64,000 nucleotides of DNA from Ruania zhangjianzhongii (GTDB taxonomy: Bacteria > Actinomycetota > Actinomycetes > Actinomycetales > Beutenbergiaceae). The notes beneath the pieces are model-generated. The model ran no database searches. It was not told the DNA's origin and saw nothing but the letters and a program-made list of their open reading frames with translations. Of the stretch, positions 1-64,000 are shown in pieces (within the stretch, counting starts at the first letter, position 1; each line of letters starts with the position of its first letter). Made by a program: the position numbers and the translations under genes. Where the stretch lies: positions 1,984,001 through 2,048,000 of the forward strand of contig NZ_CP042828.1 of NCBI RefSeq assembly GCF_008000995.1. Reading direction: 5' to 3'.

Positions 1-127
1 AGAAGAAGCCCATCAGATAGGCGACGTCAGCGGGGTGGGTGACCAGAACGCCGTCGATCTCGGCAGCATCCAGACGCTGACGCAGATCAGCGCGGACTCG
101 CTGGTAGAACTCGGTCGGAAGGCGCAC
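1..127 (-). CDS. Creatinase/prolidase-family (M24) peptidase, N-terminal fragment
   Basis: This is the 5' end of a minus-strand gene that runs off the left edge, with only about 42 codons visible. The reading starts at a GTG (125-127) two bases after the stop of the upstream permease, and AGGGAG is placed as its ribosome binding site. The visible protein has the pattern of the N-terminal domain of Xaa-Pro peptidases and creatinases (DGVLVTHPADVAYLMGF), where a short strand ending in a 'NVxYLtGF'-like motif is typical. The metal-binding catalytic domain lies outside the window. As the last visible gene of a peptide-uptake operon it probably hydrolyses imported peptides in the cytoplasm. The family call is fairly secure; the exact substrate is unknown. 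Confidence 0.7.
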   Translation of the reverse strand, partial: MRLPTEFYQRVRADLRQRLDAAEIDGVLVTHPADVAYLMGFF

Positions 128-129
128 GG

Positions 130-1008
130 TCAGACTCCCTTGGTGCGCGGGTCGCGCGAGTCGTTATAGCGGATGCCGGCGATCGTGGCGGAGAGCACCA
201 GCAGCAGGATGGCCAGCGACGGGAACAGCGTTTGCCACCAGGCGGTGGCGATCACTCCGGAGCGCTGGGCGTTCAGCAGCACCCGACCCCACGACCAGGT
301 GCTGGGATCACCGAGGCCGAGGAAGCTCAACCCGGCCTCAGAGATCACTGCACGGGCCGCGGTGAGGAGGACGCTGACCACGATCAGCGGTGTGACCGCG
401 GGCAACAGTTCGTGCGCCATGATCCGGATCGGACCTGCACCGAGGACTCGCGCGCCGTCGATGTACGGCATCCCCGCCACCACCAGAGCATTCGACCGGA
501 TCAGACGCGCGACCTCCGCCCAGGAAAGCACCCCGATCACGACGATCAAGGTGCTGACGCTCGGCCCGGCCAGTGCCGTCACCAGGATCATCAACGGCAA
601 CATCGGCAGGGAGAGCATCACGTCCGTGGCGGTGGTGACCAGGGGGTCGAGGAACTTGACGTAGGCGCCGAGCAGACCCATTGCCGTCCCGATCACGATC
701 GCGATCAGGGATGCAGCGATACCGACGGTGATCGAGATCCTCGCGCCCCAGACCACCTGGGCGAACACGTCCTGGCCGAGGTCGTCGGTGCCGAACCAGT
801 GTGCACCGGACGGTGGCTGCAGGATGTCGGTGCCCAGTCCGCTGGGGTTGGGCACCAGCAACGGGCCGAAGATGGCAGTCAGTACCAGAGTGCCCAGCAC
901 GGCGGCGGGCAACCAACCCCCGGGTCGACTCCAGAAGCCGTGTCGGTTGCGCCTGCCCCGCCGTGGCTCAGGTGTTTCGGTGGTGAGTGTGTCGATGGTC
1001 GCGCTCAT
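130..1008 (-). CDS. Peptide ABC transporter permease, DppC/OppC type
   Basis: This is an inner-membrane permease of 292 residues belonging to the binding-protein-dependent transport family that moves di- and oligopeptides or nickel. After a hydrophilic N-terminus there are about six membrane spans. The EAA-type loop (DGARVLGAGPIRIM) that docks the ATPase is near residue 190, and the DppC hallmark EAGLSFLGLGDP follows. The frame is open further upstream, but the ATG at 1006-1008 overlaps the TGA of the preceding permease and gives a normal DppC N-terminus, so it is taken as the start. It should pair with the DppB-like protein encoded just before it. No ATP-binding subunit is visible; it could lie beyond the left edge. 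Confidence 0.9.
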   Translation of the reverse strand: MSATIDTLTTETPEPRRGRRNRHGFWSRPGGWLPAAVLGTLVLTAIFGPLLVPNPSGLGTDILQPPSGAHWFGTDDLGQDVFAQVVWGARISITVGIAASLIAIVIGTAMGLLGAYVKFLDPLVTTATDVMLSLPMLPLMILVTALAGPSVSTLIVVIGVLSWAEVARLIRSNALVVAGMPYIDGARVLGAGPIRIMAHELLPAVTPLIVVSVLLTAARAVISEAGLSFLGLGDPSTWSWGRVLLNAQRSGVIATAWWQTLFPSLAILLLVLSATIAGIRYNDSRDPRTKGV

Positions 1009-1958
1009 GTGCGGATCCTCGGGTTCAAGAACATGGCCACCATGTCGGTGATGAGGTTCGCGACGACCACGGTCACCGCGAGCAGCACAAAGGCTCCTTG
1101 CAGGACCGGGTAGTCGAGTTGCTGCACGGACTCGAAGATCAGCCGTCCGACACCTGGATAGGCGAAGATCGTCTCGGTGAGCACTGCGCCACCCACCAGC
1201 GTGCCCAGCTGCAGACCCATCAGAGTCAGCGCCGGAAGGATGGCGTTGCGCAGAGCGTGCCGCCAGACAATCCGCCTCGGCGGTAGCCCTCGGGACTTGG
1301 CGCTCTTGATGTAGTCCTCGCCGAGCACCTCGAGCATGTTGGTCCGCAGCGTGAGCGCATAAGGCCCGATCTGCACCAGCATCAATGACAGGAGGGGGAG
1401 GGCCAGATGATGGAACAGGCTGCCGTATGCCGCAAGACCTCGGGTGCTCCGGTCGATCGCGCCACCGATGGGAAAGAGGTCCAGGTTCGCGGCGAAGACC
1501 ACGAGTAACAGGATCGCCAGGCTCGGGACGAAAATCGCATTGCTCGTGGTGCCGAGGAACTGCACCACCTTGTCGATCTTCTTGCCCCGCCCGACGGCTG
1601 CGTACACGCCGAGCGGAATGCCGGCCAGTACGGTGAGCACGAACGCGGAACCGGCCAGGAGCAGTGTCCAGGGCAAGCGTTCCAGGAGGATTTCTGTCAC
1701 CGGTGCGAGTTGCCGGAACGAGACCCCCAGGTTTCCGGTGACCAGTTGGCTCAGATAGAGGCCGTACTGCACGTGCAGCGGCTTGTCCAGGCCGTACCGC
1801 TCCCGCAGGGCATCCTGCATCTCGGGGGTCATGTCCCCCTCGACGACGAGAAGGGTGGGGTCCGCGGGCAGCAGCCGGAGCAGGAAGAAGGTGATCGTGA
1901 CGGCGATCCAGATCGTCAGGACCGCACGGAGCACCTTCTTCGCGGCATAGGAAGTCAC
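1005..1958 (-). CDS. Peptide ABC transporter permease, DppB/OppB type
   Basis: This 317-residue permease has the standard DppB layout: a first membrane span at about residues 9-30, an extracytoplasmic domain starting with LRLLPADPT, and then five more spans. The cytoplasmic coupling loop reads EDYIKSAKSRGLPPRRI at about residues 215-231, followed by WRHALRNAILP, both diagnostic of the family. It forms a heterodimer with the DppC-like protein, with which it overlaps by four bases (ATGA). The gene lies 42 bp after the binding-protein gene, so the operon order is dipeptidase, binding protein, permease, permease, peptidase. The family assignment is strong. Whether the ligand is a dipeptide or another small peptide-like molecule cannot be told from the sequence. 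Confidence 0.9.
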   Translation of the reverse strand: MTSYAAKKVLRAVLTIWIAVTITFFLLRLLPADPTLLVVEGDMTPEMQDALRERYGLDKPLHVQYGLYLSQLVTGNLGVSFRQLAPVTEILLERLPWTLLLAGSAFVLTVLAGIPLGVYAAVGRGKKIDKVVQFLGTTSNAIFVPSLAILLLVVFAANLDLFPIGGAIDRSTRGLAAYGSLFHHLALPLLSLMLVQIGPYALTLRTNMLEVLGEDYIKSAKSRGLPPRRIVWRHALRNAILPALTLMGLQLGTLVGGAVLTETIFAYPGVGRLIFESVQQLDYPVLQGAFVLLAVTVVVANLITDMVAMFLNPRIRT

Positions 1959-2000
1959 CGGAGCGCACCACCCTTCTCGTCGTTCACCAGTCCGTCGCCG

Positions 2001-3629
2001 TTACTGCGCTGCGGTCACTTGCGACAGGGAGTAGCCAGTGACCATTCCGAGCAGGTCGCTGGGCGAGGGCTGGAACCCGGTGAACCTGTCTGAGCGGTAG
2101 GCGAAGTGGAAGTCCTCCACGTACAGCGGGGTCAGGAGTGCCTGATCGTGCACGTAGGCATCGATCGCCTGGATGCGCTCCACGAACTGATCGTGGTCGA
2201 CGGTGGTGGCGGCCACGTTGACCAGTTCGTCCAGCTCCGGGTCCTCGACCAGGTTGTAGTTGATCCCACCCGGGTTCGAGGAGAGGTAGGTGCTGCGGAG
2301 CTGGTCCATCGGGTTGTCGAACACTCCCCACTGGGACAGGTCGATCTGGTAGTCACCCTCACGGGTGCGTGCCAAGAAGGTGTTCCGCTCGATGCACGCC
2401 AACTCCAGCTGGATTCCAGCCTCCGCCGCGTCGTCACGGATGACCTCAGCCACCCGCGTCAGGTTGGCGTTGCTCTGGTCGCACACCATCTCGAAGGTGA
2501 GATCATCGAAGAACCCGTCACCGTCGGAGTCGGTGTATCCGCTGTCTTCCAGGAGGTCACGGGCTGCCTCCGGGTCGAACGGGTAGCGCTCCAGTTCCGG
2601 GTTATCGAACTCCGCGAACACCGGGGAGATCGGACCCACCATCTCCTGACCGTGCCCCTGCAGCACTGTGGCGATGATGGCCTCGGTGTCGACCACCATC
2701 GACAGTGCCTGGCGTACCTCCTGCTCGGCGAGCAACTCGTCGGTCACGTTGTAGGTGAGGTGCGCGAAACCGAGTGAGGCGACAGTCTCGATGCCAATGT
2801 TCGGGTCGGACTCCAGGCCGGACAGCGCAGAGGCGGGCGTGGGTGACGCCATCAGATCGATGTCACCGTTCTGCAGGGCCAGGATCATCGTGTTCACGTC
2901 CGGGTAGACGACGTACTCCACCGTCTCGACGGCGGCGCCGCCCTCAGGGGCGTACGGGTAGTTCTCGTTCGCGCGCATCGTGTAGCTCTGGCCTGCGTCA
3001 GCGGACTCGAGGATGTAGGCCCCGGCGCCGACCCAGTCGGAGTCGTTGGCAAACGTGGTGACGTCCTCTTCGGCGAAGATGTGCTCGGGGGCGATCGACA
3101 TCCAGAAGCCGACTCCCTCGGCGAACGGTGCGTACGGTTCACTCAGCCTGAAGATCACCGTGTGGTCATCAGGAGCCTCGATGGACTCGACCCAGGTGAG
3201 CTTGGCAGCGACGTTGCCGAGCTGATGCTCCATCGTCGCCTCCGCGCTGTACACCACGTCCGCAGAAGTGACCGGCTCGCCGTCGCTCCAGACGAAATCG
3301 TCTCGGAGGGTGAAGATCACGGTGCGACCGTCGTCCTCGTATTCATAGCCACTCGCGAGCTCCGGAACCTTCTCCGCATTTTCGTCGATGCGAAGCAGGT
3401 GGGGATACATGGCATTCAAGATCCAGTTGTCCGTCTTGGACAACGACTGGAGGGGGTTGAAGTTCGCGACATCGGTGGTGGTACCGATGCGCATTGTCAG
3501 GGACTCGCCATCGCCGGCGGCCTCGTTCTCGGGGGTGCCTTCGTTGAGAGCGCACCCGGAGAGCATCAGCGCTGCTACGGCTGCGATCGCGGCGGCGCCG
3601 TTGCGCAGCCGTGAGGTTGTGTTCTTCAC
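2001..3629 (-). CDS. Peptide-type ABC transporter substrate-binding lipoprotein (SBP family 5)
   Basis: The 542-residue protein begins with a lipoprotein signal peptide whose lipobox LSGC puts the lipidated cysteine at residue 26, so it is anchored outside the membrane and delivers ligand to the two permeases. The mature part follows the SBP_bac_5 pattern: NFNPLQSLSK, then YPHLLRIDENAEKVPELA, then LRDDFVWSDGEPVTSADVVY, which is close to the family signature near the N-terminus. The start is a GTG (3627-3629) overlapping the TGA of the dipeptidase gene, so translation is likely coupled. Members of this family bind dipeptides, oligopeptides, nickel or some sugars; the flanking peptidases favour a peptide here. 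Confidence 0.9.
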   Translation of the reverse strand: MKNTTSRLRNGAAAIAAVAALMLSGCALNEGTPENEAAGDGESLTMRIGTTTDVANFNPLQSLSKTDNWILNAMYPHLLRIDENAEKVPELASGYEYEDDGRTVIFTLRDDFVWSDGEPVTSADVVYSAEATMEHQLGNVAAKLTWVESIEAPDDHTVIFRLSEPYAPFAEGVGFWMSIAPEHIFAEEDVTTFANDSDWVGAGAYILESADAGQSYTMRANENYPYAPEGGAAVETVEYVVYPDVNTMILALQNGDIDLMASPTPASALSGLESDPNIGIETVASLGFAHLTYNVTDELLAEQEVRQALSMVVDTEAIIATVLQGHGQEMVGPISPVFAEFDNPELERYPFDPEAARDLLEDSGYTDSDGDGFFDDLTFEMVCDQSNANLTRVAEVIRDDAAEAGIQLELACIERNTFLARTREGDYQIDLSQWGVFDNPMDQLRSTYLSSNPGGINYNLVEDPELDELVNVAATTVDHDQFVERIQAIDAYVHDQALLTPLYVEDFHFAYRSDRFTGFQPSPSDLLGMVTGYSLSQVTAAQ

Positions 3630-4831
3630 CAGACTTCCTTCAGTACTCGGAGGATGTTGGTGCCGACGACTTTGTGGATGTCGTCATCGGACCAGTCGTG
3701 CTTGACCAGCCAGCCGATGATGTTTGTGAAGTTCTCGGCTGGATTCTCCACACCTGCGACATAGGGGACGCGGGGGTGGCTGACGTGCCCGTGGGCACGT
3801 CCGATCGTGAGCTGACTCGAGAACGAGTCGTGCAGGCCGACGTGGTCACCGAAGTTGGTGTCCGGGCCGAAGGCCACGTGATCGATTCCGACCAGATCCA
3901 CGCAGTACTGGAAATGGTCCATGACCGACTCCAGCGAGTGCTCGGGATGGTCGGGGGAGAGGGTGGTGTGCGGTGCGGCCTCGATACCGATGACCCCGCC
4001 ACGGTCGGCGCAGGCTTTGATGACCTCGTCCGGCTTCATCCGGTTCGTGGGCCAGAGGCCGCGCGCGCCGGCGTGCGTGATGAAGATCGGTACCGCCGAC
4101 GCATGGACGGTGTCCAGGCTGGTCCGATCAGAGGAATGCGAGATGTCGATCGCGATCCCGAGCTTGTTCATCCGCTCGACCGCACGGTGACCGAACGCGG
4201 TGAGCCCGCCGTCAACCTCCTCGGCGAGACCGGTGCCGAGCTGGTTCGCCATCGAATAGGCGATGCCCATCTGGCGCACGCCCAACCCGTACAGGACGTC
4301 CAGTCGGTCCAGTTCGTTCTCGATGGCAGTAGCGGCCTCGAGACCGGCCACGCAGGCGATCTTGCCTTCCTGCTTTGCGCGCTTCACGTCCTCGACGGTG
4401 CGGGCGAGAAAGACGAAGTCTTGTTTCGCGATGTCAGCGAAGCGCAGGCCGAGGTCGTAGAGGACGTCGTTCCATTTCCAGCCGTTCGCGCTGGTGACGG
4501 TGTTCGTCCCGTTCATGAAGTTGTCGAAGTAGGCCGACATACCGGATCTTGCTAGCCCGGCGAAGCCGAGCACGTTGCGACCGGTGCTGTTGTACTCCCG
4601 GAGCTGATGCGGGTCGGTGGTGAGCACCTTGGGGTGCTCATGCAGCGAGATGACGTGAGCGTCGGAGATGATCGAGCGCACCCGAGCCTGCTGTTCCTCG
4701 TCCAGGCCCAGGTCGTACCCCGGCACTCGGTCGAGATCGGGGGCGACGTCGAAAACGCGATAGTCGACGTGCGGCTCCAGGTAGTCGAAGGACTGATATC
4801 CCGTGTAGTTCGGGTGGGGCTCTTGCGGCAT
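3626..4831 (-). CDS. Membrane-dipeptidase family (M19) hydrolase
   Basis: This 401-residue protein resembles renal/membrane dipeptidases, which are binuclear zinc TIM-barrel enzymes that cleave dipeptides, D-amino-acid dipeptides and some lactams. Family landmarks are the bridging glutamate region (ACVAGLEAA), the Leu-rich stretch LDVLYGLGVRQMGIAY, the histidine motifs DISHSS and ITHAGARGL, and the late FGPDTNFGD. The first metal motif is unusual: relatives have an HxD near the N-terminus, while here the equivalent stretch reads SDAHVISLHEHP. The ATG at 4829-4831 is chosen because GGAGAG lies five bases upstream; an ATG upstream would encode a non-homologous extension across the promoter. No signal peptide is seen, so it probably acts in the cytoplasm on imported dipeptides. 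Confidence 0.85.
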   Translation of the reverse strand: MPQEPHPNYTGYQSFDYLEPHVDYRVFDVAPDLDRVPGYDLGLDEEQQARVRSIISDAHVISLHEHPKVLTTDPHQLREYNSTGRNVLGFAGLARSGMSAYFDNFMNGTNTVTSANGWKWNDVLYDLGLRFADIAKQDFVFLARTVEDVKRAKQEGKIACVAGLEAATAIENELDRLDVLYGLGVRQMGIAYSMANQLGTGLAEEVDGGLTAFGHRAVERMNKLGIAIDISHSSDRTSLDTVHASAVPIFITHAGARGLWPTNRMKPDEVIKACADRGGVIGIEAAPHTTLSPDHPEHSLESVMDHFQYCVDLVGIDHVAFGPDTNFGDHVGLHDSFSSQLTIGRAHGHVSHPRVPYVAGVENPAENFTNIIGWLVKHDWSDDDIHKVVGTNILRVLKEVW

Positions 4832-4841
4832 TGCTCTCCAG

Positions 4842-4891
4842 TGGTCGGACCTCTGACCATGCAACCTAGACGAGTTCGACGCATGACACAA
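4842..4891 (-). promoter_or_regulatory. Promoter and operator of the peptide operon
   Basis: Reading the minus strand, TTGTGT (4891-4886) and TAGGTT (4868-4863) are separated by 17 bp and fit a housekeeping promoter. Immediately downstream, where transcription would begin, TGGTC and GACCA form an inverted repeat with an 8-bp spacer (4842-4859). TGGTC/GACCA half-sites are common in operators of FadR-type GntR regulators. No regulator gene is adjacent in the window. The rest of the 4832-5104 gap shows only the promoter of the next gene. Confidence 0.5.
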
Positions 4892-5092
4892 GGCTGTCCG
4901 ATGGTCGAGATGCGGTAGGCGCAGGGCTGTGGTGACACCGCTGTCCTGATCGAGCGGGCGGAATCACTGACCACGCAGGGCCGCCGTGGTCGGCGATGGC
5001 CCGGCCGTTTGCGGTCGACTATGGGAAGCCCTGGCGCCAGGGTCGGGTCGCGCATATCCGAACGCTGGTCGTCTGGTCCCTGCCGTCGTCAA

Positions 5093-5098
5093 TAGGCT
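5093..5098 (+). promoter_or_regulatory. -10 box of a probable leaderless promoter (MFS gene)
   Basis: TAGGCT matches the TANNNT -10 consensus and lies six bases before the ATG at 5105. No purine-rich ribosome binding site fits in that gap. The geometry predicts a transcript starting at or next to the start codon. Confidence 0.5.
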
Positions 5099-5104
5099 GA
5101 CCCG

Positions 5105-6310
5105 ATGTCACTCGGTCGCGGATTCGGCGTGCTCTGGGGCGCGAACGCCCTGTCGAACCTGTCCGACGGCCTCGCCTTCGTGTCAATGCCCCTGCTCGCG
5201 GCCTCGATGACCGACGATCCCCGCCTGGTCGCGGGACTGGCTACCCTCTACGCCCTGGTCCGCCTGCTGGTCGCGCTACCGATCGGCGTCTGGGTGGACC
5301 GGGTCAACCGCCGCACCCTGATCGTCGCCGCCAATCTGATGCGTGGTCTCGCCCTGCTGGGGCTGGCGCTGACCATCCACTTCGGCGTGTCCACGCTGGT
5401 GCTGCTGTACGCGACGATGGCGGTGGTCGGGACCCTGGAGAGCCTGGCCGACAACGCTGCGGTGGCTATCTTGCCTTCTCTGGTCGACCGCGAACGACTC
5501 GACTCCGCGAACGGGCGCATTGCGGCTGCGCAACTCGTCGCCGACGAGTTCGCCGGCCCTCCACTCGGCGGCTTCCTCTTCGCGTTGGCGGCGGCTGCGC
5601 CGGTCTTCGCGATGGGTGGGCTGTGGGCCGTTGCCGGTCTGGTCGCCCTCGCATTGCCGATCCGGCGCTCGTCCGGGTCGCCCACAGCCGCGACCACCCC
5701 TCGACCCTCGATCTACGGCGAGGCACGCGAGGGGATCGCCTGGCTGGCGCGCGACCGCATCGTAGGCAGTCTGGCGCTCATCGGAGCACTCGCCAGCGTC
5801 GGCTACATGCTGCCCTTCTCGATCCTCGTTCTGTTCGCCCAGGAGTCTCTCGGGCTCAACGGCACCGGCTACGGACTGCTGCTCGCCGTCTCTGCCCTCG
5901 GTGGACTGCTCGGCTCGTTCCTCGCGCCCCGCCTCCGCAAGCGCCTCGGCTACCGGTGGACGATCGCGGCCAGTCTGCTGCTCGGGGCGCTGACTCTCGG
6001 CGGTCTCGCCCTGACGACCCACCCGATCGTCGCCGGTGTGCTGCTGGCGCTGTACATCCTGCACGCTGTGGTCTGGAACATCTGCTCACTCTCGCTGCGG
6101 CAGCAACTCGTCCCCGATGACCTGCTCGGACGGGTCGGCGGCGCCGCGCGCGTTCTCGGGCTCGTGGGACTGGCCGCCGGCTCCGCGCTCGGCGGGCTCC
6201 TGGGCGCGATTGACCTGGCGACTCCGGTCGCCATCGGAGCGGCAGTATTCGTGGCCTGCTGCCTCGTCGCGGCGGTCACGCTGCGGGGCGAGCTGACACC
6301 CGACACCTAG
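5105..6310 (+). CDS. MFS transporter (EntS/MFS_3-like exporter)
   Basis: This is a 401-residue integral membrane protein with about twelve hydrophobic spans and no long soluble domain. The first cytoplasmic loop has the MFS motif as VDRVNRRTLIV at about residues 63-73. The N-terminal half contains the pattern ANALSNLSDGLAFVSMPLLA and ESLADNAAVAILPSLV, typical of the MFS_3 group that includes the enterobactin exporter EntS and macrolide efflux proteins. It most likely exports a small molecule by proton exchange; the substrate is unknown. It stands alone, divergent from the peptide operon, with its own leaderless-type promoter. Confidence 0.85.
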   Translation: MSLGRGFGVLWGANALSNLSDGLAFVSMPLLAASMTDDPRLVAGLATLYALVRLLVALPIGVWVDRVNRRTLIVAANLMRGLALLGLALTIHFGVSTLVLLYATMAVVGTLESLADNAAVAILPSLVDRERLDSANGRIAAAQLVADEFAGPPLGGFLFALAAAAPVFAMGGLWAVAGLVALALPIRRSSGSPTAATTPRPSIYGEAREGIAWLARDRIVGSLALIGALASVGYMLPFSILVLFAQESLGLNGTGYGLLLAVSALGGLLGSFLAPRLRKRLGYRWTIAASLLLGALTLGGLALTTHPIVAGVLLALYILHAVVWNICSLSLRQQLVPDDLLGRVGGAARVLGLVGLAAGSALGGLLGAIDLATPVAIGAAVFVACCLVAAVTLRGELTPDT

Positions 6311-6407
6311 GCCAGAGTCGGGACTAGCGACGCCGACGCCAAGGCGAGGTAGGTGAACGGTGCGGCATCGACGGATTGCGGCTACTACCGCTGGGCGAGC
6401 CGCGCGG

Positions 6408-6725
6408 TCAAGCCTGCGGCGGCCCGTCCTCCCGGTCCACCGCTCCGACGAGCTGCTGCAACTTCGCCCGTGGCACGCCGGCGTCGGTGACCAAGAGCTC
6501 GGCCAGCCCGGTGATGTAGAGCATCATGTCGTCCACTTCGCCCTCGAGCTCTTCGATCCGGCGGTGCGCCTCGGCCAGTGCAGCGTCCTGGTCGGTGGAG
6601 CGCTGCTGGTTCCTGCTCCGCATCGCATCGATCCGTCCGCGGAGGTGGCCCACGTTCGCCTGGACATCCTCGATGTCCATGTGGTTGCCGATGTCGCCTA
6701 GCAGGAGTGTGCGTCCCCAACCCAT
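6408..6725 (-). CDS. Small conserved hypothetical protein with coiled coil
   Basis: The product is 105 residues long and starts MGWGRTLLLGDIGN. It has no signal peptide or membrane span. Residues about 15-70 are rich in Glu, Asp, Arg, Gln and Leu with heptad-like spacing, suggesting a coiled coil (DAALAEAHRRIEELEGEVDD). Short proteins with this N-terminal MGWG...LLGDIGN pattern recur in bacteria, but I know of no assigned function. The GAAAGGGAGAAAC stretch upstream gives a plausible ribosome binding site before the ATG at 6725. The frame has coding-like composition and is longer than alternatives in this interval, so it is accepted as real. It is convergent with the MFS gene and divergent from the LacI gene. 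Confidence 0.65.
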   Translation of the reverse strand: MGWGRTLLLGDIGNHMDIEDVQANVGHLRGRIDAMRSRNQQRSTDQDAALAEAHRRIEELEGEVDDMMLYITGLAELLVTDAGVPRAKLQQLVGAVDREDGPPQA

Positions 6726-6830
6726 CGCTGTTTCTCCCTTTCGCTGATCGGTAGCGGTTCCACCGTCGGAGCCGTCCTCACTATCGCAGGTGCCCCTCTT
6801 GCTCGCTCCGCTGCCGAGGTGTTACGGTCC

Positions 6831-6859
6831 TGGAATCGATTCCACTGGAATCGTTTCCA
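6831..6859 (+). promoter_or_regulatory. Tandem LacI-type operators
   Basis: TGGAATCGATTCCA at 6831-6844 is a perfect 14-bp palindrome with the central CG typical of LacI/GalR operators. TGGAATCGTTTCCA at 6846-6859 repeats it with a single mismatch, and their centres are 15 bp apart. They lie 56-84 bp upstream of the LacI-family gene, so autoregulation of the regulator and control of the operon behind it is the obvious inference. Confidence 0.75.
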
Positions 6860-6914
6860 GTACAGATGACGGTACCGCTGCGGCTGCCGTCAACGACGTT
6901 CGGGAGGTGCAGTG

Positions 6915-7958
6915 ATGGGCAAGGTGACGCTTGCCGATGTTGCCCGCCGGGCCGGTGTCTCGCTCGCATCCACGTCGCGGGCGCTGAACGGCCAGGTGGC
7001 CAGTGCTGCCACGGTGGAGAAGGTGCACCGGGCTGCGGCCGAGCTCGGCTACATCCCGGATTCCTCCGCCCGTAGCCTGCGCACCCGCCGCACCGGCCAG
7101 CTGGCCTTCGCCGTCGCCGACATCGGCAACCCGGTGTACGTGGAGATGATGCGCGAGATCGAGTCGGTCGTTGCCGCCGAGGGCTACCGGCTGGTGGTCT
7201 CCCGCACCGGTGACGCCGACGCCACTCTGGATCTGGTCCGGGATCTGAACCGCGGCTACGTCGACGGACTCATCCTTTCCCCGCTGCGAGTGGCCCCCGC
7301 CCTGGTCGAGGCGCTCGAGCAGTCCGCCGTGCCGACCGTGGTGGTCGGCCGACTGCCCGAGGACGCCCGGGTGGATACGGTGATGGCCGACTCCGAAGGC
7401 GGTGTCGCCCTCGCCGTCGATCACCTGGTGCGTACCGGCGCCCGCCGGATCGCGTTCCTGAACGGCCCCGCGGAGACCACTCCCGGACGGGCCCGTGCGA
7501 CCGGGTTCCGGGCGGCCACCGCCGATCGGCCAGAGGTGGTCACCGGGGAGTTCCACGCAGAGGACTTCACCATCGACGCCGGATATGCGGCCGCCACGCA
7601 GATGTTCAGCGCCGAGACCGCCGAGTGGGATGCCGTGATCGCGGTGAACGACCTGGTCGGTATCGGCACCCTGCACGCGGCCCACGAGAGCGGTCTCGCC
7701 GTTCCGGAGGACGTCGCCGTGGTGGGGATGGACAACACCTCGCTCGCCGATGTCTGCCACCCCGGGCTGACCAGCGTCGATCTCGGCTCGGTCGCCCGCG
7801 GGCGCAAAGCAGCTCAGCTGCTGCTCGCCCGGATGGACGACCCCGCACTGGCGGCACGCGCCGTGCGAGTACCTCCCTTCCTGCAGGAGCGTGGCTCCAC
7901 GGTGAGTGCCCAGACCAGCCCACACACGAACGACCTGGCCGAACGGAGGGCACGGTGA
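6915..7958 (+). CDS. LacI-family transcriptional regulator
   Basis: The 347-residue protein opens with a LacI helix-turn-helix: VTLADVARRAGVSLASTSRA, followed by the hinge helix region around residues 45-58 (AAAELGYIPDSSARSLRT). The rest is a periplasmic-binding-protein-like sugar sensor domain with the characteristic VDGLILSPL, DNTSLADVCHPGLTSVD and dimerisation segments. ATG at 6915 is preferred over the GTG three bases before because GGGAGG is then seven bases upstream. Two palindromes in the promoter are its probable binding sites. The last codons overlap the first permease gene (GTGA). The effector is unknown, presumably the substrate or an intermediate of the downstream pathway. Confidence 0.92.
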   Translation: MGKVTLADVARRAGVSLASTSRALNGQVASAATVEKVHRAAAELGYIPDSSARSLRTRRTGQLAFAVADIGNPVYVEMMREIESVVAAEGYRLVVSRTGDADATLDLVRDLNRGYVDGLILSPLRVAPALVEALEQSAVPTVVVGRLPEDARVDTVMADSEGGVALAVDHLVRTGARRIAFLNGPAETTPGRARATGFRAATADRPEVVTGEFHAEDFTIDAGYAAATQMFSAETAEWDAVIAVNDLVGIGTLHAAHESGLAVPEDVAVVGMDNTSLADVCHPGLTSVDLGSVARGRKAAQLLLARMDDPALAARAVRVPPFLQERGSTVSAQTSPHTNDLAERRAR

Positions 7959-8905
7959 CCGCGACCGCCACCACCCACGCTGCGCCGTCGCCGGCTGCCG
8001 GCCGGAACGGCAAGACGCGTGGACCCCGGCAGCGTGCGGAGCGACGCGAGGCGATCGCCCTCGTCATCCCCGCGCTGCTGCCGATCATCGTATTCTCGGT
8101 GATCCCGCTGCTCGCCGGTGTGATGCTCGGCTTCACCGACGCCACCCTGGCGCGCAACGCCGACATCAACTTCGTCGGTGTGGACAACTTCGTCGAGCTG
8201 GCCGGCGACGCGAGGTTCTGGAGCTCGTTCGGCATCGGCATGGTCTGGGCCACGTCGGTAGCCGTGCTCACCGGGGCGTTCGCCCTTGGACTGGCTTCGC
8301 TGCTGAACTCACGGCTCCGGTTCAAGTCGCTCACCCGGATCATCGTGCTCATCCCGTGGGCGATGCCCCCGGTGGTGACCGGGATCCTCTGGCGGATGAT
8401 CTACGACGTCAACTCCGGACCGCTGAACGCGGCGCTCGGCTGGTTCGGCCTCGGCCCGATCAACTTTCTCGGCGACTTCTCCACCGCTCTGCCGGCCGTG
8501 ATCGTGGTCGGGATCTGGTCCGGGCTACCGCAGACCACGGTGCTGCTGCTCGCCGGGATGCAGTCCATCCCCGCGGAGCTGCACGAGGCAGCCGCGATGG
8601 ACGGTGCGAACGGGTTCCGCCGGTTCTGGCACGTCACCCTGCCCGGGCTGCGGTCGGTCCTGATCGCGATCACCAGCATCGACTTCATCTGGAACTTCAA
8701 CGACTTCGGGATCATCTACGTCCTCACCGAGGGCGGGCCGGGCGGCCGGACGATGACCCCGCCGCTGTTCACCTATCTGGAAGCGTTCCGCAACCGTGAG
8801 ATCGGGTACGCCTCGGCGATGGGTGACGTGCTGGTGATCGCGGTGCTGCTGATCCTGTCCATCTACATCGTTGCCCAGTTCCGGCAGCAGAAGGTGGGGC
8901 GGTGA
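7955..8905 (+). CDS. Sugar ABC transporter permease, CUT1 MalF-like
   Basis: This 316-residue permease has a basic N-terminus, six predicted spans and the EAA coupling loop EAAAMDGANGFRRFWHV at about residues 208-224. The sequence order (ALLPIIVFSVIPLLAGV, then PWAMPPVVTGILWRMIYD, then GIWSGLPQTTVLLLAGMQSIP) is typical of MalF-like subunits of CUT1 importers for oligosaccharides and glycosides. Translation starts at a GTG overlapping the LacI stop codon, with GGAGGG just upstream. It partners with the next gene. No ATPase is encoded in the operon; in actinobacteria a shared ATPase encoded elsewhere (MsiK type) commonly serves such systems. Confidence 0.93.
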   Translation: MTATATTHAAPSPAAGRNGKTRGPRQRAERREAIALVIPALLPIIVFSVIPLLAGVMLGFTDATLARNADINFVGVDNFVELAGDARFWSSFGIGMVWATSVAVLTGAFALGLASLLNSRLRFKSLTRIIVLIPWAMPPVVTGILWRMIYDVNSGPLNAALGWFGLGPINFLGDFSTALPAVIVVGIWSGLPQTTVLLLAGMQSIPAELHEAAAMDGANGFRRFWHVTLPGLRSVLIAITSIDFIWNFNDFGIIYVLTEGGPGGRTMTPPLFTYLEAFRNREIGYASAMGDVLVIAVLLILSIYIVAQFRQQKVGR

Positions 8906-9738
8906 TGAACAGCAGTCCTCTGGTGCGCGCGGTGCAGTACGTGCTGCTCGGCGTCTTCCTGCTCTTTCTCGGTTTCCCGGTGCTGTGGATCCTCTCCGCG
9001 TCGTTCAAGTCCTCGGCCGAGCTGAACTCGCTCTCGGCCAACCTGATCCCGCAGGAGTGGGTGTTCACGAACTTCTCCGAGGCGATGGAGCGGCAGAACC
9101 TGCTCGTCTCTGCGGGGAACTCCCTGCTGGTGGCGGTGTGCACGATGGTGATCGGGGTGGTCCTCACCCTGCCGATGGCCTACGCCCTGGCGCGGCTGCG
9201 CGGGAAGCTACGGGCGGCCGGCACGGTATGGATCCTGGCCACCCAGGTGTTCCCGCAGATCCTCATCATCATCCCGCTGTTCCTGGTGCTGCGAACCCTG
9301 GTGCTGAACGACACCCTGTTCGGTCTGATCCTCGTCTACGTCACCTTCACCCTGCCGTTCACGCTGTGGATGATGCAGGGGTACGTGGCCGCCATTCCGC
9401 GGGAGCTCGAGGACGCCGGGGCGATGGACGGGGCCGGCAGGTTCCGGGTGCTGGTGCACATCGTCTTCCCGCTGCTGCGCCCAGGGCTGATGGCCACGGC
9501 GATGTTCACGTTCGTCTCGGCGTGGAACGAGTTCTTCCTCGCCCTCGTGCTGCTGCAGAGTCCGGAGCTGTTCACGCTGCCGATCACCCTGCGCTCCTTC
9601 CTCGGTGCCGAGGGGCAGACCCAGCTGGGTCCGCTCGCTGCCGGTGCCCTGCTCGCGACCATCCCCTCGGTGATCGTGTTCTCCTTCCTCCAGAAAAAGC
9701 TCACCGGCGGGATGCTCGCCGGTGCCGTCAAGGGCTGA
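8905..9738 (+). CDS. Sugar ABC transporter permease, CUT1 MalG-like
   Basis: The product of 277 residues is the MalG-type second permease: short N-terminus, six spans, and the EAA loop as LEDAGAMDGAGRFRVLVHIV at about residues 165-184, followed by the conserved FPLLRPG. The segment SFKSSAELNS after the first span and AWNEFFLALVLLQSPE near the end are also typical. The ATG at 8905 shares one base with the stop of the preceding gene; a GTG three bases earlier is an equally possible start. It is expected to form the membrane channel with the MalF-like partner. Confidence 0.92.
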   Translation: MNSSPLVRAVQYVLLGVFLLFLGFPVLWILSASFKSSAELNSLSANLIPQEWVFTNFSEAMERQNLLVSAGNSLLVAVCTMVIGVVLTLPMAYALARLRGKLRAAGTVWILATQVFPQILIIIPLFLVLRTLVLNDTLFGLILVYVTFTLPFTLWMMQGYVAAIPRELEDAGAMDGAGRFRVLVHIVFPLLRPGLMATAMFTFVSAWNEFFLALVLLQSPELFTLPITLRSFLGAEGQTQLGPLAAGALLATIPSVIVFSFLQKKLTGGMLAGAVKG

Positions 9739-9768
9739 CGCAGAAGCCGGCCCGGAAAGGTACTTGAC

Positions 9769-11052
9769 ATGAACAAGCGCGTACTCGGCGTCGTCGCCAC
9801 CCTGGCGGCCGGCACCTTGGCCCTCACGGCCTGCCAGCAGGGCAGCGCCTCCGGCGGAGGCGGTGAGGACGCCGACGGTGTGGTCACCCTCCAGTTCCAG
9901 TCGCTCTCCGACCAGCCCGCCACCCAGGAGGCAGTCCAGTCCGCGGTGGACTCCTGGAACGAGGACAACCCGGAGGTGCAGGTACAGATCATCCAGGCCG
10001 GGTGGGACGGTGCCTACGACAAGCTGGTCACCCAGTTCACCGGCGGCACAGCACCGGACATCATCCACTTCGAGGCCGCCAGCATCGTGCCGTTCGCGAT
10101 GGACGGCTACCTGGCCGACCTCTCCGGCGGGCTAAGCGAGGAGCGCACGTCCGACATCTCCGAGGGCGTGTGGGACTCGGTCACCGTGAACGACGAAGTG
10201 ATCGCCTACCCCTCCACGATGCAGTCATACATGGTGTTCGCCAACGCCGACCTGCTCGAAGACGCCGGAGTGGAGATCCCCACCGGCGACTCGATGACCT
10301 GGGACCAGCTGGCCGAGATCGCCGAGGCCACCACCACTGAGGACACCTACGGCCTCGGGTGGGGCCTGGGCTCCCCGGCAGCCACCGTGATGACCCTCGC
10401 CCCGGGCTTCGGCGGCGACTTCTTCTCCGGCACCGGTGAGGACGTGCGGATCGACGTGTCCGACGCCGAGCTGGAGGTTCCCGAGCGGATCCACGAGATG
10501 GCCTACGACGACGAGTCCCTGGACCCGGTGAGCCTGACCCAGTCCGGTTCGGATGTGCTCGCCTCGTTCTACGGCGGCACTGTCGCGATGACCGTGCAGG
10601 GCTCCTTCCAGGCGGCGAACATGGCTACCGACGCTCCCGAGGACATGAACTGGGTGGCGCTGCCGCCGCTGGCCGGCTCCGAGGGCCCGTTGCAGGCCGC
10701 GAACCCGCAGACCTACTCGGTGAACGTGGACTCGCCGAACGTCGATGAGGCGATCGCGTTCCTGGACTACTTTGCCTCCCCGGAGACGATCGCGGCGATC
10801 GCGCAGGCGGATGCCCTGATCCCGGCCTCCGAGTCGGCTCAGGAGATCGTTGCCACCGAGACCGGCGGGGAGAACGGCTGGGACCAGATCCTGGCCAGCG
10901 CCGCCGGCTTCGAGGGGGCCCCGTTCCTGCAGGCGGACGGGTACGCGGAGTGGAAGGACACCGTGCTCAACTCGGCGCTGCAGCAGTACCTGGGTGATCA
11001 GATCAGCTCCGAGGAGCTCGCGCAGCAGCTCACTGACGGCTGGCAGAACTGA
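9769..11052 (+). CDS. Sugar ABC transporter substrate-binding lipoprotein
   Basis: The 427-residue protein carries a lipoprotein signal peptide ending LALTAC, with the lipidated cysteine at residue 22, then a Gly-rich linker. The mature protein has the SBP_bac_1 fold signature, with VTLQFQSLSDQPATQE at the N-terminus and GTAPDIIHFEAASIVPFAMD near residues 87-106. It should bind the sugar or glycoside for the CUT1 permeases just upstream, from which it is separated by 30 bp containing GGAAAGG. A hairpin follows the gene, so this abundant component can be expressed above the downstream enzymes. The ligand cannot be inferred from the protein; the enzymes downstream suggest a ribosyl- or glycosyl-containing compound. 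Confidence 0.92.
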   Translation: MNKRVLGVVATLAAGTLALTACQQGSASGGGGEDADGVVTLQFQSLSDQPATQEAVQSAVDSWNEDNPEVQVQIIQAGWDGAYDKLVTQFTGGTAPDIIHFEAASIVPFAMDGYLADLSGGLSEERTSDISEGVWDSVTVNDEVIAYPSTMQSYMVFANADLLEDAGVEIPTGDSMTWDQLAEIAEATTTEDTYGLGWGLGSPAATVMTLAPGFGGDFFSGTGEDVRIDVSDAELEVPERIHEMAYDDESLDPVSLTQSGSDVLASFYGGTVAMTVQGSFQAANMATDAPEDMNWVALPPLAGSEGPLQAANPQTYSVNVDSPNVDEAIAFLDYFASPETIAAIAQADALIPASESAQEIVATETGGENGWDQILASAAGFEGAPFLQADGYAEWKDTVLNSALQQYLGDQISSEELAQQLTDGWQN

Positions 11053-11076
11053 CCCACCCCCGCCGGGAGGTACCCC

Positions 11077-11168
11077 CTTCGCTTTGCCGCATTCGGTCGC
11101 CTGCCGATGGGCCTGGGCGACAGAACGCGGCAAAACGAAGACAGGGCGACAGAACGCGGCAGAACGAG
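11077..11168 (+). repeat. Hairpin plus third repeat copy between binding protein and enzymes
   Basis: Segments 11077-11101 and 11116-11140 are inverted copies of 25 bases with three mismatches, separated by a 14-base loop. A third copy of the right arm follows directly at 11145-11168 in the same orientation. The core is GCGACAGAACGCGGCA. Its position between the binding-protein gene and the enzyme genes suits an attenuator or an mRNA-stabilising stem. The extra direct copy suggests a dispersed repeat rather than a simple terminator. No run of T follows. Confidence 0.65.
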
Positions 11169-11207
11169 GTCGCGCGAGACGAGCATCAACAAGTGGAGGA
11201 ACACAAC

Positions 11208-12371
11208 GTGAGTTGGCTTCAGGACCGGGTGGCGGGTGTGCTCGCCGGCGCCGCTGTGGGAGATGCGCTCGGCGGCGCGACCGAGGGGTGGACCCCGGAG
11301 CAGATCGAGGAGCGGCATGGTGGCCGGGTCACCGGGGTCGTCGGCCCGTTCCTGCCCGACTGGCGTACTGCCCGCCCGATCGCCCCGTATCACAAGGGCG
11401 ACGGACACGTCACCGATGACACCTTGATGACGCACGCGCTGGTGGAGGTGTATGGCACCAGGCGCAGCCATCTCACCGCCCACCACATGGCCAGCGACTT
11501 GGTGCCCTTGATGATCGGCGAACGCCGTTGGGTACCCGAGCTCGAGGACGAGGCACTCATCCTGCAGCGGGTGTTTCTCGCGGAGAAGTGGCTGGTGGCC
11601 AAGCTGCACTACGGCCACGCCGACCCGCGCGAGTCTGGCGTGGGCAACATCGTCAACTGCGGCGCGACGATGTACATGGCTCCGGTCGGCCTGGTGAACC
11701 TGGGTGACCCGGCAGCGGCCTACGCCGAGGCGATCGACCTGGCCGGAGCGCACCAGTCCTCCTACGGGCGCGAGGCTGCCGGCGTGTTCGCCGCTGCGGT
11801 GGCCGCTGCCTGTGCGCCCGGAGCGAGCGTGGCCGATGTGCTCACCGCCAGCCGAGCCCTGGCCAAGGACGGCACCGCCGCCGCGATCGAGGCGGTCCTG
11901 ACCGCCGCCGAACAGTTCCGCGCCGCCGGTGGGTCCGACGATCCGCGCGAGCTGAACCGGATGCTCCGCGCGGCGGTAGCTCCCTATGACACCGTCGGGG
12001 AGACCTACCGGGCTCCGGCGATGGACGCCCGCCTGCCGTCCCGGACCAAGTCGATCGAGGAGCTGCCGGTGGCCCTGGGTCTGGTGGCGGCCCACGAGGG
12101 CGACCTGCGCGCCGCCGTGCTCGATGCGGTGAATTACGGCCGGGACTCGGACTCGATCGCCACGATGGCCGGCGCTATCTGCGGCGGCCTCGCCGGTCAG
12201 GCCGCCGTGCCTGCTGAGTGGCTCACCGAGGTGACCCACGCGAGCAAGCTGGACCTGGACGCCGTCGTGGCATCGATGACCGAGACGGTGCGGGTCGTGG
12301 CTGCCGACGATGCCCGCCGAGCTCAGGAGCGGGCCGGCCTGCTCGAGGCGGTGCTGGGGGCGACGGCGTGA
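11208..12371 (+). CDS. ADP-ribosylglycohydrolase-family protein (first copy)
   Basis: This 387-residue protein has the family's magnesium-binding pattern: an early GAAVGDALGG, then VTDDTLMTHAL at about residue 72 (the TDD[TQ] motif), and a late GRDSDSIATMAGAICGGLAG. Well-studied members remove ADP-ribose from Arg, Ser or nitrogenase, but many family members in sugar operons act on unknown N- or O-glycosides. The GTG at 11208 is chosen because GGAGGA lies seven bases upstream; an in-frame GTG at 11193 would put the binding site inside the gene. The gene overlaps the next by four bases. In this context hydrolysis of an imported ribosyl-type glycoside is more plausible than protein de-ADP-ribosylation. 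Confidence 0.88.
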   Translation: MSWLQDRVAGVLAGAAVGDALGGATEGWTPEQIEERHGGRVTGVVGPFLPDWRTARPIAPYHKGDGHVTDDTLMTHALVEVYGTRRSHLTAHHMASDLVPLMIGERRWVPELEDEALILQRVFLAEKWLVAKLHYGHADPRESGVGNIVNCGATMYMAPVGLVNLGDPAAAYAEAIDLAGAHQSSYGREAAGVFAAAVAAACAPGASVADVLTASRALAKDGTAAAIEAVLTAAEQFRAAGGSDDPRELNRMLRAAVAPYDTVGETYRAPAMDARLPSRTKSIEELPVALGLVAAHEGDLRAAVLDAVNYGRDSDSIATMAGAICGGLAGQAAVPAEWLTEVTHASKLDLDAVVASMTETVRVVAADDARRAQERAGLLEAVLGATA

Positions 12372-13870
12372 GACTCACCTGGGCTCAGCCGGAGGACCTG
12401 GTGGCGCACGAGCTGGTGGCGCTGCGAGAGCAGGGTGCCGACGAATCGGCGCTCGCCGCGGCTGCAGACCGGTGGCAGGCGGGTGGCGGGTCGGTGCTCC
12501 CCGAGCGTGCCGGTGCCAGCGCGAACCCGGCGTCCCCGCAGCTGCGCGCCCTCGCTCGCGAGGTGCTCGCCGAGCTTGCCGCGCTGCAGCCGGTCAGTGC
12601 TGGCGAACCCGATGAGTGGAGCGCCATCGCGGCACTCCTCCCAGCCAAGAGCAGGCCGGCGACGGCGGAGCTCACCGGGGCGGCATCGCCGCACCTGGCG
12701 GAGATTGGCCGGGTGCGAGGTGCCTGGTGGGGTCGGTCCGTGGGCTGCCTGCTCGGCAAACCGGTGGAGAAGATCCCGCGGGAGGGGATCGAGGAGATCG
12801 CCCGCGCGACCGGAACCTGGCCGATCACCGGTTACTTCACCGCTGTCGGCCTGCCCGAGGAGACGGTGGCCCGGTGGCCGTGGAACCGCCGCTCCGCGCC
12901 GACCTCGCTGCGCGAGAACATCAACGGGATGCCCGAGGACGACGACCTCAACTTCCCACTGCTTGCCCTGGACCTGCTGGAGGTGCACGGCGCAGACCTG
13001 ACCACGGCGGACGTTGCGCAGTCCTGGCTGGCGAACCTGCCCGCCGGCCGCGTGTTCACCGCGGAGCGGGCCGCGTACCGGAACCTGCTCGAGGCCCGCC
13101 CGGTGCCGGAGACCGCCACGCACCAGAACCCGTTCCGAGAGTGGATCGGTGCCCTGATCCGCACCGACGTCTACGGCTGGGCCCACCCGGGCAACCCGAT
13201 CGCCGCGGCCGAGCTCGCCTGGCGAGACGCCCGGCTCAGTCACACCCGCAACGGCCTGTACGGGGCGATGTGGGCAGCCGCCCTGTGCTCGTCGGCGCTG
13301 GTGGCCAGATCGGTGGACGAGGTGCTGGACGCGGGGGAGTCGGTACTGCCCCCGGACTCTCGGCTGGCCGCCGCAGTCCAGGATGGCCGCCGGATCGGGC
13401 TCGCGCTGCGCGCCGGCTCGGTCACGGAGGCCGAGGCGCTGGACCACCTGCATGCGGGCTACGGCCACCTGCACTGGGTGCACACCCTCAACAACGCGGC
13501 GCTGATCGCTTGCGCGCTCGCCGCCGCCGGCCAGCCGCCCGCCCCCGCGGGCCAGCCGCCCACCCCCGCGGGTGACCTTTCCGTCGCGAGAACGCGATCT
13601 GGCGACGAGAATGTCACCCACCGGGAGGCGCCGCCGGTGGACTTCGGCCGTGGCATCCGGCTGGCGGTGGCCGCGGGCTGGGATACCGACTCGGCCGGCG
13701 CCACTGTCGGTTCCGTGCTCGGCGCCCTGGTCGGCCAGGACGGGATCGACCCGGCCTGGACCGCCCCGCTGCACGACCGGCTCGCCACGTCGCTACCGGG
13801 CGCCCCGGAACGTTCGCTGACCGAGCTCGCCGACCGCACCCGCGCCCTACCGGGGAGGATGGGCAGATGA
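12368..13870 (+). CDS. ADP-ribosylglycohydrolase-family protein (second, longer copy)
   Basis: The 500-residue protein has an extra N-terminal stretch of about 115 residues with no recognised domain, then RGAWWGRSVGCLLGKP, the acidic motif MPEDDDLNFPLLAL in place of TDDT, and the late GWDTDSAGATVGSVLGALVG. These match the distinct ADP-ribosylglycohydrolase branch in which the second motif is EDDD(L). The segment at about residues 386-424, directly before the last metal motif, is a Pro/Ala/Gly tandem repeat followed by a stretch encoded by a DNA hairpin; relatives have only a short loop there. Start GTG overlaps the stop of the first copy. The two copies may act as partners or on successive bonds. 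Confidence 0.82.
   Translation: MRLTWAQPEDLVAHELVALREQGADESALAAAADRWQAGGGSVLPERAGASANPASPQLRALAREVLAELAALQPVSAGEPDEWSAIAALLPAKSRPATAELTGAASPHLAEIGRVRGAWWGRSVGCLLGKPVEKIPREGIEEIARATGTWPITGYFTAVGLPEETVARWPWNRRSAPTSLRENINGMPEDDDLNFPLLALDLLEVHGADLTTADVAQSWLANLPAGRVFTAERAAYRNLLEARPVPETATHQNPFREWIGALIRTDVYGWAHPGNPIAAAELAWRDARLSHTRNGLYGAMWAAALCSSALVARSVDEVLDAGESVLPPDSRLAAAVQDGRRIGLALRAGSVTEAEALDHLHAGYGHLHWVHTLNNAALIACALAAAGQPPAPAGQPPTPAGDLSVARTRSGDENVTHREAPPVDFGRGIRLAVAAGWDTDSAGATVGSVLGALVGQDGIDPAWTAPLHDRLATSLPGAPERSLTELADRTRALPGRMGR
13525..13619 (+). repeat. Tandem repeat and hairpin element inserted inside a gene
   Basis: Two imperfect copies of a unit around CCAGCCGCCC.CCCCGCGGG (encoding GQPPAPA and GQPPTPA) are followed by an inverted repeat: arms 13570-13587 and 13602-13619 match at 15 of 18 positions around a 14-base loop containing GAACGCGAT. 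The reading frame is kept. The arms begin and end GGGTGAC/GTCACCC, as does an intergenic hairpin at 38018-38073, suggesting a shared repeat family. Confidence 0.65.
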
Positions 13871-14832
13871 ACGTCGTAGTGGTCGGCAGCGTGAACACCG
13901 ATGTGGTGGCCCGGGTGGCCCGCATCCCCAGCCCGGGGGAGACACTCCTCGGCTCGGACCTGGCCCGCTACGGCGGGGGTAAGGGGGCGAACCAGGCAGT
14001 TGCCGCGGCTCGGGCCGGCGGGGCGGATGTCGCGTTCGTCGGTGCCGTCGGCGAGGACCCCGACGCCGACGCCCGCCGCACCGCGCTGGAGGCCGACGGG
14101 ATCGACACCACCGGACTGGTCACCGTGCCCGGTCCGACCGGCACCGCGCTGATCACCGTGGCCGATGATGGGGAGAACGCCATCGTGGTGGCCGCCGGCG
14201 CGAATGGCGCCCGTGAGCAGCTCTCCGCCGGTCAGCTCGAGGTCCTCGCCCGCGCCGAGGTGGTGATCACGCAGCTCGAGGTACCGATCCCGCTGGTACT
14301 GCAGGCCGGCCGGCGCCGCCCGAAGGGCAGCCTGTTCCTGCTGAACGCCGCCCCGTCCACGGCGATGACCGACCCGGCCACCGCCGCGGACCTGCTCGCC
14401 GTGACCGACGTGCTGGTGGTGAACGAGCACGAGCTCGCCGATATCGCCGGAGGCATCGGCACCGAGGCTGCGATCACTCAGGTCACCGGGCAGGTGCGGG
14501 TACTGATCGTCACCCTCGGTTCCGCCGGCGCCCTGGTCGCGGTCGGCACCGAGCGCCGCGAGGTGGCCGCGTTCGGTGTCACCGCGGTGGACACCACCGG
14601 CGCCGGGGACACCTTCTGCGGCGTGCTCGCCGCCCGGTTGGCTGGGGTCGCAGAGTCTGGCGCCGATCCCGATATCGACGTCATCGCCGAGGCTGCCCGG
14701 GTCGCCTCGGCAGCCGCCGCACTCGCGGTCGGCACCGCCGGTGCCCAGGAATCGGTCCCCACCGCAGCGGCTGTCGCCGCACAGCTTGCCCGTACCCCGC
14801 ACGCCACGTCCGCAGGAGAGAACACAGCATGA
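13867..14832 (+). CDS. Ribokinase-family (PfkB) sugar kinase
   Basis: The 321-residue protein has the two PfkB signatures: the early GGGKGANQAVAAARAG at about residues 37-52, which binds the sugar, and the late DTTGAGDTFCG at about residues 241-251, which carries the catalytic aspartate and anion hole. Its opening MNVVVVGSVNTDVV, with the Asp of the NxD motif, is characteristic of ribokinase itself rather than of fructokinase or adenosine kinase. It probably phosphorylates ribose, or a closely related sugar, released by the glycohydrolases encoded directly before it. The ATG overlaps the previous stop (ATGA), so expression is coupled. The substrate remains an inference from sequence type and neighbours. 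Confidence 0.88.
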   Translation: MNVVVVGSVNTDVVARVARIPSPGETLLGSDLARYGGGKGANQAVAAARAGGADVAFVGAVGEDPDADARRTALEADGIDTTGLVTVPGPTGTALITVADDGENAIVVAAGANGAREQLSAGQLEVLARAEVVITQLEVPIPLVLQAGRRRPKGSLFLLNAAPSTAMTDPATAADLLAVTDVLVVNEHELADIAGGIGTEAAITQVTGQVRVLIVTLGSAGALVAVGTERREVAAFGVTAVDTTGAGDTFCGVLAARLAGVAESGADPDIDVIAEAARVASAAAALAVGTAGAQESVPTAAAVAAQLARTPHATSAGENTA

Positions 14833-16862
14833 GTGGTGGTTTCGACCCGCTCGTCCCCCGACCGATCGACCTGCCCACCGAGGTTCCGCTCGATGCGGAC
14901 CTGACCGCCGGTGAGCTGGCGGAGACCTTCGACGAGGCGAAGATCTTCGCCGCACCCGGCAGCCTCGCCGATCCACCCGATGCGGCTACCCTGGACCAGT
15001 GGCGCAGCCAGCTGCGCTCCTGGCGGGCCGGTGCACACCGGCGTTACGGATCGCCGTCGCGCTATGACCGCCCCGAGGCGCAGTGGACCGCCCAATGCTT
15101 CACCGTGGCGCAGGTCTGGCTCTGGGACGAGTTGTTCTTCGACTTCGAGGCCCAGTGCTTCACCCCGCAACGGTTCCTCGCCGACGCTCAAGCGCGGTTC
15201 GGCGGTCTGGACGGGATCGTGCTCTGGCACGCCTATCCGATCATCGGCATCGATGACCGCAACCAGTGGGACTTCTACGACGTGCCCGGTCTGGCCGAGG
15301 CAGCCGCCACGCTCCATGCGGCTGGGGTGGCCGTCTTCGTGGACTACAACCCGTGGGACACCGGCACCCGCCGCGCCCAGGGCACCGACGCCGAGGAGCT
15401 CTCCGCGGTGGTGCGCCACCTGGACGCCGACGGGGTCTTCCTGGACACGATGAAGAAGGCTGACCCGGAGTTCGTCGCCGCCCTCGAGGCTGCGCGCCCG
15501 GGAATCGGCCTGGAAGGGGAGTCCAAGCTCGTCACCGAGCGGATCGGCGACCACGCCCTGTCCTGGGCGCAGTGGTTCGCCGACTCGGAGATCCCCGGAG
15601 TCCTGCGCGCGCGCTGGTTCGAACGCCGGCACATGCAGCACCACATCCGCCGCTGGAACCGGGACCACGGCGCCGAGTTGCGCTCCGCCTGGCTGAACGG
15701 CGTCGGGATGATGGTCTGGGAGGTCGTCTTCGGCGTGTGGGTCGGCTGGAACTCCCGTGACGCGGCCACCTTGCGCCGGATGCTGCCGGTGCAGCGCACC
15801 ATGCACTCCTGGCTCACCTCCGGGGAATGGACTCCGCTGGCGGTGTGCGCGCCACCGGTGTTCGCCTCGGCGTTCGAGCTCGACGGCGTCACGCTGGTCA
15901 CGCTGGTGAACACCAGCGGCGAGGACGTCACCTATCGCACGGCCGGCTCGGGCTCCTGGCTCGCCCTGCATGAGGGCGACGGCGTTGCCCACCCGGGAGC
16001 GGTCACCCTCACCGTGCCCGCTGGGGGCGTGGCCGCCGTCGTGCAGATCGCCGACGGCGTGACCTGCCCGGCTGAGGTCACTCACCTGGCCAAGGTGCTC
16101 GCCGGTGAGCCGGCAGTGCTCGATGCGTCCTTCCCGCACCGCCGGGCGCGGCGGCTGAGCCCGCCGCTCTGGTCCGGTCAGCAGGCCGACCCGGAGATCG
16201 TGGCGGGGTTGCATACCGGCGCCGTCGCAGTGCCCGCGGGAGAGCAGGTGCTCACCGTGCGGCACCGCCAGCGCGAGACCGGAATGTACGACGGCGCTCC
16301 GTACGTCGAGGAGTGGAAGCCGCTCCCGCCGCGGCTGCACGACCAGCGCACGCTGGAGCGCGCGGTGACGATCGGCGCCGGGGTGCACGTCGGTGCCCGC
16401 GAGGTCTCCGCGGCCGACTACGCACGGTTCCTGGCCGACCTGGGCGAGACCGGCGATGGTGACGGTTCGAACGGTAGCGAGGTTGCGCCGTCGACGGCCT
16501 CGGACACCGCACCGGCCACCGGGGTGACGTTCGCCCGGGCGCGGCAGTTCGCCGCCTGGGCCAGCGGCCGGCTACCGACCGAGGACGAGTGGCAGCTCGC
16601 CGCCGCGCAGGACGGCTTCGAGCGCCGCACGCCCGCGGTGTGGAACTGGACCGAGTCGGAGTTTTCTGACGGCCGGACCCGGTTCGTGATGCTCAAGGGC
16701 GGCGCCGAGCACCGCAGCGAGGGTTCGGACTGGTACGTCGACGGGGGAGTGCAGGAACCGGAGTTCGCGCTGAAGTTCCTGCTCCCCGGGCTTGGCGTGG
16801 ACGCGTCGCCCTCGATCGGGTTCCGCGTCTGCTGGGATCTCGCGGAGGAGGACGCGCAGTGA
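14829..16862 (+). CDS. Fusion protein: TIM-barrel glycosidase-like domain plus FGE-like domain
   Basis: The 677-residue protein has no signal peptide. Residues about 60-330 look like a (beta/alpha)8 barrel of glycosidase type: GIVLWHAYPIIGIDDRN, then AVFVDYNPWDTGTRR, then DGVFLDTM and GIGLEGESKL, where Asp and Glu end successive strands as in retaining glycosidases. A beta-rich segment follows. Residues about 515-670 resemble the formylglycine-generating-enzyme/SUMF1 fold (VGAREVSAADYARFL, ASGRLPTEDEWQLAA, and a final GFRVCWD). The FGE active-site cysteine pair is not evident: the only late Cys is in GFRVCWD. This domain is therefore probably structural or substrate binding. Overlap with both neighbours places it firmly in the operon. 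The family is not one I can name. Confidence 0.65.
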   Translation: MSGGFDPLVPRPIDLPTEVPLDADLTAGELAETFDEAKIFAAPGSLADPPDAATLDQWRSQLRSWRAGAHRRYGSPSRYDRPEAQWTAQCFTVAQVWLWDELFFDFEAQCFTPQRFLADAQARFGGLDGIVLWHAYPIIGIDDRNQWDFYDVPGLAEAAATLHAAGVAVFVDYNPWDTGTRRAQGTDAEELSAVVRHLDADGVFLDTMKKADPEFVAALEAARPGIGLEGESKLVTERIGDHALSWAQWFADSEIPGVLRARWFERRHMQHHIRRWNRDHGAELRSAWLNGVGMMVWEVVFGVWVGWNSRDAATLRRMLPVQRTMHSWLTSGEWTPLAVCAPPVFASAFELDGVTLVTLVNTSGEDVTYRTAGSGSWLALHEGDGVAHPGAVTLTVPAGGVAAVVQIADGVTCPAEVTHLAKVLAGEPAVLDASFPHRRARRLSPPLWSGQQADPEIVAGLHTGAVAVPAGEQVLTVRHRQRETGMYDGAPYVEEWKPLPPRLHDQRTLERAVTIGAGVHVGAREVSAADYARFLADLGETGDGDGSNGSEVAPSTASDTAPATGVTFARARQFAAWASGRLPTEDEWQLAAAQDGFERRTPAVWNWTESEFSDGRTRFVMLKGGAEHRSEGSDWYVDGGVQEPEFALKFLLPGLGVDASPSIGFRVCWDLAEEDAQ

Positions 16863-18046
16863 CCGCGCCGCTGGAGGACCTGTTCGTGGTGGACGCCTCC
16901 ACCTTGTTCGCCGGACCGATGGCCGCGATGCACCTGGGCGATATGGGCGCCCGGGTGGTGAAGGTGGAGCACCCACGCCGTCCGGATCCCTCCCGGGGGC
17001 ACGGGCCGGCGAAGGACGGCGAGAACCTGTGGTGGAAGACCCTCGGGCGGAACAAGCAGACCGTGACGCTCGACCTGCACACCGAGAGTGGACAGGACGC
17101 GTTCTGCCGGCTCGCCGAGCGGGCCGATGTGGTGATCGAGAACTTCCGGCCGGGCACCCTGGAACGCTGGGGACTTGGCTACGACCGGCTCGCCGCAGTG
17201 AACCCGCAGCTGGTGCTGGCTCGGGTGACCGGCTTCGGGCAGAAGGGCCCGTACCGGTCCCGGCCCGGCTTCGGCACCCTGGCCGAGGCGATGAGCGGGT
17301 TCGCCGCGATGACCGGAGAAGCCGGCGGGCCGCCGACGCTGCCGCCGTTCGGCCTGGCGGACGGGATCGCGTCCCTGACCACCGCGTACGCGGTGATGAC
17401 GGCGCTGCATGCGCGCTGGCGAACCGGTCGCGGCCGGGAGCTGGACGTGGCGATCATCGAGCCGATCCTGGCGATGCTCGGTCCGCAGATCACCCGCTGG
17501 GACCAGCTCGGCGCCGTGCAGCCGCGGACCGGGAACCGCTCGGCGAACAATGCACCGCGGAACGCGTACCTGACCGCGGACGCGAAGTGGGTAGCGGTGA
17601 GTACGTCCGCGCAGTCGATCGCCGAGCGGGTGATGGAGCTGGTCGGCCGGCCGGAGTTCGTGGCCGAGGACTGGTTCTCTTCGGGGGCCGGGCGCGCCCA
17701 GCATGCCGATGAGCTGGACGACGCCGTGGGTGGGTGGATCGCGCAGCGCTCCCGGGATGAGGTGGTGGCCGAGTTCGAGCGCGTGCACGCCGCGGTGGCG
17801 CCGATCTACGACGCCGGGGACATCGTGGCCGACCCGCAGTTCCAGGCACTGGGGACGGTGCACCGGATCGAGGACCCGGTGCTGGGGGAGATGGCCATGC
17901 AGGGGCCACTGTTCCGGATGTCCGAGGGCGAGCCGCGGATCGAGTGGACCGGGCGGGCTCCCGGAGCGGACACCGACGCGGTGCTGGCCGAGCTGGGCTT
18001 CTCGGCCGCGGAGATCGCTGCGATGCGGGAGACGGGCGCATGCTGA
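16859..18046 (+). CDS. Class III CoA-transferase (CaiB/BaiF family)
   Basis: The 395-residue protein follows the CaiB/BaiF pattern from the start: LFVVDASTLFAGPMAAMHLG, then ARVVKVEHP, then GRNKQTVTLDL and ENFRPGTLERWGLGY. The catalytic aspartate that forms the acyl-anhydride intermediate corresponds to D168 in the motif FGLADG. Family members move CoA between carboxylic acids, for example in carnitine, oxalate, itaconate and citramalate metabolism. Because a CitE-like lyase follows, the likely scheme is activation of a hydroxy- or dicarboxylic acid followed by carbon-carbon cleavage. GTG start overlaps the previous TGA. How this joins the glycohydrolase half of the operon is not known. Confidence 0.9.
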   Translation: MTAPLEDLFVVDASTLFAGPMAAMHLGDMGARVVKVEHPRRPDPSRGHGPAKDGENLWWKTLGRNKQTVTLDLHTESGQDAFCRLAERADVVIENFRPGTLERWGLGYDRLAAVNPQLVLARVTGFGQKGPYRSRPGFGTLAEAMSGFAAMTGEAGGPPTLPPFGLADGIASLTTAYAVMTALHARWRTGRGRELDVAIIEPILAMLGPQITRWDQLGAVQPRTGNRSANNAPRNAYLTADAKWVAVSTSAQSIAERVMELVGRPEFVAEDWFSSGAGRAQHADELDDAVGGWIAQRSRDEVVAEFERVHAAVAPIYDAGDIVADPQFQALGTVHRIEDPVLGEMAMQGPLFRMSEGEPRIEWTGRAPGADTDAVLAELGFSAAEIAAMRETGAC

Positions 18047-18873
18047 GCTCGTTGTACGTGCCCGGCGACCGGCCGGACCGGGTGGCCAAGGCGCTCGCTT
18101 CCGGCGCGGACTGTGTGATCGTCGACCTGGAGGACGCGGTGGCCGCGTCGCAGAAGGAGGCGGCGCGGGACTCCTTGGCTGAGGCGCTCGGCGACGCTGC
18201 CGATGCTGGCGGTGTTCACGGAAGCGGCCCAGCGGTGCAGGTGCGGGTGAACGCGCGCGGTTCGGCGTGGCACGAGGCGGACCTCGCCGCAGTGGCTCTT
18301 CTGGATGAGGCGGTCGGCGTACGGGTGCCGAAGGTTTCCGGTGCGGACGATGTGGCGGCGGTCCAGGCGGCGTTGCCCGGCCGCGAGGTGCACGCCTTGA
18401 TCGAGACGGCGCTGGGCGTGGAGCACGCCTTCGAGATCGCGTCCGCCGGGGTCGCCTCCGTGGCGCTCGGCGAGGCCGACCTGCGGGCGGACCTGGGCCT
18501 GGCGGCGGGGGAGGAGGGTGAGCCGGGCCTGGCCTGGGTGCGCTCACGCCTGGTGGTGGCGGCTGCGGCCGCGAGCCTACCGGCGCCCCAGATGAGCGTC
18601 TACGCGGATGTGCGCGACCTCGAGGGGCTCGCGCACAGCTGCCAGCGCGGGCGCGCACTGGGGTTGGTGGGCCGTACTGCGATCCACCCGGCCCAGCTGC
18701 CGGTGATCCGGGACGCGTTCGCGCCCACTGACGCCGAGATCAGACGCGCCCGCGAGATCATCGACCGGGTCGGCGCCGCGGAGGCGGACGGCTCCGGGAC
18801 CGTGGTCCTCGAGGACGGCACGTTCCTGGATGTGGCGATGGTGCGGGCCGCGCGGCGGATGCTGAGCATATAG
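18040..18873 (+). CDS. CitE-like HpcH/HpaI aldolase-family lyase
   Basis: The 277-residue protein is a CitE/malyl-CoA-lyase type beta-barrel: SLYVPGDRPDRVAKAL with the substrate-binding Arg, VIVDLEDAV with the first acidic residue, VRVNARG, HALIETALGVEHAFEI with the magnesium-binding Glu, GEADLRADLG with the magnesium-binding Asp, and GRTAIHPAQL near the end. Such enzymes cleave citramalyl-CoA, malyl-CoA or citryl-type thioesters to acetyl-CoA and an oxoacid. The ATG at 18040 lies inside the end of the CoA-transferase gene (7-bp overlap), implying coupled translation with the enzyme that would make its CoA ester. It is the last gene of the operon, because a separate promoter and operon begin after the stop. 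Confidence 0.87.
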   Translation: MLSSLYVPGDRPDRVAKALASGADCVIVDLEDAVAASQKEAARDSLAEALGDAADAGGVHGSGPAVQVRVNARGSAWHEADLAAVALLDEAVGVRVPKVSGADDVAAVQAALPGREVHALIETALGVEHAFEIASAGVASVALGEADLRADLGLAAGEEGEPGLAWVRSRLVVAAAAASLPAPQMSVYADVRDLEGLAHSCQRGRALGLVGRTAIHPAQLPVIRDAFAPTDAEIRRAREIIDRVGAAEADGSGTVVLEDGTFLDVAMVRAARRMLSI

Positions 18874-18899
18874 CACGCCGTGCTACCGAGTGCTATTCT
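18871..18899 (+). promoter_or_regulatory. Toxin-antitoxin promoter with palindromic operator
   Basis: TAGCACGCCGTGCTA (18871-18885) is a palindrome with perfect 7-bp arms, and GTGCTA recurs at 18890-18895. TATTCT (18894-18899) fits a -10 box and lies six bases before the antitoxin ATG, predicting a leaderless transcript. Antitoxins of this type usually repress their own promoter through such sites. The palindrome includes the stop codon of the preceding lyase gene. Confidence 0.6.
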
Positions 18900-18905
18900 G
18901 AGTGA

Positions 18906-19175
18906 ATGAGCACCGGTCCTGAGATCAGCCAACGTGACCTCCGGATGCGGTCGAAGGAGATCATGGACGCCGTGGAGCGTGGCCAGACGTACACGGTCAC
19001 TCGGGACGGGCGTGGCATTGGTGAGTTGATCCCCATCCGTGAACCTCGGCGATTCGTCTCCCGGGAGGCGTTCGCTCGCAGTTCGAGCCGTGCGCCAAAG
19101 GTAGACCTCGAGGCGTTCCGCCGGGACCTCGACGCCGCTGCCGACCCGATGTTTGACGATCCATATGCGCGCTGA
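18906..19175 (+). CDS. Phd/YefM-type antitoxin
   Basis: This 89-residue protein matches the PhdYefM antitoxin fold: an N-terminal DNA-binding half beginning ISQRDLRMRSKEIMDAVERGQTY, the TVTRDGRGIGELIP hairpin, then a flexible, charged C-terminal tail (VDLEAFRRDLDAAADP) that usually wraps around the toxin. It is followed, with an 11-bp overlap, by a PIN-domain toxin, the standard order for VapBC-type modules. It should neutralise the toxin and repress its own promoter via the upstream palindrome. Confidence 0.88.
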   Translation: MSTGPEISQRDLRMRSKEIMDAVERGQTYTVTRDGRGIGELIPIREPRRFVSREAFARSSSRAPKVDLEAFRRDLDAAADPMFDDPYAR

Positions 19176-19587
19176 CGAGACCAGGGGTTTGCTCGACACC
19201 AACATCCTGATCCTCTGGCGGTTGGTCGATCCGGAAGCGCTACCGGCGGAGATGGCGATCAGCGCGGTGACACTCGCCGAGCTGTCCGCGGGTGTCCACC
19301 TGGTCAGCGGTGCCGCCGTTGCCGAACGGGCGAAGCGGCTCGAGGTCCTTCAGCGAGTGGAGCACGAGTTCGATCCGATCCCGTTCGGGGCGGAGGCCGC
19401 GCGCGCGTTCGGGGGCTTGACCGCGGCCGTCCAGGAGATCGGTCGCACACCGCGTCGACGCACCGCCGATCTGATGATTGCGGCTGTCGCGGCAGCCGAG
19501 GGACTGCCGCTCTACACCGCAAATCCACAAGATTTTCGCGGCCTGGGAGAGTTCGTCGACGTCATCGAAGTCCCAAGGCCAGTGTGA
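19165..19587 (+). CDS. vapC: PIN-domain ribonuclease toxin (VapC family)
   Basis: The 140-residue protein has the acidic active-site pattern of PIN-domain RNases: D11 in GLLDTNIL, E39 in TLAELSAG, D102 in RRTADLMIAA, and D123 in ANPQDF. These residues coordinate Mg or Mn for single-strand RNA cleavage; VapC toxins typically cut tRNA or rRNA when the antitoxin is degraded. The ATG at 19165 is preferred because it starts just before the conserved DTN strand and overlaps the antitoxin by 11 bp; a TTG at 19153 is the alternative. All key residues are intact, so the toxin is expected to be active. Confidence 0.9.
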   Translation: MRADETRGLLDTNILILWRLVDPEALPAEMAISAVTLAELSAGVHLVSGAAVAERAKRLEVLQRVEHEFDPIPFGAEAARAFGGLTAAVQEIGRTPRRRTADLMIAAVAAAEGLPLYTANPQDFRGLGEFVDVIEVPRPV

Positions 19588-19631
19588 GCGCCGAACTAGG
19601 CTCGGCTGGCGACTCGGTCACGCACATGACC

Positions 19632-19895
19632 TCACGCGTGTGCTCCCGCGGCATCGCCGATGAGCACCCACCCTGGTGAGTACTCGGCCACCTCATAGGT
19701 GTCGTTGCGCTCAGCCAGGGCGTGCGGGCCGTAGATGGCCGAGCCGTCGGCGAGGTAGAGCCCGGGAGTGATCGCCCACAGCGCCGCGACTGCCGGGTGC
19801 GGTGCCTCTGCCAACTGTCCAACGTGCTCGGCTAGCTCGGCAGTGGCCTCCTGGTCTGGGAGGACCCTGTTGCCCTCGTTCGGTTCGCTCACCAC
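19632..19895 (-). pseudogene. Truncated SMI1/KNR4-like (SUKH) fragment
   Basis: This 87-codon frame encodes LADGSAIYGPHALAERNDTY followed by EVAEYSPGWVLIGD. That resembles the middle of SMI1/KNR4 (SUKH) domain proteins, where the sequence normally continues into a GDDGGG-type motif and another 50 or more residues. Here it ends GDAAGAHA with an in-frame stop. No clear continuation was recognised in the other two frames up to the VapC gene. Proteins of this superfamily often act as immunity proteins against secreted toxins. The start is a GTG shortly after the glycosyltransferase stop. It could be a decayed immunity gene or a short functional variant; the truncation is the more likely reading. 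Confidence 0.45.
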
Positions 19896-19919
19896 TGCAC
19901 CGGGGGTAGCGGTCGCCCC

Positions 19920-21113
19920 CTACCGGACACTGGCGTACACCTGGACCGTTGGCCCCACGTGCACGGCCGCCGAGTCCCGCGCCGCCAGCATCGCCTTGCT
20001 CGCCAGGGCGACCAACTCCGGCTCGCGCTGCAGTCGCCCCAGTACAGCCGCGAGGCCCGCCGCATCGGGTGACAGCGCTGCGAAGCCGCCGCCGGTAGGC
20101 ACCGCCTCGGCCAGGTCCGGGTCCGCATAGAGCACCGGCAGCCCGGAGGCGATCGCCTCGAGGAACACCATCGGTTGGTTGTCGAAGTCCACCGAGGAGC
20201 TCACCAGCACATGGCTGTGCTGCATCTCGGCCAGTACCTCCTCCTGCGGCACCGAACCGCCCAACCGTACCGGCGCACCCTCTGCCGCCCGCGCAGTCGC
20301 CCGCCGGGCCATGCCATCGCCGAATATCGTCCCCTGCACCGCGCCGCCCACCTGGCGCACAGCGTTGACGAAGACCTCGGGCTGCTTCTCCGGCGACAAC
20401 CGGCCCACCCACAACGCGCGCAGTGGTGCACCTGGCACCAACTCCCGCACCGAAGGCTCACCGACCACCTCCAGCACGGTCGGCTCTACCCCGTTGGAGA
20501 TCACAGTCGTTGGCGTTGTCACCCCCACCTCGGCCAGTTTCTGCGCGAAGTGCGCCGACGGCACCACCACATGGTCACTAGCCTGAGCCTGCGCCACCAT
20601 CAGTCGCCACATCCGCCGCGCCACCCGCGTCGCGGTGTACGGCGACTCCGCGTCCACGTGCACCCCCGAGTGCGGTACCTGCCGGTGGTGCAACCAAGCC
20701 AGCAGGGGAGTGGTCAGGGCAGGCAGCGGGAGCACCGAAGCGGTGAACACATCGATCCGGCCATGCATGGTGTGCACCACGGGCAGGCCCACCTCGCGCG
20801 ACACCCGAATCCCGGAGAGCGCCGCGAACATCTCCGAATGGGTGTGCACCACCTCCACCCCACGGGCTGCGAACTCCGCACGCAGAATCTCCCGCACGCG
20901 CCGCGGCGGCCAGGCGAACGGATACCCATCGGGCCGGAACCCAGCAGAGATCGGTAGCGTCACGACGGCCGGGTCCGCACTCGGCTCGTCCGCCGGGCAG
21001 AAGACGGTCACCTCGTGCCCGGCCAGTTCCAGCCCCGCCCGCAGCGCCTTCACCGCGGTCTGCACCCCGCCCAGCGTCGGCAGGTAGTAGTCGGTCACCA
21101 GGGCGATGTGCAC
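19920..21113 (-). CDS. GT4-family glycosyltransferase
   Basis: The 397-residue protein has two Rossmann-like halves typical of GT-B retaining glycosyltransferases. The N-terminal acceptor domain begins VHIALVTDYYLPTLGGVQTA, a hallmark of GT4 enzymes, with HTHSEMFAA at about residue 105. The C-terminal donor domain has the ALWVGRLSPEKQPEVF segment and DNQPMVFLEAIASGLPVL, corresponding to the EX7E nucleotide-sugar site. The GTG at 21113 is chosen because homologous sequence begins there; upstream codons would overlap the GntR promoter. Likely acceptors are phosphatidylinositol or other glycolipids of the actinobacterial envelope, but the specific substrate cannot be read from the sequence. It is divergent from the sialic-acid operon. 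Confidence 0.88.
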   Translation of the reverse strand: MHIALVTDYYLPTLGGVQTAVKALRAGLELAGHEVTVFCPADEPSADPAVVTLPISAGFRPDGYPFAWPPRRVREILRAEFAARGVEVVHTHSEMFAALSGIRVSREVGLPVVHTMHGRIDVFTASVLPLPALTTPLLAWLHHRQVPHSGVHVDAESPYTATRVARRMWRLMVAQAQASDHVVVPSAHFAQKLAEVGVTTPTTVISNGVEPTVLEVVGEPSVRELVPGAPLRALWVGRLSPEKQPEVFVNAVRQVGGAVQGTIFGDGMARRATARAAEGAPVRLGGSVPQEEVLAEMQHSHVLVSSSVDFDNQPMVFLEAIASGLPVLYADPDLAEAVPTGGGFAALSPDAAGLAAVLGRLQREPELVALASKAMLAARDSAAVHVGPTVQVYASVR

Positions 21114-21170
21114 CCGCCGATCGTAAGGGACCAGATCGCACAGGACGCGTTGCGGTACCGATGCGATCTG

Positions 21171-21206
21171 TTGACAGATATCTGATATCTGGTATTTACT
21201 CTGGGC
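21171..21206 (+). promoter_or_regulatory. Promoter with 17-bp palindromic operator, sialic-acid operon
   Basis: TTGACA (21171-21176) and TATTTA (21193-21198) are 16 bp apart. CAGATATCTGATATCTG (21175-21191) is a palindrome with perfect 8-bp arms around one central base and fills the space between the two boxes. A bound repressor would exclude RNA polymerase. The start codon at 21207 follows the -10 box by eight bases, so the message is probably leaderless. Confidence 0.78.
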
Positions 21207-21926
21207 ATGACACACGAGGAGGTGAGCCTGGGCAGGCTTCCGCTTTCACATCAGGCTCAACGTCGAATCAGGCAGTACATCGTCGATCGAGAGTTGCGTC
21301 CCGGCGACGTGTTGCCCAATGAGGGTGAGTTCTGCCAGATGCTCGACATGAGCAAGTCGTCGGTGCGGGAGGGGATCCGGCGACTCGAGATGCTCGGCAT
21401 CGTGGACGTGCGCAGGGGTCGCGGCCTCTACGTCGGTGCCTTCAACTTGAAGCCCGTTATTGACGCGTTGCCCTACCAGCTCACCGTGGACGAAACACCG
21501 CTCCACGAGATTCTGCAGGTCCGCGCTGCGATCGAAGAGGGGCTGATCATTCAGGCGAGCAGGCAGCTCAGCGAGCGTCACCTGGCCGACCTTGACGATC
21601 TCGTGGCACAGATGCGTGAGCAGTCCCAGGCAGGTGAGGTGCCACCGGAGGTTGACCACGCCTTCCATCTTGCTCTCTTCGCGCCGTTGGAGAACCAGAT
21701 GCTGAACAAGCTCATCGAGACGTTCTGGGAGGTCTACGCACGTTTCGCGGCCACTGCCACAGCACCGATCAACCATCACGCCGTCGAGGACCATCACGAG
21801 ATCGTCAGTGCGATCCGCAGCGGTGACGATCAGCGGATGACTCGGGCGGTGGCAGTGCACTTCGCGCCGATCCAGAGCACCGTCGAGTCCGTTCCCACCC
21901 CTTCTCCCGAGGAGCGGCGAGCATGA
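21207..21926 (+). CDS. FadR-subfamily GntR transcriptional regulator
   Basis: The 239-residue protein has an N-terminal winged helix (SHQAQRRIRQYIVDRELRPG, then NEGEFCQMLDMSKSSVREGI and a RRGRGLYVG wing), followed by an all-helical FCD effector domain. The metal/ligand-binding residues of FCD domains appear in VDHAFHLALF and AVEDHHEIV, with a terminal Asp/His cluster. Its stop overlaps the nanA start (ATGA), so it is the first gene of the operon it presumably controls, like NanR in other bacteria. The palindrome between -35 and -10 of its promoter is its likely binding site, with N-acetylneuraminate or a related metabolite as probable inducer. Confidence 0.9.
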   Translation: MTHEEVSLGRLPLSHQAQRRIRQYIVDRELRPGDVLPNEGEFCQMLDMSKSSVREGIRRLEMLGIVDVRRGRGLYVGAFNLKPVIDALPYQLTVDETPLHEILQVRAAIEEGLIIQASRQLSERHLADLDDLVAQMREQSQAGEVPPEVDHAFHLALFAPLENQMLNKLIETFWEVYARFAATATAPINHHAVEDHHEIVSAIRSGDDQRMTRAVAVHFAPIQSTVESVPTPSPEERRA

Positions 21927-22816
21927 ATCTGGCCGGAATTCACCCAGCGTTGATCGCCACGTACGATGATAAGGGTGCCCTCAGCATGGAGCGGCAAGCG
22001 GCGCTGATCGACCACGTGCTCGGCCAGGGTGTCGACGGGGTATTTGTATCCGGCTCGACAGGCGAGGCATACCTGCAGAGCGTGAGTGAGCGGCAGGAGA
22101 CGATCTCGGCTGCGATCGAGCAGGTAGCGGGGCGCGGTCCGGTGATCGCCCACACCGGCAGCCTCGATACCCGCACCACGCTCGCCCTGACCGAGTACGC
22201 CGTTGCGGCGGGTGCCGATGCGGTCAGTGCGGTCACACCGGTCTACTACCACTATGAAGAGGCACAGTTCGAGGCCTACTTTCGGGAGGTATCCGCGGCC
22301 GCAGGCCAGACACCTCTGATCGCGTATCACATTCCTGGACGAAGCCACGTTCAGCTCTCACCCGACTTCTTCCTCCGGTTAGCCGATGACGGCGTACTGC
22401 AAGGTTTGAAGTACACGGCAACGGATCTGTATCCGCTCGCCGAGGTGGTGCGGCGTGCCCCGCAGGACTTTCTCGTCTACAACGGTTCCGACGAGGTGCT
22501 CCTCGGTGGCCTGGCGCTCGGTGCGCATGGCGGCATCGGCTCCACCTACAACGCGATCGGCCGCGTCTACCGGCGCATCTTCGACCTAGCCGCAGCTGAG
22601 GATCTCACCGCCGCCCGTCACCACCAGACGATCGCGAACCGATTTATCAGCGAGATGAACAACTACGACTTCCTCGTCTTTCTCCGGCAGGTACTGCGCC
22701 ACGACGGTGTGGAAACTGGCCACGGACGAGCCCCGCTCCCGACAGTCACTGATGCTCAGCAGCGCGTGATCGATGACGTGCTGTCCACGTTTTCCGCCAA
22801 GGAGTCCCACCGGTGA
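21923..22816 (+). CDS. nanA: N-acetylneuraminate lyase
   Basis: The 297-residue protein is a class I aldolase of the DHDPS/NanA family that splits N-acetylneuraminate into pyruvate and N-acetylmannosamine. The match to NanA is specific: GSTGEAYLQSVSER at residues 44-57, DAVSAVTPVYY, the catalytic tyrosine Y135 in IAYHIPGRS, the Schiff-base lysine K163 in GLKYTATDLY, and YNGSDEVLLGG followed by GGIGSTYN. DHDPS enzymes lack the GDLY/TDLY and DE positions seen here. It sits between the regulator and an unknown protein with overlaps on both sides. The enzymes for N-acetylmannosamine use (NanK, NanE, NagA, NagB) are not in the window and must be elsewhere if the pathway is complete. Confidence 0.93.
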   Translation: MNLAGIHPALIATYDDKGALSMERQAALIDHVLGQGVDGVFVSGSTGEAYLQSVSERQETISAAIEQVAGRGPVIAHTGSLDTRTTLALTEYAVAAGADAVSAVTPVYYHYEEAQFEAYFREVSAAAGQTPLIAYHIPGRSHVQLSPDFFLRLADDGVLQGLKYTATDLYPLAEVVRRAPQDFLVYNGSDEVLLGGLALGAHGGIGSTYNAIGRVYRRIFDLAAAEDLTAARHHQTIANRFISEMNNYDFLVFLRQVLRHDGVETGHGRAPLPTVTDAQQRVIDDVLSTFSAKESHR

Positions 22817-24216
22817 GTTCTACCCACGATGCCGCCCAGCCGTTCCAGGTCTCGGGCGTCGTTCCTTCCCTTGCCCAGATCGGTGATTTCGGGCCGCCGC
22901 GCACAGAGATCGGCGTTGGTGCGCTGATGCCGTGGAACGGCGTGCTGTACGTGCAGAACTACAACTCGCACAAGGCCCGTAGTGGCTCTGGCGTCAGTCT
23001 GCGGCGGATCAGCGCAGACATGACGATGGAGGTGGTGCCAGAGACCCTCGGGGTGGATGGCACCTATACCAACCGCTTCGTGCACTACCCGACGGGCCGG
23101 CTGGTGATTGGTCCGCAGGTGATCGAAGAGGACCACACCATCCACGTGGTGCCCGAGTTGCAGGAGCACCGTCTCTGCGGCACCACCCACCACCTCCAGC
23201 ACCCGGACACCCACGTCTATGTGCTGACGATGGAGGGATTGGTCTTCGAGCTCAACATGCTCACGCTGGAGACCGCGCAGGTCTGGGACCTGAACGAGGA
23301 GCTGAACACCGAGGGGGAGTGGAAGGTCCACTACAAGGACTGCTACACCGCCTACGGCCGATTCATCGTCTGCTCCAACGAGTACGGAGAGGCGGAGTGG
23401 GCCGGGGAGCGCAGTCGCGGCCGGCTGGCCGAGTTCGACGGCGAGACCTGGCGGATCCTGGCACGCAAGCCCTACACCGCCATCGCCGGACGTGGTGAGT
23501 TTGCCGGTACGATCTTCGCCTCGGGCTGGGACCGGGCCTCCGCGATCCTTGAGGTCTACACCGAGGCTGATGACAAGTGGACCCGCTACCGCCTCCCCAA
23601 GGCCTCACACACCTTCGACCACAAGTGGCAGACCGAGTGGCCGCGGATCCGCGAGGTCGAGCACGAGCGGCTGCTGCTGGACCACCACGGGATGTACTAC
23701 GAGCTGTCTCCGTGGGCGTACGGCGGCCGGATCTGGGGCGTGCGCCCCATCTCCACCCACCTCTGGGTGCTCGGTGACTTCTGCTCCTGGCGCGGCATGC
23801 TCGTGATGGGCGCGGACAACGCCTCACCAAGCACCGGGCACAACGCCACTACTGCCGAGCCCCAGTCCGGTCTGTGGTTCGGCAAGACCGACGACCTGTG
23901 GTCCTACGGCAAGGCCGCGGGCTGGGGTGGTCCATGGTGGGAGGACGAAGTCGCCGCGGACGCTCCTTCCGATCCCTACCTGATGACCGGGTTCGACCAG
24001 AAGGTGCTCCACCTGCAGAACCACGGCAGCACCGAGGCCTGCGTCACCGTGGAGGTCGACCCCCGCGGTGACGGCAGCTTCGGCGTCCACCACGTCCTCA
24101 CCGTCGCGCCGGGAGAGTTGAGCTCCTACGTCTTCCCGGCAGGGTTCTCCGCCCACTGGCTACGGCTGGTCAGCGATCGGGACGCCGTCCTGACCGCCCA
24201 GCTCTTCTACACGTGA
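22813..24216 (+). CDS. Conserved protein of unknown function in sialic-acid operon
   Basis: I do not recognise a named family for this 467-residue protein. It has no signal peptide or membrane span and is therefore cytosolic. It is rich in Trp, Tyr, His and Gly, with repeated beta-strand-like segments such as GVLYVQNYNSH, GRFIVCSNEYGEAEW, GTIFASGWDRASA, GRIWGVRPISTHLWV and KVLHLQNHG, suggesting a beta-propeller followed by a small beta-sandwich. Conserved-looking acidic and aromatic residues (KVHYKDCYTAYG, LLLDHHGMYYELSP) could line a sugar pocket. It overlaps nanA by four bases and precedes the importer, so a role in sialic-acid handling is likely, for instance anomer interconversion by analogy with the propeller protein NanM; that comparison is speculative. 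Confidence 0.72.
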   Translation: MSSTHDAAQPFQVSGVVPSLAQIGDFGPPRTEIGVGALMPWNGVLYVQNYNSHKARSGSGVSLRRISADMTMEVVPETLGVDGTYTNRFVHYPTGRLVIGPQVIEEDHTIHVVPELQEHRLCGTTHHLQHPDTHVYVLTMEGLVFELNMLTLETAQVWDLNEELNTEGEWKVHYKDCYTAYGRFIVCSNEYGEAEWAGERSRGRLAEFDGETWRILARKPYTAIAGRGEFAGTIFASGWDRASAILEVYTEADDKWTRYRLPKASHTFDHKWQTEWPRIREVEHERLLLDHHGMYYELSPWAYGGRIWGVRPISTHLWVLGDFCSWRGMLVMGADNASPSTGHNATTAEPQSGLWFGKTDDLWSYGKAAGWGGPWWEDEVAADAPSDPYLMTGFDQKVLHLQNHGSTEACVTVEVDPRGDGSFGVHHVLTVAPGELSSYVFPAGFSAHWLRLVSDRDAVLTAQLFYT

Positions 24217-24225
24217 GCCGGCCTG

Positions 24226-25149
24226 ATGACCGGACTGGCCGCAAGCACTAGCACCCCCACCGTGCGGCGCCGCCGCGCCGTCAGTGACCGGCGGGCCTTC
24301 GCTGGGTGGTGGTTCCTCACCCCGTTCCTCATCGTCTTCCTGATCAGTTTCGTCGCGCCCATCCTCTACGCGGTCTACCTCAGCGTGTTCCGTAGCCAGC
24401 TGATCGGCGGAAACGCCTTCGTCGGCCTGGAGAACTATGCGCGCGCCCTTCAGGATCCACAGTTCTGGTCGGGGGTCGGGAGGGTCTCTCTGCTCCTGGT
24501 GCTGCAAGTACCGCTGCTGCTGATCATTGCGCTGGCAGCGGCACTGGCATTGGACAGTGGCAAGTTGCGCGGGATGGCATTCTTCCGGATCTCGATCTTC
24601 TTGCCCTATGCGGTTCCTGCCGTGGTGGCGACCCTCATCTGGGGGTTCATGTACGGTACGAACTTCGGCCTGGTGGGCAACCTCAACGATATCTTCAGTA
24701 CCAGCCTGCCGAATCCGCTCGCACCGAGCAATGTTCTTGGTGCGATTGCGAACATCCTGATCTGGGGAAACGTCGGCTACAACATGCTGATCTTCTACGC
24801 TGCGCTTCGTGTGATCCCGACCGAACTCTATGAGGCTGCTGCGATTGACGGTGCCGGTCAGTTCCGAATTATCACCGCGATCAAGCTTCCGGCGATCCGG
24901 GGAGCTCTCGTGATTGCCGCCATCTTCTCGATCATCGGTAGTTTCCAGCTGTTCAACGAGCCGCAGATCTTGCAGCCCATGGCGCCCAACGCGATCCCGA
25001 CGTACTTCAGCCCCAACCTCTACTCCTACAACCTGGCATTCAGTGGCGGGCAACAGAACTACTCGGCGACCGTGGCCATCATCATGGGCGTGGCGACGAT
25101 GGTCGTCGCTTATGCCGTGCAGCTTCGTGGCATGCGGAAGGGGAACTGA
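24226..25149 (+). CDS. Sugar ABC transporter permease (CUT1), probable sialic-acid importer
   Basis: This 307-residue permease has a basic N-terminus, six spans and the EAA loop YEAAAIDGAGQFRIITAIK at about residues 202-220. The order of motifs (FLTPFLIVFLISFVAPILYA, then FLPYAVPAVVATLIWGFMYG) is that of MalF-like subunits. It begins nine bases after the unknown gene and ends two bases before the second permease, all in the operon led by the GntR regulator. It probably imports N-acetylneuraminate or a sialyl-oligosaccharide released by the sialidase. No ATPase gene is present in the operon. Confidence 0.9.
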   Translation: MTGLAASTSTPTVRRRRAVSDRRAFAGWWFLTPFLIVFLISFVAPILYAVYLSVFRSQLIGGNAFVGLENYARALQDPQFWSGVGRVSLLLVLQVPLLLIIALAAALALDSGKLRGMAFFRISIFLPYAVPAVVATLIWGFMYGTNFGLVGNLNDIFSTSLPNPLAPSNVLGAIANILIWGNVGYNMLIFYAALRVIPTELYEAAAIDGAGQFRIITAIKLPAIRGALVIAAIFSIIGSFQLFNEPQILQPMAPNAIPTYFSPNLYSYNLAFSGGQQNYSATVAIIMGVATMVVAYAVQLRGMRKGN

Positions 25150-25151
25150 CC

Positions 25152-26051
25152 ATGGCCGTTGTCACGTCGACGGCCCGGCGCCGCCGCAGCCGAGCGAGGC
25201 AGACCGCTGGGGCCAAGCGCAGCTGGGGACTGACCCTGGGGACCGGAATCGTCCTCATCTACAGCGTGCTTCCGCTGATCTGGCTCATCGTCAACGCCAC
25301 CAAGACGCAGCAGGACCTGCGCAGTTCCTTCGGTCTGTGGTTCGCCCAGGACTTCGCGCTCTTCGACAACATCGCGCGAGCGCTCACCTACGACGACAGC
25401 GTGTTCATCCGCTGGTTCCTCAACACGCTGCTCTACGTGGTTGCCGGCGCCGGCGGGGCGACCCTCATCTCGACCATCGGTGGGTACGGCCTGGCCAAGT
25501 TCGACTTCGCCGGCAAGAAGGCGATCTTTGCGGTGATCATTGGCGCCGTGGCCGTGCCTGGTACCGCTCTGGCAGTACCGACGTTCCTGTTGTTCAGCTC
25601 GGTCCAGCTCACCAACAACCCCCTGTCGGTCATCATCCCCTCGCTTGTTGCACCGTTCGGTCTTTACCTCATGTGGGTCTACAGTACGGACGCTATCCCG
25701 GTCGACCTTCTCGACGCCGCTCGGATCGACGGCGCCGGTGAGTTCAAGATCTTCCGCAGGATCGGCCTGCCTCTCCTGGGCCCGGGCATCGTGACCGTGC
25801 TGCTGTTTACCACAGTGGCGAACTGGAACAATTATTTTCTTCCATTGATCATGATCCGGAACCCCGATTGGTACCCGTTGACCGTGGGAATCAACTCGTG
25901 GAACACGCAGGCATCCACCGCCGGTGGCGAGGCGATATTCGACCTGGTCATCACCGGGTCCCTGTTGATGATTATCCCGATCATCGTGATCTTCCTCTAT
26001 CTCCAACGCTATTGGCAGTCGGGCCTAGCCGCAGGAGGCGTGAAGCAGTAG
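25152..26051 (+). CDS. Sugar ABC transporter permease (CUT1), second subunit
   Basis: The 299-residue protein is the MalG-like partner: a very basic N-terminus, six spans, the conserved YGLAKFDFAGKKAIF segment, and the EAA loop LLDAARIDGAGEFKIFRRIG at about residues 181-200, followed by LPLLGPG. WNNYFLPLIMIRNPDWYPLTVG near the C-terminus is also typical. It should form the translocation pore with the preceding permease. The start ATG is two bases after the previous stop, so the two are translated together. Confidence 0.9.
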   Translation: MAVVTSTARRRRSRARQTAGAKRSWGLTLGTGIVLIYSVLPLIWLIVNATKTQQDLRSSFGLWFAQDFALFDNIARALTYDDSVFIRWFLNTLLYVVAGAGGATLISTIGGYGLAKFDFAGKKAIFAVIIGAVAVPGTALAVPTFLLFSSVQLTNNPLSVIIPSLVAPFGLYLMWVYSTDAIPVDLLDAARIDGAGEFKIFRRIGLPLLGPGIVTVLLFTTVANWNNYFLPLIMIRNPDWYPLTVGINSWNTQASTAGGEAIFDLVITGSLLMIIPIIVIFLYLQRYWQSGLAAGGVKQ

Positions 26052-26107
26052 TCCCGATATCTCGCTCGTCATCGACGAGCGCACAACGAAGTGAAAGGAA
26101 ATGTGCT

Positions 26108-27451
26108 GTGAAACTCAAGAAATCACGACGCACCACGATCGCTGTTGCCGGCGTTGCCGCATCCGCGCTTCTGCTCGCCGCCTGTAGCTCTGGCACCGAT
26201 GGCGGTGGCGGCGATAGCGGCGGTGCCGAACCCATCGATGCTGAACAGGTCGCCGAGGAGGGCGGCGACTTGCTCATCTGGGGATGGGGCAACGCGATGG
26301 AACCCATGGTCGAGGGCTTCATGGAGGCCTACCCGAACGTCAATGCCGAGCTGGTCAACGTTGGTACCGGAACCGACCACTACACCGCCGTGGAGAATGC
26401 CATCCAGGCGGGATCGGGGATCCCGGATGTCATCGTCATGGAGTACCAGGCGGTTTCTCAGTTCGCGCTGAACGGTACGCTCGCCGACCTGTCCGGCTAC
26501 GGGGCGGACCAGTACACGGATACGTTCACACCGGGCACCTGGGACGCCGTGCAGTTCGACGACGGCATCTACACGCTGCCGATGAGCTCGGGTCCGATGG
26601 CGCTCTTCTACAACCAGTCGGTCTTCGATGAGCACAACATCGACGTCCCCGAGACCTGGGAGGAGTTCCTCGAGGCAGGGCGGGCCTTGAAGGAGGCCGA
26701 CCCGAACGCCTATATCGCCAACGACACCGGCTCGGCGAACCTGCTCCAGGGACTGATGTGGCAGCAGGGCTACCAGCCCTACCAGGTTGACGGCGAGAAT
26801 GTCACGATCAGCTTCGACAGTCCCGAGGTGGAGAACTACACCGCGTTGTGGCAGCAGCTGATCGACGAGGACCTCGTGGCCCCGATCAGCGACTGGAGCG
26901 ACGAGTGGTACCAGGGTCTGGCCGATGGCACGATCGCCACGCTGGTCTCAGGTGCCTGGATGCCCGCGAACTTCGAATCCGGTGTGCAAGGTGCGGCTGG
27001 AGACTGGCGGGTGGCGCCGATGCCTCAGTGGGAGTCGGGAGCGCAGAGCTCTGCCGAGAACGGCGGATCCGGCCTGGGCGTCGTCGACGCCTCGGAGAAC
27101 CAGGAGCTCGCGTACGCGTTCGTCGAGTGGGCGACCACCGGTGACGGCGTCCAGACCCGGCTGAACGACACGTTCCCCGCGACCACTGCTGATCTGGAGT
27201 CTGAGGAGTTCCTCAGCCTGGAGTCGGACTACTTCGGTGGTCAGCGCATCAACGAGATCTTCGCCGAATCGGCTGCGAATGTGCCTGAGGGTTGGTCGTT
27301 CCTGCCCTACCAGGTGTATGCGAACTCGATCCTCAATGACAACATCGGCACTGCCTACACCGGTGATACCCCGCTCGCTGAGGGCCTGCAGAGCTGGCAG
27401 GACGCCCTCGTGGCCTATGGCCAGGACCAGGGCTTCACGGTGAACGGATGA
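26108..27451 (+). CDS. Substrate-binding lipoprotein of the sialic-acid importer
   Basis: The 447-residue protein starts at a GTG with AAAGGAAA upstream and has a lipoprotein signal ending LLLAAC, with the lipidated cysteine at residue 26, followed by a Gly/Ser linker. The mature domain is an SBP_bac_1 type: LLIWGWGNAMEPMVEGFMEA, then IQAGSGIPDVIVMEYQAVSQFA, then GIYTLPMSSGPMALFYNQ and TWEEFLEAGRAL. It is the extracellular receptor for the adjoining permeases. The next gene, a secreted sialidase, would supply its ligand. An inherited link to sialic acid is inferred from context, as this fold serves many sugars. Confidence 0.9.
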   Translation: MKLKKSRRTTIAVAGVAASALLLAACSSGTDGGGGDSGGAEPIDAEQVAEEGGDLLIWGWGNAMEPMVEGFMEAYPNVNAELVNVGTGTDHYTAVENAIQAGSGIPDVIVMEYQAVSQFALNGTLADLSGYGADQYTDTFTPGTWDAVQFDDGIYTLPMSSGPMALFYNQSVFDEHNIDVPETWEEFLEAGRALKEADPNAYIANDTGSANLLQGLMWQQGYQPYQVDGENVTISFDSPEVENYTALWQQLIDEDLVAPISDWSDEWYQGLADGTIATLVSGAWMPANFESGVQGAAGDWRVAPMPQWESGAQSSAENGGSGLGVVDASENQELAYAFVEWATTGDGVQTRLNDTFPATTADLESEEFLSLESDYFGGQRINEIFAESAANVPEGWSFLPYQVYANSILNDNIGTAYTGDTPLAEGLQSWQDALVAYGQDQGFTVNG

Positions 27452-27480
27452 GGCCGGCGATGACGCGGAAGGGACCACAG

Positions 27481-29706
27481 ATGGTGCACCGCAGACATGG
27501 TGCACGAGCGAGGGTCGGCCTTCGGTCGGCGATCGCCGCACTCGCCCTCGGCGCGCTCGGAGTGACGATGGCCGTGACGCCGGCCACCGGCGCACCGGTG
27601 GAGCCGACCGATCCAGGCGATGCCGCGGAGGAGGTCGAGTTCGCCGAGGACGTGATCTTCGAGCGCGGAGAGGACGGCTACTTCTGCTTCCGGATCCCCG
27701 CAGTAGTCGAGACCAACGACGGCACTCTGCTGGCGTTCGCCGAGGGTCGGCGCAGCAGCGGCTGCGACGACTCCGGCGACATCGATACGGTCCTTCGTCG
27801 CTCTCAGGACGGTGGCGATACCTGGGGACCGATCGAGGTCGTCTTCGATGCCGGCGTCGACACCGCGGGTAACCCGACGCCGGTGGTGGACTCCGACAGT
27901 GGCCGTATCGCTCTTATTACCACCCACAACCCGGCGCTGAATCACAACCTGCGCACGCCCTACCTGCAGTACTCGGAAGACGATGGCGCCACCTGGAGTG
28001 AGCCTGAGGACATCGGTGACGACATCACCGACCCGGACTGGGAGAAGTGGCTGGCGACTGGTCCGGGTGCCGGAATCCAGCTCGATCACGGCCCGCACGC
28101 GGGCCGGATGGTCATCGGGATGAATCACGAGGGCTACATCTTTGGTTCGGAGTCCCACCAGACCGGGGCCAGCCTGGCCTACAGCGATGACGGCGGACTG
28201 ACCTGGCAGCACGGCGCTGAGGCCGACCTCGACCCTGCCGAACTCAAGCCGCAGGAACTGACCCTGGCTGAGCTTCCCGACGGCCAGATCCTGGTCTCGG
28301 GCAGGGACCAGCACGGGGCGGCCGAGGGCACCCGGGCGTTCACCACCAGCTCCGACGGTGGGGAGTCCTTCGACGGTGCCTTCGAGAACGACCCTGACCT
28401 GCAGACGCCCGTCTCGCAAGGGTCGATGACGAGTTTCGTGGACGCCGACGGCACCGAGCGAGTGCTGTTCTCCGGAGGTTCACATCCCCGCTCCCGCGTC
28501 GTCCTCTCGGTGCGGTCCTCCTTCGACGGCGGCGCCACCTGGCAGACCTGGGACGAGGGGCGCGTAGTCAACTGGGGCAACGCGGGCTACTCGGACCTCC
28601 TCGCCGTGTCGGACGGCACCCTGGCTCTCGCCTACGAGACGGGCGAGGAGGACGCCTACCGGGAGATTCGGGTCGCACGTTTCAACAGCGCCTACCTGGA
28701 CTCTGCGAACGAGGAGGCGCCCGGCGTGATCGAGCACCCGCCCGGGCCGACCACTCCGGATGTCTCTCCGCGTGAGAACACCGCCTACGTGCGCGGCGAG
28801 CCGCACATCGTCGACGGTGTCCACGAGAGCGCCTTCGAGTTCGACCTGGCCGCCGGCGACGGCGACTTCGACGACCGGGTGGACGTGCCCTACGGGCCTG
28901 ATGTCGATCTGGACGACTCGGACTTCACCATCTCGACCTGGTTCCGGTACGGCGAGGAGAGCCATGACCAGACCCTGGTCTGGGCATACCACATGGGCAG
29001 CGGGCTTCCCGGCCTGTGGATCCGCGCCGAGCCTGGCTCCGACCGGGTCCGGGCCATGCTCGGCACCGAGACCGGTGATCTGACCCTGACCACCGAGGGT
29101 GCCTACAACGACCAGGAGTGGCACCACCTCGCCATGACCCGCACGGCAGACACGGTCCAGCTGTGGGTCGACGGCGAAGTCGCCGCCGAAGGCTCGGCAC
29201 CGCAGGGGTCGATCACCAGAGGTGGCGAGTTACTCGGCATTGACGGCTTCTTCTTCGGCCAGCGTCTCGACGGCGTCAACCGGCTCGCCGGTGCCATGGA
29301 CGATGTCCGCATCTACGACGTCGCTCTCGGCACCCAGCAGATCGGTGCACTGGCCGACGGCGAGACTGGGCTCGATGCTGAGGAAGACCTGCGCCTGCAT
29401 CTCCCCTTCGATGAGGTCACCGATGGCGATGAGCCCTCGGATCCGACCGAACGGCTCACCCGTCTCGCGGACGCCGTGACGGAGTACGTGGCTGCCGGTG
29501 ATATCGAAGGCCCGGTGGTGAACCGTCTGACACGCGCCGTGGAGCAGGCGCAGCGGCATTGGGAGAATGATCGGTCCAGGCCTGGGATCAGAGCGCTGGA
29601 GCGTTTTGTCCGCGGCCTGGAGAACCCGAACAACTCCGACGCCGTGACCGAGGCAGCCAGCATCGACCTGCGGGACCAGGCCACTGCCGTCATCGACAAC
29701 TGGTAG
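27481..29706 (+). CDS. nanH: Secreted exo-alpha-sialidase (GH33) with LamG-like domain
   Basis: This enzyme of about 741 residues would release terminal sialic acid outside the cell. After a long signal peptide, the GH33 propeller has the YFCFRIPAVV motif whose Arg binds the carboxylate, the acid/base Asp in SGDIDTVLRRSQ, several Asp-boxes (SQDGGDTWG, SEDDGATWS, SDDGGLTW, SFDGGATW) and the nucleophile tyrosine in GNAGYSDLL. A concanavalin-like LamG domain (about residues 438-637, with DFTISTWFRYG and EWHHLAMTR) and a helical C-terminal tail follow. No LPXTG anchor is present. The ATG at 27481 is preferred because GGAAGGGA is six bases upstream; an ATG at 27448 overlapping the previous stop is possible. 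Confidence 0.9.
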   Translation: MVHRRHGARARVGLRSAIAALALGALGVTMAVTPATGAPVEPTDPGDAAEEVEFAEDVIFERGEDGYFCFRIPAVVETNDGTLLAFAEGRRSSGCDDSGDIDTVLRRSQDGGDTWGPIEVVFDAGVDTAGNPTPVVDSDSGRIALITTHNPALNHNLRTPYLQYSEDDGATWSEPEDIGDDITDPDWEKWLATGPGAGIQLDHGPHAGRMVIGMNHEGYIFGSESHQTGASLAYSDDGGLTWQHGAEADLDPAELKPQELTLAELPDGQILVSGRDQHGAAEGTRAFTTSSDGGESFDGAFENDPDLQTPVSQGSMTSFVDADGTERVLFSGGSHPRSRVVLSVRSSFDGGATWQTWDEGRVVNWGNAGYSDLLAVSDGTLALAYETGEEDAYREIRVARFNSAYLDSANEEAPGVIEHPPGPTTPDVSPRENTAYVRGEPHIVDGVHESAFEFDLAAGDGDFDDRVDVPYGPDVDLDDSDFTISTWFRYGEESHDQTLVWAYHMGSGLPGLWIRAEPGSDRVRAMLGTETGDLTLTTEGAYNDQEWHHLAMTRTADTVQLWVDGEVAAEGSAPQGSITRGGELLGIDGFFFGQRLDGVNRLAGAMDDVRIYDVALGTQQIGALADGETGLDAEEDLRLHLPFDEVTDGDEPSDPTERLTRLADAVTEYVAAGDIEGPVVNRLTRAVEQAQRHWENDRSRPGIRALERFVRGLENPNNSDAVTEAASIDLRDQATAVIDNW

Positions 29707-29724
29707 CCGCGGGCCATCGCGACC

Positions 29725-29769
29725 GAGTGGGGCCGACGTGGGTGGGACTCACCCTCGTCGGCCCCACTC
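29725..29769 (+). terminator. Hairpin terminator after the sialidase gene
   Basis: GAGTGGGGCCGACG (29725-29738) is perfectly complementary to 29756-29769, and GGGTG/CACCC add five inner pairs after one T-T mismatch. The stem is therefore about 19 bp with a five-base loop. No T-run follows, as is common in high-GC actinobacteria. It lies 18 bp after the stop codon of the last gene of the sialic-acid operon. Confidence 0.75.
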
Positions 29770-29924
29770 CCAGGGGTTGATGACCTGGAGGCCACAGCCG
29801 TCGAAGGCCGCATGTTATTTCGGCGCTCGACGCGTGTGTGCGGACAGGTTCCGGACCGTCAACGTGGCAATGGTCCCGCCAAGGATGCATGCGATGCCAG
29901 CAATGCGCGCACCGGAACCTTTCA

Positions 29925-29930
29925 TAAGAT
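29925..29930 (+). promoter_or_regulatory. -10 box of a probable leaderless promoter (SDR cluster)
   Basis: TAAGAT fits the TANNNT -10 consensus and lies six bases before the ATG at 29937. There is no purine-rich Shine-Dalgarno element in the gap. It is the only promoter-like signal in front of the four-gene cluster. Confidence 0.55.
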
Positions 29931-29936
29931 GCTCGG

Positions 29937-30893
29937 ATGACGACAACTGCACTGGTCACCGGGGCGAGCGGGTTCCTCGGCGGCTACGTCGTCAGCGAGC
30001 TGCGCGAACATGGCTACCGAGTGATCGCCACCGGCCGCAACTCCGCCGCCCTGCCCACCGGCGGGCCCACGATCGCCGGGGACCTGGATGCCCTTGCCAC
30101 CACCACAGCCCCCGCCGACCTGGTGATCCACTGCGCCGCCCTCTCCACCCCCTGGGGCCGCTGGGCCGAGTTCGAACATGCCAACGTCACCGGCACCGAC
30201 CGGGTGCTCACCTACGCCCGCCGCAACGGCGTGCGCCGGATCGTGCACGTCTCCTCGCCGAGCATCTACGCCGCTGCCCGGCACGCCACGAACATCTCTG
30301 AGCACCAGGTGGACCCCGGCAACCGGTTGAACGGCTACATCCGCTCCAAGATCGCCGCCGAAGCCCTGCTCCAGCGCAGCCGCCAGCACTCCGGCAGCCC
30401 CGAGATCGTCATCCTCCGCCCCCGCGGGATCATCGGCGCCGGCGACCCCAGCCTGGTACCCCGCCTCCTCGAGGTACACGAGAAGATCGGCACCCCACTC
30501 TTCGACGGCGGCCGCGCCCTGATCGACCTCACCTCCGTGCAGAACGTCGCCACTGCGCTCCGCCAGGCCGCTGAGACCCCCGGCATCGACGGCGAAGCCT
30601 TCAACCTCACCAACGGCGACCCCCGACCGTTCCGCGACCTCCTCGACCAGCTCTTCACCGTGCTCGGCCGGACCCCGCGCTACCGCAGCCTGCCTACGCG
30701 GCCCCTCTACGCCGTCGCCGGCCTGCTGGAGAAGATCTACGGACACCTGCCCGGCTACCCCGAACCCCCGCTGACCCGCTACACCCTCAGCACCATCGCC
30801 TACGCCCAGACCCTGGACATCACCAAGGCCCGCACCCTGCTCGGCTACGCGCCCCACGTGAGTCTGGACGAGAGCCTGGCCGCGTATGTCTGA
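29937..30893 (+). CDS. NAD(P)-dependent epimerase/dehydrogenase, extended SDR (OleD-like)
   Basis: The 318-residue protein is an extended short-chain dehydrogenase: the nucleotide-binding motif TGASGFLGG is at residues 8-16, and the catalytic pair is Y134/K138 in GYIRSK. The region after HVSSPSIYAA and the RPRGIIGAGDPSLVPRLL motif resembles the 3-beta-hydroxysteroid-dehydrogenase branch, which also contains OleD, the reductase of head-to-head hydrocarbon synthesis. It overlaps the next gene by eight bases and starts a cluster that ends with a KAS III enzyme, so reduction of a condensed beta-ketoacyl product is a reasonable role. No enzyme of this exact context has, to my knowledge, been assigned. 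Confidence 0.85.
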   Translation: MTTTALVTGASGFLGGYVVSELREHGYRVIATGRNSAALPTGGPTIAGDLDALATTTAPADLVIHCAALSTPWGRWAEFEHANVTGTDRVLTYARRNGVRRIVHVSSPSIYAAARHATNISEHQVDPGNRLNGYIRSKIAAEALLQRSRQHSGSPEIVILRPRGIIGAGDPSLVPRLLEVHEKIGTPLFDGGRALIDLTSVQNVATALRQAAETPGIDGEAFNLTNGDPRPFRDLLDQLFTVLGRTPRYRSLPTRPLYAVAGLLEKIYGHLPGYPEPPLTRYTLSTIAYAQTLDITKARTLLGYAPHVSLDESLAAYV

Positions 30894-31659
30894 GCTGCGC
30901 GCCTACACCTGCGGTCGCACCCAGCACGACGTCGCTCAGCTGATCGCCGGCCACCCTCGCGAACGACGCACATTTGCGTCCACGGTGTTCTGCTACACGT
31001 CCGGGGACCGCCGCGTCCTGTTCGACACCGGCTACGCGCCGCAGCCCTGGCGCACCGGTCTGGCCGGACGCCTCTACCAACGGCTCCTACCGCCGGACCT
31101 GCCACCGGAGCAAGAGATCGCCGCCCAGCTCGACCCGGCCAGCATCACCCATGTGGTGCTCTCCCACCTGCACCCGGACCACATCGGCGGCCTGCGCCAC
31201 TTTCCCCACGCCGCCCTCGTCCTACACCGCGGTCTCCTCGCCACGCTCGCGAACCCCCGGCTGCGCGAGGGCCTGCTCCCCGGCCTGCTCCCGGACTGGT
31301 TCGCCGACGCCACCCGCGATCCCGGCACCGTGATCGTCGACCAGTTCACCCCAGGCCCGTTCGGCCTGGACACCTGTGACCTGTTCGGCGACGGCAGCTA
31401 CCAGCTGGTGGACCTACCCGGGCACGCCCGCGGCCACCTCGGCGCCCTGATCGAGGGCCGTGTGCTGCTCGCCGGGGACGCCGCCTGGGGCCGGGACCTG
31501 CTCGGTGAGGTGGAACAGATGCGCGCGGTGCCGCGCTGGATCACGCACGACGGCGCAGCTCACCTGGCCACGTCCGGTCGCCTCCTCGAGGCCGAACGCG
31601 GGGGAGCGCGGCTGCTCTTCTCCCACGACGACCACCCCAGCGGGGTGAACCTGCTGTGA
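30886..31659 (+). CDS. Metallo-beta-lactamase-fold hydrolase
   Basis: The 257-residue protein has the zinc-binding motif HLHPDH at residues 94-99, the later histidine in LPGHARGHLG, the bridging aspartate in LLAGDAAWG and a C-terminal FSHDDH, so all metal ligands are present. It lacks a signal peptide. The N-terminus resembles lactonase and quorum-quenching type members (RVLFDTGYAP), which hydrolyse lactones, thioesters or phosphoesters. The overlap with both neighbours places it inside the pathway. Cleavage of a thioester or beta-lactone intermediate made by the neighbouring enzymes is a possible function, offered as inference only. Confidence 0.88.
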   Translation: MSELRAYTCGRTQHDVAQLIAGHPRERRTFASTVFCYTSGDRRVLFDTGYAPQPWRTGLAGRLYQRLLPPDLPPEQEIAAQLDPASITHVVLSHLHPDHIGGLRHFPHAALVLHRGLLATLANPRLREGLLPGLLPDWFADATRDPGTVIVDQFTPGPFGLDTCDLFGDGSYQLVDLPGHARGHLGALIEGRVLLAGDAAWGRDLLGEVEQMRAVPRWITHDGAAHLATSGRLLEAERGGARLLFSHDDHPSGVNLL

Positions 31660-32915
31660 GCAAGCTGCGCACCGCCGTCGTGCTGGCGAAGACCCGATGG
31701 GGCCCGCGCCCGCGCACCCGCGCGGCCCTGGAGCGCTACCAGCAGCGCCGGATCCGCAAGCACCTGCGCTTCCTGCGCGCCCGCTCTCCGTTCTACGCGC
31801 ACGTGTACGCCCTCACCGACGCGCCGGTGATGGACAAGGCCATGATGATGGCGCACTTCGACCGGCTGAACACAGTCGGCGTGCGCCGCACCGACGCCGA
31901 GGCCCTGGCCCTGGCAGCCGAGCGCAGCCGCGACTTCGCGCCGATGCTGGACACGATCGCCGTCGGGCTGTCCTCCGGCACCTCCGGGCACCGCGGCCTG
32001 TTCCTGGTCAGCCCCGCCGACCGGGACGCCTGGGCCGGCACTGTCCTCGCCCAGACCTTGCCGCCGGGGCTGACCGGGCACCGGATCGCCCTGTTCCTGC
32101 GTGCGAACAACGCCCTGTACGAGACGGTCCGCTCGAAGCTGGTGGACTTTCGCTACTACGACCTGACCGTGCCGATCACCCAGCACCTGGCGGACCTGGC
32201 CGCGTACGCCCCGACCATCCTGGTGGCGCCACCCTCGGTGCTGCGGCTGCTCGCCGACGCCGGCCACGAGCTGGGCGACCTGCAGCGGGTGTACTCGGTG
32301 GCCGAAGTGCTCGATCCCGGCGAAGCCGAGACCTTCGCCACAGCGTTCGGCCAGGAGCGCCTGCACCAGCTGTACCAGTGCACCGAAGGCTTCCTCGCCC
32401 ACACCTGCGCCCGTGGGGTGCTGCACCTGAACGAGCAACAGGTGCTGATCGAGCCGGAGTGGCTGGACGAGGACCGGTTCGTGCCGGTGGTGACCGACTT
32501 CTCCCGCCGTACCCAGCCGATCGTGCGCTACCGGCTGAACGATGTGCTGGTCGCTCGCCGGGGCCGGTGCGCCTGCGGCAGTGTGCTGCGCGCGATCGAG
32601 CGGATCGAGGGCCGCGCGGACGACACGCTGCTCCTCGGCGGCGCCGTGGTGTTTGCCGACCTGGTCTCCCGCGCGGTGATCGCCGCCGACGGGTTCACCG
32701 AGTACCGGGTGGTGCAGACCGGGCCGGCGAACCTTGAGGTGCACCTGGACGACCTGTCGGCCGCTCCCGCGGTGCGCGCCGAGCTCGATGCGCTCTGGCA
32801 GCGGCTCGGAATCGTGGCGCCGAGCACCGAGTTTCTGCCGTATGCTGCCGATCCGGCGGTGAAACGGCGCCGAGTACGGAGGGACTGGCAGGGGGCTGAG
32901 GATGCGGCAGTGTGA
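31656..32915 (+). CDS. F390-synthetase-like adenylate-forming enzyme
   Basis: The 419-residue protein resembles the PaaK/F390-synthetase group of adenylate-forming enzymes. The nucleotide-binding loop is SSGTSG at residues 106-111, and later motifs are YQCTEGFLA (the acidic turn that binds AMP and Mg) and PIVRYRLNDVLVARRGRCACG with a Cys-rich turn as in CoF synthetases. It is shorter than usual acyl-CoA ligases because the C-terminal lid domain is reduced. It would activate a carboxylate as an acyl-adenylate, analogous to OleC, which makes a beta-lactone from a beta-hydroxy acid. GTG start overlaps the previous TGA, and the gene overlaps the KAS III gene by 14 bases. Confidence 0.82.
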   Translation: MSKLRTAVVLAKTRWGPRPRTRAALERYQQRRIRKHLRFLRARSPFYAHVYALTDAPVMDKAMMMAHFDRLNTVGVRRTDAEALALAAERSRDFAPMLDTIAVGLSSGTSGHRGLFLVSPADRDAWAGTVLAQTLPPGLTGHRIALFLRANNALYETVRSKLVDFRYYDLTVPITQHLADLAAYAPTILVAPPSVLRLLADAGHELGDLQRVYSVAEVLDPGEAETFATAFGQERLHQLYQCTEGFLAHTCARGVLHLNEQQVLIEPEWLDEDRFVPVVTDFSRRTQPIVRYRLNDVLVARRGRCACGSVLRAIERIEGRADDTLLLGGAVVFADLVSRAVIAADGFTEYRVVQTGPANLEVHLDDLSAAPAVRAELDALWQRLGIVAPSTEFLPYAADPAVKRRRVRRDWQGAEDAAV

Positions 32916-33846
32916 GATCGCAGGGTGGGGGACCGACCTGGCCGAGCGGGTGGTCACCTTCGGCGATCAGACCCGCTACCGGATCGCCGACGGCGTCACC
33001 CAGCTGGACATGCTCGCCGCCGCGGCAGGGCGCGCGCTGGACAAGGCCGGGCTGGCGCCCGAGGACATCGACTGCGTGATCGGTGCGGTCGCCGGGGACC
33101 TGCAGCCGATCCCGTGCACTGCTGCGCTGGTCTGGGAGCGGATCGCGCCGCGCGCTTCGGTGGCCGCCTTCGACGTGAACTCCACGTGCACCAGCTTCGT
33201 CACGGCCGTGGATGTGGCCTCGCGCTACCTGGCCGACGGCGAGTACCAGCGGATCCTGATCATCTCCGGGGACGTGGCCTCACGCTTCCTCAACCCGGAC
33301 CAGCCGGAGAGCAACGAGCTCTTCTCCGACGCTGCCGCTGCCGTGGTGCTCACCCGCGGCCAGGACCCCGAACGCGGGGTGCTGACCAGCCTGCAGCGGA
33401 CCTGGGCCGAGCACGCCCACGACACCGAGATCCGGGGCGGCGGCAGCCTGCTCCCGCCACACGACTACGCCCGGCACGACCGGGCCGACTACCAGTTCGA
33501 CATGGACGGGCGCCGCGCGCTGCGGAACATGGTGCGGGTGCTGCCGGAGTTCTTCGACACCTTCTTCGCTCGGCTCGACGCGCAGGCAGGCCTGGGGTTG
33601 GCGGACGTGGATCTGGTGGTGCCGCACCAGGCCAGCCGGGCACTGGGCCTGGCGATGCACAGGATCGGCGTCCCGGCCGAGCAGTACGTGGACTGGGTGA
33701 GCGAGGCCGGCAACATGGTCTCCGCCTCGGTGCCGTTCGTGCTGGCCCGCTGCCTGGATTCCGGGCGGGTGCAGCGCGGGGACGTAGTGGTGCTCTGCGG
33801 CACCGCCGCCGGGCTGACCGCGAACGCGCTCGCGCTGCGGCTCTAG
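32902..33846 (+). CDS. 3-oxoacyl-ACP synthase III (KAS III/OleA-like)
   Basis: The 314-residue protein is a thiolase-fold condensing enzyme with an intact Cys-His-Asn triad: C96 in DVNSTCTSFVTA, H242 in VVPHQASRAL and N271 in SEAGNMVSAS. This is the KAS III/FabH arrangement, also used by OleA to condense two fatty acyl-CoAs head to head. It is not linked to other fatty-acid synthesis genes here, so it is unlikely to be the housekeeping FabH. It probably makes the carbon skeleton that the adenylating enzyme, reductase and hydrolase then process. It is the last gene of the cluster. Confidence 0.88.
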   Translation: MRQCEIAGWGTDLAERVVTFGDQTRYRIADGVTQLDMLAAAAGRALDKAGLAPEDIDCVIGAVAGDLQPIPCTAALVWERIAPRASVAAFDVNSTCTSFVTAVDVASRYLADGEYQRILIISGDVASRFLNPDQPESNELFSDAAAAVVLTRGQDPERGVLTSLQRTWAEHAHDTEIRGGGSLLPPHDYARHDRADYQFDMDGRRALRNMVRVLPEFFDTFFARLDAQAGLGLADVDLVVPHQASRALGLAMHRIGVPAEQYVDWVSEAGNMVSASVPFVLARCLDSGRVQRGDVVVLCGTAAGLTANALALRL

Positions 33847-34057
33847 CGGGGCAGGACTATCGCGCGCGGCGACCTTGCCTGGCAGCGGGCGGACGGAAGC
33901 TGGGTGTCGGTGGAGATGGACGGCTATCACGTGCACTCCAGGTTGTGAACCCGTGACATCGCGACCACAGGCGCACCCTCGCGGCGGCATGCCCGATCTC
34001 TCACCCGATCTCTTACCCAGCCCGCTGGATAGCACAGTGCGCGAATCTTGGCAACGA

Positions 34058-34128
34058 CTAGCGCAACGGACAGGAAAGCGCATACCATCGTCGCCACAGT
34101 GTTGTGAATGCGCTTTCCACGGGGAGGA
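34058..34128 (+). promoter_or_regulatory. Promoter region with 11-bp inverted repeat
   Basis: GGAAAGCGCAT (34073-34083) and its exact complement ATGCGCTTTCC (34108-34118) flank 24 bases. GGAAAGCGC/GCGCTTTCC is the half-site type recognised by LacI-family regulators. TTGGCA (34058-34063) and TACCAT (34083-34088), 19 bp apart, are candidate -35 and -10 boxes, so the left arm would sit between them. GGGGAGGA (34121-34128) is the ribosome binding site. The earlier part, 33847-33948, contains the same-frame decayed coding remnant noted separately. Confidence 0.55.
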
Positions 34129-34133
34129 CAAAG

Positions 34134-37100
34134 ATGTCAGCACAACGATGGCAGCAGGCGATGAGGTCTCTGCTGACCGCAGGACTGGCCGCAGCGGTCG
34201 GAGTTGGTGCGCTTGCCGCGCCGGCTGCCGCGGACAACCCGGCCCCCGCGCAGGAGAACAGCTTTACCGAGCTGCTCGACTTCGAGGGCTACACCCGCGA
34301 CGGCCTGGACGGACAGGACGGGTGGTCGGCATCTCCGGCCGCCCAGGTGATCGCGGACCCGTTGAACGGGAACAACCAGGTGCTGGAGATGGTCGGCGGG
34401 TCGAACTCGGCGCACCGCGCCATCCCGGAGATCGCGGACGGGCAGACCGGCACCGTGTTCTTCCGGTTCCTGCGTACCGAGACCGTCGACACTTCCTTCG
34501 GCATCACCGACGTCGATGCGCCGTCGACCTTCAGCGACAGCCGCGCCTACGTGAACAACCAGAACGACGACACCATGCTGGTGCGTGACGGTGGCGTTTT
34601 CGAGCCGGTGGGCAACTGGGCGCAGGACGCCTGGCAGTGCGTGTGGATCGTGGCCGACAACGCCGCCGACGAGGTGGCGGTGTACAGCCAGGGCGGGTCC
34701 TACGAGGAGATCACCCGCCTCCCTGAGGGCGCCGAGGAGCAGTTCTCCTTCCGGGAGGGCGTCTCCGGGGCACTGGACCGGTTCTTCTGGATCAACGGCG
34801 CCAGCAGCGACGGCCAGCTCACCCTGGACGACGTCGCGATCGACACCGCCGGTGAGAACCTCACCAACCCGACCGGCGACCCGGGCAAGTGCGCCTACAC
34901 CGGGGAACAGGAGCAGCCGCTGCTGAACCCGCTGCCCGACCCCGGCCTGTCCACCCTCGGCATCGAGGTCACCGAGCTCGCCCAGCTCCCGGAGTCGCAC
35001 ACCACCCCGGAGACCCAGGACCAGCGGCTGATCCGGCACAACCGGATCACGCACCTGGACGAGGTGCCGGACGGCTCCGGACGCCTGATGGTGCCGGACA
35101 TGAACGAAGTGCTCTACCTCGTGGACAAGGATTCCGGGGAGTACGTGCCGTACCTGAATGTGCGGGATGAGTTCATCGACAACTTCCACAACCACGCCGG
35201 GCTGGGCACTGGTTTCGGGTTCGCGGAGTTCCATCCGGACTTTGCCGAGAACGGAATCTTCTACACGGTGCACACCGAGGGCGGCAGTGCCCTGACCGAG
35301 GACGAACCGGACTTCCCGGGCTATGGCAACACCGCCTTCCACAGCGTGATCACCGAGTGGACCGCCACCGATCCAGCCGCGGAGACGTTCGAGGGCACCA
35401 GCCGCGAGCTGCTGCGCTTCCCGTTCGCCGGCCGAGTGCACACCGTGCAGCAGATCGCCTTCAACCCCACGGTCGAACCCGGTGACGCCGACTACGGCAA
35501 CCTGTACATCCTCGCCGGCGACGGCGGGAACGGTGTCGGCAACGGCAACCCCCAGGACCTGAGCACCCCCCAGGGCACGATCATGCGGATCGACCCGCTC
35601 GGCGAGGGCAGCGCGAACGGCCAGTACGGCATTCCGGAGGACAACCCGTTCCTGGACGAGCCGGGCGCACTCCCGGAGATCTACGCCGTCGGGATGCGTG
35701 ACCCGCACCGGATCAGCTGGGACCTTGGCGGGGACCACGCGATGTACCTGGGCCACATTGGCGAGTGGCAGGTCGAGTCGATCTACGAGGTGCAAGCCGG
35801 AGACAACTTCGGCTGGTCCGACCGGGAGGGCTCGTTCCGGGCCGAAAACCGGCAGATCTTCCCGCTGCCCGAGAATGACGCCGAGCTCGGCTACACCTAT
35901 CCGGTCGCGGCCTACGACCACAACCGGGACCCGGGCCAGACCGGTGACGCCGGTGTCGCGGTGAACGGCGGCTTCGTCTACCGGGGTGACATCCCCGAGC
36001 TGCAGGGACAGTACCTGTTCACCGACCTGGTGCGCGGCTGGGTGCTCTCCGCTGACTCCGAGGAGATGGTCCGTAACGACGGCGACATTGCCGACCTGGC
36101 CACGATCGAGGAACTGCGGGTCTTCGCTGACGGCGAGGAGACGACGTTCCAGGAGCTGGTCGGCGACAGCCGCGTGGACCTGCGCTTCGGCTCTGATGCC
36201 GAGGGTGAGCTCTATCTGATCGCCAAGGCGAACGGGACGATCTGGAAGGTCACCGGGGCACACACGGTCGGCGCACAGTCGCCGATCGTGCTCCCGGAGC
36301 TTACCGAGAACGTGGTGGCGCACTACGACTTCGACCACCCGGTCGAGGGTGCGTCGACGTTCGAGGCGGACCAGGGCACCTCGGGCACGCAGATCGAGCT
36401 GGTCAACGGCGGTGTCGAGATGCGCGTCGCCGATGCGGCCTATCCAGGTGCCGGTGAGGCGCTGCAGACCCAGCAGATGAGTCCCACTGAAGCCTCCAAC
36501 GATGACTGGAAGGCGGGGGTGCACAATCCCGGCGGCGTGGAGTCACTCTCCGGGTTGGCCGGGGTGGACGAGACGTCGGTGATGGGCTGGTTCAAACCGA
36601 CCGGCCTGCACCCGGCGCTGAACAGCAACTCCGACGATCCGGACGATCACTACAACGCGATCGGGCTGGCGGGTGTGCTCACCGGCGACTCTGACGGGCA
36701 CGCGGTGCGTGCGCTGCTGGAGGTGATCGAGGTGGACGGCGAGCTGCGCCTGGTCGGCCTGGCCCGCCGGGTCGACGGCGAATCCTCCTGGACCTATGCG
36801 GCGAACCTGCCGTGGGAGGAGATCCTGGCGCGCGGGGAGTGGGTGCACCTTGCCGCCACGTTCGACTTCGCCGCCGGGGAGATGCAGCTGTACATGAACG
36901 GTGAGCCGCTCGAGGGCGACTACACCCGTCCGGACAACCCGTGGGGCGAAGGATCCACGTCACCCAGCAACCCGGCCGGTATCAAGATCGGCGGGAGCTT
37001 CCCGCAGAACAACCGGGAGGCGAACCCGTTCAACGGCCGGATGGACGATCTGATGTTCCTGGATACGGCACTCACCCCAGAGCAGGTGGCCGGCCAGTAC

Positions 37101-38009
37101 GCGATGTTCGACGTCCAGCCGGTGGACCCGCCGACGATGCCCAGCTGTTCCTTCGGCACCGAGCTCACCGATCTGATGGCGGGGGAGAACTGGCAGCCTC
37201 GGACCCCGGAGCTGTGGGAGTTCCCCGGTGAGGAGATCATCCTGGCCGAGGCAGGCAGCAACCCGGGCGACGGGATCCGGCGTCCGTTCGAGTACGCCCT
37301 GCTGGACTCCGAGCCGTTCGGCTCGGTGCAGCTCGAGGCGGACGTACGCCTGGACGAACCGGCGTCGGTGAACAACCGGGACATCATCCTGGTCTTCGGC
37401 TACCAGTCGGACACCGAGTACTACTACGCGCACCTGTCCCAGGACAACACGATCTACGCCCACAACGGCATCTACAAGGTCGACAACGCCGACCGGGAGC
37501 GGATCGACGATCAATGGGACGGCAGCGTGGGTGCACCACCGGCGGTCACGGACGAGGAATGGCATGGCGTACGCCTGGTGCACTGCGCCGAGACCGGTGA
37601 GATCGCCGTCTGGATGGACGGACTGGACCGGCCGCTGCTGACCGCCACCGATGACACCTTCGACTCCGGCCTGGTCGGCTTCGGCTCGTTCGACAACATC
37701 GGGCGGATGCGGGACCTGACCGTCTCCGTGCCGGCGGATGGCGCCAGCCTGCAGGTGGAATCGGAGCAGGTGCAGGTGGGCGAGTCGGTGACGGTGACCG
37801 GGAGCGGGTACGAGCCCGGTGAGGTGGTGCTGCTGCGCATCGACGGCCGCGGCGGCGTGCTCGGCAGCGCGGTCACGGACGCCGACGGAGGGTTCGAGAC
37901 GGAGGCGCAGATCCGTCGGAATGTTCGCCCCGGTGAGTATGAGCTGGTGGGCACCAGCCGGCCCACGGGCACGGTGGCATCGACCCCGTTGGAGGTGCTG
38001 CCGCGCTGA
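34134..38009 (+). CDS. Large secreted multidomain protein with glucose/sorbosone-dehydrogenase-like domain
   Basis: The 1291-residue protein starts at the ATG five bases after GGGGAGGA and has a cleavable signal peptide ending near APAAADN. Domains in order are a beta-sandwich (about 40-270); a six-bladed glucose/sorbosone dehydrogenase-like propeller (about 285-707; NHAGLGTGFGFAEFHPDF, GNLYILAGDGG, GMRDPHRISWD, GDNFGWSDREG); a LamG-like domain (about 726-992; SVMGWFKPTG, GEWVHLAATFDF); a DUF1080-like sandwich (about 999-1199); and a C-terminal Ig-like domain (about 1204-1291). The propeller usually binds PQQ and oxidises sugars, or acts as a carbohydrate-binding protein. No cell-wall anchor is seen. 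It stands as a single-gene unit. Whether it is a true dehydrogenase cannot be settled by sequence alone. Confidence 0.82.
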   Translation: MSAQRWQQAMRSLLTAGLAAAVGVGALAAPAAADNPAPAQENSFTELLDFEGYTRDGLDGQDGWSASPAAQVIADPLNGNNQVLEMVGGSNSAHRAIPEIADGQTGTVFFRFLRTETVDTSFGITDVDAPSTFSDSRAYVNNQNDDTMLVRDGGVFEPVGNWAQDAWQCVWIVADNAADEVAVYSQGGSYEEITRLPEGAEEQFSFREGVSGALDRFFWINGASSDGQLTLDDVAIDTAGENLTNPTGDPGKCAYTGEQEQPLLNPLPDPGLSTLGIEVTELAQLPESHTTPETQDQRLIRHNRITHLDEVPDGSGRLMVPDMNEVLYLVDKDSGEYVPYLNVRDEFIDNFHNHAGLGTGFGFAEFHPDFAENGIFYTVHTEGGSALTEDEPDFPGYGNTAFHSVITEWTATDPAAETFEGTSRELLRFPFAGRVHTVQQIAFNPTVEPGDADYGNLYILAGDGGNGVGNGNPQDLSTPQGTIMRIDPLGEGSANGQYGIPEDNPFLDEPGALPEIYAVGMRDPHRISWDLGGDHAMYLGHIGEWQVESIYEVQAGDNFGWSDREGSFRAENRQIFPLPENDAELGYTYPVAAYDHNRDPGQTGDAGVAVNGGFVYRGDIPELQGQYLFTDLVRGWVLSADSEEMVRNDGDIADLATIEELRVFADGEETTFQELVGDSRVDLRFGSDAEGELYLIAKANGTIWKVTGAHTVGAQSPIVLPELTENVVAHYDFDHPVEGASTFEADQGTSGTQIELVNGGVEMRVADAAYPGAGEALQTQQMSPTEASNDDWKAGVHNPGGVESLSGLAGVDETSVMGWFKPTGLHPALNSNSDDPDDHYNAIGLAGVLTGDSDGHAVRALLEVIEVDGELRLVGLARRVDGESSWTYAANLPWEEILARGEWVHLAATFDFAAGEMQLYMNGEPLEGDYTRPDNPWGEGSTSPSNPAGIKIGGSFPQNNREANPFNGRMDDLMFLDTALTPEQVAGQYAMFDVQPVDPPTMPSCSFGTELTDLMAGENWQPRTPELWEFPGEEIILAEAGSNPGDGIRRPFEYALLDSEPFGSVQLEADVRLDEPASVNNRDIILVFGYQSDTEYYYAHLSQDNTIYAHNGIYKVDNADRERIDDQWDGSVGAPPAVTDEEWHGVRLVHCAETGEIAVWMDGLDRPLLTATDDTFDSGLVGFGSFDNIGRMRDLTVSVPADGASLQVESEQVQVGESVTVTGSGYEPGEVVLLRIDGRGGVLGSAVTDADGGFETEAQIRRNVRPGEYELVGTSRPTGTVASTPLEVLPR

Positions 38010-38017
38010 CCAGTTCA

Positions 38018-38073
38018 CGAGGGTGGCCTGGATGTCGAGGTCTCGCGAGAACTCGACATTTAGGTCACCCTCG
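38018..38073 (+). repeat. Intergenic palindromic repeat (22-bp arms)
   Basis: Arms 38018-38039 and 38052-38073 pair over 22 positions; the three non-Watson-Crick positions are all G-U pairs when transcribed on the plus strand. The loop contains the 10-bp palindrome TCTCGCGAGA (38041-38050). It follows the stop of the large secreted protein by eight bases and could terminate or protect that transcript. Its GGGTG...GTCACCC outline resembles the hairpin inside the second glycohydrolase gene at 13570-13619. Confidence 0.7.
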
Positions 38074-38082
38074 CTGCCGACC

Positions 38083-38088
38083 TAGACT
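38083..38088 (+). promoter_or_regulatory. -10 box of a probable leaderless promoter (MFS gene)
   Basis: TAGACT fits TANNNT and ends eight bases before the GTG at 38097. Only a weak AGCAGG sits between them, so a leaderless or nearly leaderless message is likely. Confidence 0.45.
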
Positions 38089-38096
38089 CAGCAGGT

Positions 38097-39290
38097 GTGA
38101 CCCGCCCCGCCATTCCCGCTGAGATCAAAGTGCTCGTGGCGGCGGCCTTCGTGATCGCCGTCGGCTTCGGCCTGGTCTCCCCGGTGCTACCGGCCTACGC
38201 CCGGTCCTTCGATGTCGGCGTGGCCGCCGCCTCCGTGGTGGTCTCCGCATTCGCGTTCTTCCGGCTGGTCTTCGCCCCCGCCGGTGGCGCGCTGGTGGAC
38301 AAGCTCGGGGAGCGGCCGGTGTACGTCACCGGGCTGATCATCGTCGCCCTGAGCTCCTTGGCGACGGCGTTCGCCCAGTCCTATGTGCAGCTCCTGCTGG
38401 TCCGGGGGCTGGGTGGGATCGGCTCGACGATGTTCACCGTCTCGGCGATGTCCCTGGTGGTGCGGCTCGCGCCGCCGTCGATCCGGGGGCGGTGCACCTC
38501 CGCGTATGCGACGGCGTTCCTGCTCGGTGGCATGCTCGGCCCGGTGTTGGGCGGGCTGCTGGCCGAGTTCGGGCTGCGAGTGCCGTTCATCGTCTACGCC
38601 GTGGCCCTGTTCGTTGCTGCGCTGGTAGTGGCCGTGCGGCTGAAGGGGGCGAGCCTTCGCCCGGAGCAGCAGCGGGTGGAGCAGCCGCCGATGCGGGTGC
38701 GGCAGGCGTGGGGCAACTCGGCGTTCCGGGCGGCGATGGTCTCTGGGTTTGCGAACGGTTGGTGCAACTTCGGTGTGCGAGTGGCGGTGCTGCCCCAGCT
38801 CGCGGTCGCGGTGCACGATGAGCCCTGGGTGGCAGGTGCGGCCCTTGCCTGTGCGGCAGTGGGTACGGCTGGCACTCTGCAGTTCTCCGGGCGTTGGGCG
38901 GACAGCGCCGGCCGGCGGCCGCTGGTGCTCACGGGGCTATTGGTCACCGCGATCGGCCTCGGGCTGATGGGTCTGGCCGATGGACTGGTGCTGCTGATGG
39001 CACTCTCGGTGTTCTCCGGGATCGGCGGGGGCCTGCTCAATCCGGCGCAGCAGGCAACGTTGGCGGACATCGTCGGCAACGACCGGTCGGGGAGCAAAGT
39101 GCTCGCCACGTTCCAGATGGCGCAGGACACCGGTGCGATCCTTGGTCCGATTTTGGTGGGGTTGGTGGCGGACCAGTTCGGCTTCGGGTGGGCGTTCGTG
39201 GTGACCGGCGCGGTGGCGCTGGCGGCGATGCTGCCCTGGTTCTCAGCGGAGGAGACCGCGCCGGTAGAGGTGGACTCACCGCGGCAGTGA
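38097..39290 (+). CDS. MFS transporter (multidrug/sugar-efflux type)
   Basis: This 397-residue protein has twelve predicted spans. The A-motif between spans two and three is GGALVDKLGERPVYVTG at about residues 62-78, and its equivalent in the second half is GRWADSAGRRPLVLTG. LGGMLGPVLGGLLAEFGLR at about residues 143-161 fits the motif C of drug:H+ antiporters. It therefore most likely exports a drug-like or metabolite compound, substrate unknown. The start is a GTG; no other gene is co-transcribed, although the DUF6318 gene follows after 71 bp. Confidence 0.87.
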   Translation: MTRPAIPAEIKVLVAAAFVIAVGFGLVSPVLPAYARSFDVGVAAASVVVSAFAFFRLVFAPAGGALVDKLGERPVYVTGLIIVALSSLATAFAQSYVQLLLVRGLGGIGSTMFTVSAMSLVVRLAPPSIRGRCTSAYATAFLLGGMLGPVLGGLLAEFGLRVPFIVYAVALFVAALVVAVRLKGASLRPEQQRVEQPPMRVRQAWGNSAFRAAMVSGFANGWCNFGVRVAVLPQLAVAVHDEPWVAGAALACAAVGTAGTLQFSGRWADSAGRRPLVLTGLLVTAIGLGLMGLADGLVLLMALSVFSGIGGGLLNPAQQATLADIVGNDRSGSKVLATFQMAQDTGAILGPILVGLVADQFGFGWAFVVTGAVALAAMLPWFSAEETAPVEVDSPRQ

Positions 39291-39361
39291 TCGTGGGTGG
39301 AGGCGGAAAGTTATCCACAAGCGGCTGACGCGGGCTAGCCGGGTGTGGCAGGGTTTTCGCC

Positions 39362-40003
39362 ATGGTGAGCCGACGGGGGCGAATGCTGTGGGCACTAGCG
39401 GGGTTGCTGGTGCTCACTGGGTGCACGCCGGCTGAGGGGGAGGAGACGACGACCCCGACGGTGTCGGAGAGCCCATCGGAGTCCACCGAGCCGGCGACCG
39501 ACGATCCGACCGGTGACGATGATGCCTCGGGTGGGGACGATCCGAGCGAGGATCCGTCCGAGCCGCCGGAGGTCGAGGCGCCCGAGCGCCCGGCGGAGAT
39601 GGACGAGGAGACCGTCGACGGCGCGATCGCCGCGGCGAAGTACTTCGTCAATCTCTACCCATACGTTTACGCGTCGGGTGACCTTGCTGAATGGGACGCG
39701 CTCAGTGACGAGGGCTGTGGCTTCTGCACGAACGTGCGGGACCGGGCCTCAGAACTGCATGACGAGGGGGGCTTCAGCGTTGGTGGGGACGTTGATATTT
39801 CGTCCTCCGATGGGGGCGGTCCATTTGAGGAAGACGTGTACACAGTTGAACTCGCCGTAACGATTGGTGCGTCAGAGTTCGTATATCCAGACGGCACGCG
39901 CACACCCTATTCCGCCGTCGAGGATCCGGAGTTTCTCCTTTCAATGCGCTGGGAATCCGAGGGCTGGTTGGTGCTCGGAGTGGTCGCAGGAGACGACTCG
40001 TGA
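39362..40003 (+). CDS. DUF6318-type secreted lipoprotein
   Basis: The 213-residue protein begins with a lipoprotein signal peptide (MVSRRGRMLWALAGLLVLTGC, cysteine at residue 21), then an acidic, Thr/Ser/Glu/Pro-rich linker (about residues 22-80) and a compact globular domain. The globular part contains AAKYFVNLYPYVYASGDLAEW followed by CGFC and ERWESEGWLV-like strands, a pattern of the actinobacterial DUF6318 family. The function is unknown. The CGFC pair probably forms a disulfide outside the cell. It overlaps the following PKD-domain gene by four bases (GTGA), a pairing that suggests both proteins work together at the cell surface. Confidence 0.75.
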   Translation: MVSRRGRMLWALAGLLVLTGCTPAEGEETTTPTVSESPSESTEPATDDPTGDDDASGGDDPSEDPSEPPEVEAPERPAEMDEETVDGAIAAAKYFVNLYPYVYASGDLAEWDALSDEGCGFCTNVRDRASELHDEGGFSVGGDVDISSSDGGGPFEEDVYTVELAVTIGASEFVYPDGTRTPYSAVEDPEFLLSMRWESEGWLVLGVVAGDDS

Positions 40004-40854
40004 CAGCAATAGCAAGTTGCGTGCTTGCTCTCGGACTGGTCTTGACCGCAATGGCTCCCTCTGAGGCGGCTTCCGACGCGACGGTGGACTGGTTGGATGA
40101 GGACGCTGACGATTCTGGTGTTCGGGCCGAAGCGATCCGTTCGTGGGAGGACACGAAGGGTCTCCAGGCGGCGGGTGGCGCAGACAACTCAGGCACACCC
40201 GCCCCGCAGGTGGGCGTATGGATTCCGCCGGTGAGTGGGTCGGCGCCCGAGGAGGAACAGTCCGGCCCGCTGGTGTGCATGGTCATGGACGACCGGCCAC
40301 AAGTGTCGTACATCCCTTCATGTGACGAGGTCATCGAAGAACCAGAAGAGGACGAGGACGCCGAGGAGGACGAGGACGCCCCCGAGCAGGAGGAGTCCGA
40401 GCCGATCATCATTACCGTCACCCGCTCCGACTTCGCCGAACTTCCGCTCCAGCTCCCCACCGTCCATCTGCAGCCCGAACGAGACTGGTTCCTGGTGAAC
40501 CTGGACACGCTGGTGTACACCGACGGCGCACCGCAGATGCTCGAGACCACGGTGCTCGACGTCCCCGTGCGAGTGCGGGCGACTCCGGTGGAGTTCAGCT
40601 GGGACTTCGGCGACGGGTCCGCCCCGCTCGTCACCACGAACGCCGGTGCGCCGTGGCCGGCGGACGACATCTCCCACGCCTATCAGCGTGAGGCCGAGAA
40701 CGTGGCGATCACTCTGACCACCACATGGTCGGGGGAGTTCCAGGTGGCCGGCCAGGGGCCGTGGATCCCGATCGCGGGCACGACGAGTACCCAGAGCCAA
40801 TCCGCGCCCTTCCGCATCGATGCCGTCGAGACCCATCTCGTCGCCGAAGGCTGA
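40000..40854 (+). CDS. Secreted PKD-domain protein, partner of the DUF6318 lipoprotein
   Basis: The 284-residue protein has a signal peptide (about residues 1-23, ending SEAAS), a region with two cysteines (VCMVMDDRP and PSCDEV), a highly acidic tract (about residues 112-136, nearly all Glu and Asp) and a PKD-like domain with the signature FSWDFGDGS near residue 200, followed by the typical HAY. PKD domains are beta-sandwiches used for adhesion or polysaccharide binding. The start GTG overlaps the stop of the upstream lipoprotein gene. The acidic tract could bind calcium or keep the protein extended. Function unknown. Confidence 0.72.
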   Translation: MTAIASCVLALGLVLTAMAPSEAASDATVDWLDEDADDSGVRAEAIRSWEDTKGLQAAGGADNSGTPAPQVGVWIPPVSGSAPEEEQSGPLVCMVMDDRPQVSYIPSCDEVIEEPEEDEDAEEDEDAPEQEESEPIIITVTRSDFAELPLQLPTVHLQPERDWFLVNLDTLVYTDGAPQMLETTVLDVPVRVRATPVEFSWDFGDGSAPLVTTNAGAPWPADDISHAYQREAENVAITLTTTWSGEFQVAGQGPWIPIAGTTSTQSQSAPFRIDAVETHLVAEG

Positions 40855-40883
40855 GAGCCCCGGCTCACCCGCCTCCGCGGGAG

Positions 40884-40889
40884 TATCGT
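40884..40889 (+). promoter_or_regulatory. -10 box of a probable leaderless promoter (LuxR gene)
   Basis: TATCGT fits TANNNT and lies six bases before the ATG at 40896, repeating the spacing seen before several other genes in the window. Confidence 0.5.
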
Positions 40890-40895
40890 GGCGGG

Positions 40896-42629
40896 ATGGG
40901 CGTGGGCCTGGTCCACGAAGCCCGGCGCGCGTGCGAACACCACGCCTGGCTGGATGCCTGCGTGCTGTTCACCCAGGCCGACGGCGAAACGGCACTGCTC
41001 GCGGCGGACCTGGATGCCTGGGCGGTGGCCGCGCATCTCACCGGGGACCACCAGACGGCGGAACTCGCCTGGGGCCGGGCGCACCACGGTTGGGTCGACC
41101 AGTCAGACCCCAGCCACGCCGTCCGTAGCGCCTTCTGGCTCGGCCTGACCCTCGTTCTCGCCGGTGAGAACGCCCGCGCTGGAGCCTGGTTCGCCCGGGC
41201 CGGGCGCCTGCTCGAAGACACTCCGGACACCGGTGCCGCCGACTATCTTCGTCTGCCGCTCGCGCTCCAAGCCCTGCACGGCGGCCACCCGCGCGATGCG
41301 CTCAGCACCTTCACCCTCATCGCCGGGAGGGCCGGGAGGGCCGGGAGGGCCGGGAGTGCCGAGGGCGTCGGGACCGCCGCGACCGCCGCGACCGCCGCGA
41401 CCGCCGAGCCCCCTGGCGGCGCGGCGGACCGCGACCTGGCCACGCTCGCTCGTCTGGGACAGGGCCAGTCCCGGATCGCACTCGGGGACGCTGCCGCAGG
41501 GCTGGCCATCCTGGACGAGGCGATGCTCGCCGTCACCGACGACGATGTCACCCCGCTGGTCGCGGGCTTCGTCTACTGTGCGGTGATCCTCGCCTGCCGG
41601 GACGTGTTCGACGTGCGTCGGGCGCAGCAGTGGACCACGGCGCTGACCGACTGGTGCGCCCGGCAGCAGGGCATCCAGCCCTACCAGGGCCAGTGCCTGG
41701 TCCACCGGTCCGAACTCTTCCAGCTGCGCGGCACGTGGGTGCAGGCCCTTGCGGCGGCCGACGACGCCTGTGCCCACCTGGCCGGCCGGCCGGGGGACCC
41801 GGCCCAGGGGATGGCGCACTATCAGCTGGCTGAGCTGTTGCGGCTGCGTGGCGAGTTCAGCAGGGCCGCGGACGAATACCGGGTGGCGGGCACCTGGGGC
41901 CACCCGGTGCAGCCCGGGATGGCGTTGTTGCGCTTGGCCGAAGGGCGTATCGACGACGCACTGGCGGCTACCGGTTCGCTCCTCACCGAAGCGCAGGAGC
42001 CGGCGGCCACGATCCGCGCCCTGGCCGCCTGCGTCGAGGTGGCGTTGGCGGCAGGCAAGGTGGAACTGGCGCGCCGGCACCTGGAGGAACTGGTCGCCGG
42101 GGCGGAACCGGTCACCACCGAGTTCCTGCGGGCAACGTGTGAGTTCGCTCGTGGCCAGGTGCTGCTGGCCGAGGGAGAGCCGGAGGCAGCGGCGGTAGCC
42201 TTGCGCGCCAGCACCGCGGCCTGGCGGGATCTGCAGGCGCCGTACGAGGCAGCACGCGCCACGATGTACCTCGGCCTCGCCTGCCACACCCTCGGTGACC
42301 GCGATTCTGCCGACCTCGCCTGGGCCGGCGCCCGGGAGCAGTTCACCGCGATCGGTGCGGTCACCGATCTGGCCCGGCTGGCCTCGCTGAGCACCGGTCA
42401 GGCGGGCTCGGACCGGCGAGCTCCGCCGTCGGCGTTGACCGGGCGAGAAGGGGAGATCCTGGTGCACGTCGCGGCCGGGGAGACGAACCGGCAGATCGCC
42501 ACCGCGCTCGCGATCAGCGAGCACACGGTGCGCCGCCACCTGCAGAACGTCTTCGCGAAGCTCGACCTGCCGTCCCGGGCCGCCGCCACCGCGTGGGCCT
42601 ACCGCCATGACCTGCTGCCCCGGGACTGA
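40896..42629 (+). CDS. LuxR-family regulator with TPR-like sensor region
   Basis: The 577-residue protein has a C-terminal LuxR/GerE DNA-binding domain (about residues 510-568; LTGREGEILVHVAAGETNRQ with the recognition helix around SEHTVRRHLQNVFAKL). Everything before it is alpha-helical and rich in Ala and Leu with TPR-like repeats (for example DAWAVAAHLTGDHQTAELAW, AQGMAHYQLAELLRLRGEF). There is no AAA or STAND ATPase motif, so it is shorter than typical LAL regulators. Residues about 143-171 are a Gly-Arg-Ala then Ala-Thr low-complexity stretch encoded by two 9-bp tandem repeats. The start ATG is supported by a -10 box six bases upstream. A methyltransferase gene follows and is the probable target. 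Confidence 0.85.
   Translation: MGVGLVHEARRACEHHAWLDACVLFTQADGETALLAADLDAWAVAAHLTGDHQTAELAWGRAHHGWVDQSDPSHAVRSAFWLGLTLVLAGENARAGAWFARAGRLLEDTPDTGAADYLRLPLALQALHGGHPRDALSTFTLIAGRAGRAGRAGSAEGVGTAATAATAATAEPPGGAADRDLATLARLGQGQSRIALGDAAAGLAILDEAMLAVTDDDVTPLVAGFVYCAVILACRDVFDVRRAQQWTTALTDWCARQQGIQPYQGQCLVHRSELFQLRGTWVQALAAADDACAHLAGRPGDPAQGMAHYQLAELLRLRGEFSRAADEYRVAGTWGHPVQPGMALLRLAEGRIDDALAATGSLLTEAQEPAATIRALAACVEVALAAGKVELARRHLEELVAGAEPVTTEFLRATCEFARGQVLLAEGEPEAAAVALRASTAAWRDLQAPYEAARATMYLGLACHTLGDRDSADLAWAGAREQFTAIGAVTDLARLASLSTGQAGSDRRAPPSALTGREGEILVHVAAGETNRQIATALAISEHTVRRHLQNVFAKLDLPSRAAATAWAYRHDLLPRD
41322..41407 (+). repeat. Two adjacent 9-bp tandem repeats inside the LuxR gene
   Basis: GCCGGGAGG is repeated four times at 41322-41357 (the last copy ends in T), and GACCGCCGC four times at 41372-41407 (the last copy ends in A). 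Both have a unit divisible by three, so copy-number changes would lengthen or shorten the protein without frameshift. They encode GRA and TAA triplets. Confidence 0.9.
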
Positions 42630-42630
42630 G

Positions 42631-42707
42631 TGGTACGAACAAACCACGCCCGCGGAGCTGGGGTGGTACGAGCGGGCGATGACCCGGTGCGGCTCACCGC
42701 CTAGCGT
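42631..42707 (+). promoter_or_regulatory. Direct-repeat operator and promoter of the methyltransferase gene
   Basis: TGGTACGAAC (42631-42640) and TGGTACGAGC (42664-42673) are near-identical and 33 bp apart, about three helical turns. TAGCGT (42702-42707) is a candidate -10 box. The repeats lie where an activator would contact RNA polymerase, so they may be sites of the LuxR regulator encoded just upstream. Confidence 0.45.
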
Positions 42708-42734
42708 CGAAGCTCCAAGGCAAAGGAGCCGATC

Positions 42735-43583
42735 ATGACCAGCACCGACCCGACCAGCACCGACCCGACCAGCGACCAGATCCGCCACGCGTGGGACGCG
42801 ATCGCCGTCAGATTCGACCAGTTCGTCACCCCGACCGCCACCGACAACGCCGAGCTCACCCTCACCCACGCGCCGCTCGGCACCGGCACCCGTCTGCTCG
42901 ACGTCGCCTGTGGCAGCGGCGCGCTGGCGATCCCGGCCGCCCGCGCCGGCGCAACGGTGACCGCGGTGGACATCTCACCGCAGATGATCGAGCTGCTGAG
43001 CACCCGGGCACGGGCCGCCGGCCTCACCGTGGACGCTCGCGTGCTGGATGCGCACGCGTTGGACCTTCCCGATGACGCCTTCGACGTCAGCGTCTCCCAG
43101 AACGGCGTCACGATGTCCGCCCGGCTCGGCCGCTGCCTGACCGAGATGGCACGGGTGACGCGCCCCGGCGGCACCGTCCTGGTGGCCGCGTTCGGTCCAC
43201 TACCTGCGGTGGAGTTCCTCAGCATGTTCTTCGCCGGCGTGCGGACGGCGGTCCCCGAGTTCGTCGGTCTTCCCACCGATCCGCCCCCGCCACCCTTCCG
43301 GGTGGCCGCACCGCAGGCGCTGGCGGAGAACCTGATCGAGGCCGGAGTGCGGGACGTGGCGGTGCACCAGGTGAGCTGGGATACTCCGGTCGCCTCGGCC
43401 GATGCGCTGTGGGACGAGGTCACCGCGTCCAACCCGCTCGGCGGACAAGTCGTCGCTGGCCTGGACGAGGGTCACCGGACCGAGGCGCTGGCCGTGCTGG
43501 ACGGCATGCTCCGCGAGCGATTCGGTGGGTCACCCGGGGGAGTGCTCCGGGCGGCGGTGAACGTCGCCGTGGGCACGGCGTGA
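42735..43583 (+). CDS. Class I SAM-dependent methyltransferase
   Basis: The 282-residue protein has the SAM-binding motif I LLDVACGSGALAIPAA at about residues 54-69, the acidic motif TAVDISPQMIELL, DLPDDAFDVSVSQNGV as motif II/III, and VTRPGGTVLVAAFGP as post-motif. This is the UbiE/COQ5-like small-molecule methyltransferase pattern. The first residues are a small repeat (TSTDP twice). AAAGGAG lies seven bases before the ATG. It follows a LuxR-type regulator and is probably controlled by it. The methyl acceptor is unknown. Confidence 0.87.
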   Translation: MTSTDPTSTDPTSDQIRHAWDAIAVRFDQFVTPTATDNAELTLTHAPLGTGTRLLDVACGSGALAIPAARAGATVTAVDISPQMIELLSTRARAAGLTVDARVLDAHALDLPDDAFDVSVSQNGVTMSARLGRCLTEMARVTRPGGTVLVAAFGPLPAVEFLSMFFAGVRTAVPEFVGLPTDPPPPPFRVAAPQALAENLIEAGVRDVAVHQVSWDTPVASADALWDEVTASNPLGGQVVAGLDEGHRTEALAVLDGMLRERFGGSPGGVLRAAVNVAVGTA

Positions 43584-43685
43584 CTGGGCGCTCACCGGGG
43601 CAGCCGGAGGGACACGCCGAAACGGCCGGGGAAACGAGGCGTCCAGCGGCTGAAGAGCCCATGCCACAATTAGATGCGGCGGAGG

Positions 43686-43732
43686 TTGCGTAATAGGCGC
43701 TCCCTTCTATAAGTTTGGCAAGGCAAACCTCA
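43686..43732 (+). promoter_or_regulatory. Iron-regulated promoter with DtxR/IdeR-type box
   Basis: TTGCGT (43686-43691) and TATAAG (43708-43713) are 16 bp apart. Directly after the -10 box, 43714-43732 reads TTTGGCAAGGCAAACCTCA, which agrees with the DtxR/IdeR iron-box consensus at about 14 of 19 positions. Repression in iron-replete cells of the siderophore-importer genes that follow is the straightforward inference. Confidence 0.7.
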
Positions 43733-43825
43733 CTTCCCACGCTCGGGTGACTCCCGCCGTCCGAAGTGAGAGCGGCCTCAGCCACGCGCGCCGACGTGCG
43801 CCCACTCCGTCCCGGAAGGACCCCA

Positions 43826-44872
43826 GTGTTCCGTTCCACTCGCCGCGCCGTCATCGCCGCGGCCGCACTCGTCGCCGTCGGTCTGACCGCCTGTTCTGGC
43901 GGCACCGAGGCTGCCGACGAGCCCGACTCCACCGACGGCTCCGCCGCCACGGAATGGAGCCCCGTCACCATCGAGCACGCCCTCGGCACCACCACGATCG
44001 AGGAGCGGCCGGAACGTGTCGCCGCCATCGGCTGGGCGAACCACGAGGTCGCCCTCGCTCTGGGCATCGTGCCGGTCGGTATGCCGACCACCCCCTGGGG
44101 CGACGACGACGGCGACGGCGTGCACCCCTGGGTGGAGGACACGCTCACCGAGCTCGGTGCCGAGACCCCGGCGCTGTTCGACGAGACTGACGGCATCGAC
44201 TTCGAGGCCGTCGCGAACACAGAGCCGGACGTGATCCTCGCCGCATACTCCGGCCTCAGCCAGGAGGACTACGACACCCTGTCCCAGATCGCTCCCGTGG
44301 CGGCCTACCCCGAGACCGCCTGGGGCACCCCGTGGCGGGAGATCGTGGAGGTGAACGCGACCGCCCTGGGTATGGCCGAGGAGGGCGCAGCGCTCGTCAC
44401 CGAGATCGAGGACAAGATCGCCGCCGCGGTGGCCGAGCACCCCGAGCTTGAGGGTGCCACCGCGATGATGGTCACCCACGTGGACCCGACCGATCTGAGC
44501 GAGATCAACTTCTACAACGCCTACGACACCCGCTCCCAGTTCTTCGAGGACCTGGGCATGACGATCCCGCAGAGCTTGATCGACGTCTCGACCGATCCGA
44601 CTGTGTGGAACGGCAGCGTCAGCACCGAGCAGGCAGACGTGTTCTCCGACGTGGACGTCTTCGTCACCTATGGCGGCCAGGAGCTGATCGACGCTCTCGA
44701 GGGTGACCCGCTGCTGTCCCAGCTACCCGCAGTAGCCAACGACGCCGTGGTGAGCCTGCCTGGCGACGGTCCCCTCGGTACCGCCGCCAACCCCACGCCG
44801 CTTCAGGTGCTGAACTCCGATCTGGTGGAACAGTACGTGGCGCTGCTGGCTGACGCGGCCGATAACGCCTAG
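43826..44872 (+). CDS. Iron-siderophore ABC transporter substrate-binding lipoprotein
   Basis: This 348-residue protein starts at a GTG five bases after GGAAGGA and has a lipoprotein signal peptide ending GLTAC (cysteine at residue 23). The mature part fits the FecB/FhuD periplasmic-binding fold: ERPERVAAIGWANHEVALALGIVPVG, then EPDVILAAYSGLSQEDYDTL, and the final PLQVLNSDLVEQYVALLADA. It captures a ferric siderophore outside the membrane and passes it to the two permeases downstream. An iron box precedes it, matching the predicted role. The siderophore type cannot be deduced. No siderophore synthesis genes are present, so a foreign siderophore is possible. Confidence 0.92.
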   Translation: MFRSTRRAVIAAAALVAVGLTACSGGTEAADEPDSTDGSAATEWSPVTIEHALGTTTIEERPERVAAIGWANHEVALALGIVPVGMPTTPWGDDDGDGVHPWVEDTLTELGAETPALFDETDGIDFEAVANTEPDVILAAYSGLSQEDYDTLSQIAPVAAYPETAWGTPWREIVEVNATALGMAEEGAALVTEIEDKIAAAVAEHPELEGATAMMVTHVDPTDLSEINFYNAYDTRSQFFEDLGMTIPQSLIDVSTDPTVWNGSVSTEQADVFSDVDVFVTYGGQELIDALEGDPLLSQLPAVANDAVVSLPGDGPLGTAANPTPLQVLNSDLVEQYVALLADAADNA

Positions 44873-44954
44873 GAGCACTCCGATCGTCACCGTCACGTCC
44901 GCGCCACCCGCCGCCGACCGTCCCGCAGCCCGCTCGCTGCGCCGGTCGCGGCGG

Positions 44955-45938
44955 GTGCGTGTGCTCGCACTGCTGGCGCTGACGGCGCTGGTGGCGGTGC
45001 TCATCGGGGTCTCCGTGTCGTACGGATCACGGGCCGTCGGCCTGGACGATATCCTCGCTGCGCTCGGTGGCGCGTCCGATGGCTTCGACCAGGGCGCCGT
45101 CGCGCGGCGGATCCCGCGTACCTGGCTGGCGGTGATCGCCGGGGCCGGGTTGGCGGTCTCCGGCGCGGTGATGCAGGGCGTGACTCGCAACCCGCTCGCC
45201 GACCCCGGCATCCTCGGCGTGACCACCGGGGCCTCGCTCGCGGTGGTGATCGGGATGGCCTGGTTCGGGATCGCCACGGTCACCGCCTACATTACCTTCG
45301 CCATCGTCGGCGCGGGCGCGACCGCAGCCCTCGTCTACCTGATCGGCTCCCTCGGCCGAGACGGCGCGACCCCGCTGAAGCTGACTCTGGCGGGCGCTGC
45401 CACCACGGCCGCCCTCGCCTCGTTCGTCACCGCGGTGGTGCTGCCTCGGCAGGATATCGCCGAGGGGGCGACGTCCTGGCAGATCGGCGGCGTCGGTGGC
45501 GCGACGGCTGCGTCGATCGGCACAGTGGCGCCATTCCTCGCGGCCGGCCTGGTCCTCTGCTTGCTGATGGCTCGGGGTCTGAACACGCTCGCTCTCGGTG
45601 ACGATGTGGCCACCGGGCTCGGGGAGCGGGTCGGCTGGACGAGGGCAGTGGCCGCCCTGGGTGCGGTGGTGCTCGCCGGAGCAGTGACCGCCGTCACCGG
45701 CCCGATCGCCTTCGTCGGTCTCGTGGTGCCGCATGTCTGCCGCCTGATCGCCGGGCCCGACCATCGGTGGTTGCTGCCGCTGAGCGCGCTCGGTGGTGCC
45801 GCTCTGCTCACCGCGGCCGATGTCCTCGGGCGAGTGGTCGCCCGCCCGGAAGAGGTGGACGTCGGGATCCTGGTGGCGATTGTGGGAGCACCGGTCTTCA
45901 TCGCGATCGTGCGCCGACACCGGGTGCGTGAACTGTGA
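44955..45938 (+). CDS. Iron-siderophore ABC transporter permease (FecCD family), first subunit
   Basis: The protein is a FecCD-type permease with about nine to ten spans. Diagnostic segments are RIPRTWLAVIAGAGLAVSGA, MQGVTRNPLADPGILGVTTGAS and, near the end, TGPIAFVGLVVPHVCRLIAG followed by LLPLSALGGAALLTAADVLGR. The GTG at 44955 is the first standard start codon in frame, but it cuts off a basic stretch usual for this family. An ATC codon at 44883 lies seven bases after GGAG and would give IVTVTSAPPAADRP..., so a non-standard start or a base change there is possible. It pairs with the next gene, which it overlaps by four bases. Confidence 0.85.
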   Translation: MRVLALLALTALVAVLIGVSVSYGSRAVGLDDILAALGGASDGFDQGAVARRIPRTWLAVIAGAGLAVSGAVMQGVTRNPLADPGILGVTTGASLAVVIGMAWFGIATVTAYITFAIVGAGATAALVYLIGSLGRDGATPLKLTLAGAATTAALASFVTAVVLPRQDIAEGATSWQIGGVGGATAASIGTVAPFLAAGLVLCLLMARGLNTLALGDDVATGLGERVGWTRAVAALGAVVLAGAVTAVTGPIAFVGLVVPHVCRLIAGPDHRWLLPLSALGGAALLTAADVLGRVVARPEEVDVGILVAIVGAPVFIAIVRRHRVREL

Positions 45939-47014
45939 CCGCCGTCCAGACCCGGGAGGCTGCGCACGCCCCGCAGGGTTCGCACGCGGAGGCAGTGACG
46001 CGGGTGAGCGCCGGCCGCCTGGGCCGGTCCCGGCGCCGCCGCACGGTGATCACCGTTCTCCTGCTCGTGACCGCAGGGGCGTACGCGGCGAGCCTGATGG
46101 TCGGGCACACCTTCTACTCGCCCGGGGAGGTGATCGGCGTCATCCTCGGCCAGGAGGTGCCGGGGGCCTCCTTCACCGTCGGCACCCTCCGGCTGCCACG
46201 CGCGTGCCTGGCGCTGCTCGTCGGGCTGTGCTTCGGCCTGGGCGGGGTCACCTTCCAGACCATGTTGCGCAATCCACTGGCGAGCCCGGACATTATCGGT
46301 ATCTCCTCCGGGGCCAGCGCGGCAGCCGTGTTCTCCATCGTGGTGCTCGGGTTCACCGGTGCCGCGGTCTCAGCAGTCGCCATCGTCGCTGGGCTCGCAG
46401 TCGCGCTCGCGGTCTACCTGCTCTCCTACCGCCGCGGAGTCGCGGGGACCCGGTTGGTATTGATCGGGATCGGTGTCGGCGCGATGTTCAACTCCGTGGT
46501 CTCCTGGGTGCTGGAACGCGCGCCCCAGTACGAGCTGCAGGAGGCCATGCGTTGGCTCACCGGCAGCCTGAACGGCGCCCGGTGGAGCGATGTCGTCCCG
46601 GTGCTGGGCGCCGTCGCCGTCCTGGCACCGGTGCTGCTGGCCCAGGCGCGCAATCTTGGCGGGCTCCAGCTCGGCGACGACTGCGCCATCGCGCTCGGCA
46701 TCCGGGTCGAGCGCACCCGGATCGTAGCCATCATCGCCGCGGTGGGGTTGATCGCTTTCGCGACGGCGGCGGCCGGCCCGATCGCGTTCGTCGCCTTCCT
46801 CTCCGGTCCGATTGCTGCCCGCATCGTCGGTCCACGCGGTTCCCTGCTGGTGCCGGCGGCGCTGGTGGGGGCCGTGCTGGTGCTGGTGGCCGATCTGGTG
46901 GCCCAGTTCGCGCTGGGCACCCGCTTCCCGGTCGGTGTGGTCACCGGTGTGCTCGGTGCCCCCTACCTGCTCTACCTGATCGTGCGCATCAACCGGGCCG
47001 GAGGTTCGCTATGA
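45935..47014 (+). CDS. Iron-siderophore ABC transporter permease (FecCD family), second subunit
   Basis: The 359-residue protein has a long basic N-terminus, about nine spans and the family motifs RLPRACLALLVGLCFGLGGV, FQTMLRNPLASPDIIGISSG and AGPIAFVAFLSGPIAARIVG. It resembles the FecD/FepG-type partner of the preceding permease and together they form the siderophore channel. The GTG start overlaps the upstream stop, and the TGA overlaps the ATPase gene start, so all three transporter parts are translated together. Confidence 0.92.
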   Translation: MTAVQTREAAHAPQGSHAEAVTRVSAGRLGRSRRRRTVITVLLLVTAGAYAASLMVGHTFYSPGEVIGVILGQEVPGASFTVGTLRLPRACLALLVGLCFGLGGVTFQTMLRNPLASPDIIGISSGASAAAVFSIVVLGFTGAAVSAVAIVAGLAVALAVYLLSYRRGVAGTRLVLIGIGVGAMFNSVVSWVLERAPQYELQEAMRWLTGSLNGARWSDVVPVLGAVAVLAPVLLAQARNLGGLQLGDDCAIALGIRVERTRIVAIIAAVGLIAFATAAAGPIAFVAFLSGPIAARIVGPRGSLLVPAALVGAVLVLVADLVAQFALGTRFPVGVVTGVLGAPYLLYLIVRINRAGGSL

Positions 47015-47826
47015 CCCATCACCGCACGCTGGAGGTCGATCACCTGACGGTCGGGTACCCCGACCGGACGGTGCTCTCCGAGCTGGACCTGACCGTCCCG
47101 CCGGGCGCGATTACCGCAGTGGTCGGGGCGAACGCCTGCGGGAAGTCGACGCTGCTGAAGTCGATGTCCCGGCTGCTCGCCCCCCGTGGCGGGCAGGTGC
47201 TCCTGGACGGCAAAGCGGTGCACCGGATGCCCGCCAAGGAGTTGGCCCGCACCCTCGGACTGCTGCCGCAGTCACCGATCGCCCCGGAGGGGATCACCGT
47301 GGCGGACCTGGTCGGGCGCGGGCGGCACCCGCACCAGAAGCTGCTCGCCCGGTGGTCCGCCGCCGACGATGAAGCGGTCGCCCAGGCATTGGAGGCCACC
47401 GGCACCGTCCAGCTTGCCGACCGCCCGGTGGACGAGCTCTCCGGCGGGCAGCGCCAGCGGGTCTGGGTGGCGATGGCGCTGGCGCAGCGCACCGACCTGC
47501 TGCTGTTGGACGAGCCGACCACCTTCCTGGACGTGAGCCATCAGATCGAGGTCCTCGACCTGCTCACCGACCTGAACGCGAGCCGCGGGACGACGATCGT
47601 GATGGTGCTGCACGACCTGAACATGGCCGCCCGGTACGCCGATCACCTGATCGCGATCGCCGACGGGGGAGTGCACACCGCCGGCAGCCCCGGAGAGGTG
47701 CTCACCGTGGAGATGGTCGCCGAGGTGTTCGGGCTGGACAGCGAGATCATCACCGACCCGATCTCCGGGAAGCCGCTGATGCTGCCCCGCGGCCGCCATC
47801 ACGACCGGGTGACGGCGCAGGCGTAG
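47011..47826 (+). CDS. Iron-siderophore ABC transporter ATP-binding protein
   Basis: The 271-residue protein has all ABC ATPase motifs: Walker A GANACGKST at residues 39-47, the Q-loop region LGLLPQSP, the signature ELSGGQRQRV, Walker B LLLLDEPT and the H-loop VLHDLNMAARY. The last of these, with PISGKPLMLP at the end, is typical of FecE/FepC. It powers the two FecCD permeases. The ATG at 47011 overlaps the permease stop codon, and GGAGG lies upstream. This is the only ABC ATPase gene in the window. Confidence 0.94.
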   Translation: MTHHRTLEVDHLTVGYPDRTVLSELDLTVPPGAITAVVGANACGKSTLLKSMSRLLAPRGGQVLLDGKAVHRMPAKELARTLGLLPQSPIAPEGITVADLVGRGRHPHQKLLARWSAADDEAVAQALEATGTVQLADRPVDELSGGQRQRVWVAMALAQRTDLLLLDEPTTFLDVSHQIEVLDLLTDLNASRGTTIVMVLHDLNMAARYADHLIAIADGGVHTAGSPGEVLTVEMVAEVFGLDSEIITDPISGKPLMLPRGRHHDRVTAQA

Positions 47827-47971
47827 CGGTCGTGAGCCGGCTCGGTCGGCACCGGGTGCACCGGTTCGTGCCCGCGGAGCACGAGTCCGCGCCGGAAGTA
47901 TCGAACGGGTGGGGTCGCGCCGAGCAGGTGTCGACCTGTGAGCGGGGCGGTGTTGTGCCAACCTGGACCGT

Positions 47972-49798
47972 GTGAGCACTCCGATCGGCGACTACGCCCT
48001 GCTGGCCGACCTGCACACCGGGCCGCTGGTCTCGCGCCACGGCAGCATCGACTGGCTCTGCCTGCCCCGGTTCGACTCCGCTGCTGTGTTCGCCGCGATC
48101 CTGGGCACCGAGGAACACGGCCGCTGGCTGATGGCCGCGGCTGAGGGGACCGTGACGGACCAGCACTACGAGCCCGGAACCTTCGTGCTCCGCACGCTCT
48201 GGCGCACCGCCACCGGGGAAGCGGAGGTGATCGAGTTCATGCCGATCGCCGACGACCGCGCCGACCTGGTCCGCCAGGTCCGCTGCCTGTCCGGGCACGT
48301 GCGCATCGAACACGATCTGCGGCTGCGCCCGGAGTACGCCAGTGCCCTGCCGTGGGTGCACCGGATGGACGGCGAGGACCCGTTCCTGCGGGCGATCGCC
48401 GGTCCGGACGCGTACGTGCTTCGCGGCCCCTCGCTGGAAGCGGGGGACAACTGCCACACCGGGTCCTTCGATCTGACCGAGGGACAGACCCATGAGTGGG
48501 TGCTCACCTGGGTGCCCTCGCACGCCGAGGATCCGGAGCCGCTGGACGTCACCGAGGCGCTCACCCGCACCCGCAGCTACTGGCAGGACTGGAGCAAGCA
48601 GATCAGCGTGGCCGGCCGCTGGTCCGAGGCGGAGCACCGATCGCTGCTGGTGCTGCGTGCGCTCACCCACGCCGAGACCGGCGGCATCGTGGCGGCACCG
48701 ACCACCTCGCTGCCGGAGGACCCGGGCGGGGTACGCAACTGGGACTACCGGTACTGCTGGTTGCGCGACTCGGCGCTCACCCTGGAGGCACTGCTGCTGC
48801 ACGGGCGCACCGAGACCGCGCTGCACTGGCGCAACTGGCTGCTGCGGGCGGTGGCGGGCGACCCTGAGGACCTGCAGATCATGTACGGCGTGGGCGGAGA
48901 GCGCTGGTTGGACGAACGCACGCTGGACCATCTGCCCGGCCACCTGGACTCCCGGCCGGTACGCATCGGCAACGGGGCTGTCACCCAGTTCCAGGCCGAC
49001 GTGGTGGGCGAGGTGCTGATCGCCCTGGCCAAGATCCGAGACGCCGGACTGGAGGAGGATGACTTCTCCTGGCCGCTGCAGCGCAGCATGCTCCGCTACG
49101 TCACCCGGCACGCAGACAGCAAGGACCAGGGCCTGTGGGAGATGCGCGGCGACCCGCACTACTTCACCCACTCGCGGGTGATGATGTGGGCGGCTCTGGA
49201 CCGGGGCGTGCGCGCGGTCACCGACACCGGCCTGGACGGACCGGCAGAGCAGTGGGCCCAGCTACGCGACCGGCTGCGTGCGGAGATCCTCAGCGAAGGC
49301 GTGAACGCCGAGACCGGCGGCTTCACCCAGACGTACGACAACACCGAGGTGGACGCCTCGCTGCTGCAGATTCCGCAGACCGGGTTCATCGACTACGACG
49401 ACCCCCGCATGCTCGCGACCGTGGCGCAGATCGAGCGCGAGCTGAAGCAGGACGGGCTGCTGTTGCGCTACCGGACCACCACCGGCACCGACGGGCTGTC
49501 CGGGCACGAGTACCCGTTCCTGGTCTGCTCGTTCTGGCTGGTGGAGCAGTACGCCCACACCGGGCGGATCGATGACGCCACGGCGCTGATGGACCGTCTG
49601 GTCGGCCTGACCAACCATGTCGGGCTGCTCGCCGAGGAGTACGACCCCGCCGGAGACCGGCAGATGGGCAACTTCCCGCAGGCGTTCAGCCACCTCGGCC
49701 TGGTCCGCGCAGCCGACGCGCTCCAGGCAGCGATCCAGAACCACGAGCCGAGCGAGCACGACCTGCACCCCGCCGTCGACCCGGAGGAGTCTCGATGA
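47972..49798 (+). CDS. GH15-family glucoamylase/trehalase-like enzyme
   Basis: The 608-residue protein matches the actinobacterial GH15 group: IGDYALLADLHTGPLVSRHG and SIDWLCLPRFDS at the N-terminus, NWDYRYCWLRDSALTLEALL at about residues 256-275, then DQGLWEMRGDPHYFTHSRVM at about residue 388, with a probable catalytic Glu, and RQMGNFPQAFSHLGLV near the end. It lacks a signal peptide, so it works in the cytoplasm on maltose-type oligosaccharides or trehalose; several actinobacterial relatives are trehalases. The start is a GTG. The stop overlaps zwf, whose product would use the glucose-6-phosphate made from the released glucose. Confidence 0.88.
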   Translation: MSTPIGDYALLADLHTGPLVSRHGSIDWLCLPRFDSAAVFAAILGTEEHGRWLMAAAEGTVTDQHYEPGTFVLRTLWRTATGEAEVIEFMPIADDRADLVRQVRCLSGHVRIEHDLRLRPEYASALPWVHRMDGEDPFLRAIAGPDAYVLRGPSLEAGDNCHTGSFDLTEGQTHEWVLTWVPSHAEDPEPLDVTEALTRTRSYWQDWSKQISVAGRWSEAEHRSLLVLRALTHAETGGIVAAPTTSLPEDPGGVRNWDYRYCWLRDSALTLEALLLHGRTETALHWRNWLLRAVAGDPEDLQIMYGVGGERWLDERTLDHLPGHLDSRPVRIGNGAVTQFQADVVGEVLIALAKIRDAGLEEDDFSWPLQRSMLRYVTRHADSKDQGLWEMRGDPHYFTHSRVMMWAALDRGVRAVTDTGLDGPAEQWAQLRDRLRAEILSEGVNAETGGFTQTYDNTEVDASLLQIPQTGFIDYDDPRMLATVAQIERELKQDGLLLRYRTTTGTDGLSGHEYPFLVCSFWLVEQYAHTGRIDDATALMDRLVGLTNHVGLLAEEYDPAGDRQMGNFPQAFSHLGLVRAADALQAAIQNHEPSEHDLHPAVDPEESR

Positions 49799-51174
49799 CC
49801 GACACCACGCTGCTCATCCTCGGCGCCTCCGGGGACCTGACTCGGCGCCTGCTGCTGCCCGGGATCGGTTCGCTCCTGGAACGAGAGCCGCACCGCCCGG
49901 TGCGGATCGTCGGTGCGGACCGCGCCGAGCTCAGCACGCAGGAGTTCGCCGACCGGATGGGGACAGCACTCGCCGAGGGTGGCTGTGTCGCGGATGTGGT
50001 GGACCGGGTCCGTGCGCAGACCTCCTACTACCCGATCGACGTCACCGACCCCGAGGCGCTCGGTGCGGTGATCGCGGAGCTCTCCGGCAGCGAGCGGCTG
50101 GTGGCCTACTTCGCGCTGCCGCCGTCGGTGACCGAGCGCGCCTGCCGGGCGATGCTCAACCTGGACCTGCCGGAGTGTCTGCACCTGGCGATGGAGAAAC
50201 CGTTCGGCCACGATCAGGCCAGTGCCCGGGAGCTGAACAAGATCGTTGCCCGGCTCGTCCCGGACGAGCGCGTGCACCGAGTGGATCACTTCCTCGGCAA
50301 GTCGTCCGTGGTGGACATCATGGCCCTGCGGTTCGCGAACCGGATGCTGCAGGCGGTGTGGAGCGCGGAGCACATCGAGAGCATCGAGATCGCCTACGAC
50401 GAACAGCTGGCACTGGAGAACCGCGCCGGCTACTACGACCACGCCGGCGCCCTGGTGGACATGATCCAGTCCCACCTGCTGCAGGTGATGGCGGTGGTGA
50501 CGATGGAACCGCCCGCCGAGATCAGCGACCGGGAGGTACGGGATGCGAAGTCGGCAGTGCTGCGCGCCACCCGCCTGTGGGGCGACGACCCGGCTGCTGC
50601 CAGCCACCGCGGCCGCTACACCGCCGGCACAATCTCCGGCCGGTCGGTGCCGGACTATCTGGACGAGGACGGCGTCGATGCGAATCGGGACACCGAGACG
50701 ATGGCCCAGGTCACCGTGGAGGTGGCGAACCAGCGCTGGGCCGGGGTACCGATCACGCTCCGCTCCGGCAAGGCCCTCGGCGAGACCCGCAAGCATGTGG
50801 TGATCACCTTTGCCGACGTGCGCCACCTGCCCGCCGGGTTCGCCGGCGCCGATCCCAAGGACCGGCTGATCATCAGCCTCAGCCCGGACGTGATGGAACT
50901 GCACCTGACCACGAACACCGCGGCCGACCCGCTCGCCCTGGAACAGAGCGTGCTGCGCACCGACCTCCGGCATGCCGAGCTGGAGGCCTACGGCGAAGTG
51001 CTCGCCGCGATCCTGGACGGTGAAGTGATGCTCTCCGTGCGTGGCGACGCGGCCGAGGAGTGCTGGCGGATCACCGACGAGGTACTCGCGGCCTGGCGCT
51101 CCAAAGCGGTGCCGATGACCGACTACCCGGCCGGCTCACCGGTGCCGACCGACTGGCATCCGGCGTTGGGCTGA
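49795..51174 (+). CDS. zwf: Glucose-6-phosphate dehydrogenase
   Basis: The 459-residue protein oxidises glucose-6-phosphate to the lactone and is the entry enzyme of the oxidative pentose-phosphate pathway. The NADP-binding motif LGASGDLTRR is at residues 9-18, the substrate-binding motif RVDHFLGK is at residues 162-169 (RIDHYLGK in most species), and EKPFGHD and the C-terminal GETRKHVVITF segment are also present. The ATG overlaps the stop of the GH15 gene. The usual actinobacterial partners (opcA, pgl, tal) are not adjacent, so this may be a second, special-purpose copy. It converges on the DUF2249 gene with a six-base gap. Confidence 0.93.
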   Translation: MTDTTLLILGASGDLTRRLLLPGIGSLLEREPHRPVRIVGADRAELSTQEFADRMGTALAEGGCVADVVDRVRAQTSYYPIDVTDPEALGAVIAELSGSERLVAYFALPPSVTERACRAMLNLDLPECLHLAMEKPFGHDQASARELNKIVARLVPDERVHRVDHFLGKSSVVDIMALRFANRMLQAVWSAEHIESIEIAYDEQLALENRAGYYDHAGALVDMIQSHLLQVMAVVTMEPPAEISDREVRDAKSAVLRATRLWGDDPAAASHRGRYTAGTISGRSVPDYLDEDGVDANRDTETMAQVTVEVANQRWAGVPITLRSGKALGETRKHVVITFADVRHLPAGFAGADPKDRLIISLSPDVMELHLTTNTAADPLALEQSVLRTDLRHAELEAYGEVLAAILDGEVMLSVRGDAAEECWRITDEVLAAWRSKAVPMTDYPAGSPVPTDWHPALG

Positions 51175-51180
51175 CCCCGC

Positions 51181-51795
51181 CTACTGCGCCCCCGGCGGCC
51201 GGGAGGTGTGCAGCACCAACGGCTCCCGTTTGCGGTGCACGGTGAGGTAGCGCAGTCCCTCGGATCCGGCCTGGAACGCCCGCCGGGAGCGTTTCGGCAG
51301 CCAGAGCAGGCCACCGGCGGCAAGGTCGATCGCCCCGGTCTCGGTCTCCAGCCGGCCGGAACCCGCGATCACGTGGATGAGCACGTCCACATCCGGTCCC
51401 CAGTGCTCGGCGATCGCCCCTCCCGGCGCCAGCGCGATCACGTTCGAGTCCAGGTCGCGCTCGCGCATCCGCAACGAGAACACCGCCCCGCCGGTCTCCG
51501 GCGCGTCGTCGGCGATCCCGCCGGTATCGGCCAACTGCCGTGGCAGCGGCGTCGAGGCGAGCTTGGTGATCCGGATCCGCCAGTCGCGCAGCTCCCGGCT
51601 GAGGTACTCCCAGCCGTAGCCCGGACCGTAGTCCCGGTCGAACTCCTCGTGCAGATGCTTCGGGTCATGGTCGTTGACGAGCACGAACGACTCGGCCACG
51701 GCCAGGACGTCGTAGGCGGCGAAGATCGTCGGATGCTTGTCCGGTTTGCGCATCCCGCGCACGTCCAGCACGCCGTCGGTGAGTTCGGACGCCAT
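51181..51795 (-). CDS. DUF2249-cupin fusion protein
   Basis: The 204-residue protein has an N-terminal DUF2249-type domain (VLDVRGMRKPDKHPTIF, then LVNDHDPKHLHEEFD, residues about 9-75) and a C-terminal cupin barrel (about 110-195; VIALAPGGAIAEHWGPDVDV, RLETETGAIDLAAGGLLWLP). DUF2249 domains occur with nitrogen-oxide and redox metabolism genes and may bind small ligands or heme-like groups; their function is not settled. GGAGG is four bases upstream of the ATG at 51795. It is divergent from a ferredoxin gene, across an inverted repeat that probably controls both. Confidence 0.75.
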   Translation of the reverse strand: MASELTDGVLDVRGMRKPDKHPTIFAAYDVLAVAESFVLVNDHDPKHLHEEFDRDYGPGYGWEYLSRELRDWRIRITKLASTPLPRQLADTGGIADDAPETGGAVFSLRMRERDLDSNVIALAPGGAIAEHWGPDVDVLIHVIAGSGRLETETGAIDLAAGGLLWLPKRSRRAFQAGSEGLRYLTVHRKREPLVLHTSRPPGAQ

Positions 51796-51840
51796 CGTTC
51801 CTCCGGGTCGGTCGGGTTCAGTGCGGCAGAGAAGCCCTCT

Positions 51841-51869
51841 AGTTTGCACAAGGTGGGATTGTGTAAACT
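51841..51869 (+). promoter_or_regulatory. Divergent promoter with inverted repeat
   Basis: AGTTTGCACA (51841-51850) and TGTGTAAACT (51860-51869) are inverted with one mismatch. TAAACT (51864-51869) fits a -10 box seven bases before the ferredoxin ATG, so the right arm doubles as core promoter and the message is likely leaderless. The symmetric site sits between two divergent genes and is a good operator candidate for the HTH regulator encoded downstream. Confidence 0.55.
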
Positions 51870-51876
51870 CTAGGTC

Positions 51877-52230
51877 ATGACGTACGTGATCGGCCAACCC
51901 TGCGTCGATGTGCTCGACAGGTCCTGTATCGACGAGTGCCCCGTGGACTGCATCTACGAGGGCCAGCGGATGCTGTACATCCACCCGGACGAGTGCGTGG
52001 ACTGTGGCGCCTGCGAACCGGTCTGCCCGGTCGAGGCGATCTACTACGAGGACGACCTGCCCGGGGAGCTGGAGCCCTACCTCGCCGATAACGACGCGTT
52101 CTTCTCCACGATCCTGCCCGGCCGCTCCGAGCCGTTGAACTCACCCGGCGGCGCCGCCAAGCTCGGCGCGCTCGGTGTGGACACCCCGCTGGTGGCCTCA
52201 GTGCCGCCGCAAGGTGAGGTTGCTGGATGA
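51877..52230 (+). CDS. fdxA: 7Fe (3Fe-4S/4Fe-4S) ferredoxin
   Basis: This 117-residue electron carrier has eight cysteines in the 7Fe pattern. C9, C17 and C50 would hold the [3Fe-4S] cluster, and C21, C40, C43 and C46 the [4Fe-4S] cluster, matching the spacing of Azotobacter ferredoxin I and mycobacterial FdxA. C25 is the extra non-ligand position. The C-terminal tail beyond residue 65 is normal for actinobacterial members. In mycobacteria such ferredoxins are induced by low oxygen or nitric oxide. Its neighbours here (DUF2249-cupin, HTH regulator, cupin) suggest a redox- or nitrogen-oxide-responsive module. Confidence 0.92.
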   Translation: MTYVIGQPCVDVLDRSCIDECPVDCIYEGQRMLYIHPDECVDCGACEPVCPVEAIYYEDDLPGELEPYLADNDAFFSTILPGRSEPLNSPGGAAKLGALGVDTPLVASVPPQGEVAG

Positions 52231-52312
52231 GCGCGAGGAGCCCGCGCGGAGGTAGCGCGAGGAACGAGGGCTGGCGGAGCCGGGCATCGCAGTGCTCAGA
52301 CCGGAGACCCCG

Positions 52313-53122
52313 GTGAGAGCCCCCACCCCGGATGCGACGACTCCTCCGGTCGCTTCGCGCCGGCAGGGTGTGCTGCGCGTGCTCACCGAGGCGCACCGGC
52401 CGCTGACCAGTGCGGAGATCGCTGAGCAGCTCGGGGTGCACAAGAACACCGTGCGGTTCCACCTGGAGTCGCTGATCGCCGCCGGACAGGTGGAGCGCGC
52501 CGAACTGGCCAGCTCCGGGCCCGGCCGCCCGGCGCAGGCGTTCCGGGCGGTGCGCGGGATGGATCCCGGCGGGCCCCGCCACTACCAGCTCCTTGCCGGC
52601 ATCCTCACCGAGGCGCTGCGCAGTGAGCCGGACGGCACGGCACGGGCCATCGAGGCCGGCCGGGCCTGGGGTCGGCGAACAGCCGCCACGGCGGCTGACC
52701 CGATCGCCGGAGTGGAGGAGGCGGTCGAGCAGCTCGTGCACCTGTTGGACACCTTCGGTTTCGCTCCGGAGCACGACGGCGGACCGCACCGCGAGCACGC
52801 GCAGGCGCCTACCGCTGTGGCCGCCTCGGGTAGCCACGGCCGGCCGCCGGCCCTCGCGCCGCTGGCGGTGCGGCACTGCCCGTTCCTGGAGCTGGCCGCC
52901 GGCCACCAGGAGATCGTCTGCCCGGTGCACCTGGGTCTGATGCGCGGTGCCCTCGAAGCCTGGGGCGCCCCGGTGCACGCCGAGGCGCTGGAGCCGTTCG
53001 TCGAGCCCGATCGCTGCCTGGTGCACTTGAGCGCCAGCGCCAGCGCCAGCACCAGCACCGCCGCCAGCACCAGCACCAGCACCGCCGCCAGCACCAGCAC
53101 CAGCACCCAGGAGAAGTCATGA
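52313..53122 (+). CDS. Winged-helix regulator with conserved cysteines and a Ser/Thr/Ala tail
   Basis: This protein of about 269 residues has an N-terminal winged helix (RQGVLRVLTEAHRPLTSAEI, then EQLGVHKNTVRFHLESLIAA), followed by a middle region and a C-terminal cysteine set: C-x13-C-x31-C, in RHCPFLEL, IVCPVHLG and DRCLVHL. A similar layout is used by Fe-S sensing regulators such as SufR, so iron-sulfur or metal sensing is plausible. The last 33 residues are a Ser-Thr/Ser-Ala repeat encoded by a 6-bp microsatellite. GTG at 52313 is chosen because GGAG lies six bases upstream; GTG at 52292 is an alternative. It overlaps the next gene. Confidence 0.75.
   Translation: MRAPTPDATTPPVASRRQGVLRVLTEAHRPLTSAEIAEQLGVHKNTVRFHLESLIAAGQVERAELASSGPGRPAQAFRAVRGMDPGGPRHYQLLAGILTEALRSEPDGTARAIEAGRAWGRRTAATAADPIAGVEEAVEQLVHLLDTFGFAPEHDGGPHREHAQAPTAVAASGSHGRPPALAPLAVRHCPFLELAAGHQEIVCPVHLGLMRGALEAWGAPVHAEALEPFVEPDRCLVHLSASASASTSTAASTSTSTAASTSTSTQEKS
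53032..53107 (+). repeat. 6-bp microsatellite at the 3' end of the regulator gene
   Basis: AGCGCC and AGCACC units follow each other with two GCC insertions, encoding a tail of alternating Ser and Ala or Thr. The unit length is a multiple of three, so copy-number change alters tail length without frameshift. Confidence 0.85.
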
Positions 53123-53454
53123 TGCAGGCCGAGAACCTCACCGAGGTCGCCGCAACCCAGGTAGCCACAGCACGGGCCGCCGGCAGCGGCCGGAGCACGC
53201 AGACGGTGGTCGGCGGCCAGGGTCGGATGCTCCGGCAGGCGGTGATGGCCCTCGCCGCTGGGCACGGGCTCGGCGAGCACGAGAGCCCCCGCGAGGCCAC
53301 GTTGCAGGTACTGGTCGGCCGGGTGCGACTGACCGCGGGGGAGCAGACCTGGGAGGGTTCGGCCGGGGACCACCTGATCATCCCGGACGTCCGGCACGAT
53401 CTGGTCGCCCTGGAGGACGCGGCAGTGCTGCTGACCGTACTCACCGGTCGATGA
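53119..53454 (+). CDS. Small cupin-domain protein
   Basis: The 111-residue protein has a single cupin fold: RMLRQAVMALAAGHGLGEHE (cupin motif 1), LQVLVGRVRLTAGEQTWEGS, and GDHLIIPDVRHDLVALEDAA (motif 2). Histidines at the expected metal positions are only partly kept. It overlaps the regulator stop; the ATG three bases later (53122) is an equally possible start. With the regulator, ferredoxin and DUF2249-cupin protein it forms a compact module. The function is unknown; sensing or binding of a small redox-active ligand is possible. Confidence 0.75.
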   Translation: MMQAENLTEVAATQVATARAAGSGRSTQTVVGGQGRMLRQAVMALAAGHGLGEHESPREATLQVLVGRVRLTAGEQTWEGSAGDHLIIPDVRHDLVALEDAAVLLTVLTGR

Positions 53455-53963
53455 CCAGCCCGACCACCTCCTCCGGTGAACGCACCGGTGCCCGGAGAGC
53501 AGCGCCGTCGTGGGCCTCGATCCTGATCGGCTACTCCTGCATCGTGGCCGGCGGGCTGGTTGCGGCCGTGACCGGGCCGCTCGGGCTGGAACGCGGCAGC
53601 TGGGTGGCCGCCTATCTGGTGCTGGTCGGGGGAGTGGCGCAGCTCGCCCTCGGCTGGGTTCCCGGCGAACTCGGCCGGGCAGTACCGGTGCGCAGCGCGT
53701 GGGTGCAGGTGGCGGCGTGGAACGTGGGCAATGCCCTGGTGATCGTCGGCACGCTCACCGGTGTGCTGATCGGAGTGGACGCGGGCAGTGTGCTGCTCGT
53801 CCTCGCTCTGCTGCTCGCCATCCTCGGCACCGTGGGGCCCCTCGGCGCACCCGCCCCTCGTCCCGGGCGGTGGCGCCGGCTGCTCGGCCGGGCCTACCTG
53901 GGCTTGTTGGTGCTGCTTGCGGTGAGCATCCCGGTGGGCATCGTGCTCGCACACCTGCGCTGA
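53451..53963 (+). CDS. Small integral membrane protein
   Basis: The 170-residue protein has about five hydrophobic spans (for example SILIGYSCIVAGGLVAAV, WVAAYLVLVGGVAQLALGWV, GNALVIVGTLTGVLIGV and LGLLVLLAVSIPVGIVLA) and a short basic cytoplasmic loop (RPGRWRRLLGR). I do not recognise a named family. Its ATG overlaps the cupin gene stop by four bases, so it belongs to the same operon and may act with the cupin and ferredoxin proteins. It could be a small transporter or membrane-anchoring component. Confidence 0.65.
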   Translation: MTSPTTSSGERTGARRAAPSWASILIGYSCIVAGGLVAAVTGPLGLERGSWVAAYLVLVGGVAQLALGWVPGELGRAVPVRSAWVQVAAWNVGNALVIVGTLTGVLIGVDAGSVLLVLALLLAILGTVGPLGAPAPRPGRWRRLLGRAYLGLLVLLAVSIPVGIVLAHLR

Positions 53964-53976
53964 GCTCCCGGCTCCA

Positions 53977-54048
53977 TAGATCGATCTCGCAGCCAGCGTG
54001 CGACCGGGTGGAAACTTCCGGCAACTGAACGGTAGATCGATCTAACCT
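53977..54048 (+). promoter_or_regulatory. Paired AGATCGATCT operators before the CoA-transferase gene
   Basis: TAGATCGATCT (53977-53987) and TAGATCGATCTA (54033-54044) contain the same 10-bp palindrome, with centres 56 bp apart. The second is followed by TAACCT (54043-54048), a possible -10 box, so it would sit over the core promoter. GGAGG (54086-54090) is the ribosome binding site further down. Confidence 0.55.
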
Positions 54049-54098
54049 TTGTTACGGTGGAGGGATTATCCAGGTCGGCGAAGACGGAGGCCCCCGCC

Positions 54099-55739
54099 AT
54101 GCAGAAAGTGAAGTTCCTCAGCCCGCGCGAGGCGGCCGACCTGATCGCCGACGGCGACGTCATCACGGTCAGCTCCTCCTCCGGCCTGAACTGCCCGGAC
54201 GCGACGCTGGCCGGGATCGGCCAGCGGTTCGCCGAGACGTCCTCTCCGCGCGACCTGACCACTGTGCACCCGATCGCTGCCGGGGACATGTACGGCATGC
54301 CCGGGATCGACCACCTCGCCCGGCCCGGACTGCTGCGCCGGGTGGTCGCCGGGTCCTACCCGTCCGGTCCGTCCTCGGTGGAGCCGCCGAAGATCTGGCA
54401 GATGATCGTCGACGAGCAGGTGCACGCCTACAACTTCCCCTCCGGGGTCCTGTTCCAGCTGCACCGCGCGGCGGCCGCACACCAGCCCGGCATCCTCACC
54501 GACGTCGGCACCGGCACGTTCATCGACCCTCGCCAGCAGGGCGGCCGGATGAACGAGACCACCCCGGCGGACTTCGTCAGCGTGAGCGAGGCCGGTGGCA
54601 AGGAGTGGCTGTACTTCTCCTGCCTGGTGCCGAACGTGGCGATCGTGCGTGCCACCACAGCGGACGAGTACGGCAACCTGACCTTCGAGGAGGAGGGCTC
54701 GCCGCTGGGCGCCCTCGACCTGGCCTATGCTGCGCACAACAACGGCGGGCTGGTGATCGCGCAGGTGAAGCGGGTGGCCTCCGGCGGCAGCCTGGACCCG
54801 CAGAAGGTGCGCATCCCCGGAATCCTGGTGGACGCCGTCGTGGTGGACGAGAACCAGATGCAGGCGACCGCCACCGCATACGACCCGACGATCTCCGGCC
54901 AGCTCCGGCGCCCGGCCGGCGAGCTGGACCCGATCGAGTTCTCCCTGGAGAAGATCATCGCCCGCCGCGCCGCCACGGAGCTGCATGACGGCGACACGGT
55001 CAACCTGGGTTTCGGCGTCTCCGCCCTGGTGCCGCACGTGCTGAACGAGGAAGGGCACGGCTCCGAGGTCTCCTGGGTGCTGGAGCAGGGCGCTGTCGGT
55101 GGGATCCCGCTGCTGGACTTCGCCTTCGGCTGCTCGCAGAACCCGGACGCGATCATGCAAAGTGCTGACCAGTTCACCCTGCTGCAGGGCGGCGGCTTCG
55201 ACCGCACCTTGCTGTCCTTCCTGCAGATCGACGCCACCGGCAACGTCAACGTGCACTACCTGCCGGGCCGCCGGCACGTGACCGCCGGCGTGGGTGGCTT
55301 CGCCGACATCACCGCGCACGCCCCGGAGATCGTCTTCGTGGGTTCGTTCACCGCCGGCCGGCGAGAGATCGAGCTGACCGGGTCCGGAGTGGACATCCGT
55401 TCCGACGGCGCGCACACCAAGCTGGTGAACGAGGTCACCCAGATCACCTTCAATGGCCAGCAGGCGCTGGCGCGCGGGCAGAAGGTGAAGTACGTGACCG
55501 AACGCTGTGTGCTGGAGCTGCGGCCGGAGGGCCTCACCGTCACCGAGGTCGCGCCCGGCGTGGACCTGCAGCGGGACGTGCTCGACCGCAGTGATTTCGA
55601 GCTCCTCGTGGACCCGGATGTGCAGGTGATGGACGCGAACCTGTTCGCCCTCGGCCCGATCACCCTCGACCTGACCCCGCGCGGACGACACCCCCGGCTG
55701 CAGGCCGCCAGCACCGCCGAGCCTGTTGCCGCCCGCTGA
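54099..55739 (+). CDS. Acyl-CoA:carboxylate CoA-transferase (class I, fused alpha-beta)
   Basis: The 546-residue protein combines the alpha-like and beta-like halves of class I CoA-transferases in one chain, as in YdiF and propionate CoA-transferase. Residues about 1-260 start KVKFLSPREAADLIADGDVI and contain ADEYGNLTFEEE. Residues about 280-520 hold the catalytic glutamate E329 in VLEQGAVGGIP, matching the E333 region of YdiF, plus HYLPGRRHVTAGVGGF. It forms a glutamyl-CoA thioester intermediate and swaps CoA between short-chain acids. The ATG at 54099 has GGAGG eight bases upstream. The enoyl-CoA hydratase gene 12 bp later suggests use in acyl-CoA degradation. Confidence 0.9.
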   Translation: MQKVKFLSPREAADLIADGDVITVSSSSGLNCPDATLAGIGQRFAETSSPRDLTTVHPIAAGDMYGMPGIDHLARPGLLRRVVAGSYPSGPSSVEPPKIWQMIVDEQVHAYNFPSGVLFQLHRAAAAHQPGILTDVGTGTFIDPRQQGGRMNETTPADFVSVSEAGGKEWLYFSCLVPNVAIVRATTADEYGNLTFEEEGSPLGALDLAYAAHNNGGLVIAQVKRVASGGSLDPQKVRIPGILVDAVVVDENQMQATATAYDPTISGQLRRPAGELDPIEFSLEKIIARRAATELHDGDTVNLGFGVSALVPHVLNEEGHGSEVSWVLEQGAVGGIPLLDFAFGCSQNPDAIMQSADQFTLLQGGGFDRTLLSFLQIDATGNVNVHYLPGRRHVTAGVGGFADITAHAPEIVFVGSFTAGRREIELTGSGVDIRSDGAHTKLVNEVTQITFNGQQALARGQKVKYVTERCVLELRPEGLTVTEVAPGVDLQRDVLDRSDFELLVDPDVQVMDANLFALGPITLDLTPRGRHPRLQAASTAEPVAAR

Positions 55740-55751
55740 GAAGGAGCCGAG

Positions 55752-56552
55752 ATGACCAGCCAGAACACCCCGCCGGAGGGCCGCACCACGTGGTCCATGG
55801 ACGAGACCGGACAGGTCGCCACCATCCTGGTGGACCGGGCCGCGAAGCTGAACGCCTTCACCCCGACGATGCTCACCGATCTGGAGCGTGCGGTCGCCGA
55901 GGTCGAGGCTTCCGAGGCCCGGGTGGCGCTGGTGCGCACCGCGGGGGAGAAAGTGTTCTGCGTCGGTGCGGACATCACCTTGTTCTCCCAGCTGACCTCG
56001 GTGCAGATGTGGCGGGACTGGATCGGGGTCGGGCACCGGGTGTTCAACGCGCTGGAAGCGTTACGCTGCCCCACGATCGCGGTGATCGATGGTCTCGCCT
56101 TCGGCGGCGGGCTCGAGCTGGCGCTCGCCTGTGACTTGCGGATCATTGCCGACGGCGCCCGGCTCGCTCTCCCCGAGACCGGCCTGGGTACCGTCCCCGG
56201 CTGGGGCGGGGCCGGCCGGCTACCGAAGCTGATCGGGGCGGCCCGGGCGAAGGAGATGATCTTCGCCAGGCACGAGATCGAGGCGGCCCGGGCGCTCGAC
56301 TGGGGTCTGGTGAATGCCGTCGCTCCCGCTGAGCAGCTGGAGGAGACGGTGCAGCAGTGGGTGACCGACGTGCGCGCCAGTGCACCGGTGGCCAACGCGC
56401 TGGCCAAGCAGCTGATCACTGCCTCCCTCGAGGGCGCCTCCCCGCATCTGATCGAAGGCCTCGCCGGTGGGCTGAGTCTGGCCACTGAGGACCTGCGCGA
56501 AGGAGTGAGCGCATTCACCGACAAGCGCGACCCGGAGTTCACCGGCCGCTGA
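55752..56552 (+). CDS. Enoyl-CoA hydratase/isomerase-family protein
   Basis: The 266-residue protein is a crotonase-fold enzyme. The CoA and oxyanion-hole segment is VGADITLFSQ, and the family signature is GLAFGGGLELALACDLRIIA at about residues 114-133, then LALPETGLGTVPGWGGAGRL. Members hydrate or isomerise enoyl-CoA thioesters and act in the cytoplasm. AAGGAG lies before the start. It is cotranscribed with the CoA-transferase and followed by a separate IclR-type regulator, so the pair probably degrades an unsaturated or hydroxy acid. Confidence 0.9.
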   Translation: MTSQNTPPEGRTTWSMDETGQVATILVDRAAKLNAFTPTMLTDLERAVAEVEASEARVALVRTAGEKVFCVGADITLFSQLTSVQMWRDWIGVGHRVFNALEALRCPTIAVIDGLAFGGGLELALACDLRIIADGARLALPETGLGTVPGWGGAGRLPKLIGAARAKEMIFARHEIEAARALDWGLVNAVAPAEQLEETVQQWVTDVRASAPVANALAKQLITASLEGASPHLIEGLAGGLSLATEDLREGVSAFTDKRDPEFTGR

Positions 56553-56616
56553 CCGTGGGGCGGGCCCGAACCCGCGATCCGCGCTGAGATCTCGGGCGCA
56601 GACCGGGCCCGGCGGT

Positions 56617-56634
56617 TATCCTGACTCGCAGGAG
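56617..56634 (+). promoter_or_regulatory. Promoter of the IclR gene
   Basis: TATCCT (56617-56622) fits a -10 box and is followed by GCAGGAG as ribosome binding site before the ATG at 56641. No clear -35 box or palindrome is evident within the 88-bp gap. Confidence 0.4.
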
Positions 56635-56640
56635 TCACCG

Positions 56641-57414
56641 ATGACCGAAACCCACATTCACCACGGCGATCAGACGCTCATCGCCTCAGTCCAGCGAGCG
56701 CTGCGCGTGGTGGATCTGGTGGCCGAGGCGTCCCGCCCGCTGCCGGTCAAAGTGATCGCTCGCTGCACCGGTCTGAGCCTGGGCACCGCCTACAACATCG
56801 TCCGCACCCTGGTGCACGAGGGCTACCTGGTGCACGAGGTCGACGGGGTGGTGCTCGGCGACCGGTTCCCGGGGCTGCGTCTCGGCGATGACGAGGGCCT
56901 GTTCCTCGCCCGCGTCCGCGGCACCCTGCGGGCGGTGGCCACCGAGCTGGGCTGGACCGCCTACCTGTCCCGTTACGACGACGGGGAGGTCAACCTGGTG
57001 GACATCGTCGACTCGCCGGCCAACCCGCGCCTCGACCTGTGGGTAGGCCTGCAGGACAGCGCGCACGCGACAGCGCTCGGCAAGCAGATCCTCGCCGAGC
57101 TGAGCGAGGTGGACCGGATCGACTACGTGCACCGGCACCGGCTGGACGAGCTCACCCCGCACACCATCAGCGACCGGCGCACGCTGCTCTCCCAGCTGGA
57201 ACGGATCCGGGGCACGGCGCTGGACCGGCAGGAGTACGCGATCGGATTCACCTGCCTGGCGGTCCCGGTGATCACGCCGGAGGTCACCGGTGCACTGGCG
57301 ATCTCGGTACCGGCGCACACCTCCGAGGCGGAGATCTCTGCGCTCGGTGCGCGGCTGAGCTCGTACGGTTCACGGCTCTCGCTGCACCTCGGCGCCGACC
57401 AGTTCACCATGTGA
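56641..57414 (+). CDS. IclR-family transcriptional regulator
   Basis: The 257-residue protein has an N-terminal winged helix (SVQRALRVVDLVAEASRPLP, then KVIARCTGLSLGTAYNIVRTL and the wing) and a C-terminal ligand-binding IclR domain (TAYLSRYDDGEVNLVDIVDS, then DSAHATALGKQILAELSE and QEYAIGFTCLAVPV). IclR regulators typically control degradation of aromatic or short-chain acids in response to the substrate. Its neighbours on both sides are acyl-CoA and 2-oxoacid metabolism genes, which it likely regulates. It has its own promoter and an inverted repeat after its stop. Confidence 0.9.
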   Translation: MTETHIHHGDQTLIASVQRALRVVDLVAEASRPLPVKVIARCTGLSLGTAYNIVRTLVHEGYLVHEVDGVVLGDRFPGLRLGDDEGLFLARVRGTLRAVATELGWTAYLSRYDDGEVNLVDIVDSPANPRLDLWVGLQDSAHATALGKQILAELSEVDRIDYVHRHRLDELTPHTISDRRTLLSQLERIRGTALDRQEYAIGFTCLAVPVITPEVTGALAISVPAHTSEAEISALGARLSSYGSRLSLHLGADQFTM

Positions 57415-57416
57415 AA

Positions 57417-57453
57417 AGTAGGGGCTCGTGGCGCGGGGTGAGCCCGACCTACT
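57417..57453 (+). terminator. Imperfect hairpin after the IclR gene
   Basis: GTAGG..GGCTC and GAGCCC..CCTAC form an interrupted stem around a GC-rich loop just after the IclR stop codon. It probably terminates that gene. No T-run follows. Confidence 0.4.
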
Positions 57454-57527
57454 GTGACGGCAACGCCACCGGACGGTGATCCGGTACCCGCACAGTGCCC
57501 TGGCACACCGCCCCACGGAGGTCCGCA

Positions 57528-58535
57528 ATGACGCCGCATCCTTCTCTACCCGCAGAGGTTCGCCTGGACCTGTACCGCACGATGGTGCTGATCCGGACCT
57601 ACGAAGAAGCCATCCTGGGCGAGTATCACGCGGACAAGTCTCCGGGGTTCGACATCGGTGCGGGGCTGATCCCGGGGGAGATGCACCTGTCCGCCGGGCA
57701 GGAGCCGGTTGCCGCCGGGATCTGCGCTCACCTCAGCGCTGATGATGCGGTGACCGCTGCGCACCGCCCGCACCATCTGGCGATCGCGCACGGGGTGGAT
57801 CTGCGCCCGATGACCGCAGAGATCTTCGGCCGCACCACCGGACTGGGCAGAGGCCGGGGTGGGCATATGCATCTGTTCGACCCGGCCACCCACTTCTCCT
57901 GCTCCGGGATCGTGGCCGAGGGGCTACCGCCGGCGCTCGGCCAGGGCTTCGCGTTCCAGCAGCGCGGCAGCGACCGGGTGGCGGTCGCGGTGGCCGGTGA
58001 GGGGGCCGCGAACCAGGGGGCGTTCCACGAGGCGCTCAACCTCGCTGCACTGTGGAAGCTGCCGGTGGTGTTCGTGATCGAGGACAACGACTGGGGCATC
58101 TCGGTACCCCGGGATGCGTCCACGTCGGTGCCCTCCAATGCCGAACGTGCGGCCGCCTACGGGATGCCCGGCGCCCGGGTGGAGGGCAACGCCGTCGAGG
58201 AGGTCTGGGAGGCGGCGGGCCTTGCGGTCGAACGCGCCCGGGAAGGAGGAGGACCAACGTTGCTGGAGGTGCACACGCTGCGTCTGTGGGGTCACTTCGA
58301 GGGAGACGCCCAGGCCTATCGGCCCGGTCTGGACGTGGTGGCCGATCAGGACCCGATCCCGGTCTACCGGGACGAGCTCCTGGCAGCGGAGGTGCTCACT
58401 CCCGCCGACGATGCCCGGATCAGGGAGGCGGCCGGCGGCCGGGTGGCCGATGCCATCGCTTATGCGAAGGAGTCCCCGGTGCCGGCCGCCGCAGATGCAC
58501 TCGACTACGTCTTTGTGGAAGGAGCACGGTCATGA
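57528..58535 (+). CDS. Thiamine-diphosphate-dependent dehydrogenase E1 component, alpha subunit
   Basis: The 335-residue protein has the E1-alpha layout of acetoin, branched-chain or pyruvate dehydrogenases: YRTMVLIRTYEEAILGEYH at the start, GEMHLSAGQEPVAAGI, AAHRPHHLAIAHG, then GRGRGGHMHLFDP, and the thiamine motif GEGAANQGAFHEALNLAA followed by VVFVIEDNDWGIS. Its Gly-Asp-Gly start is GEG here, a common variant in acetoin-type enzymes. The ATG at 57528 has GGAGG six bases upstream. It overlaps the beta-subunit gene and should form an alpha2beta2 tetramer with it. The 2-oxoacid or acetoin-like substrate is not specified by sequence. Confidence 0.9.
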   Translation: MTPHPSLPAEVRLDLYRTMVLIRTYEEAILGEYHADKSPGFDIGAGLIPGEMHLSAGQEPVAAGICAHLSADDAVTAAHRPHHLAIAHGVDLRPMTAEIFGRTTGLGRGRGGHMHLFDPATHFSCSGIVAEGLPPALGQGFAFQQRGSDRVAVAVAGEGAANQGAFHEALNLAALWKLPVVFVIEDNDWGISVPRDASTSVPSNAERAAAYGMPGARVEGNAVEEVWEAAGLAVERAREGGGPTLLEVHTLRLWGHFEGDAQAYRPGLDVVADQDPIPVYRDELLAAEVLTPADDARIREAAGGRVADAIAYAKESPVPAAADALDYVFVEGARS

Positions 58536-59578
58536 CCACCCTGGATGAGGCAGGGATCGCAGCCGAACCCGATCCCGGTACCCGCAAGCTCTCCACCGCC
58601 AAGGCGATCCAGGAGGCGATCGCGGGGGAGATGCGCACCAGCGACGACGTGTTCGTGATGGGGGAGGACGTCGGCTCCTACGGCGGCATCTTCTCCTCCA
58701 CCACCGGGCTGATCGACGAGTTCGGCCCCGGGCGCATCCGGGACACGCCGATCTCGGAGACTGCCTTCATCGGGATGGGCATCGGGGCAGCAGTGGAGGG
58801 GATGCGCCCGATCATCGAGCTGATGTTCGTGGACTTCTTCGGTGTCTGCATGGACCAGATCTACAACCACATGGCGAAGATCCATTTCTTCTCCGGTGGC
58901 AATGTGCGGGTACCGATGGTGCTGATGACCGCGACCGGCGGCGGATACTCCGACGGTGGCCAGCACTCTCAGTCGCTGTGGGGCACGTTCGCGCACCTGC
59001 CGGGAATGAAAGTGGTGGTGCCCTCCACTCCCTATGACGCCAAGGGTCTGATGACGGCCGCGATCCGCTCTGACGACCCGGTGGTGTACATGTTCCACAA
59101 GGGGGTGATGGGGCTGCCGTGGATGAAGAAGAATCCTCGTTCGATCGGACCGGTGCCACAGCAGAGGTACGAGGTCCCGATCGGCAAGGCTCGGGTGGCC
59201 CGGGAGGGCAAGGACGTCACGATCGTCACCCTCTCCCTGTCCGTGCACCACGCCCTGGATGTGGCGGAGAACCTGGCTGGCGAAGGTATCGACGTCGAGG
59301 TGATCGACCTGCGCAGTGTGGTCCCGTTGGACCGGGAGACGATCCAGGCGTCGGTGGCCAAGACCAGGCGGCTGATCGTGGTGGACGAGGACTATGAGTC
59401 CTTCGGGCTCTCCGGTGAGGTGATCGCCTCGATGACCATCGCCGATCCGACGCTGTGCTCCTACGCCGCCCGGGTGTGCGTACCGGACGTCCCGCTGCCG
59501 TACGCCCGCGACTTGGAGTATGCGGTGCTGCCCACCCCGGCGCGAATCGAGCTCGCCGTGCGCGAGGCGGTGTCCTGA
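58532..59578 (+). CDS. Thiamine-diphosphate-dependent dehydrogenase E1 component, beta subunit
   Basis: The 348-residue protein is the matching E1 beta: VFVMGEDVGSYGGIFSSTTG, then DTPISETAFIGMGIGAAVEG and QIYNHMAKIHFFSGG, then PSTPYDAKGLMTAAIRSDDP, and the C-terminal transketolase-like VVPLDRETIQASVAKTRRLI. E1 beta supplies half of the thiamine site and the interface to the E2 lipoyl domain. It overlaps the alpha gene by four bases and the lipoyl gene by one base. Confidence 0.9.
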   Translation: MTTLDEAGIAAEPDPGTRKLSTAKAIQEAIAGEMRTSDDVFVMGEDVGSYGGIFSSTTGLIDEFGPGRIRDTPISETAFIGMGIGAAVEGMRPIIELMFVDFFGVCMDQIYNHMAKIHFFSGGNVRVPMVLMTATGGGYSDGGQHSQSLWGTFAHLPGMKVVVPSTPYDAKGLMTAAIRSDDPVVYMFHKGVMGLPWMKKNPRSIGPVPQQRYEVPIGKARVAREGKDVTIVTLSLSVHHALDVAENLAGEGIDVEVIDLRSVVPLDRETIQASVAKTRRLIVVDEDYESFGLSGEVIASMTIADPTLCSYAARVCVPDVPLPYARDLEYAVLPTPARIELAVREAVS

Positions 59579-59808
59579 TGGCCGAGGTGCGGTTCCCGCA
59601 GATGTCCGACGGGGACGAAGGCACCGGGGTGGTGGCCACCTGGTACGTGGCCTCCGGGGACGAGGTGACCACGTCAACCCTGATCGCCGAGGTGGCGGTG
59701 GACAAGGTCGACGCCGAGGTCTACCCGCCGCAGAGTGGGGTGATCACCTTGCAGGTGGCAGAAGGGGTGGAGGTGGCCCAGGGCAGCCTGATCGCCACGA
59801 TCGAGTAG
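59578..59808 (+). CDS. Free-standing lipoyl-domain protein
   Basis: The 76-residue protein is a single lipoyl/biotinyl-attachment domain. The acceptor lysine is K43 in EVAVDKVDAEVYPP, and the start (VRFPQMSDGDEGTGVVATWY) is typical of E2 lipoyl domains. There is no subunit-binding or acyltransferase domain and no E2 core or E3 gene follows; the next gene on the minus strand is a transporter. The swinging arm is therefore supplied as a separate protein, and the E2 activity, if needed, must come from elsewhere. The ATG shares one base with the E1 beta stop. Confidence 0.9.
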   Translation: MAEVRFPQMSDGDEGTGVVATWYVASGDEVTTSTLIAEVAVDKVDAEVYPPQSGVITLQVAEGVEVAQGSLIATIE

Positions 59809-59820
59809 CCGCGCGCCTGC

Positions 59821-61059
59821 TCAGAGCACCCCGGGCCGCGCGGCCCCGTAGGCGGAGACCAGCTGCACCACCTGCAGGCAGAGCAGCACCACCAGTGGGC
59901 CGGTCCAGCTGCCGGTGGCGTCGTGGAGCGCGCCGAGCAGGAACGGGCCGAGCGCTGCGAGCAGGTAGCCGAAGGACTGCGCCATTCCGGACAGCGAGGC
60001 TGCATGCCGATGGTTGCGGGTACGCAGACTGAACGAAGCCAGGCAGAACACGATCCACGAGCCGAGTGCCATCCCGAGCAGCATCGACCAGAGCAGGGCC
60101 CAGGACGGTAGCAGCAGCATCCCCACGAGCCCGGTCACGTTCAGCGGCACCAGGACGGCGATCAGACCGCGCTGGTCGCGCTGCCAGCGCTGGAGCACCG
60201 CAGCGGTGGTCAGGTTGCCGATGATGCCGCACAGCTGCAGCACGCTCACGTGGATGCCGGCAGCGCTCGCGCTGATGCCCTGCGCCTGCTCGATCTCCGG
60301 CCACCAGGTGATCACCACGTAGTAGAGCGTCGATTGCGTGCCCATCGCCACCGTGATCAGCCAGGCGGTGGGCGAGCGCCAGGGCGAGAAGTTCTCGACC
60401 GGTTGTGGTGCCGGGGCGGCGTCCGTACCGGGCCCGGCCGGGCCCGTGGCCAGGGCCTTCACCGAGACGCCCCCGCGCAGCCGCGGACTGAACACGGCGA
60501 ACGCGATCAGTGCCAGCCCGGCCCAGACCCCCAGCGCCAGCCGCCAGGTCGAGTCGGTCAGCCCGGCCAGCGGCACAGCCACGCCGGCGCCGAGCGCGGC
60601 GAACACCGACTGCACGGCAGAGTAGGCACCGGTGTACCGCCCCGCGTCCAGTGGGAAGTCCCGCTTCAGCAGTGAGGGCAGCAGCACGTTCGCCAGTGCG
60701 ATCGCCAGCCCGAGCAGCACCGTGCCCAGCCACAGCGCCGGCAGCCAGGGCACCGACCGAGTCACGATCCCGGCGGCCAGGATCAGCAGCGCAGCCCCCA
60801 GGGTGCGCTCCAGGCCGAACCGCACGGCTATCCGCGGCGCGACCGGCGAGAACGCCGCGAAACACAGCAGCGGCAGCCCGACCAGCGCCGAGGCGACCAT
60901 CGAGGTCATCGAAAGATCCGCCCGGATGTCCCCGATCAACGGGCCGACCGCCGTCAACGACGCCCGCAGGTTCGCCCCGATCAGCAGGATCCCCACCAGA
61001 GCCAGCCCGATACCCACCTGACGCTGCGCGGGCGAACGGGAGCCAGGAACGCGCGACAC
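59821..61059 (-). CDS. MFS transporter, cyanate/nitroimidazole (CynX/NimT)-like
   Basis: The 412-residue protein has twelve spans, and LIGANLRASLTAVGPLIGDI near the N-terminus is the CynX/NimT-type signature that follows span one. Other landmarks are RFGLERTLGAALLILA, GIAIALANVLLPSLLKRDFP-like segments and SLSGMAQSFGYLLAALGPFL near the end. Members export or import small molecules such as cyanate or nitroimidazoles; its own substrate is unknown. The GTG at 61059 has GAGAGG four to five bases upstream. The stop of the deaminase gene lies eight bases before it, so both are co-transcribed. Confidence 0.87.
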   Translation of the reverse strand: MSRVPGSRSPAQRQVGIGLALVGILLIGANLRASLTAVGPLIGDIRADLSMTSMVASALVGLPLLCFAAFSPVAPRIAVRFGLERTLGAALLILAAGIVTRSVPWLPALWLGTVLLGLAIALANVLLPSLLKRDFPLDAGRYTGAYSAVQSVFAALGAGVAVPLAGLTDSTWRLALGVWAGLALIAFAVFSPRLRGGVSVKALATGPAGPGTDAAPAPQPVENFSPWRSPTAWLITVAMGTQSTLYYVVITWWPEIEQAQGISASAAGIHVSVLQLCGIIGNLTTAAVLQRWQRDQRGLIAVLVPLNVTGLVGMLLLPSWALLWSMLLGMALGSWIVFCLASFSLRTRNHRHAASLSGMAQSFGYLLAALGPFLLGALHDATGSWTGPLVVLLCLQVVQLVSAYGAARPGVL

Positions 61060-61067
61060 GGAACCTC

Positions 61068-61580
61068 TCAGTGCTGGGGGCCCTCGCTCGCGTCGATGCC
61101 GTGACGGCGCGCGTGCAGCAGGCGGACCTCGTCCGCCAGCTGCTCGTCCGGCCCGGCCACGTCTGCAGAAGGCGCGACGGTGGTGATCGGCAATCCTCGC
61201 ACGGGCGGCGCCGCCACGCCCCAGCTGTCCAACCACTGGCCCAGCTGCGCCGAGCTTGCGGCGTAGACGATCCTGCCCAGCCCGGCCCAGGCGTGCGCCG
61301 CTGCACACATCGGGCAGTGCTCACCGGAGGTGTAGACGGTGGCCCGCGCCCGGACCTGCGGGCTCAGGTGGGCGATCGCCCACTGGGCCAGGGCCAGCTC
61401 GGGATGCGCCGTGGGGTCGCCACTGGCGATGCGGTTCCGGTCCGCCCGTACGACGGCGCCGCTTCCGTCCACGAGCACCGAACCAAACGGTTCGTCCCCA
61501 GCGTCGAGAGCCTGCTGCGCCAGTGCCACGCAGTGACGCAGGTGGCCTCGGTCCTGCTCGGACAAAGTCGAGTTCTCCAT
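61068..61580 (-). CDS. Nucleoside/nucleobase deaminase (cytidine-deaminase superfamily)
   Basis: The 170-residue protein has the zinc-dependent deaminase motifs HPE at residues 59-61 (H59 zinc ligand, E61 proton shuttle) and CPMC (C89 and C92 zinc ligands). The HPE variant and EPFGSVLVDGSG resemble guanine-deaminase and tRNA-adenosine-deaminase-like enzymes more than cytidine deaminase. The ATG at 61580 is preferred; TTG at 61608-61610 would overlap the divergent transporter. TACCAT lies seven bases upstream on the same strand, suggesting a leaderless message. It is cotranscribed with the CynX-like transporter, which may handle the related base. Confidence 0.85.
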   Translation of the reverse strand: MENSTLSEQDRGHLRHCVALAQQALDAGDEPFGSVLVDGSGAVVRADRNRIASGDPTAHPELALAQWAIAHLSPQVRARATVYTSGEHCPMCAAAHAWAGLGRIVYAASSAQLGQWLDSWGVAAPPVRGLPITTVAPSADVAGPDEQLADEVRLLHARRHGIDASEGPQH

Positions 61581-61603
61581 CTCGCTGATGGTAGACCGGT
61601 TCT

Positions 61604-62833
61604 GTGACAAGCGGATCGGTCTGGCGTCTGCCCGGGATGGGTGCTGTCGCGGCGATGAGTGCGGTGAGCTTCGCCGGCTTCGGGATGCTGTTCGCGACCG
61701 TGCCGATGTGGGCCGTGCGGGCCGGGGCGGACGCGGCCGGGGCCGGTGCGATCAACGGTGTGCTGATGCTGGCCACGGTGCTCACCCAGACGATGATCCC
61801 GTGGTCGTTGCGGCGGCTGGGCTGGGCCGCGACCCTGACCATCGGCCTGCTGGCCCTGGGCCTGCCGTCGTTCCTGTTTCTGCTCAGCGCCGATCTGTGG
61901 TGGCTGATGCTGCTCTCCGCCGTCCGCGGCCTGGGCTTCGGCGTGCTGACCGTGTGCGGCTCCGCGGCGATCGCCGAGCTCGCCCCGCCGCTGATGCGAG
62001 GTCGCGCCGTGGGGGCTTACGGGTTCGCGATCTCCGCACCGCAGATCCTCACCATGACCGGTGCCCCCTGGCTTGCCGAGCAGGCCGGGTTCGCCGTGGT
62101 GTTCGTGCTCGGCGCTCTGCCGGTGCTCGGTGTGCCCGGTGCCCTGCTGCTGGCTCGCACCCTGAACAGCCAGGATGCCCGCAGGGGCGCTGCGGGGGGT
62201 TCGGCTGATCCGGCGAGCACAGCCGGTGCCCCGCACAGCAGCCGTCCGTCGATGGCTCTGGTGCTGGTGCTGGTACCGCCGGTGGTCATTCTGCTGCTGG
62301 CCACCAGTTCCGGTGGCGCCCTGCTCACCTTCCTCCCGCAGATGCTCACCAACGCCACCCTCGCTCTGGCGGGCCTGTTCGTGTTGCTCACCGTGGCCAC
62401 GGTGAGCCGCTGGTGGATCGGCTCGCTGGTGGACTCTCGCGGCTCCGGCGGTCTCACCTGGCCGCTGCTCTCGGCTGCTGCCGCCGGGCTGGTGCTGATC
62501 GGCACCGCCCTGCCGGGCCTCGGGGTGGGCGCGATCGCGAGGATCCTCCTCGGTGCGGCACTGGTGGGGCTCGCCTACGGCGGACTGCAGAGCCTGACCC
62601 TGGTGCACGCGTTCGAACGTGCCGGGCCGGCCAACTCCCGCCTGGCTAGTACCGCGTGGAACATCGGTTTCGACTCCGGTACCGGGCTGGGCTCGGCAGT
62701 GGTGGGCGCCCTGGCTACCGGGTTCTCCTACCTGGTCGCTCTGCTGGTGGTCGCCGGAGCGTGTCTGGTCGCCGCGGTGCTGCTCGCTGTGCGCCGAGAA
62801 CCGCGCGGAGGCGGCCAGATCGCTCCTGGGTGA
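61604..62833 (+). CDS. MFS transporter
   Basis: The 409-residue protein has about twelve spans and typical MFS features: SAVSFAGFGMLFATVPMWAV, RGLGFGVLTVCGSAAIAELA, GRAVGAYGFAISAPQILTMT and NIGFDSGTGLGSAVVGALAT near the end. It resembles drug- or metabolite-efflux members without matching a specific subfamily. It is divergent from the deaminase gene across only 23 bases, so the two promoters overlap and probably respond to a common signal. A DUF488 protein gene follows ten bases after the stop. Confidence 0.85.
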   Translation: MTSGSVWRLPGMGAVAAMSAVSFAGFGMLFATVPMWAVRAGADAAGAGAINGVLMLATVLTQTMIPWSLRRLGWAATLTIGLLALGLPSFLFLLSADLWWLMLLSAVRGLGFGVLTVCGSAAIAELAPPLMRGRAVGAYGFAISAPQILTMTGAPWLAEQAGFAVVFVLGALPVLGVPGALLLARTLNSQDARRGAAGGSADPASTAGAPHSSRPSMALVLVLVPPVVILLLATSSGGALLTFLPQMLTNATLALAGLFVLLTVATVSRWWIGSLVDSRGSGGLTWPLLSAAAAGLVLIGTALPGLGVGAIARILLGAALVGLAYGGLQSLTLVHAFERAGPANSRLASTAWNIGFDSGTGLGSAVVGALATGFSYLVALLVVAGACLVAAVLLAVRREPRGGGQIAPG

Positions 62834-62843
62834 TGATGGGCAG

Positions 62844-63188
62844 ATGCGGAGTGGACGTGTCTATGACGAGGTAAGCGACGACGACGGCACCCGGGTCCTG
62901 GTGGACCGGGTCTGGCCCCGGGGCATCCGCAAGGAGGACCCACGGGTAGGTCACTGGCTCAAAGACGTGGCACCCAGTGACGAGCTGCGGAAGTGGTACG
63001 GCCACGACCCGGACAAGAACAAGGAGTTCGCCACGCGGTACCGCGCCGAGCTGAAGGAGGACCCGGCCGCCGGGGCGCTGGACGAGCTGCGCGATCTCGC
63101 CCGCCAGGGTGAGGTCACCCTGGTCACCGCCACCAAGGACGTCTCGCTCAGCCAAGTGCCGGTGCTGCAGCAGGTCGCAGGGGTGTGA
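62844..63188 (+). CDS. DUF488-family protein
   Basis: The 114-residue protein has the DUF488 signature: RVYDEVSDDDGTRVLVDRVW, then WPRGIRKEDPRVGHWLKDVA and SDELRKWYGHDPDKNKEFA. DUF488 proteins are small cytoplasmic proteins found widely, without an agreed function. The ATG at 62844 follows the transporter gene by ten bases; in-frame codons upstream lie inside that gene. It is probably co-transcribed with the transporter. Confidence 0.87.
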   Translation: MRSGRVYDEVSDDDGTRVLVDRVWPRGIRKEDPRVGHWLKDVAPSDELRKWYGHDPDKNKEFATRYRAELKEDPAAGALDELRDLARQGEVTLVTATKDVSLSQVPVLQQVAGV

Positions 63189-63195
63189 GGCGTCG

Positions 63196-64000
63196 GTGAG
63201 CAACGTCGAGACGAAACCGGCGGAGATGGTTTGTGCTGCCGACGACGGCGCACCCGCCTCGGCCTCGGACGTCACCGTTCGTATCCTCACCCCGCGCGAG
63301 GTGCCGCTGGGTGGACCGCGGGCGATGACCGTGCGGCGCACCCTGCCGCAGCGGGCGCTGTCCCTGATCGGCGCCTGGTGCTTCTTGGACCATTTCGGTC
63401 CGGACGAGGTGGCCAGCACCGGGGGGATGGATGTGCCGCCCCACCCGCACACCGGGCTGGCCACGGTCAGCTGGTTGTTCTCCGGGTCGATCACGCACGC
63501 CGACAGCGCCGACCACCTGGCCCGGGTGGCGCCCGGCCAGCTGTCCCTGATGACGGCCGGGGCCGGCATCTCCCACTCGGAGCGGTCCACCGCTGATACC
63601 GATGTGCTGCACGGGGTGCAGCTGTGGTTCGCCCTGCCGGAGCGGGCCAGGTTCGGGCCTCGCCGGTTCGACCACTACGCCCCGCCGGTGCTGACCGGCC
63701 GGGGCTGGTCGGCGCAGGTGTTCCTCGGCAGCACTCTGGGAGACAGCTCGCCGATCGCCACCGCCACCCCGATGCTGGGCGCCGAGGTGCGGCTGGAACC
63801 GGGCTGCTCCCTGACGGTGCCGGTGGACAACGGCTTCGAGCACGGTGTGCTGGTGGACACCGGCGAGGTGAGCGTGGACCAGACGCCGGTGCCAGCCGGA
63901 CACCTCGGGTACCGGCCGGCGGGGCAGGACCAGCTCCGGCTCACTGCCGGTGACCAAGCGGCACGGGTGCTCCTCTTCGGCGGCGAACCGTTCGAGGAGA
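63196..64000 (+). CDS. Pirin-family protein, 5' portion
   Basis: The gene starts at a GTG with GAGG five bases upstream and runs off the right edge after about 268 codons. The frame is open to the window end. The pirin N-terminal cupin is clear: PPHPHTGLATVSWLFSGSIT with the iron-binding histidines, HADSADHLARVAPGQLSLMT, and AGAGISHSERS with further His/Glu ligands. A second cupin begins before the cut. Pirins bind Fe(II); some have quercetin 2,3-dioxygenase activity, others regulate metabolism. It follows DUF488 by seven bases. Confidence 0.87.
   Translation, partial: MSNVETKPAEMVCAADDGAPASASDVTVRILTPREVPLGGPRAMTVRRTLPQRALSLIGAWCFLDHFGPDEVASTGGMDVPPHPHTGLATVSWLFSGSITHADSADHLARVAPGQLSLMTAGAGISHSERSTADTDVLHGVQLWFALPERARFGPRRFDHYAPPVLTGRGWSAQVFLGSTLGDSSPIATATPMLGAEVRLEPGCSLTVPVDNGFEHGVLVDTGEVSVDQTPVPAGHLGYRPAGQDQLRLTAGDQAARVLLFGGEPFEE

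Follow-up and report, generated by a model that had tools for sequence, protein, structure and literature searches.

A conserved actinobacterial operon encodes PF03747 hydrolases, a glycosidase-like TIM/FGE protein, a CaiB CoA-transferase, and a CitE-like lyase

Organization of the operon

The window analyzed here is a stretch of 64,000 nt from Ruania zhangjianzhongii (NZ_CP042828.1, positions 1,984,001–2,048,000), and all coordinates are window positions. Ten genes lie on the plus strand between 6915 and 18873 in the order LacI regulator, two permeases, solute-binding protein (SBP), ARH1, ARH2, kinase, TIM/FGE protein, CaiB, and CitE-like lyase (Table 1). The Pfam matches and the common strand bear out the families and gene order given in a preliminary description of this DNA. 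Stop and start codons overlap at the LacI/permease A and permease A/permease B junctions and at all five junctions within the six-enzyme block. The six enzyme genes therefore form an unbroken coupled series, as that description had stated, whereas the permease B/SBP and SBP/ARH1 junctions are gaps of 30 and 155 nt, respectively (taking the GTG at 11208 as the start of ARH1).

Table 1. Features of the operon (window positions)
Feature	Position	Strand	Basis and remarks
Two tandem LacI-type operators (putative), TGGAATCGATTCCA / TGGAATCGTTTCCA	6831..6859	.	Sequence match
LacI-family regulator	6915..7958	+	Pfam; nearest NCBIfam model RbsR, score under its cut-off
CUT1 permease A	7955..8905	+	Pfam
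CUT1 permease B	8902..9738	+	Pfam
CUT1 SBP	9769..11052	+	Pfam; N terminus lipoprotein-like by eye
Predicted hairpin, SBP/ARH1 gap	11077..11140	+	25-nt arms, 88% complementary
ARH1 (P0005), PF03747 hydrolase	11208..12371	+	Pfam; TDDT and DxDS metal motifs
ARH2 (P0006), divergent PF03747 hydrolase	12368..13870	+	Pfam; EDDD and DTDS motifs
PfkB kinase, ribokinase-like	13867..14832	+	Pfam PfkB; absent from some orthologous operons
TIM/FGE protein (P0008)	14829..16862	+	Glycosidase-like TIM barrel, about residues 27–414; C-terminal FGE-like domain
CaiB/family III CoA-transferase (P0009)	16859..18046	+	Pfam CoA_transf_3; conserved D168
CitE-like beta-hydroxyacyl-CoA lyase (P0010), HpcH_HpaI	18040..18873	+	Pfam; conserved Arg, Glu, Asp

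The hairpin in the SBP/ARH1 gap is predicted to be stable (z −3.16), and part of one of its arms recurs downstream of it in direct orientation (11144–11167). Rfam and tRNA scans of the window gave no matches. A promoter/terminator scan found no promoter-like site and a single terminator-like site, which falls within permease B on the minus strand and is outnumbered by those in shuffled sequences.

The putative operators precede the LacI gene. With one mismatch permitted, the window would be expected to contain 0.02 matches to their motif by chance. Exact matches to TGGAAWCGWTTCCA occur in the whole genome only in the tandem operator. When operators were compared among relatives, as the preliminary description had proposed, 63 of 69 had a match with ≤2 mismatches in the 250 bp preceding LacI, versus at most 1 of 69 across 20 shuffles. 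Two BPD_transp_1 permeases and one SBP_bac_1 protein make up a CUT1 sugar importer; Pfam reveals no importer ATPase among the ten operon proteins.

PF03747 hydrolases and kinase

ARH1 and ARH2 score 155.4 and 145.2 bits against PF03747 (gathering score 26.2). ADP-ribosylglycohydrolases carry a T-D-D motif near the N terminus and a D-x-D-[ST] motif near the C terminus. ARH1 has both (T69 D70 D71 T72 and D313/D315/S316), and shares the Pfam family and the metal motifs of the DraG/ARH ADP-ribosyl hydrolases. ARH2 differs from these in that E190–D193 (EDDD) replaces the first metal motif; D439-T-D-S442 is retained, and ARH2 also bears an N-terminal extension (about 110 residues) that is conserved. 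A further difference is the genomic linkage to a CoA-dependent acid pathway. ARH1 stays under the NCBIfam equivalog cut-offs for DraG (TIGR02662, 34.9 of 337.05 bits) and Tri1 (NF041672, 37.8 of 490 bits), and ARH2 has no NCBIfam match. The single-sequence fold of ARH2 was of no use (pLDDT 39.7).

LacI, the kinase, CaiB, and the CitE-like lyase score under every curated NCBIfam cut-off listed. For the kinase, the score against the ribokinase equivalog TIGR02152 is 231.8 of 299.65 bits; this cut-off is strict, as no protein in the 8 genomes searched passes it. The kinase is missing from 4 of 10 same-family operons, and those four genomes carry another ribokinase-like gene elsewhere. What changes in the earlier proposal of phosphorylation of the released sugar is that the kinase is dispensable. 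Because it is absent from many orthologous operons, it points only weakly to a ribose-type sugar.

The TIM/FGE protein

P0008 was described earlier as a TIM-barrel/FGE fusion, and the fusion itself is confirmed. Its first part is a glycosidase-like barrel that resembles GH13, GH129, and GH27 glycoside hydrolases in fold and in having an Asp after strand 4 and a Glu after strand 5, the positions these residues occupy in those families. D206 and E231 of the domain are conserved. In contrast to these families, P0008 matches no Pfam glycosidase profile at E ≤ 0.001, GH13 alpha-amylase included, its structural alignments (50 among the matches listed) show 8–16% identity, and it bears the added C-terminal FGE-like domain. 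The Foldseek and VIA matches listed are mostly to GH13, a family with many entries, with GH30 also found by Foldseek; families outside these listings may be related as well.

The second part matches the FGE-type profile PF03781 (48.2 bits). Its best solved match is SUMF2 in alignment A3, while FGE ranks first and SUMF2 third in the smaller alignment A1; the VIA rows scarcely cover this part of the model. The active site of formylglycine-generating enzyme contains a cysteine pair. P0008 lacks this pair, having a single Cys (C668) past residue 413, and no Cys occupies a conserved position in the alignment of 89 TIM/FGE rows. FGE activity was rejected because the pair is missing.

CoA-transferase and lyase

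CaiB scores 378.2 bits against CoA_transf_3, and D168, which we take to be the catalytic Asp with the role it has in formyl-CoA transferase, is shared by at least 97% of 79 aligned rows. The CitE-like lyase scores 113.8 bits against PF03328. Its residues R70, E123, and D148 (numbered with one extra N-terminal residue), presumably the metal/substrate site, are likewise retained in ≥97% of 78 rows. The lyase remains under the NCBIfam cut-offs for RipC (143.9 of 375), citrate lyase CitE (136.8 of 443.4), and malyl-CoA lyase (41.8 of 500). Oxalate or formate chemistry for CaiB was rejected, since a CitE-type lyase would then presumably be without a role.

The pair recalls itaconate/citramalate-type dissimilation, which, in the available parts of PMC12290011 and PMC6689899, comprises a CoA-transferase, a hydratase, and a CitE-like (S)-citramalyl-CoA lyase. 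The shared features are activation of a C5 dicarboxylate with CoA and C–C cleavage of the CitE type. In contrast, the operon has no itaconyl-CoA hydratase, its lyase is far under the RipC cut-off, and the two enzymes stand alongside a sugar importer and hydrolases.

Conservation and distribution

We examined 90 loci, 10 from the same family and 80 others, the latter being the best 80 of 320 confirmed TIM/FGE relatives, a sample that favors intact operons. Identity thresholds for locus comparison and for the conservation alignments were our own; the alignments left out 5 LacI, 3 ARH2, 1 kinase, 3 TIM/FGE, 1 CaiB, and 1 CitE rows. The same gene order was found in 68 of the 90 loci (57 with and 11 without the kinase). 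The search in other Actinobacteria suggested earlier thus succeeds, with the order shared by many soil actinobacteria, and the finding extends to Alphaproteobacteria and one Deinococcota metagenome-assembled genome. Twelve of the best 80 TIM/FGE loci had no other operon gene at the thresholds used, some of them on short contigs. Five window genes that flank the operon were compared: the stretches of the 10 operon-carrying family loci match none of them, and 2 of the remaining 80 loci match one. The shared gene order is far beyond chance, and the operon is old and real.

Among 296 genomes drawn evenly from the class, a draw less biased than the best-80 set and in which six first-look candidates (four in one part) were scored for most genomes, 47 are ARH1-positive. 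All 47 have a CaiB homologue, within 8 kb and on the same strand in 45 of them (Fisher p 1.5e-32 for co-occurrence, treating genomes as independent, though they are not). CaiB matches occur in 82 genomes, and 34 places in 33 genomes were sampled; ARH1 lies in the stretch at 8 of these places and is missing from it at 26. Frames were listed for nine of the 26, and Pfam was run on the neighbors of four (L192, L199, L200, and L201). The genomes of L200 and L201 carry ARH1 on another contig.

Several variants exist. The Sinorhizobium version lacks the kinase and the TIM/FGE protein, and Streptomyces-like loci lack both the importer and the TIM/FGE gene. A plasmid collection contained two TIM/FGE relatives and 21 records with an ARH1 match. 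Four of these ARH1 loci were read, and two have no acid branch (CaiB/CitE) in the stretch: a Nonomuraea plasmid locus comprising LacI, ABC transporter, four ARHs, and kinase, with no CaiB, CitE, or TIM/FGE, and a Pseudochrobactrum locus comprising only LacI, ABC transporter, ARH1, and UgpC, with just a 32% CaiB elsewhere on the plasmid. The uncharacterized Streptomyces coelicolor DraG homologues SCO2028–2031 are probably members of this system.

Proposed pathway and alternatives

On balance, we lean toward a catabolic operon under LacI control that serves an imported glycoconjugate, from which a furanose-type sugar and a beta-hydroxy-dicarboxylic acid are released, the acid then being activated with CoA and cleaved at a C–C bond. 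The CUT1 importer would take up a small glycoside, and, in view of fold and catalytic-type motifs, ARH1, ARH2, and the GH13/GH129-like barrel may split glycosidic bonds in the cell. The PfkB kinase, or a ribokinase from another locus, would phosphorylate the freed sugar, probably ribose or a similar furanose. The acid may be a C4–C6 beta-hydroxy-dicarboxylic acid, e.g. citramalate, HMG, or methylmalate. In keeping with the reaction types of their families, CaiB would transfer CoA to it, with succinyl-CoA as the probable donor, and the CitE-like lyase would cleave the acyl-CoA to acetyl-CoA or propionyl-CoA and an oxo-acid. In some species, an apparently secreted esterase might first strip an acyl group outside the cell. 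The gene set fits the import, glycosidic cleavage, and acid activation and cleavage proposed earlier. Against this model stand the two plasmid loci without the acid branch, which lower our confidence slightly, the frequent absence of the kinase, and the Streptomyces-like loci. The sub-cut-off scores of LacI, kinase, CaiB, and lyase, the lack of a close esterase homologue in the window genome, and the twelve TIM/FGE loci with no other operon gene also count against it. A bacillithiol-type glucosaminyl-malate was considered as substrate and dropped; the evidence is neutral.

A broader reading, which we offer tentatively as somewhat short of an even chance, is an undescribed pathway in at least three phyla. 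PF03747 enzymes and a new barrel/FGE-like glycoside hydrolase family would act as glycosidases with a nutritional role, their substrate being a (ribo)furanoside of a beta-hydroxy-dicarboxylic acid, and CaiB and the CitE-like lyase would then activate and split the acid; SCO2028–2031 would belong here and not to ADP-ribosylation signaling. If so, Streptomyces ‘ADP-ribosylglycohydrolases’ now given as uncharacterized hydrolases in ADP-ribosylation papers would gain a metabolic role, the barrel would be a candidate glycoside hydrolase family beyond all Pfam glycosidase profiles, and a sugar–acid conjugate would be common enough to maintain a nine- or ten-gene order in many genera.

Alternatively, the substrate could be a sugar or glycan esterified with a hydroxy-dicarboxylic acid (e.g. 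an HMG or malate-type acyl group), which CaiB and CitE would take while the ARH and TIM enzymes act on glycosidic bonds. In 20 of the 90 loci, a PF00756 esterase match occurs among or next to the operon genes, which suggests that the natural substrate contains an ester. Most of these esterases were recognized by similarity to those of L093 or L118, and Pfam was run on L045, L093, L097, L118, and L132. Moreover, the closer solved relatives of P0009 include, behind 4ed9 and YfdE, succinate-hydroxymethylglutarate CoA-transferase, and a CitE-like lyase accepts (R)-HMG-CoA according to the available part of one source. However, no esterase match lies in the remaining 70 stretches, some of them truncated at contig ends, and the window genome has no close homologue. 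The esterases also look secreted (N termini judged by eye), so the acid would be freed outside the cell and need its own importer. We regard the ester substrate as unlikely.

Less probable still is a role of the PF03747 enzymes in removing ADP-ribose from modified proteins, nucleic acids, or small molecules, with catabolic neighbors only for ADP-ribose or ribose salvage. The family name and fold agree with this, and S. coelicolor DraG/ARH homologues are counted among its putative ADP-ribosyl hydrolases in the available parts of PMC5087735 and PMC9411070. However, Pfam reveals no ADP-ribose transferase among the ten operon proteins, the linked CoA-transferase and CoA-ester lyase would have no part in reversal, and SCO2028 and SCO2030 were inactive on uracil-linked ADP-ribose in the available part of PMC13036486, a study that may include other substrates. 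Also improbable is an acid made from an unusual (branched) sugar itself by an unassigned operon enzyme, with no conjugate and with CaiB and CitE ending the breakdown: a Sphingopyxis plasmid does place ribokinase, TIM/FGE, GH127-like, and CoA-transferase genes beside several dehydrogenases and an ICL/PEP-mutase-type lyase, but its CoA-transferase is just about 32% identical to P0009, and the window operon has no dehydrogenase by Pfam.

Among known systems, Escherichia coli yegTUV likewise combines a transporter, a PF03747-type enzyme (YegU), and a PfkB-type sugar kinase (YegV) under a single-target repressor (YegW/GgaR), and, according to the available part of PMC10819704, the function of all three genes is unclear. 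In contrast to the present operon, yegTUV differs in its MFS transporter (ABC here), one ARH (two or more here), and GntR repressor (LacI here), and has no CoA-transferase, lyase, or TIM/FGE protein. In the open literature, judged partly by title, we found no paper on a pathway of this kind, in which ARH-type hydrolases would stand together with a CoA-transferase, a sugar kinase, or LacI/ABC transport. The ribose-scavenging rus locus of Bacteroides thetaiotaomicron, which, unlike this operon, reportedly has no CoA-transferase or lyase and imports through an outer-membrane SusCD-type system, is said to use ribose-type kinases and nucleosidase/ARH-type hydrolases for nutrition, as in the role proposed here.

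Operon organization and predicted operator

The operon comprises ten genes, assigned by Pfam. They encode a LacI-type regulator, two permeases of the CUT1 class of sugar ABC importers, a solute-binding protein (SBP), two ADP-ribosylglycohydrolase-family (PF03747) proteins (ARH1 and ARH2), a PfkB kinase, a glycosidase-like TIM barrel fused to a C-terminal domain resembling formylglycine-generating enzyme (FGE; fusion termed TIM/FGE), a family III CoA-transferase (CaiB), and an HpcH/HpaI-type lyase (CitE). Judged by sequence, these parts belong to known families; no description of their combination was found in the searchable literature, in line with the preliminary description, which knew of no pathway combining them. 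The unbroken coupling claimed there applies to the six enzyme genes, which overlap by 4–7 nt at every junction, but not to permease B/SBP and SBP/ARH1, which are separated by the only gaps in the operon (30 and 155 nt). The larger gap holds a hairpin element that is exact only here in the genome (two copies with two mismatches lie elsewhere) and is possibly mRNA-stabilizing or attenuating, following the SBP gene.

Features of the operon and its downstream neighbors
Feature	Coordinates	Strand	Remark
Tandem LacI-type operators, two copies	6831–6859		Predicted, sequence pattern
Ten-gene operon	6915–18873	+	Pfam
Strong hairpin with 24-nt direct repeat	11077–11167		Between SBP and ARH1
Small gene	18906–19172		Just downstream of the operon
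Next operon	21207–29706		In part by eye

The two operator copies are the only exact matches to their pattern in the 5.1-Mb genome, and LacI looks like a regulator with a single target. When operators were compared across relatives, as had been proposed, the predicted operator (≤2 mismatches, ≤250 bp upstream of LacI) was found in 63 of 69, against at most 1 of 69 in 20 shuffles.

Conservation of the gene order

ARH2 relatives occur in 17 of 24 genomes of the family, self included. We fetched the neighborhoods of 13 matches in other genomes. The ten best all show the order LacI–PermA–PermB–SBP–ARH1–ARH2–(kinase)–TIM/FGE–CaiB–CitE, with the kinase present in six; this order is absent at the three weaker matches (L048–L050). 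Five window genes that flank the operon have no match in the ten family loci. A TIM/FGE alignment search contributed 80 further loci, the best 80 of 320 confirmed relatives. TIM/FGE, ARH1, ARH2, CaiB, and CitE occur together in 65 of these best 80. Of the 65, 60 have the importer genes (both permeases and SBP) and LacI as well, and the kinase is present too in 53 of these 60. TIM/FGE is the only operon gene matched in 12 of the 80, some on short contigs, and three loci (L056, L071, and L083) are interrupted by contig ends. Across all 90 loci (the best 80 of 320 and the ten family loci), the order is identical in 57 with and 11 without the kinase, a positive outcome of the search for it in other Actinobacteria that had been proposed. 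Alphaproteobacterial MAGs (Devosia and Pelagibacterium) and one Deinococcota MAG (Trueperaceae) contain the enzyme set in rearranged order. A small actinobacterial genome (L190, 1.8 Mb, 98% complete) retains the operon without the kinase, suggesting a substrate worth keeping even at this genome size.

A less biased sample of 296 genomes, taken evenly across the class and including self, contains ARH1 in 47 (E ≤ 1e-60), CaiB in 82 (E ≤ 1e-90), and TIM/FGE in 18 (E ≤ 1e-60). All 47 ARH1 genomes possess CaiB; in 45 the two genes share a strand and are no more than 8 kb apart, ARH1 being upstream in 44, and in the two exceptions (G144 and G154) they match on different contigs. TIM/FGE is near both in 17 of its 18 genomes. 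CaiB occurs without ARH1 in 35 genomes of the draw.

Proposed function

The best-supported function is the inducible import and breakdown of a glycoconjugate. The conjugate would be imported, with the operon induced by way of LacI-type control, and broken down to a furanose-type sugar and a β-hydroxy-dicarboxylic acid. Observed directly are the gene set, its order and conservation, the operator, conserved catalytic-type motifs, and the barrel fold of a structure model; we infer the chemistry of ARH1 and ARH2, the identities of sugar and acid, and the origin of both products from one conjugate.

Sugar branch

Both metal motifs of ARH1 are conserved in ≥97% of 76 aligned rows. In ARH2 the C-terminal metal motif is retained and EDDD occupies the first site, in ≥97% of 74 rows. 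In four loci (L109, L110, L111, and L185), one or two extra ARH genes separate SBP from ARH1 (Pfam), an expansion that suggests several linkage types.

The TIM/FGE model (33 sequences, pLDDT 89.8) matches GH13, GH129, and GH27-like enzymes. Asp-206 follows strand 4 and Glu-231 strand 5, where GH13 enzymes have their nucleophile and acid/base. Pfam glycosidase profiles gave no match to TIM/FGE. The FGE-like domain, whose best solved match is SUMF2 in one alignment and FGE in another, lacks the cysteine pair; it more likely serves in binding than in catalysis. The candidate glycosidase family extends beyond the operon pathway: relatives occur in Verrucomicrobiota, Chloroflexi, Planctomycetota, Acidobacteria, Bacteroidota, and other MAGs (L119–L124 and L127–L132), and the operon is absent from these stretches.

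The kinase falls short of the ribokinase cut-off, as does every other match in the eight genomes searched. All four family genomes without the operon kinase contain another ribokinase-like gene.

Acid branch and esterase

Pfam annotation covered four (L192, L199, L200, and L201) of the 26 CaiB loci whose stretch lacks ARH1. Their CaiB is 61–66% identical to that of the operon and adjoins a CitE-type gene. L200 and L201 carry a DctM-type TRAP permease directly downstream. L199 has one ∼4 kb off and encodes RraA-like aldolases as well, and in L192 there are an MmgE/PrpD protein and a branched-chain-type ABC binding protein. These neighbors point to a free hydroxy-dicarboxylate, by class, as the CaiB substrate. 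According to an excerpt of PMC6689899, (S)-citramalyl-CoA and (R)-HMG-CoA are cleaved by CitE-like Rv2498c, and malyl-type CoA esters more weakly; PMC8307300 (excerpt) reviews succinyl-CoA:malate/citramalate CoA-transferases together with citramalyl-CoA lyases.

PF00756-type esterases match in 18 of the best 80 of 320 loci and in two of the ten family loci: 11 between TIM/FGE and CaiB, one between CitE and TIM/FGE, seven downstream of CitE, and one on the opposite strand beside an operon-less TIM/FGE gene. Several of their N termini are signal-peptide-like by eye. The window genome gives a single weak match (21 bits). In some hosts, then, the natural substrate plausibly contains an ester.

Streptomyces-like and plasmid-borne relatives

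All six loci fetched from one genus (L165–L170) contain ARH1–ARH2–kinase–CaiB–CitE, and importer and TIM/FGE have no match in these stretches; within the 296-genome draw, the genus has no TIM/FGE at E ≤ 1e-60. Five of the six have additional ARH-like matches upstream by tblastn, and Pfam assigns the first such gene to PF03747 both in L167 and in the sixth locus, L170. Neighbors in L169 include trpA, a trpB-type gene, trpC, and lgt. Excerpts of PMC9411070 and PMC5087735 list the Streptomyces coelicolor DraG homologues as SCO2028–2031 and SCO2028–2030, respectively, and one of PMC5036795 places a trp locus at SCO2038. Given this shared neighborhood, the ARH genes of the genus are likely SCO2028–2031. 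SCO2028 and SCO2030 are described as inactive on uracil-linked ADP-ribose in an excerpt of a 2026 NAR paper (PMC13036486).

ARH1 matches occur in 21 plasmid records, of which four loci were read. L186 (Sinorhizobium) contains LacI, importer, two ARHs, UgpC, CoA transferase, and CoA-ester lyase, with neither kinase nor TIM/FGE; L188 (Ensifer) shows the same match pattern. L185 (Nonomuraea) has LacI, importer, four ARHs, and kinase, and CaiB, CitE, and TIM/FGE are absent from the stretch. L187 (Pseudochrobactrum) has only LacI, importer, ARH1, and UgpC; its plasmid carries a CaiB of 32% identity outside the locus. Because of L185 and L187, the acid branch is a usual but not universal neighbor of ARH1, which slightly lowers our confidence in the proposed function. 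On Sphingopyxis plasmid pSFD01 (L037, 2327–8379), ribokinase, TIM/FGE, GH127-like, and CoA transferase genes follow a TonB receptor; this is possibly a Gram-negative counterpart, with the GH127-like enzyme in place of the ARHs.

Neighboring genes

The small gene behind the operon matches a Phd/YefM antitoxin below threshold (25.9 of 29.8 bits), and a further frame begins at its end by eye. The next operon, which looks like one for sialic acid use, has by eye a GntR-like regulator and a dihydrodipicolinate-synthase/NanA-like protein; it also encodes ABC permeases and a sialidase-like BNR-repeat protein that carries LamG and FIMAH domains.
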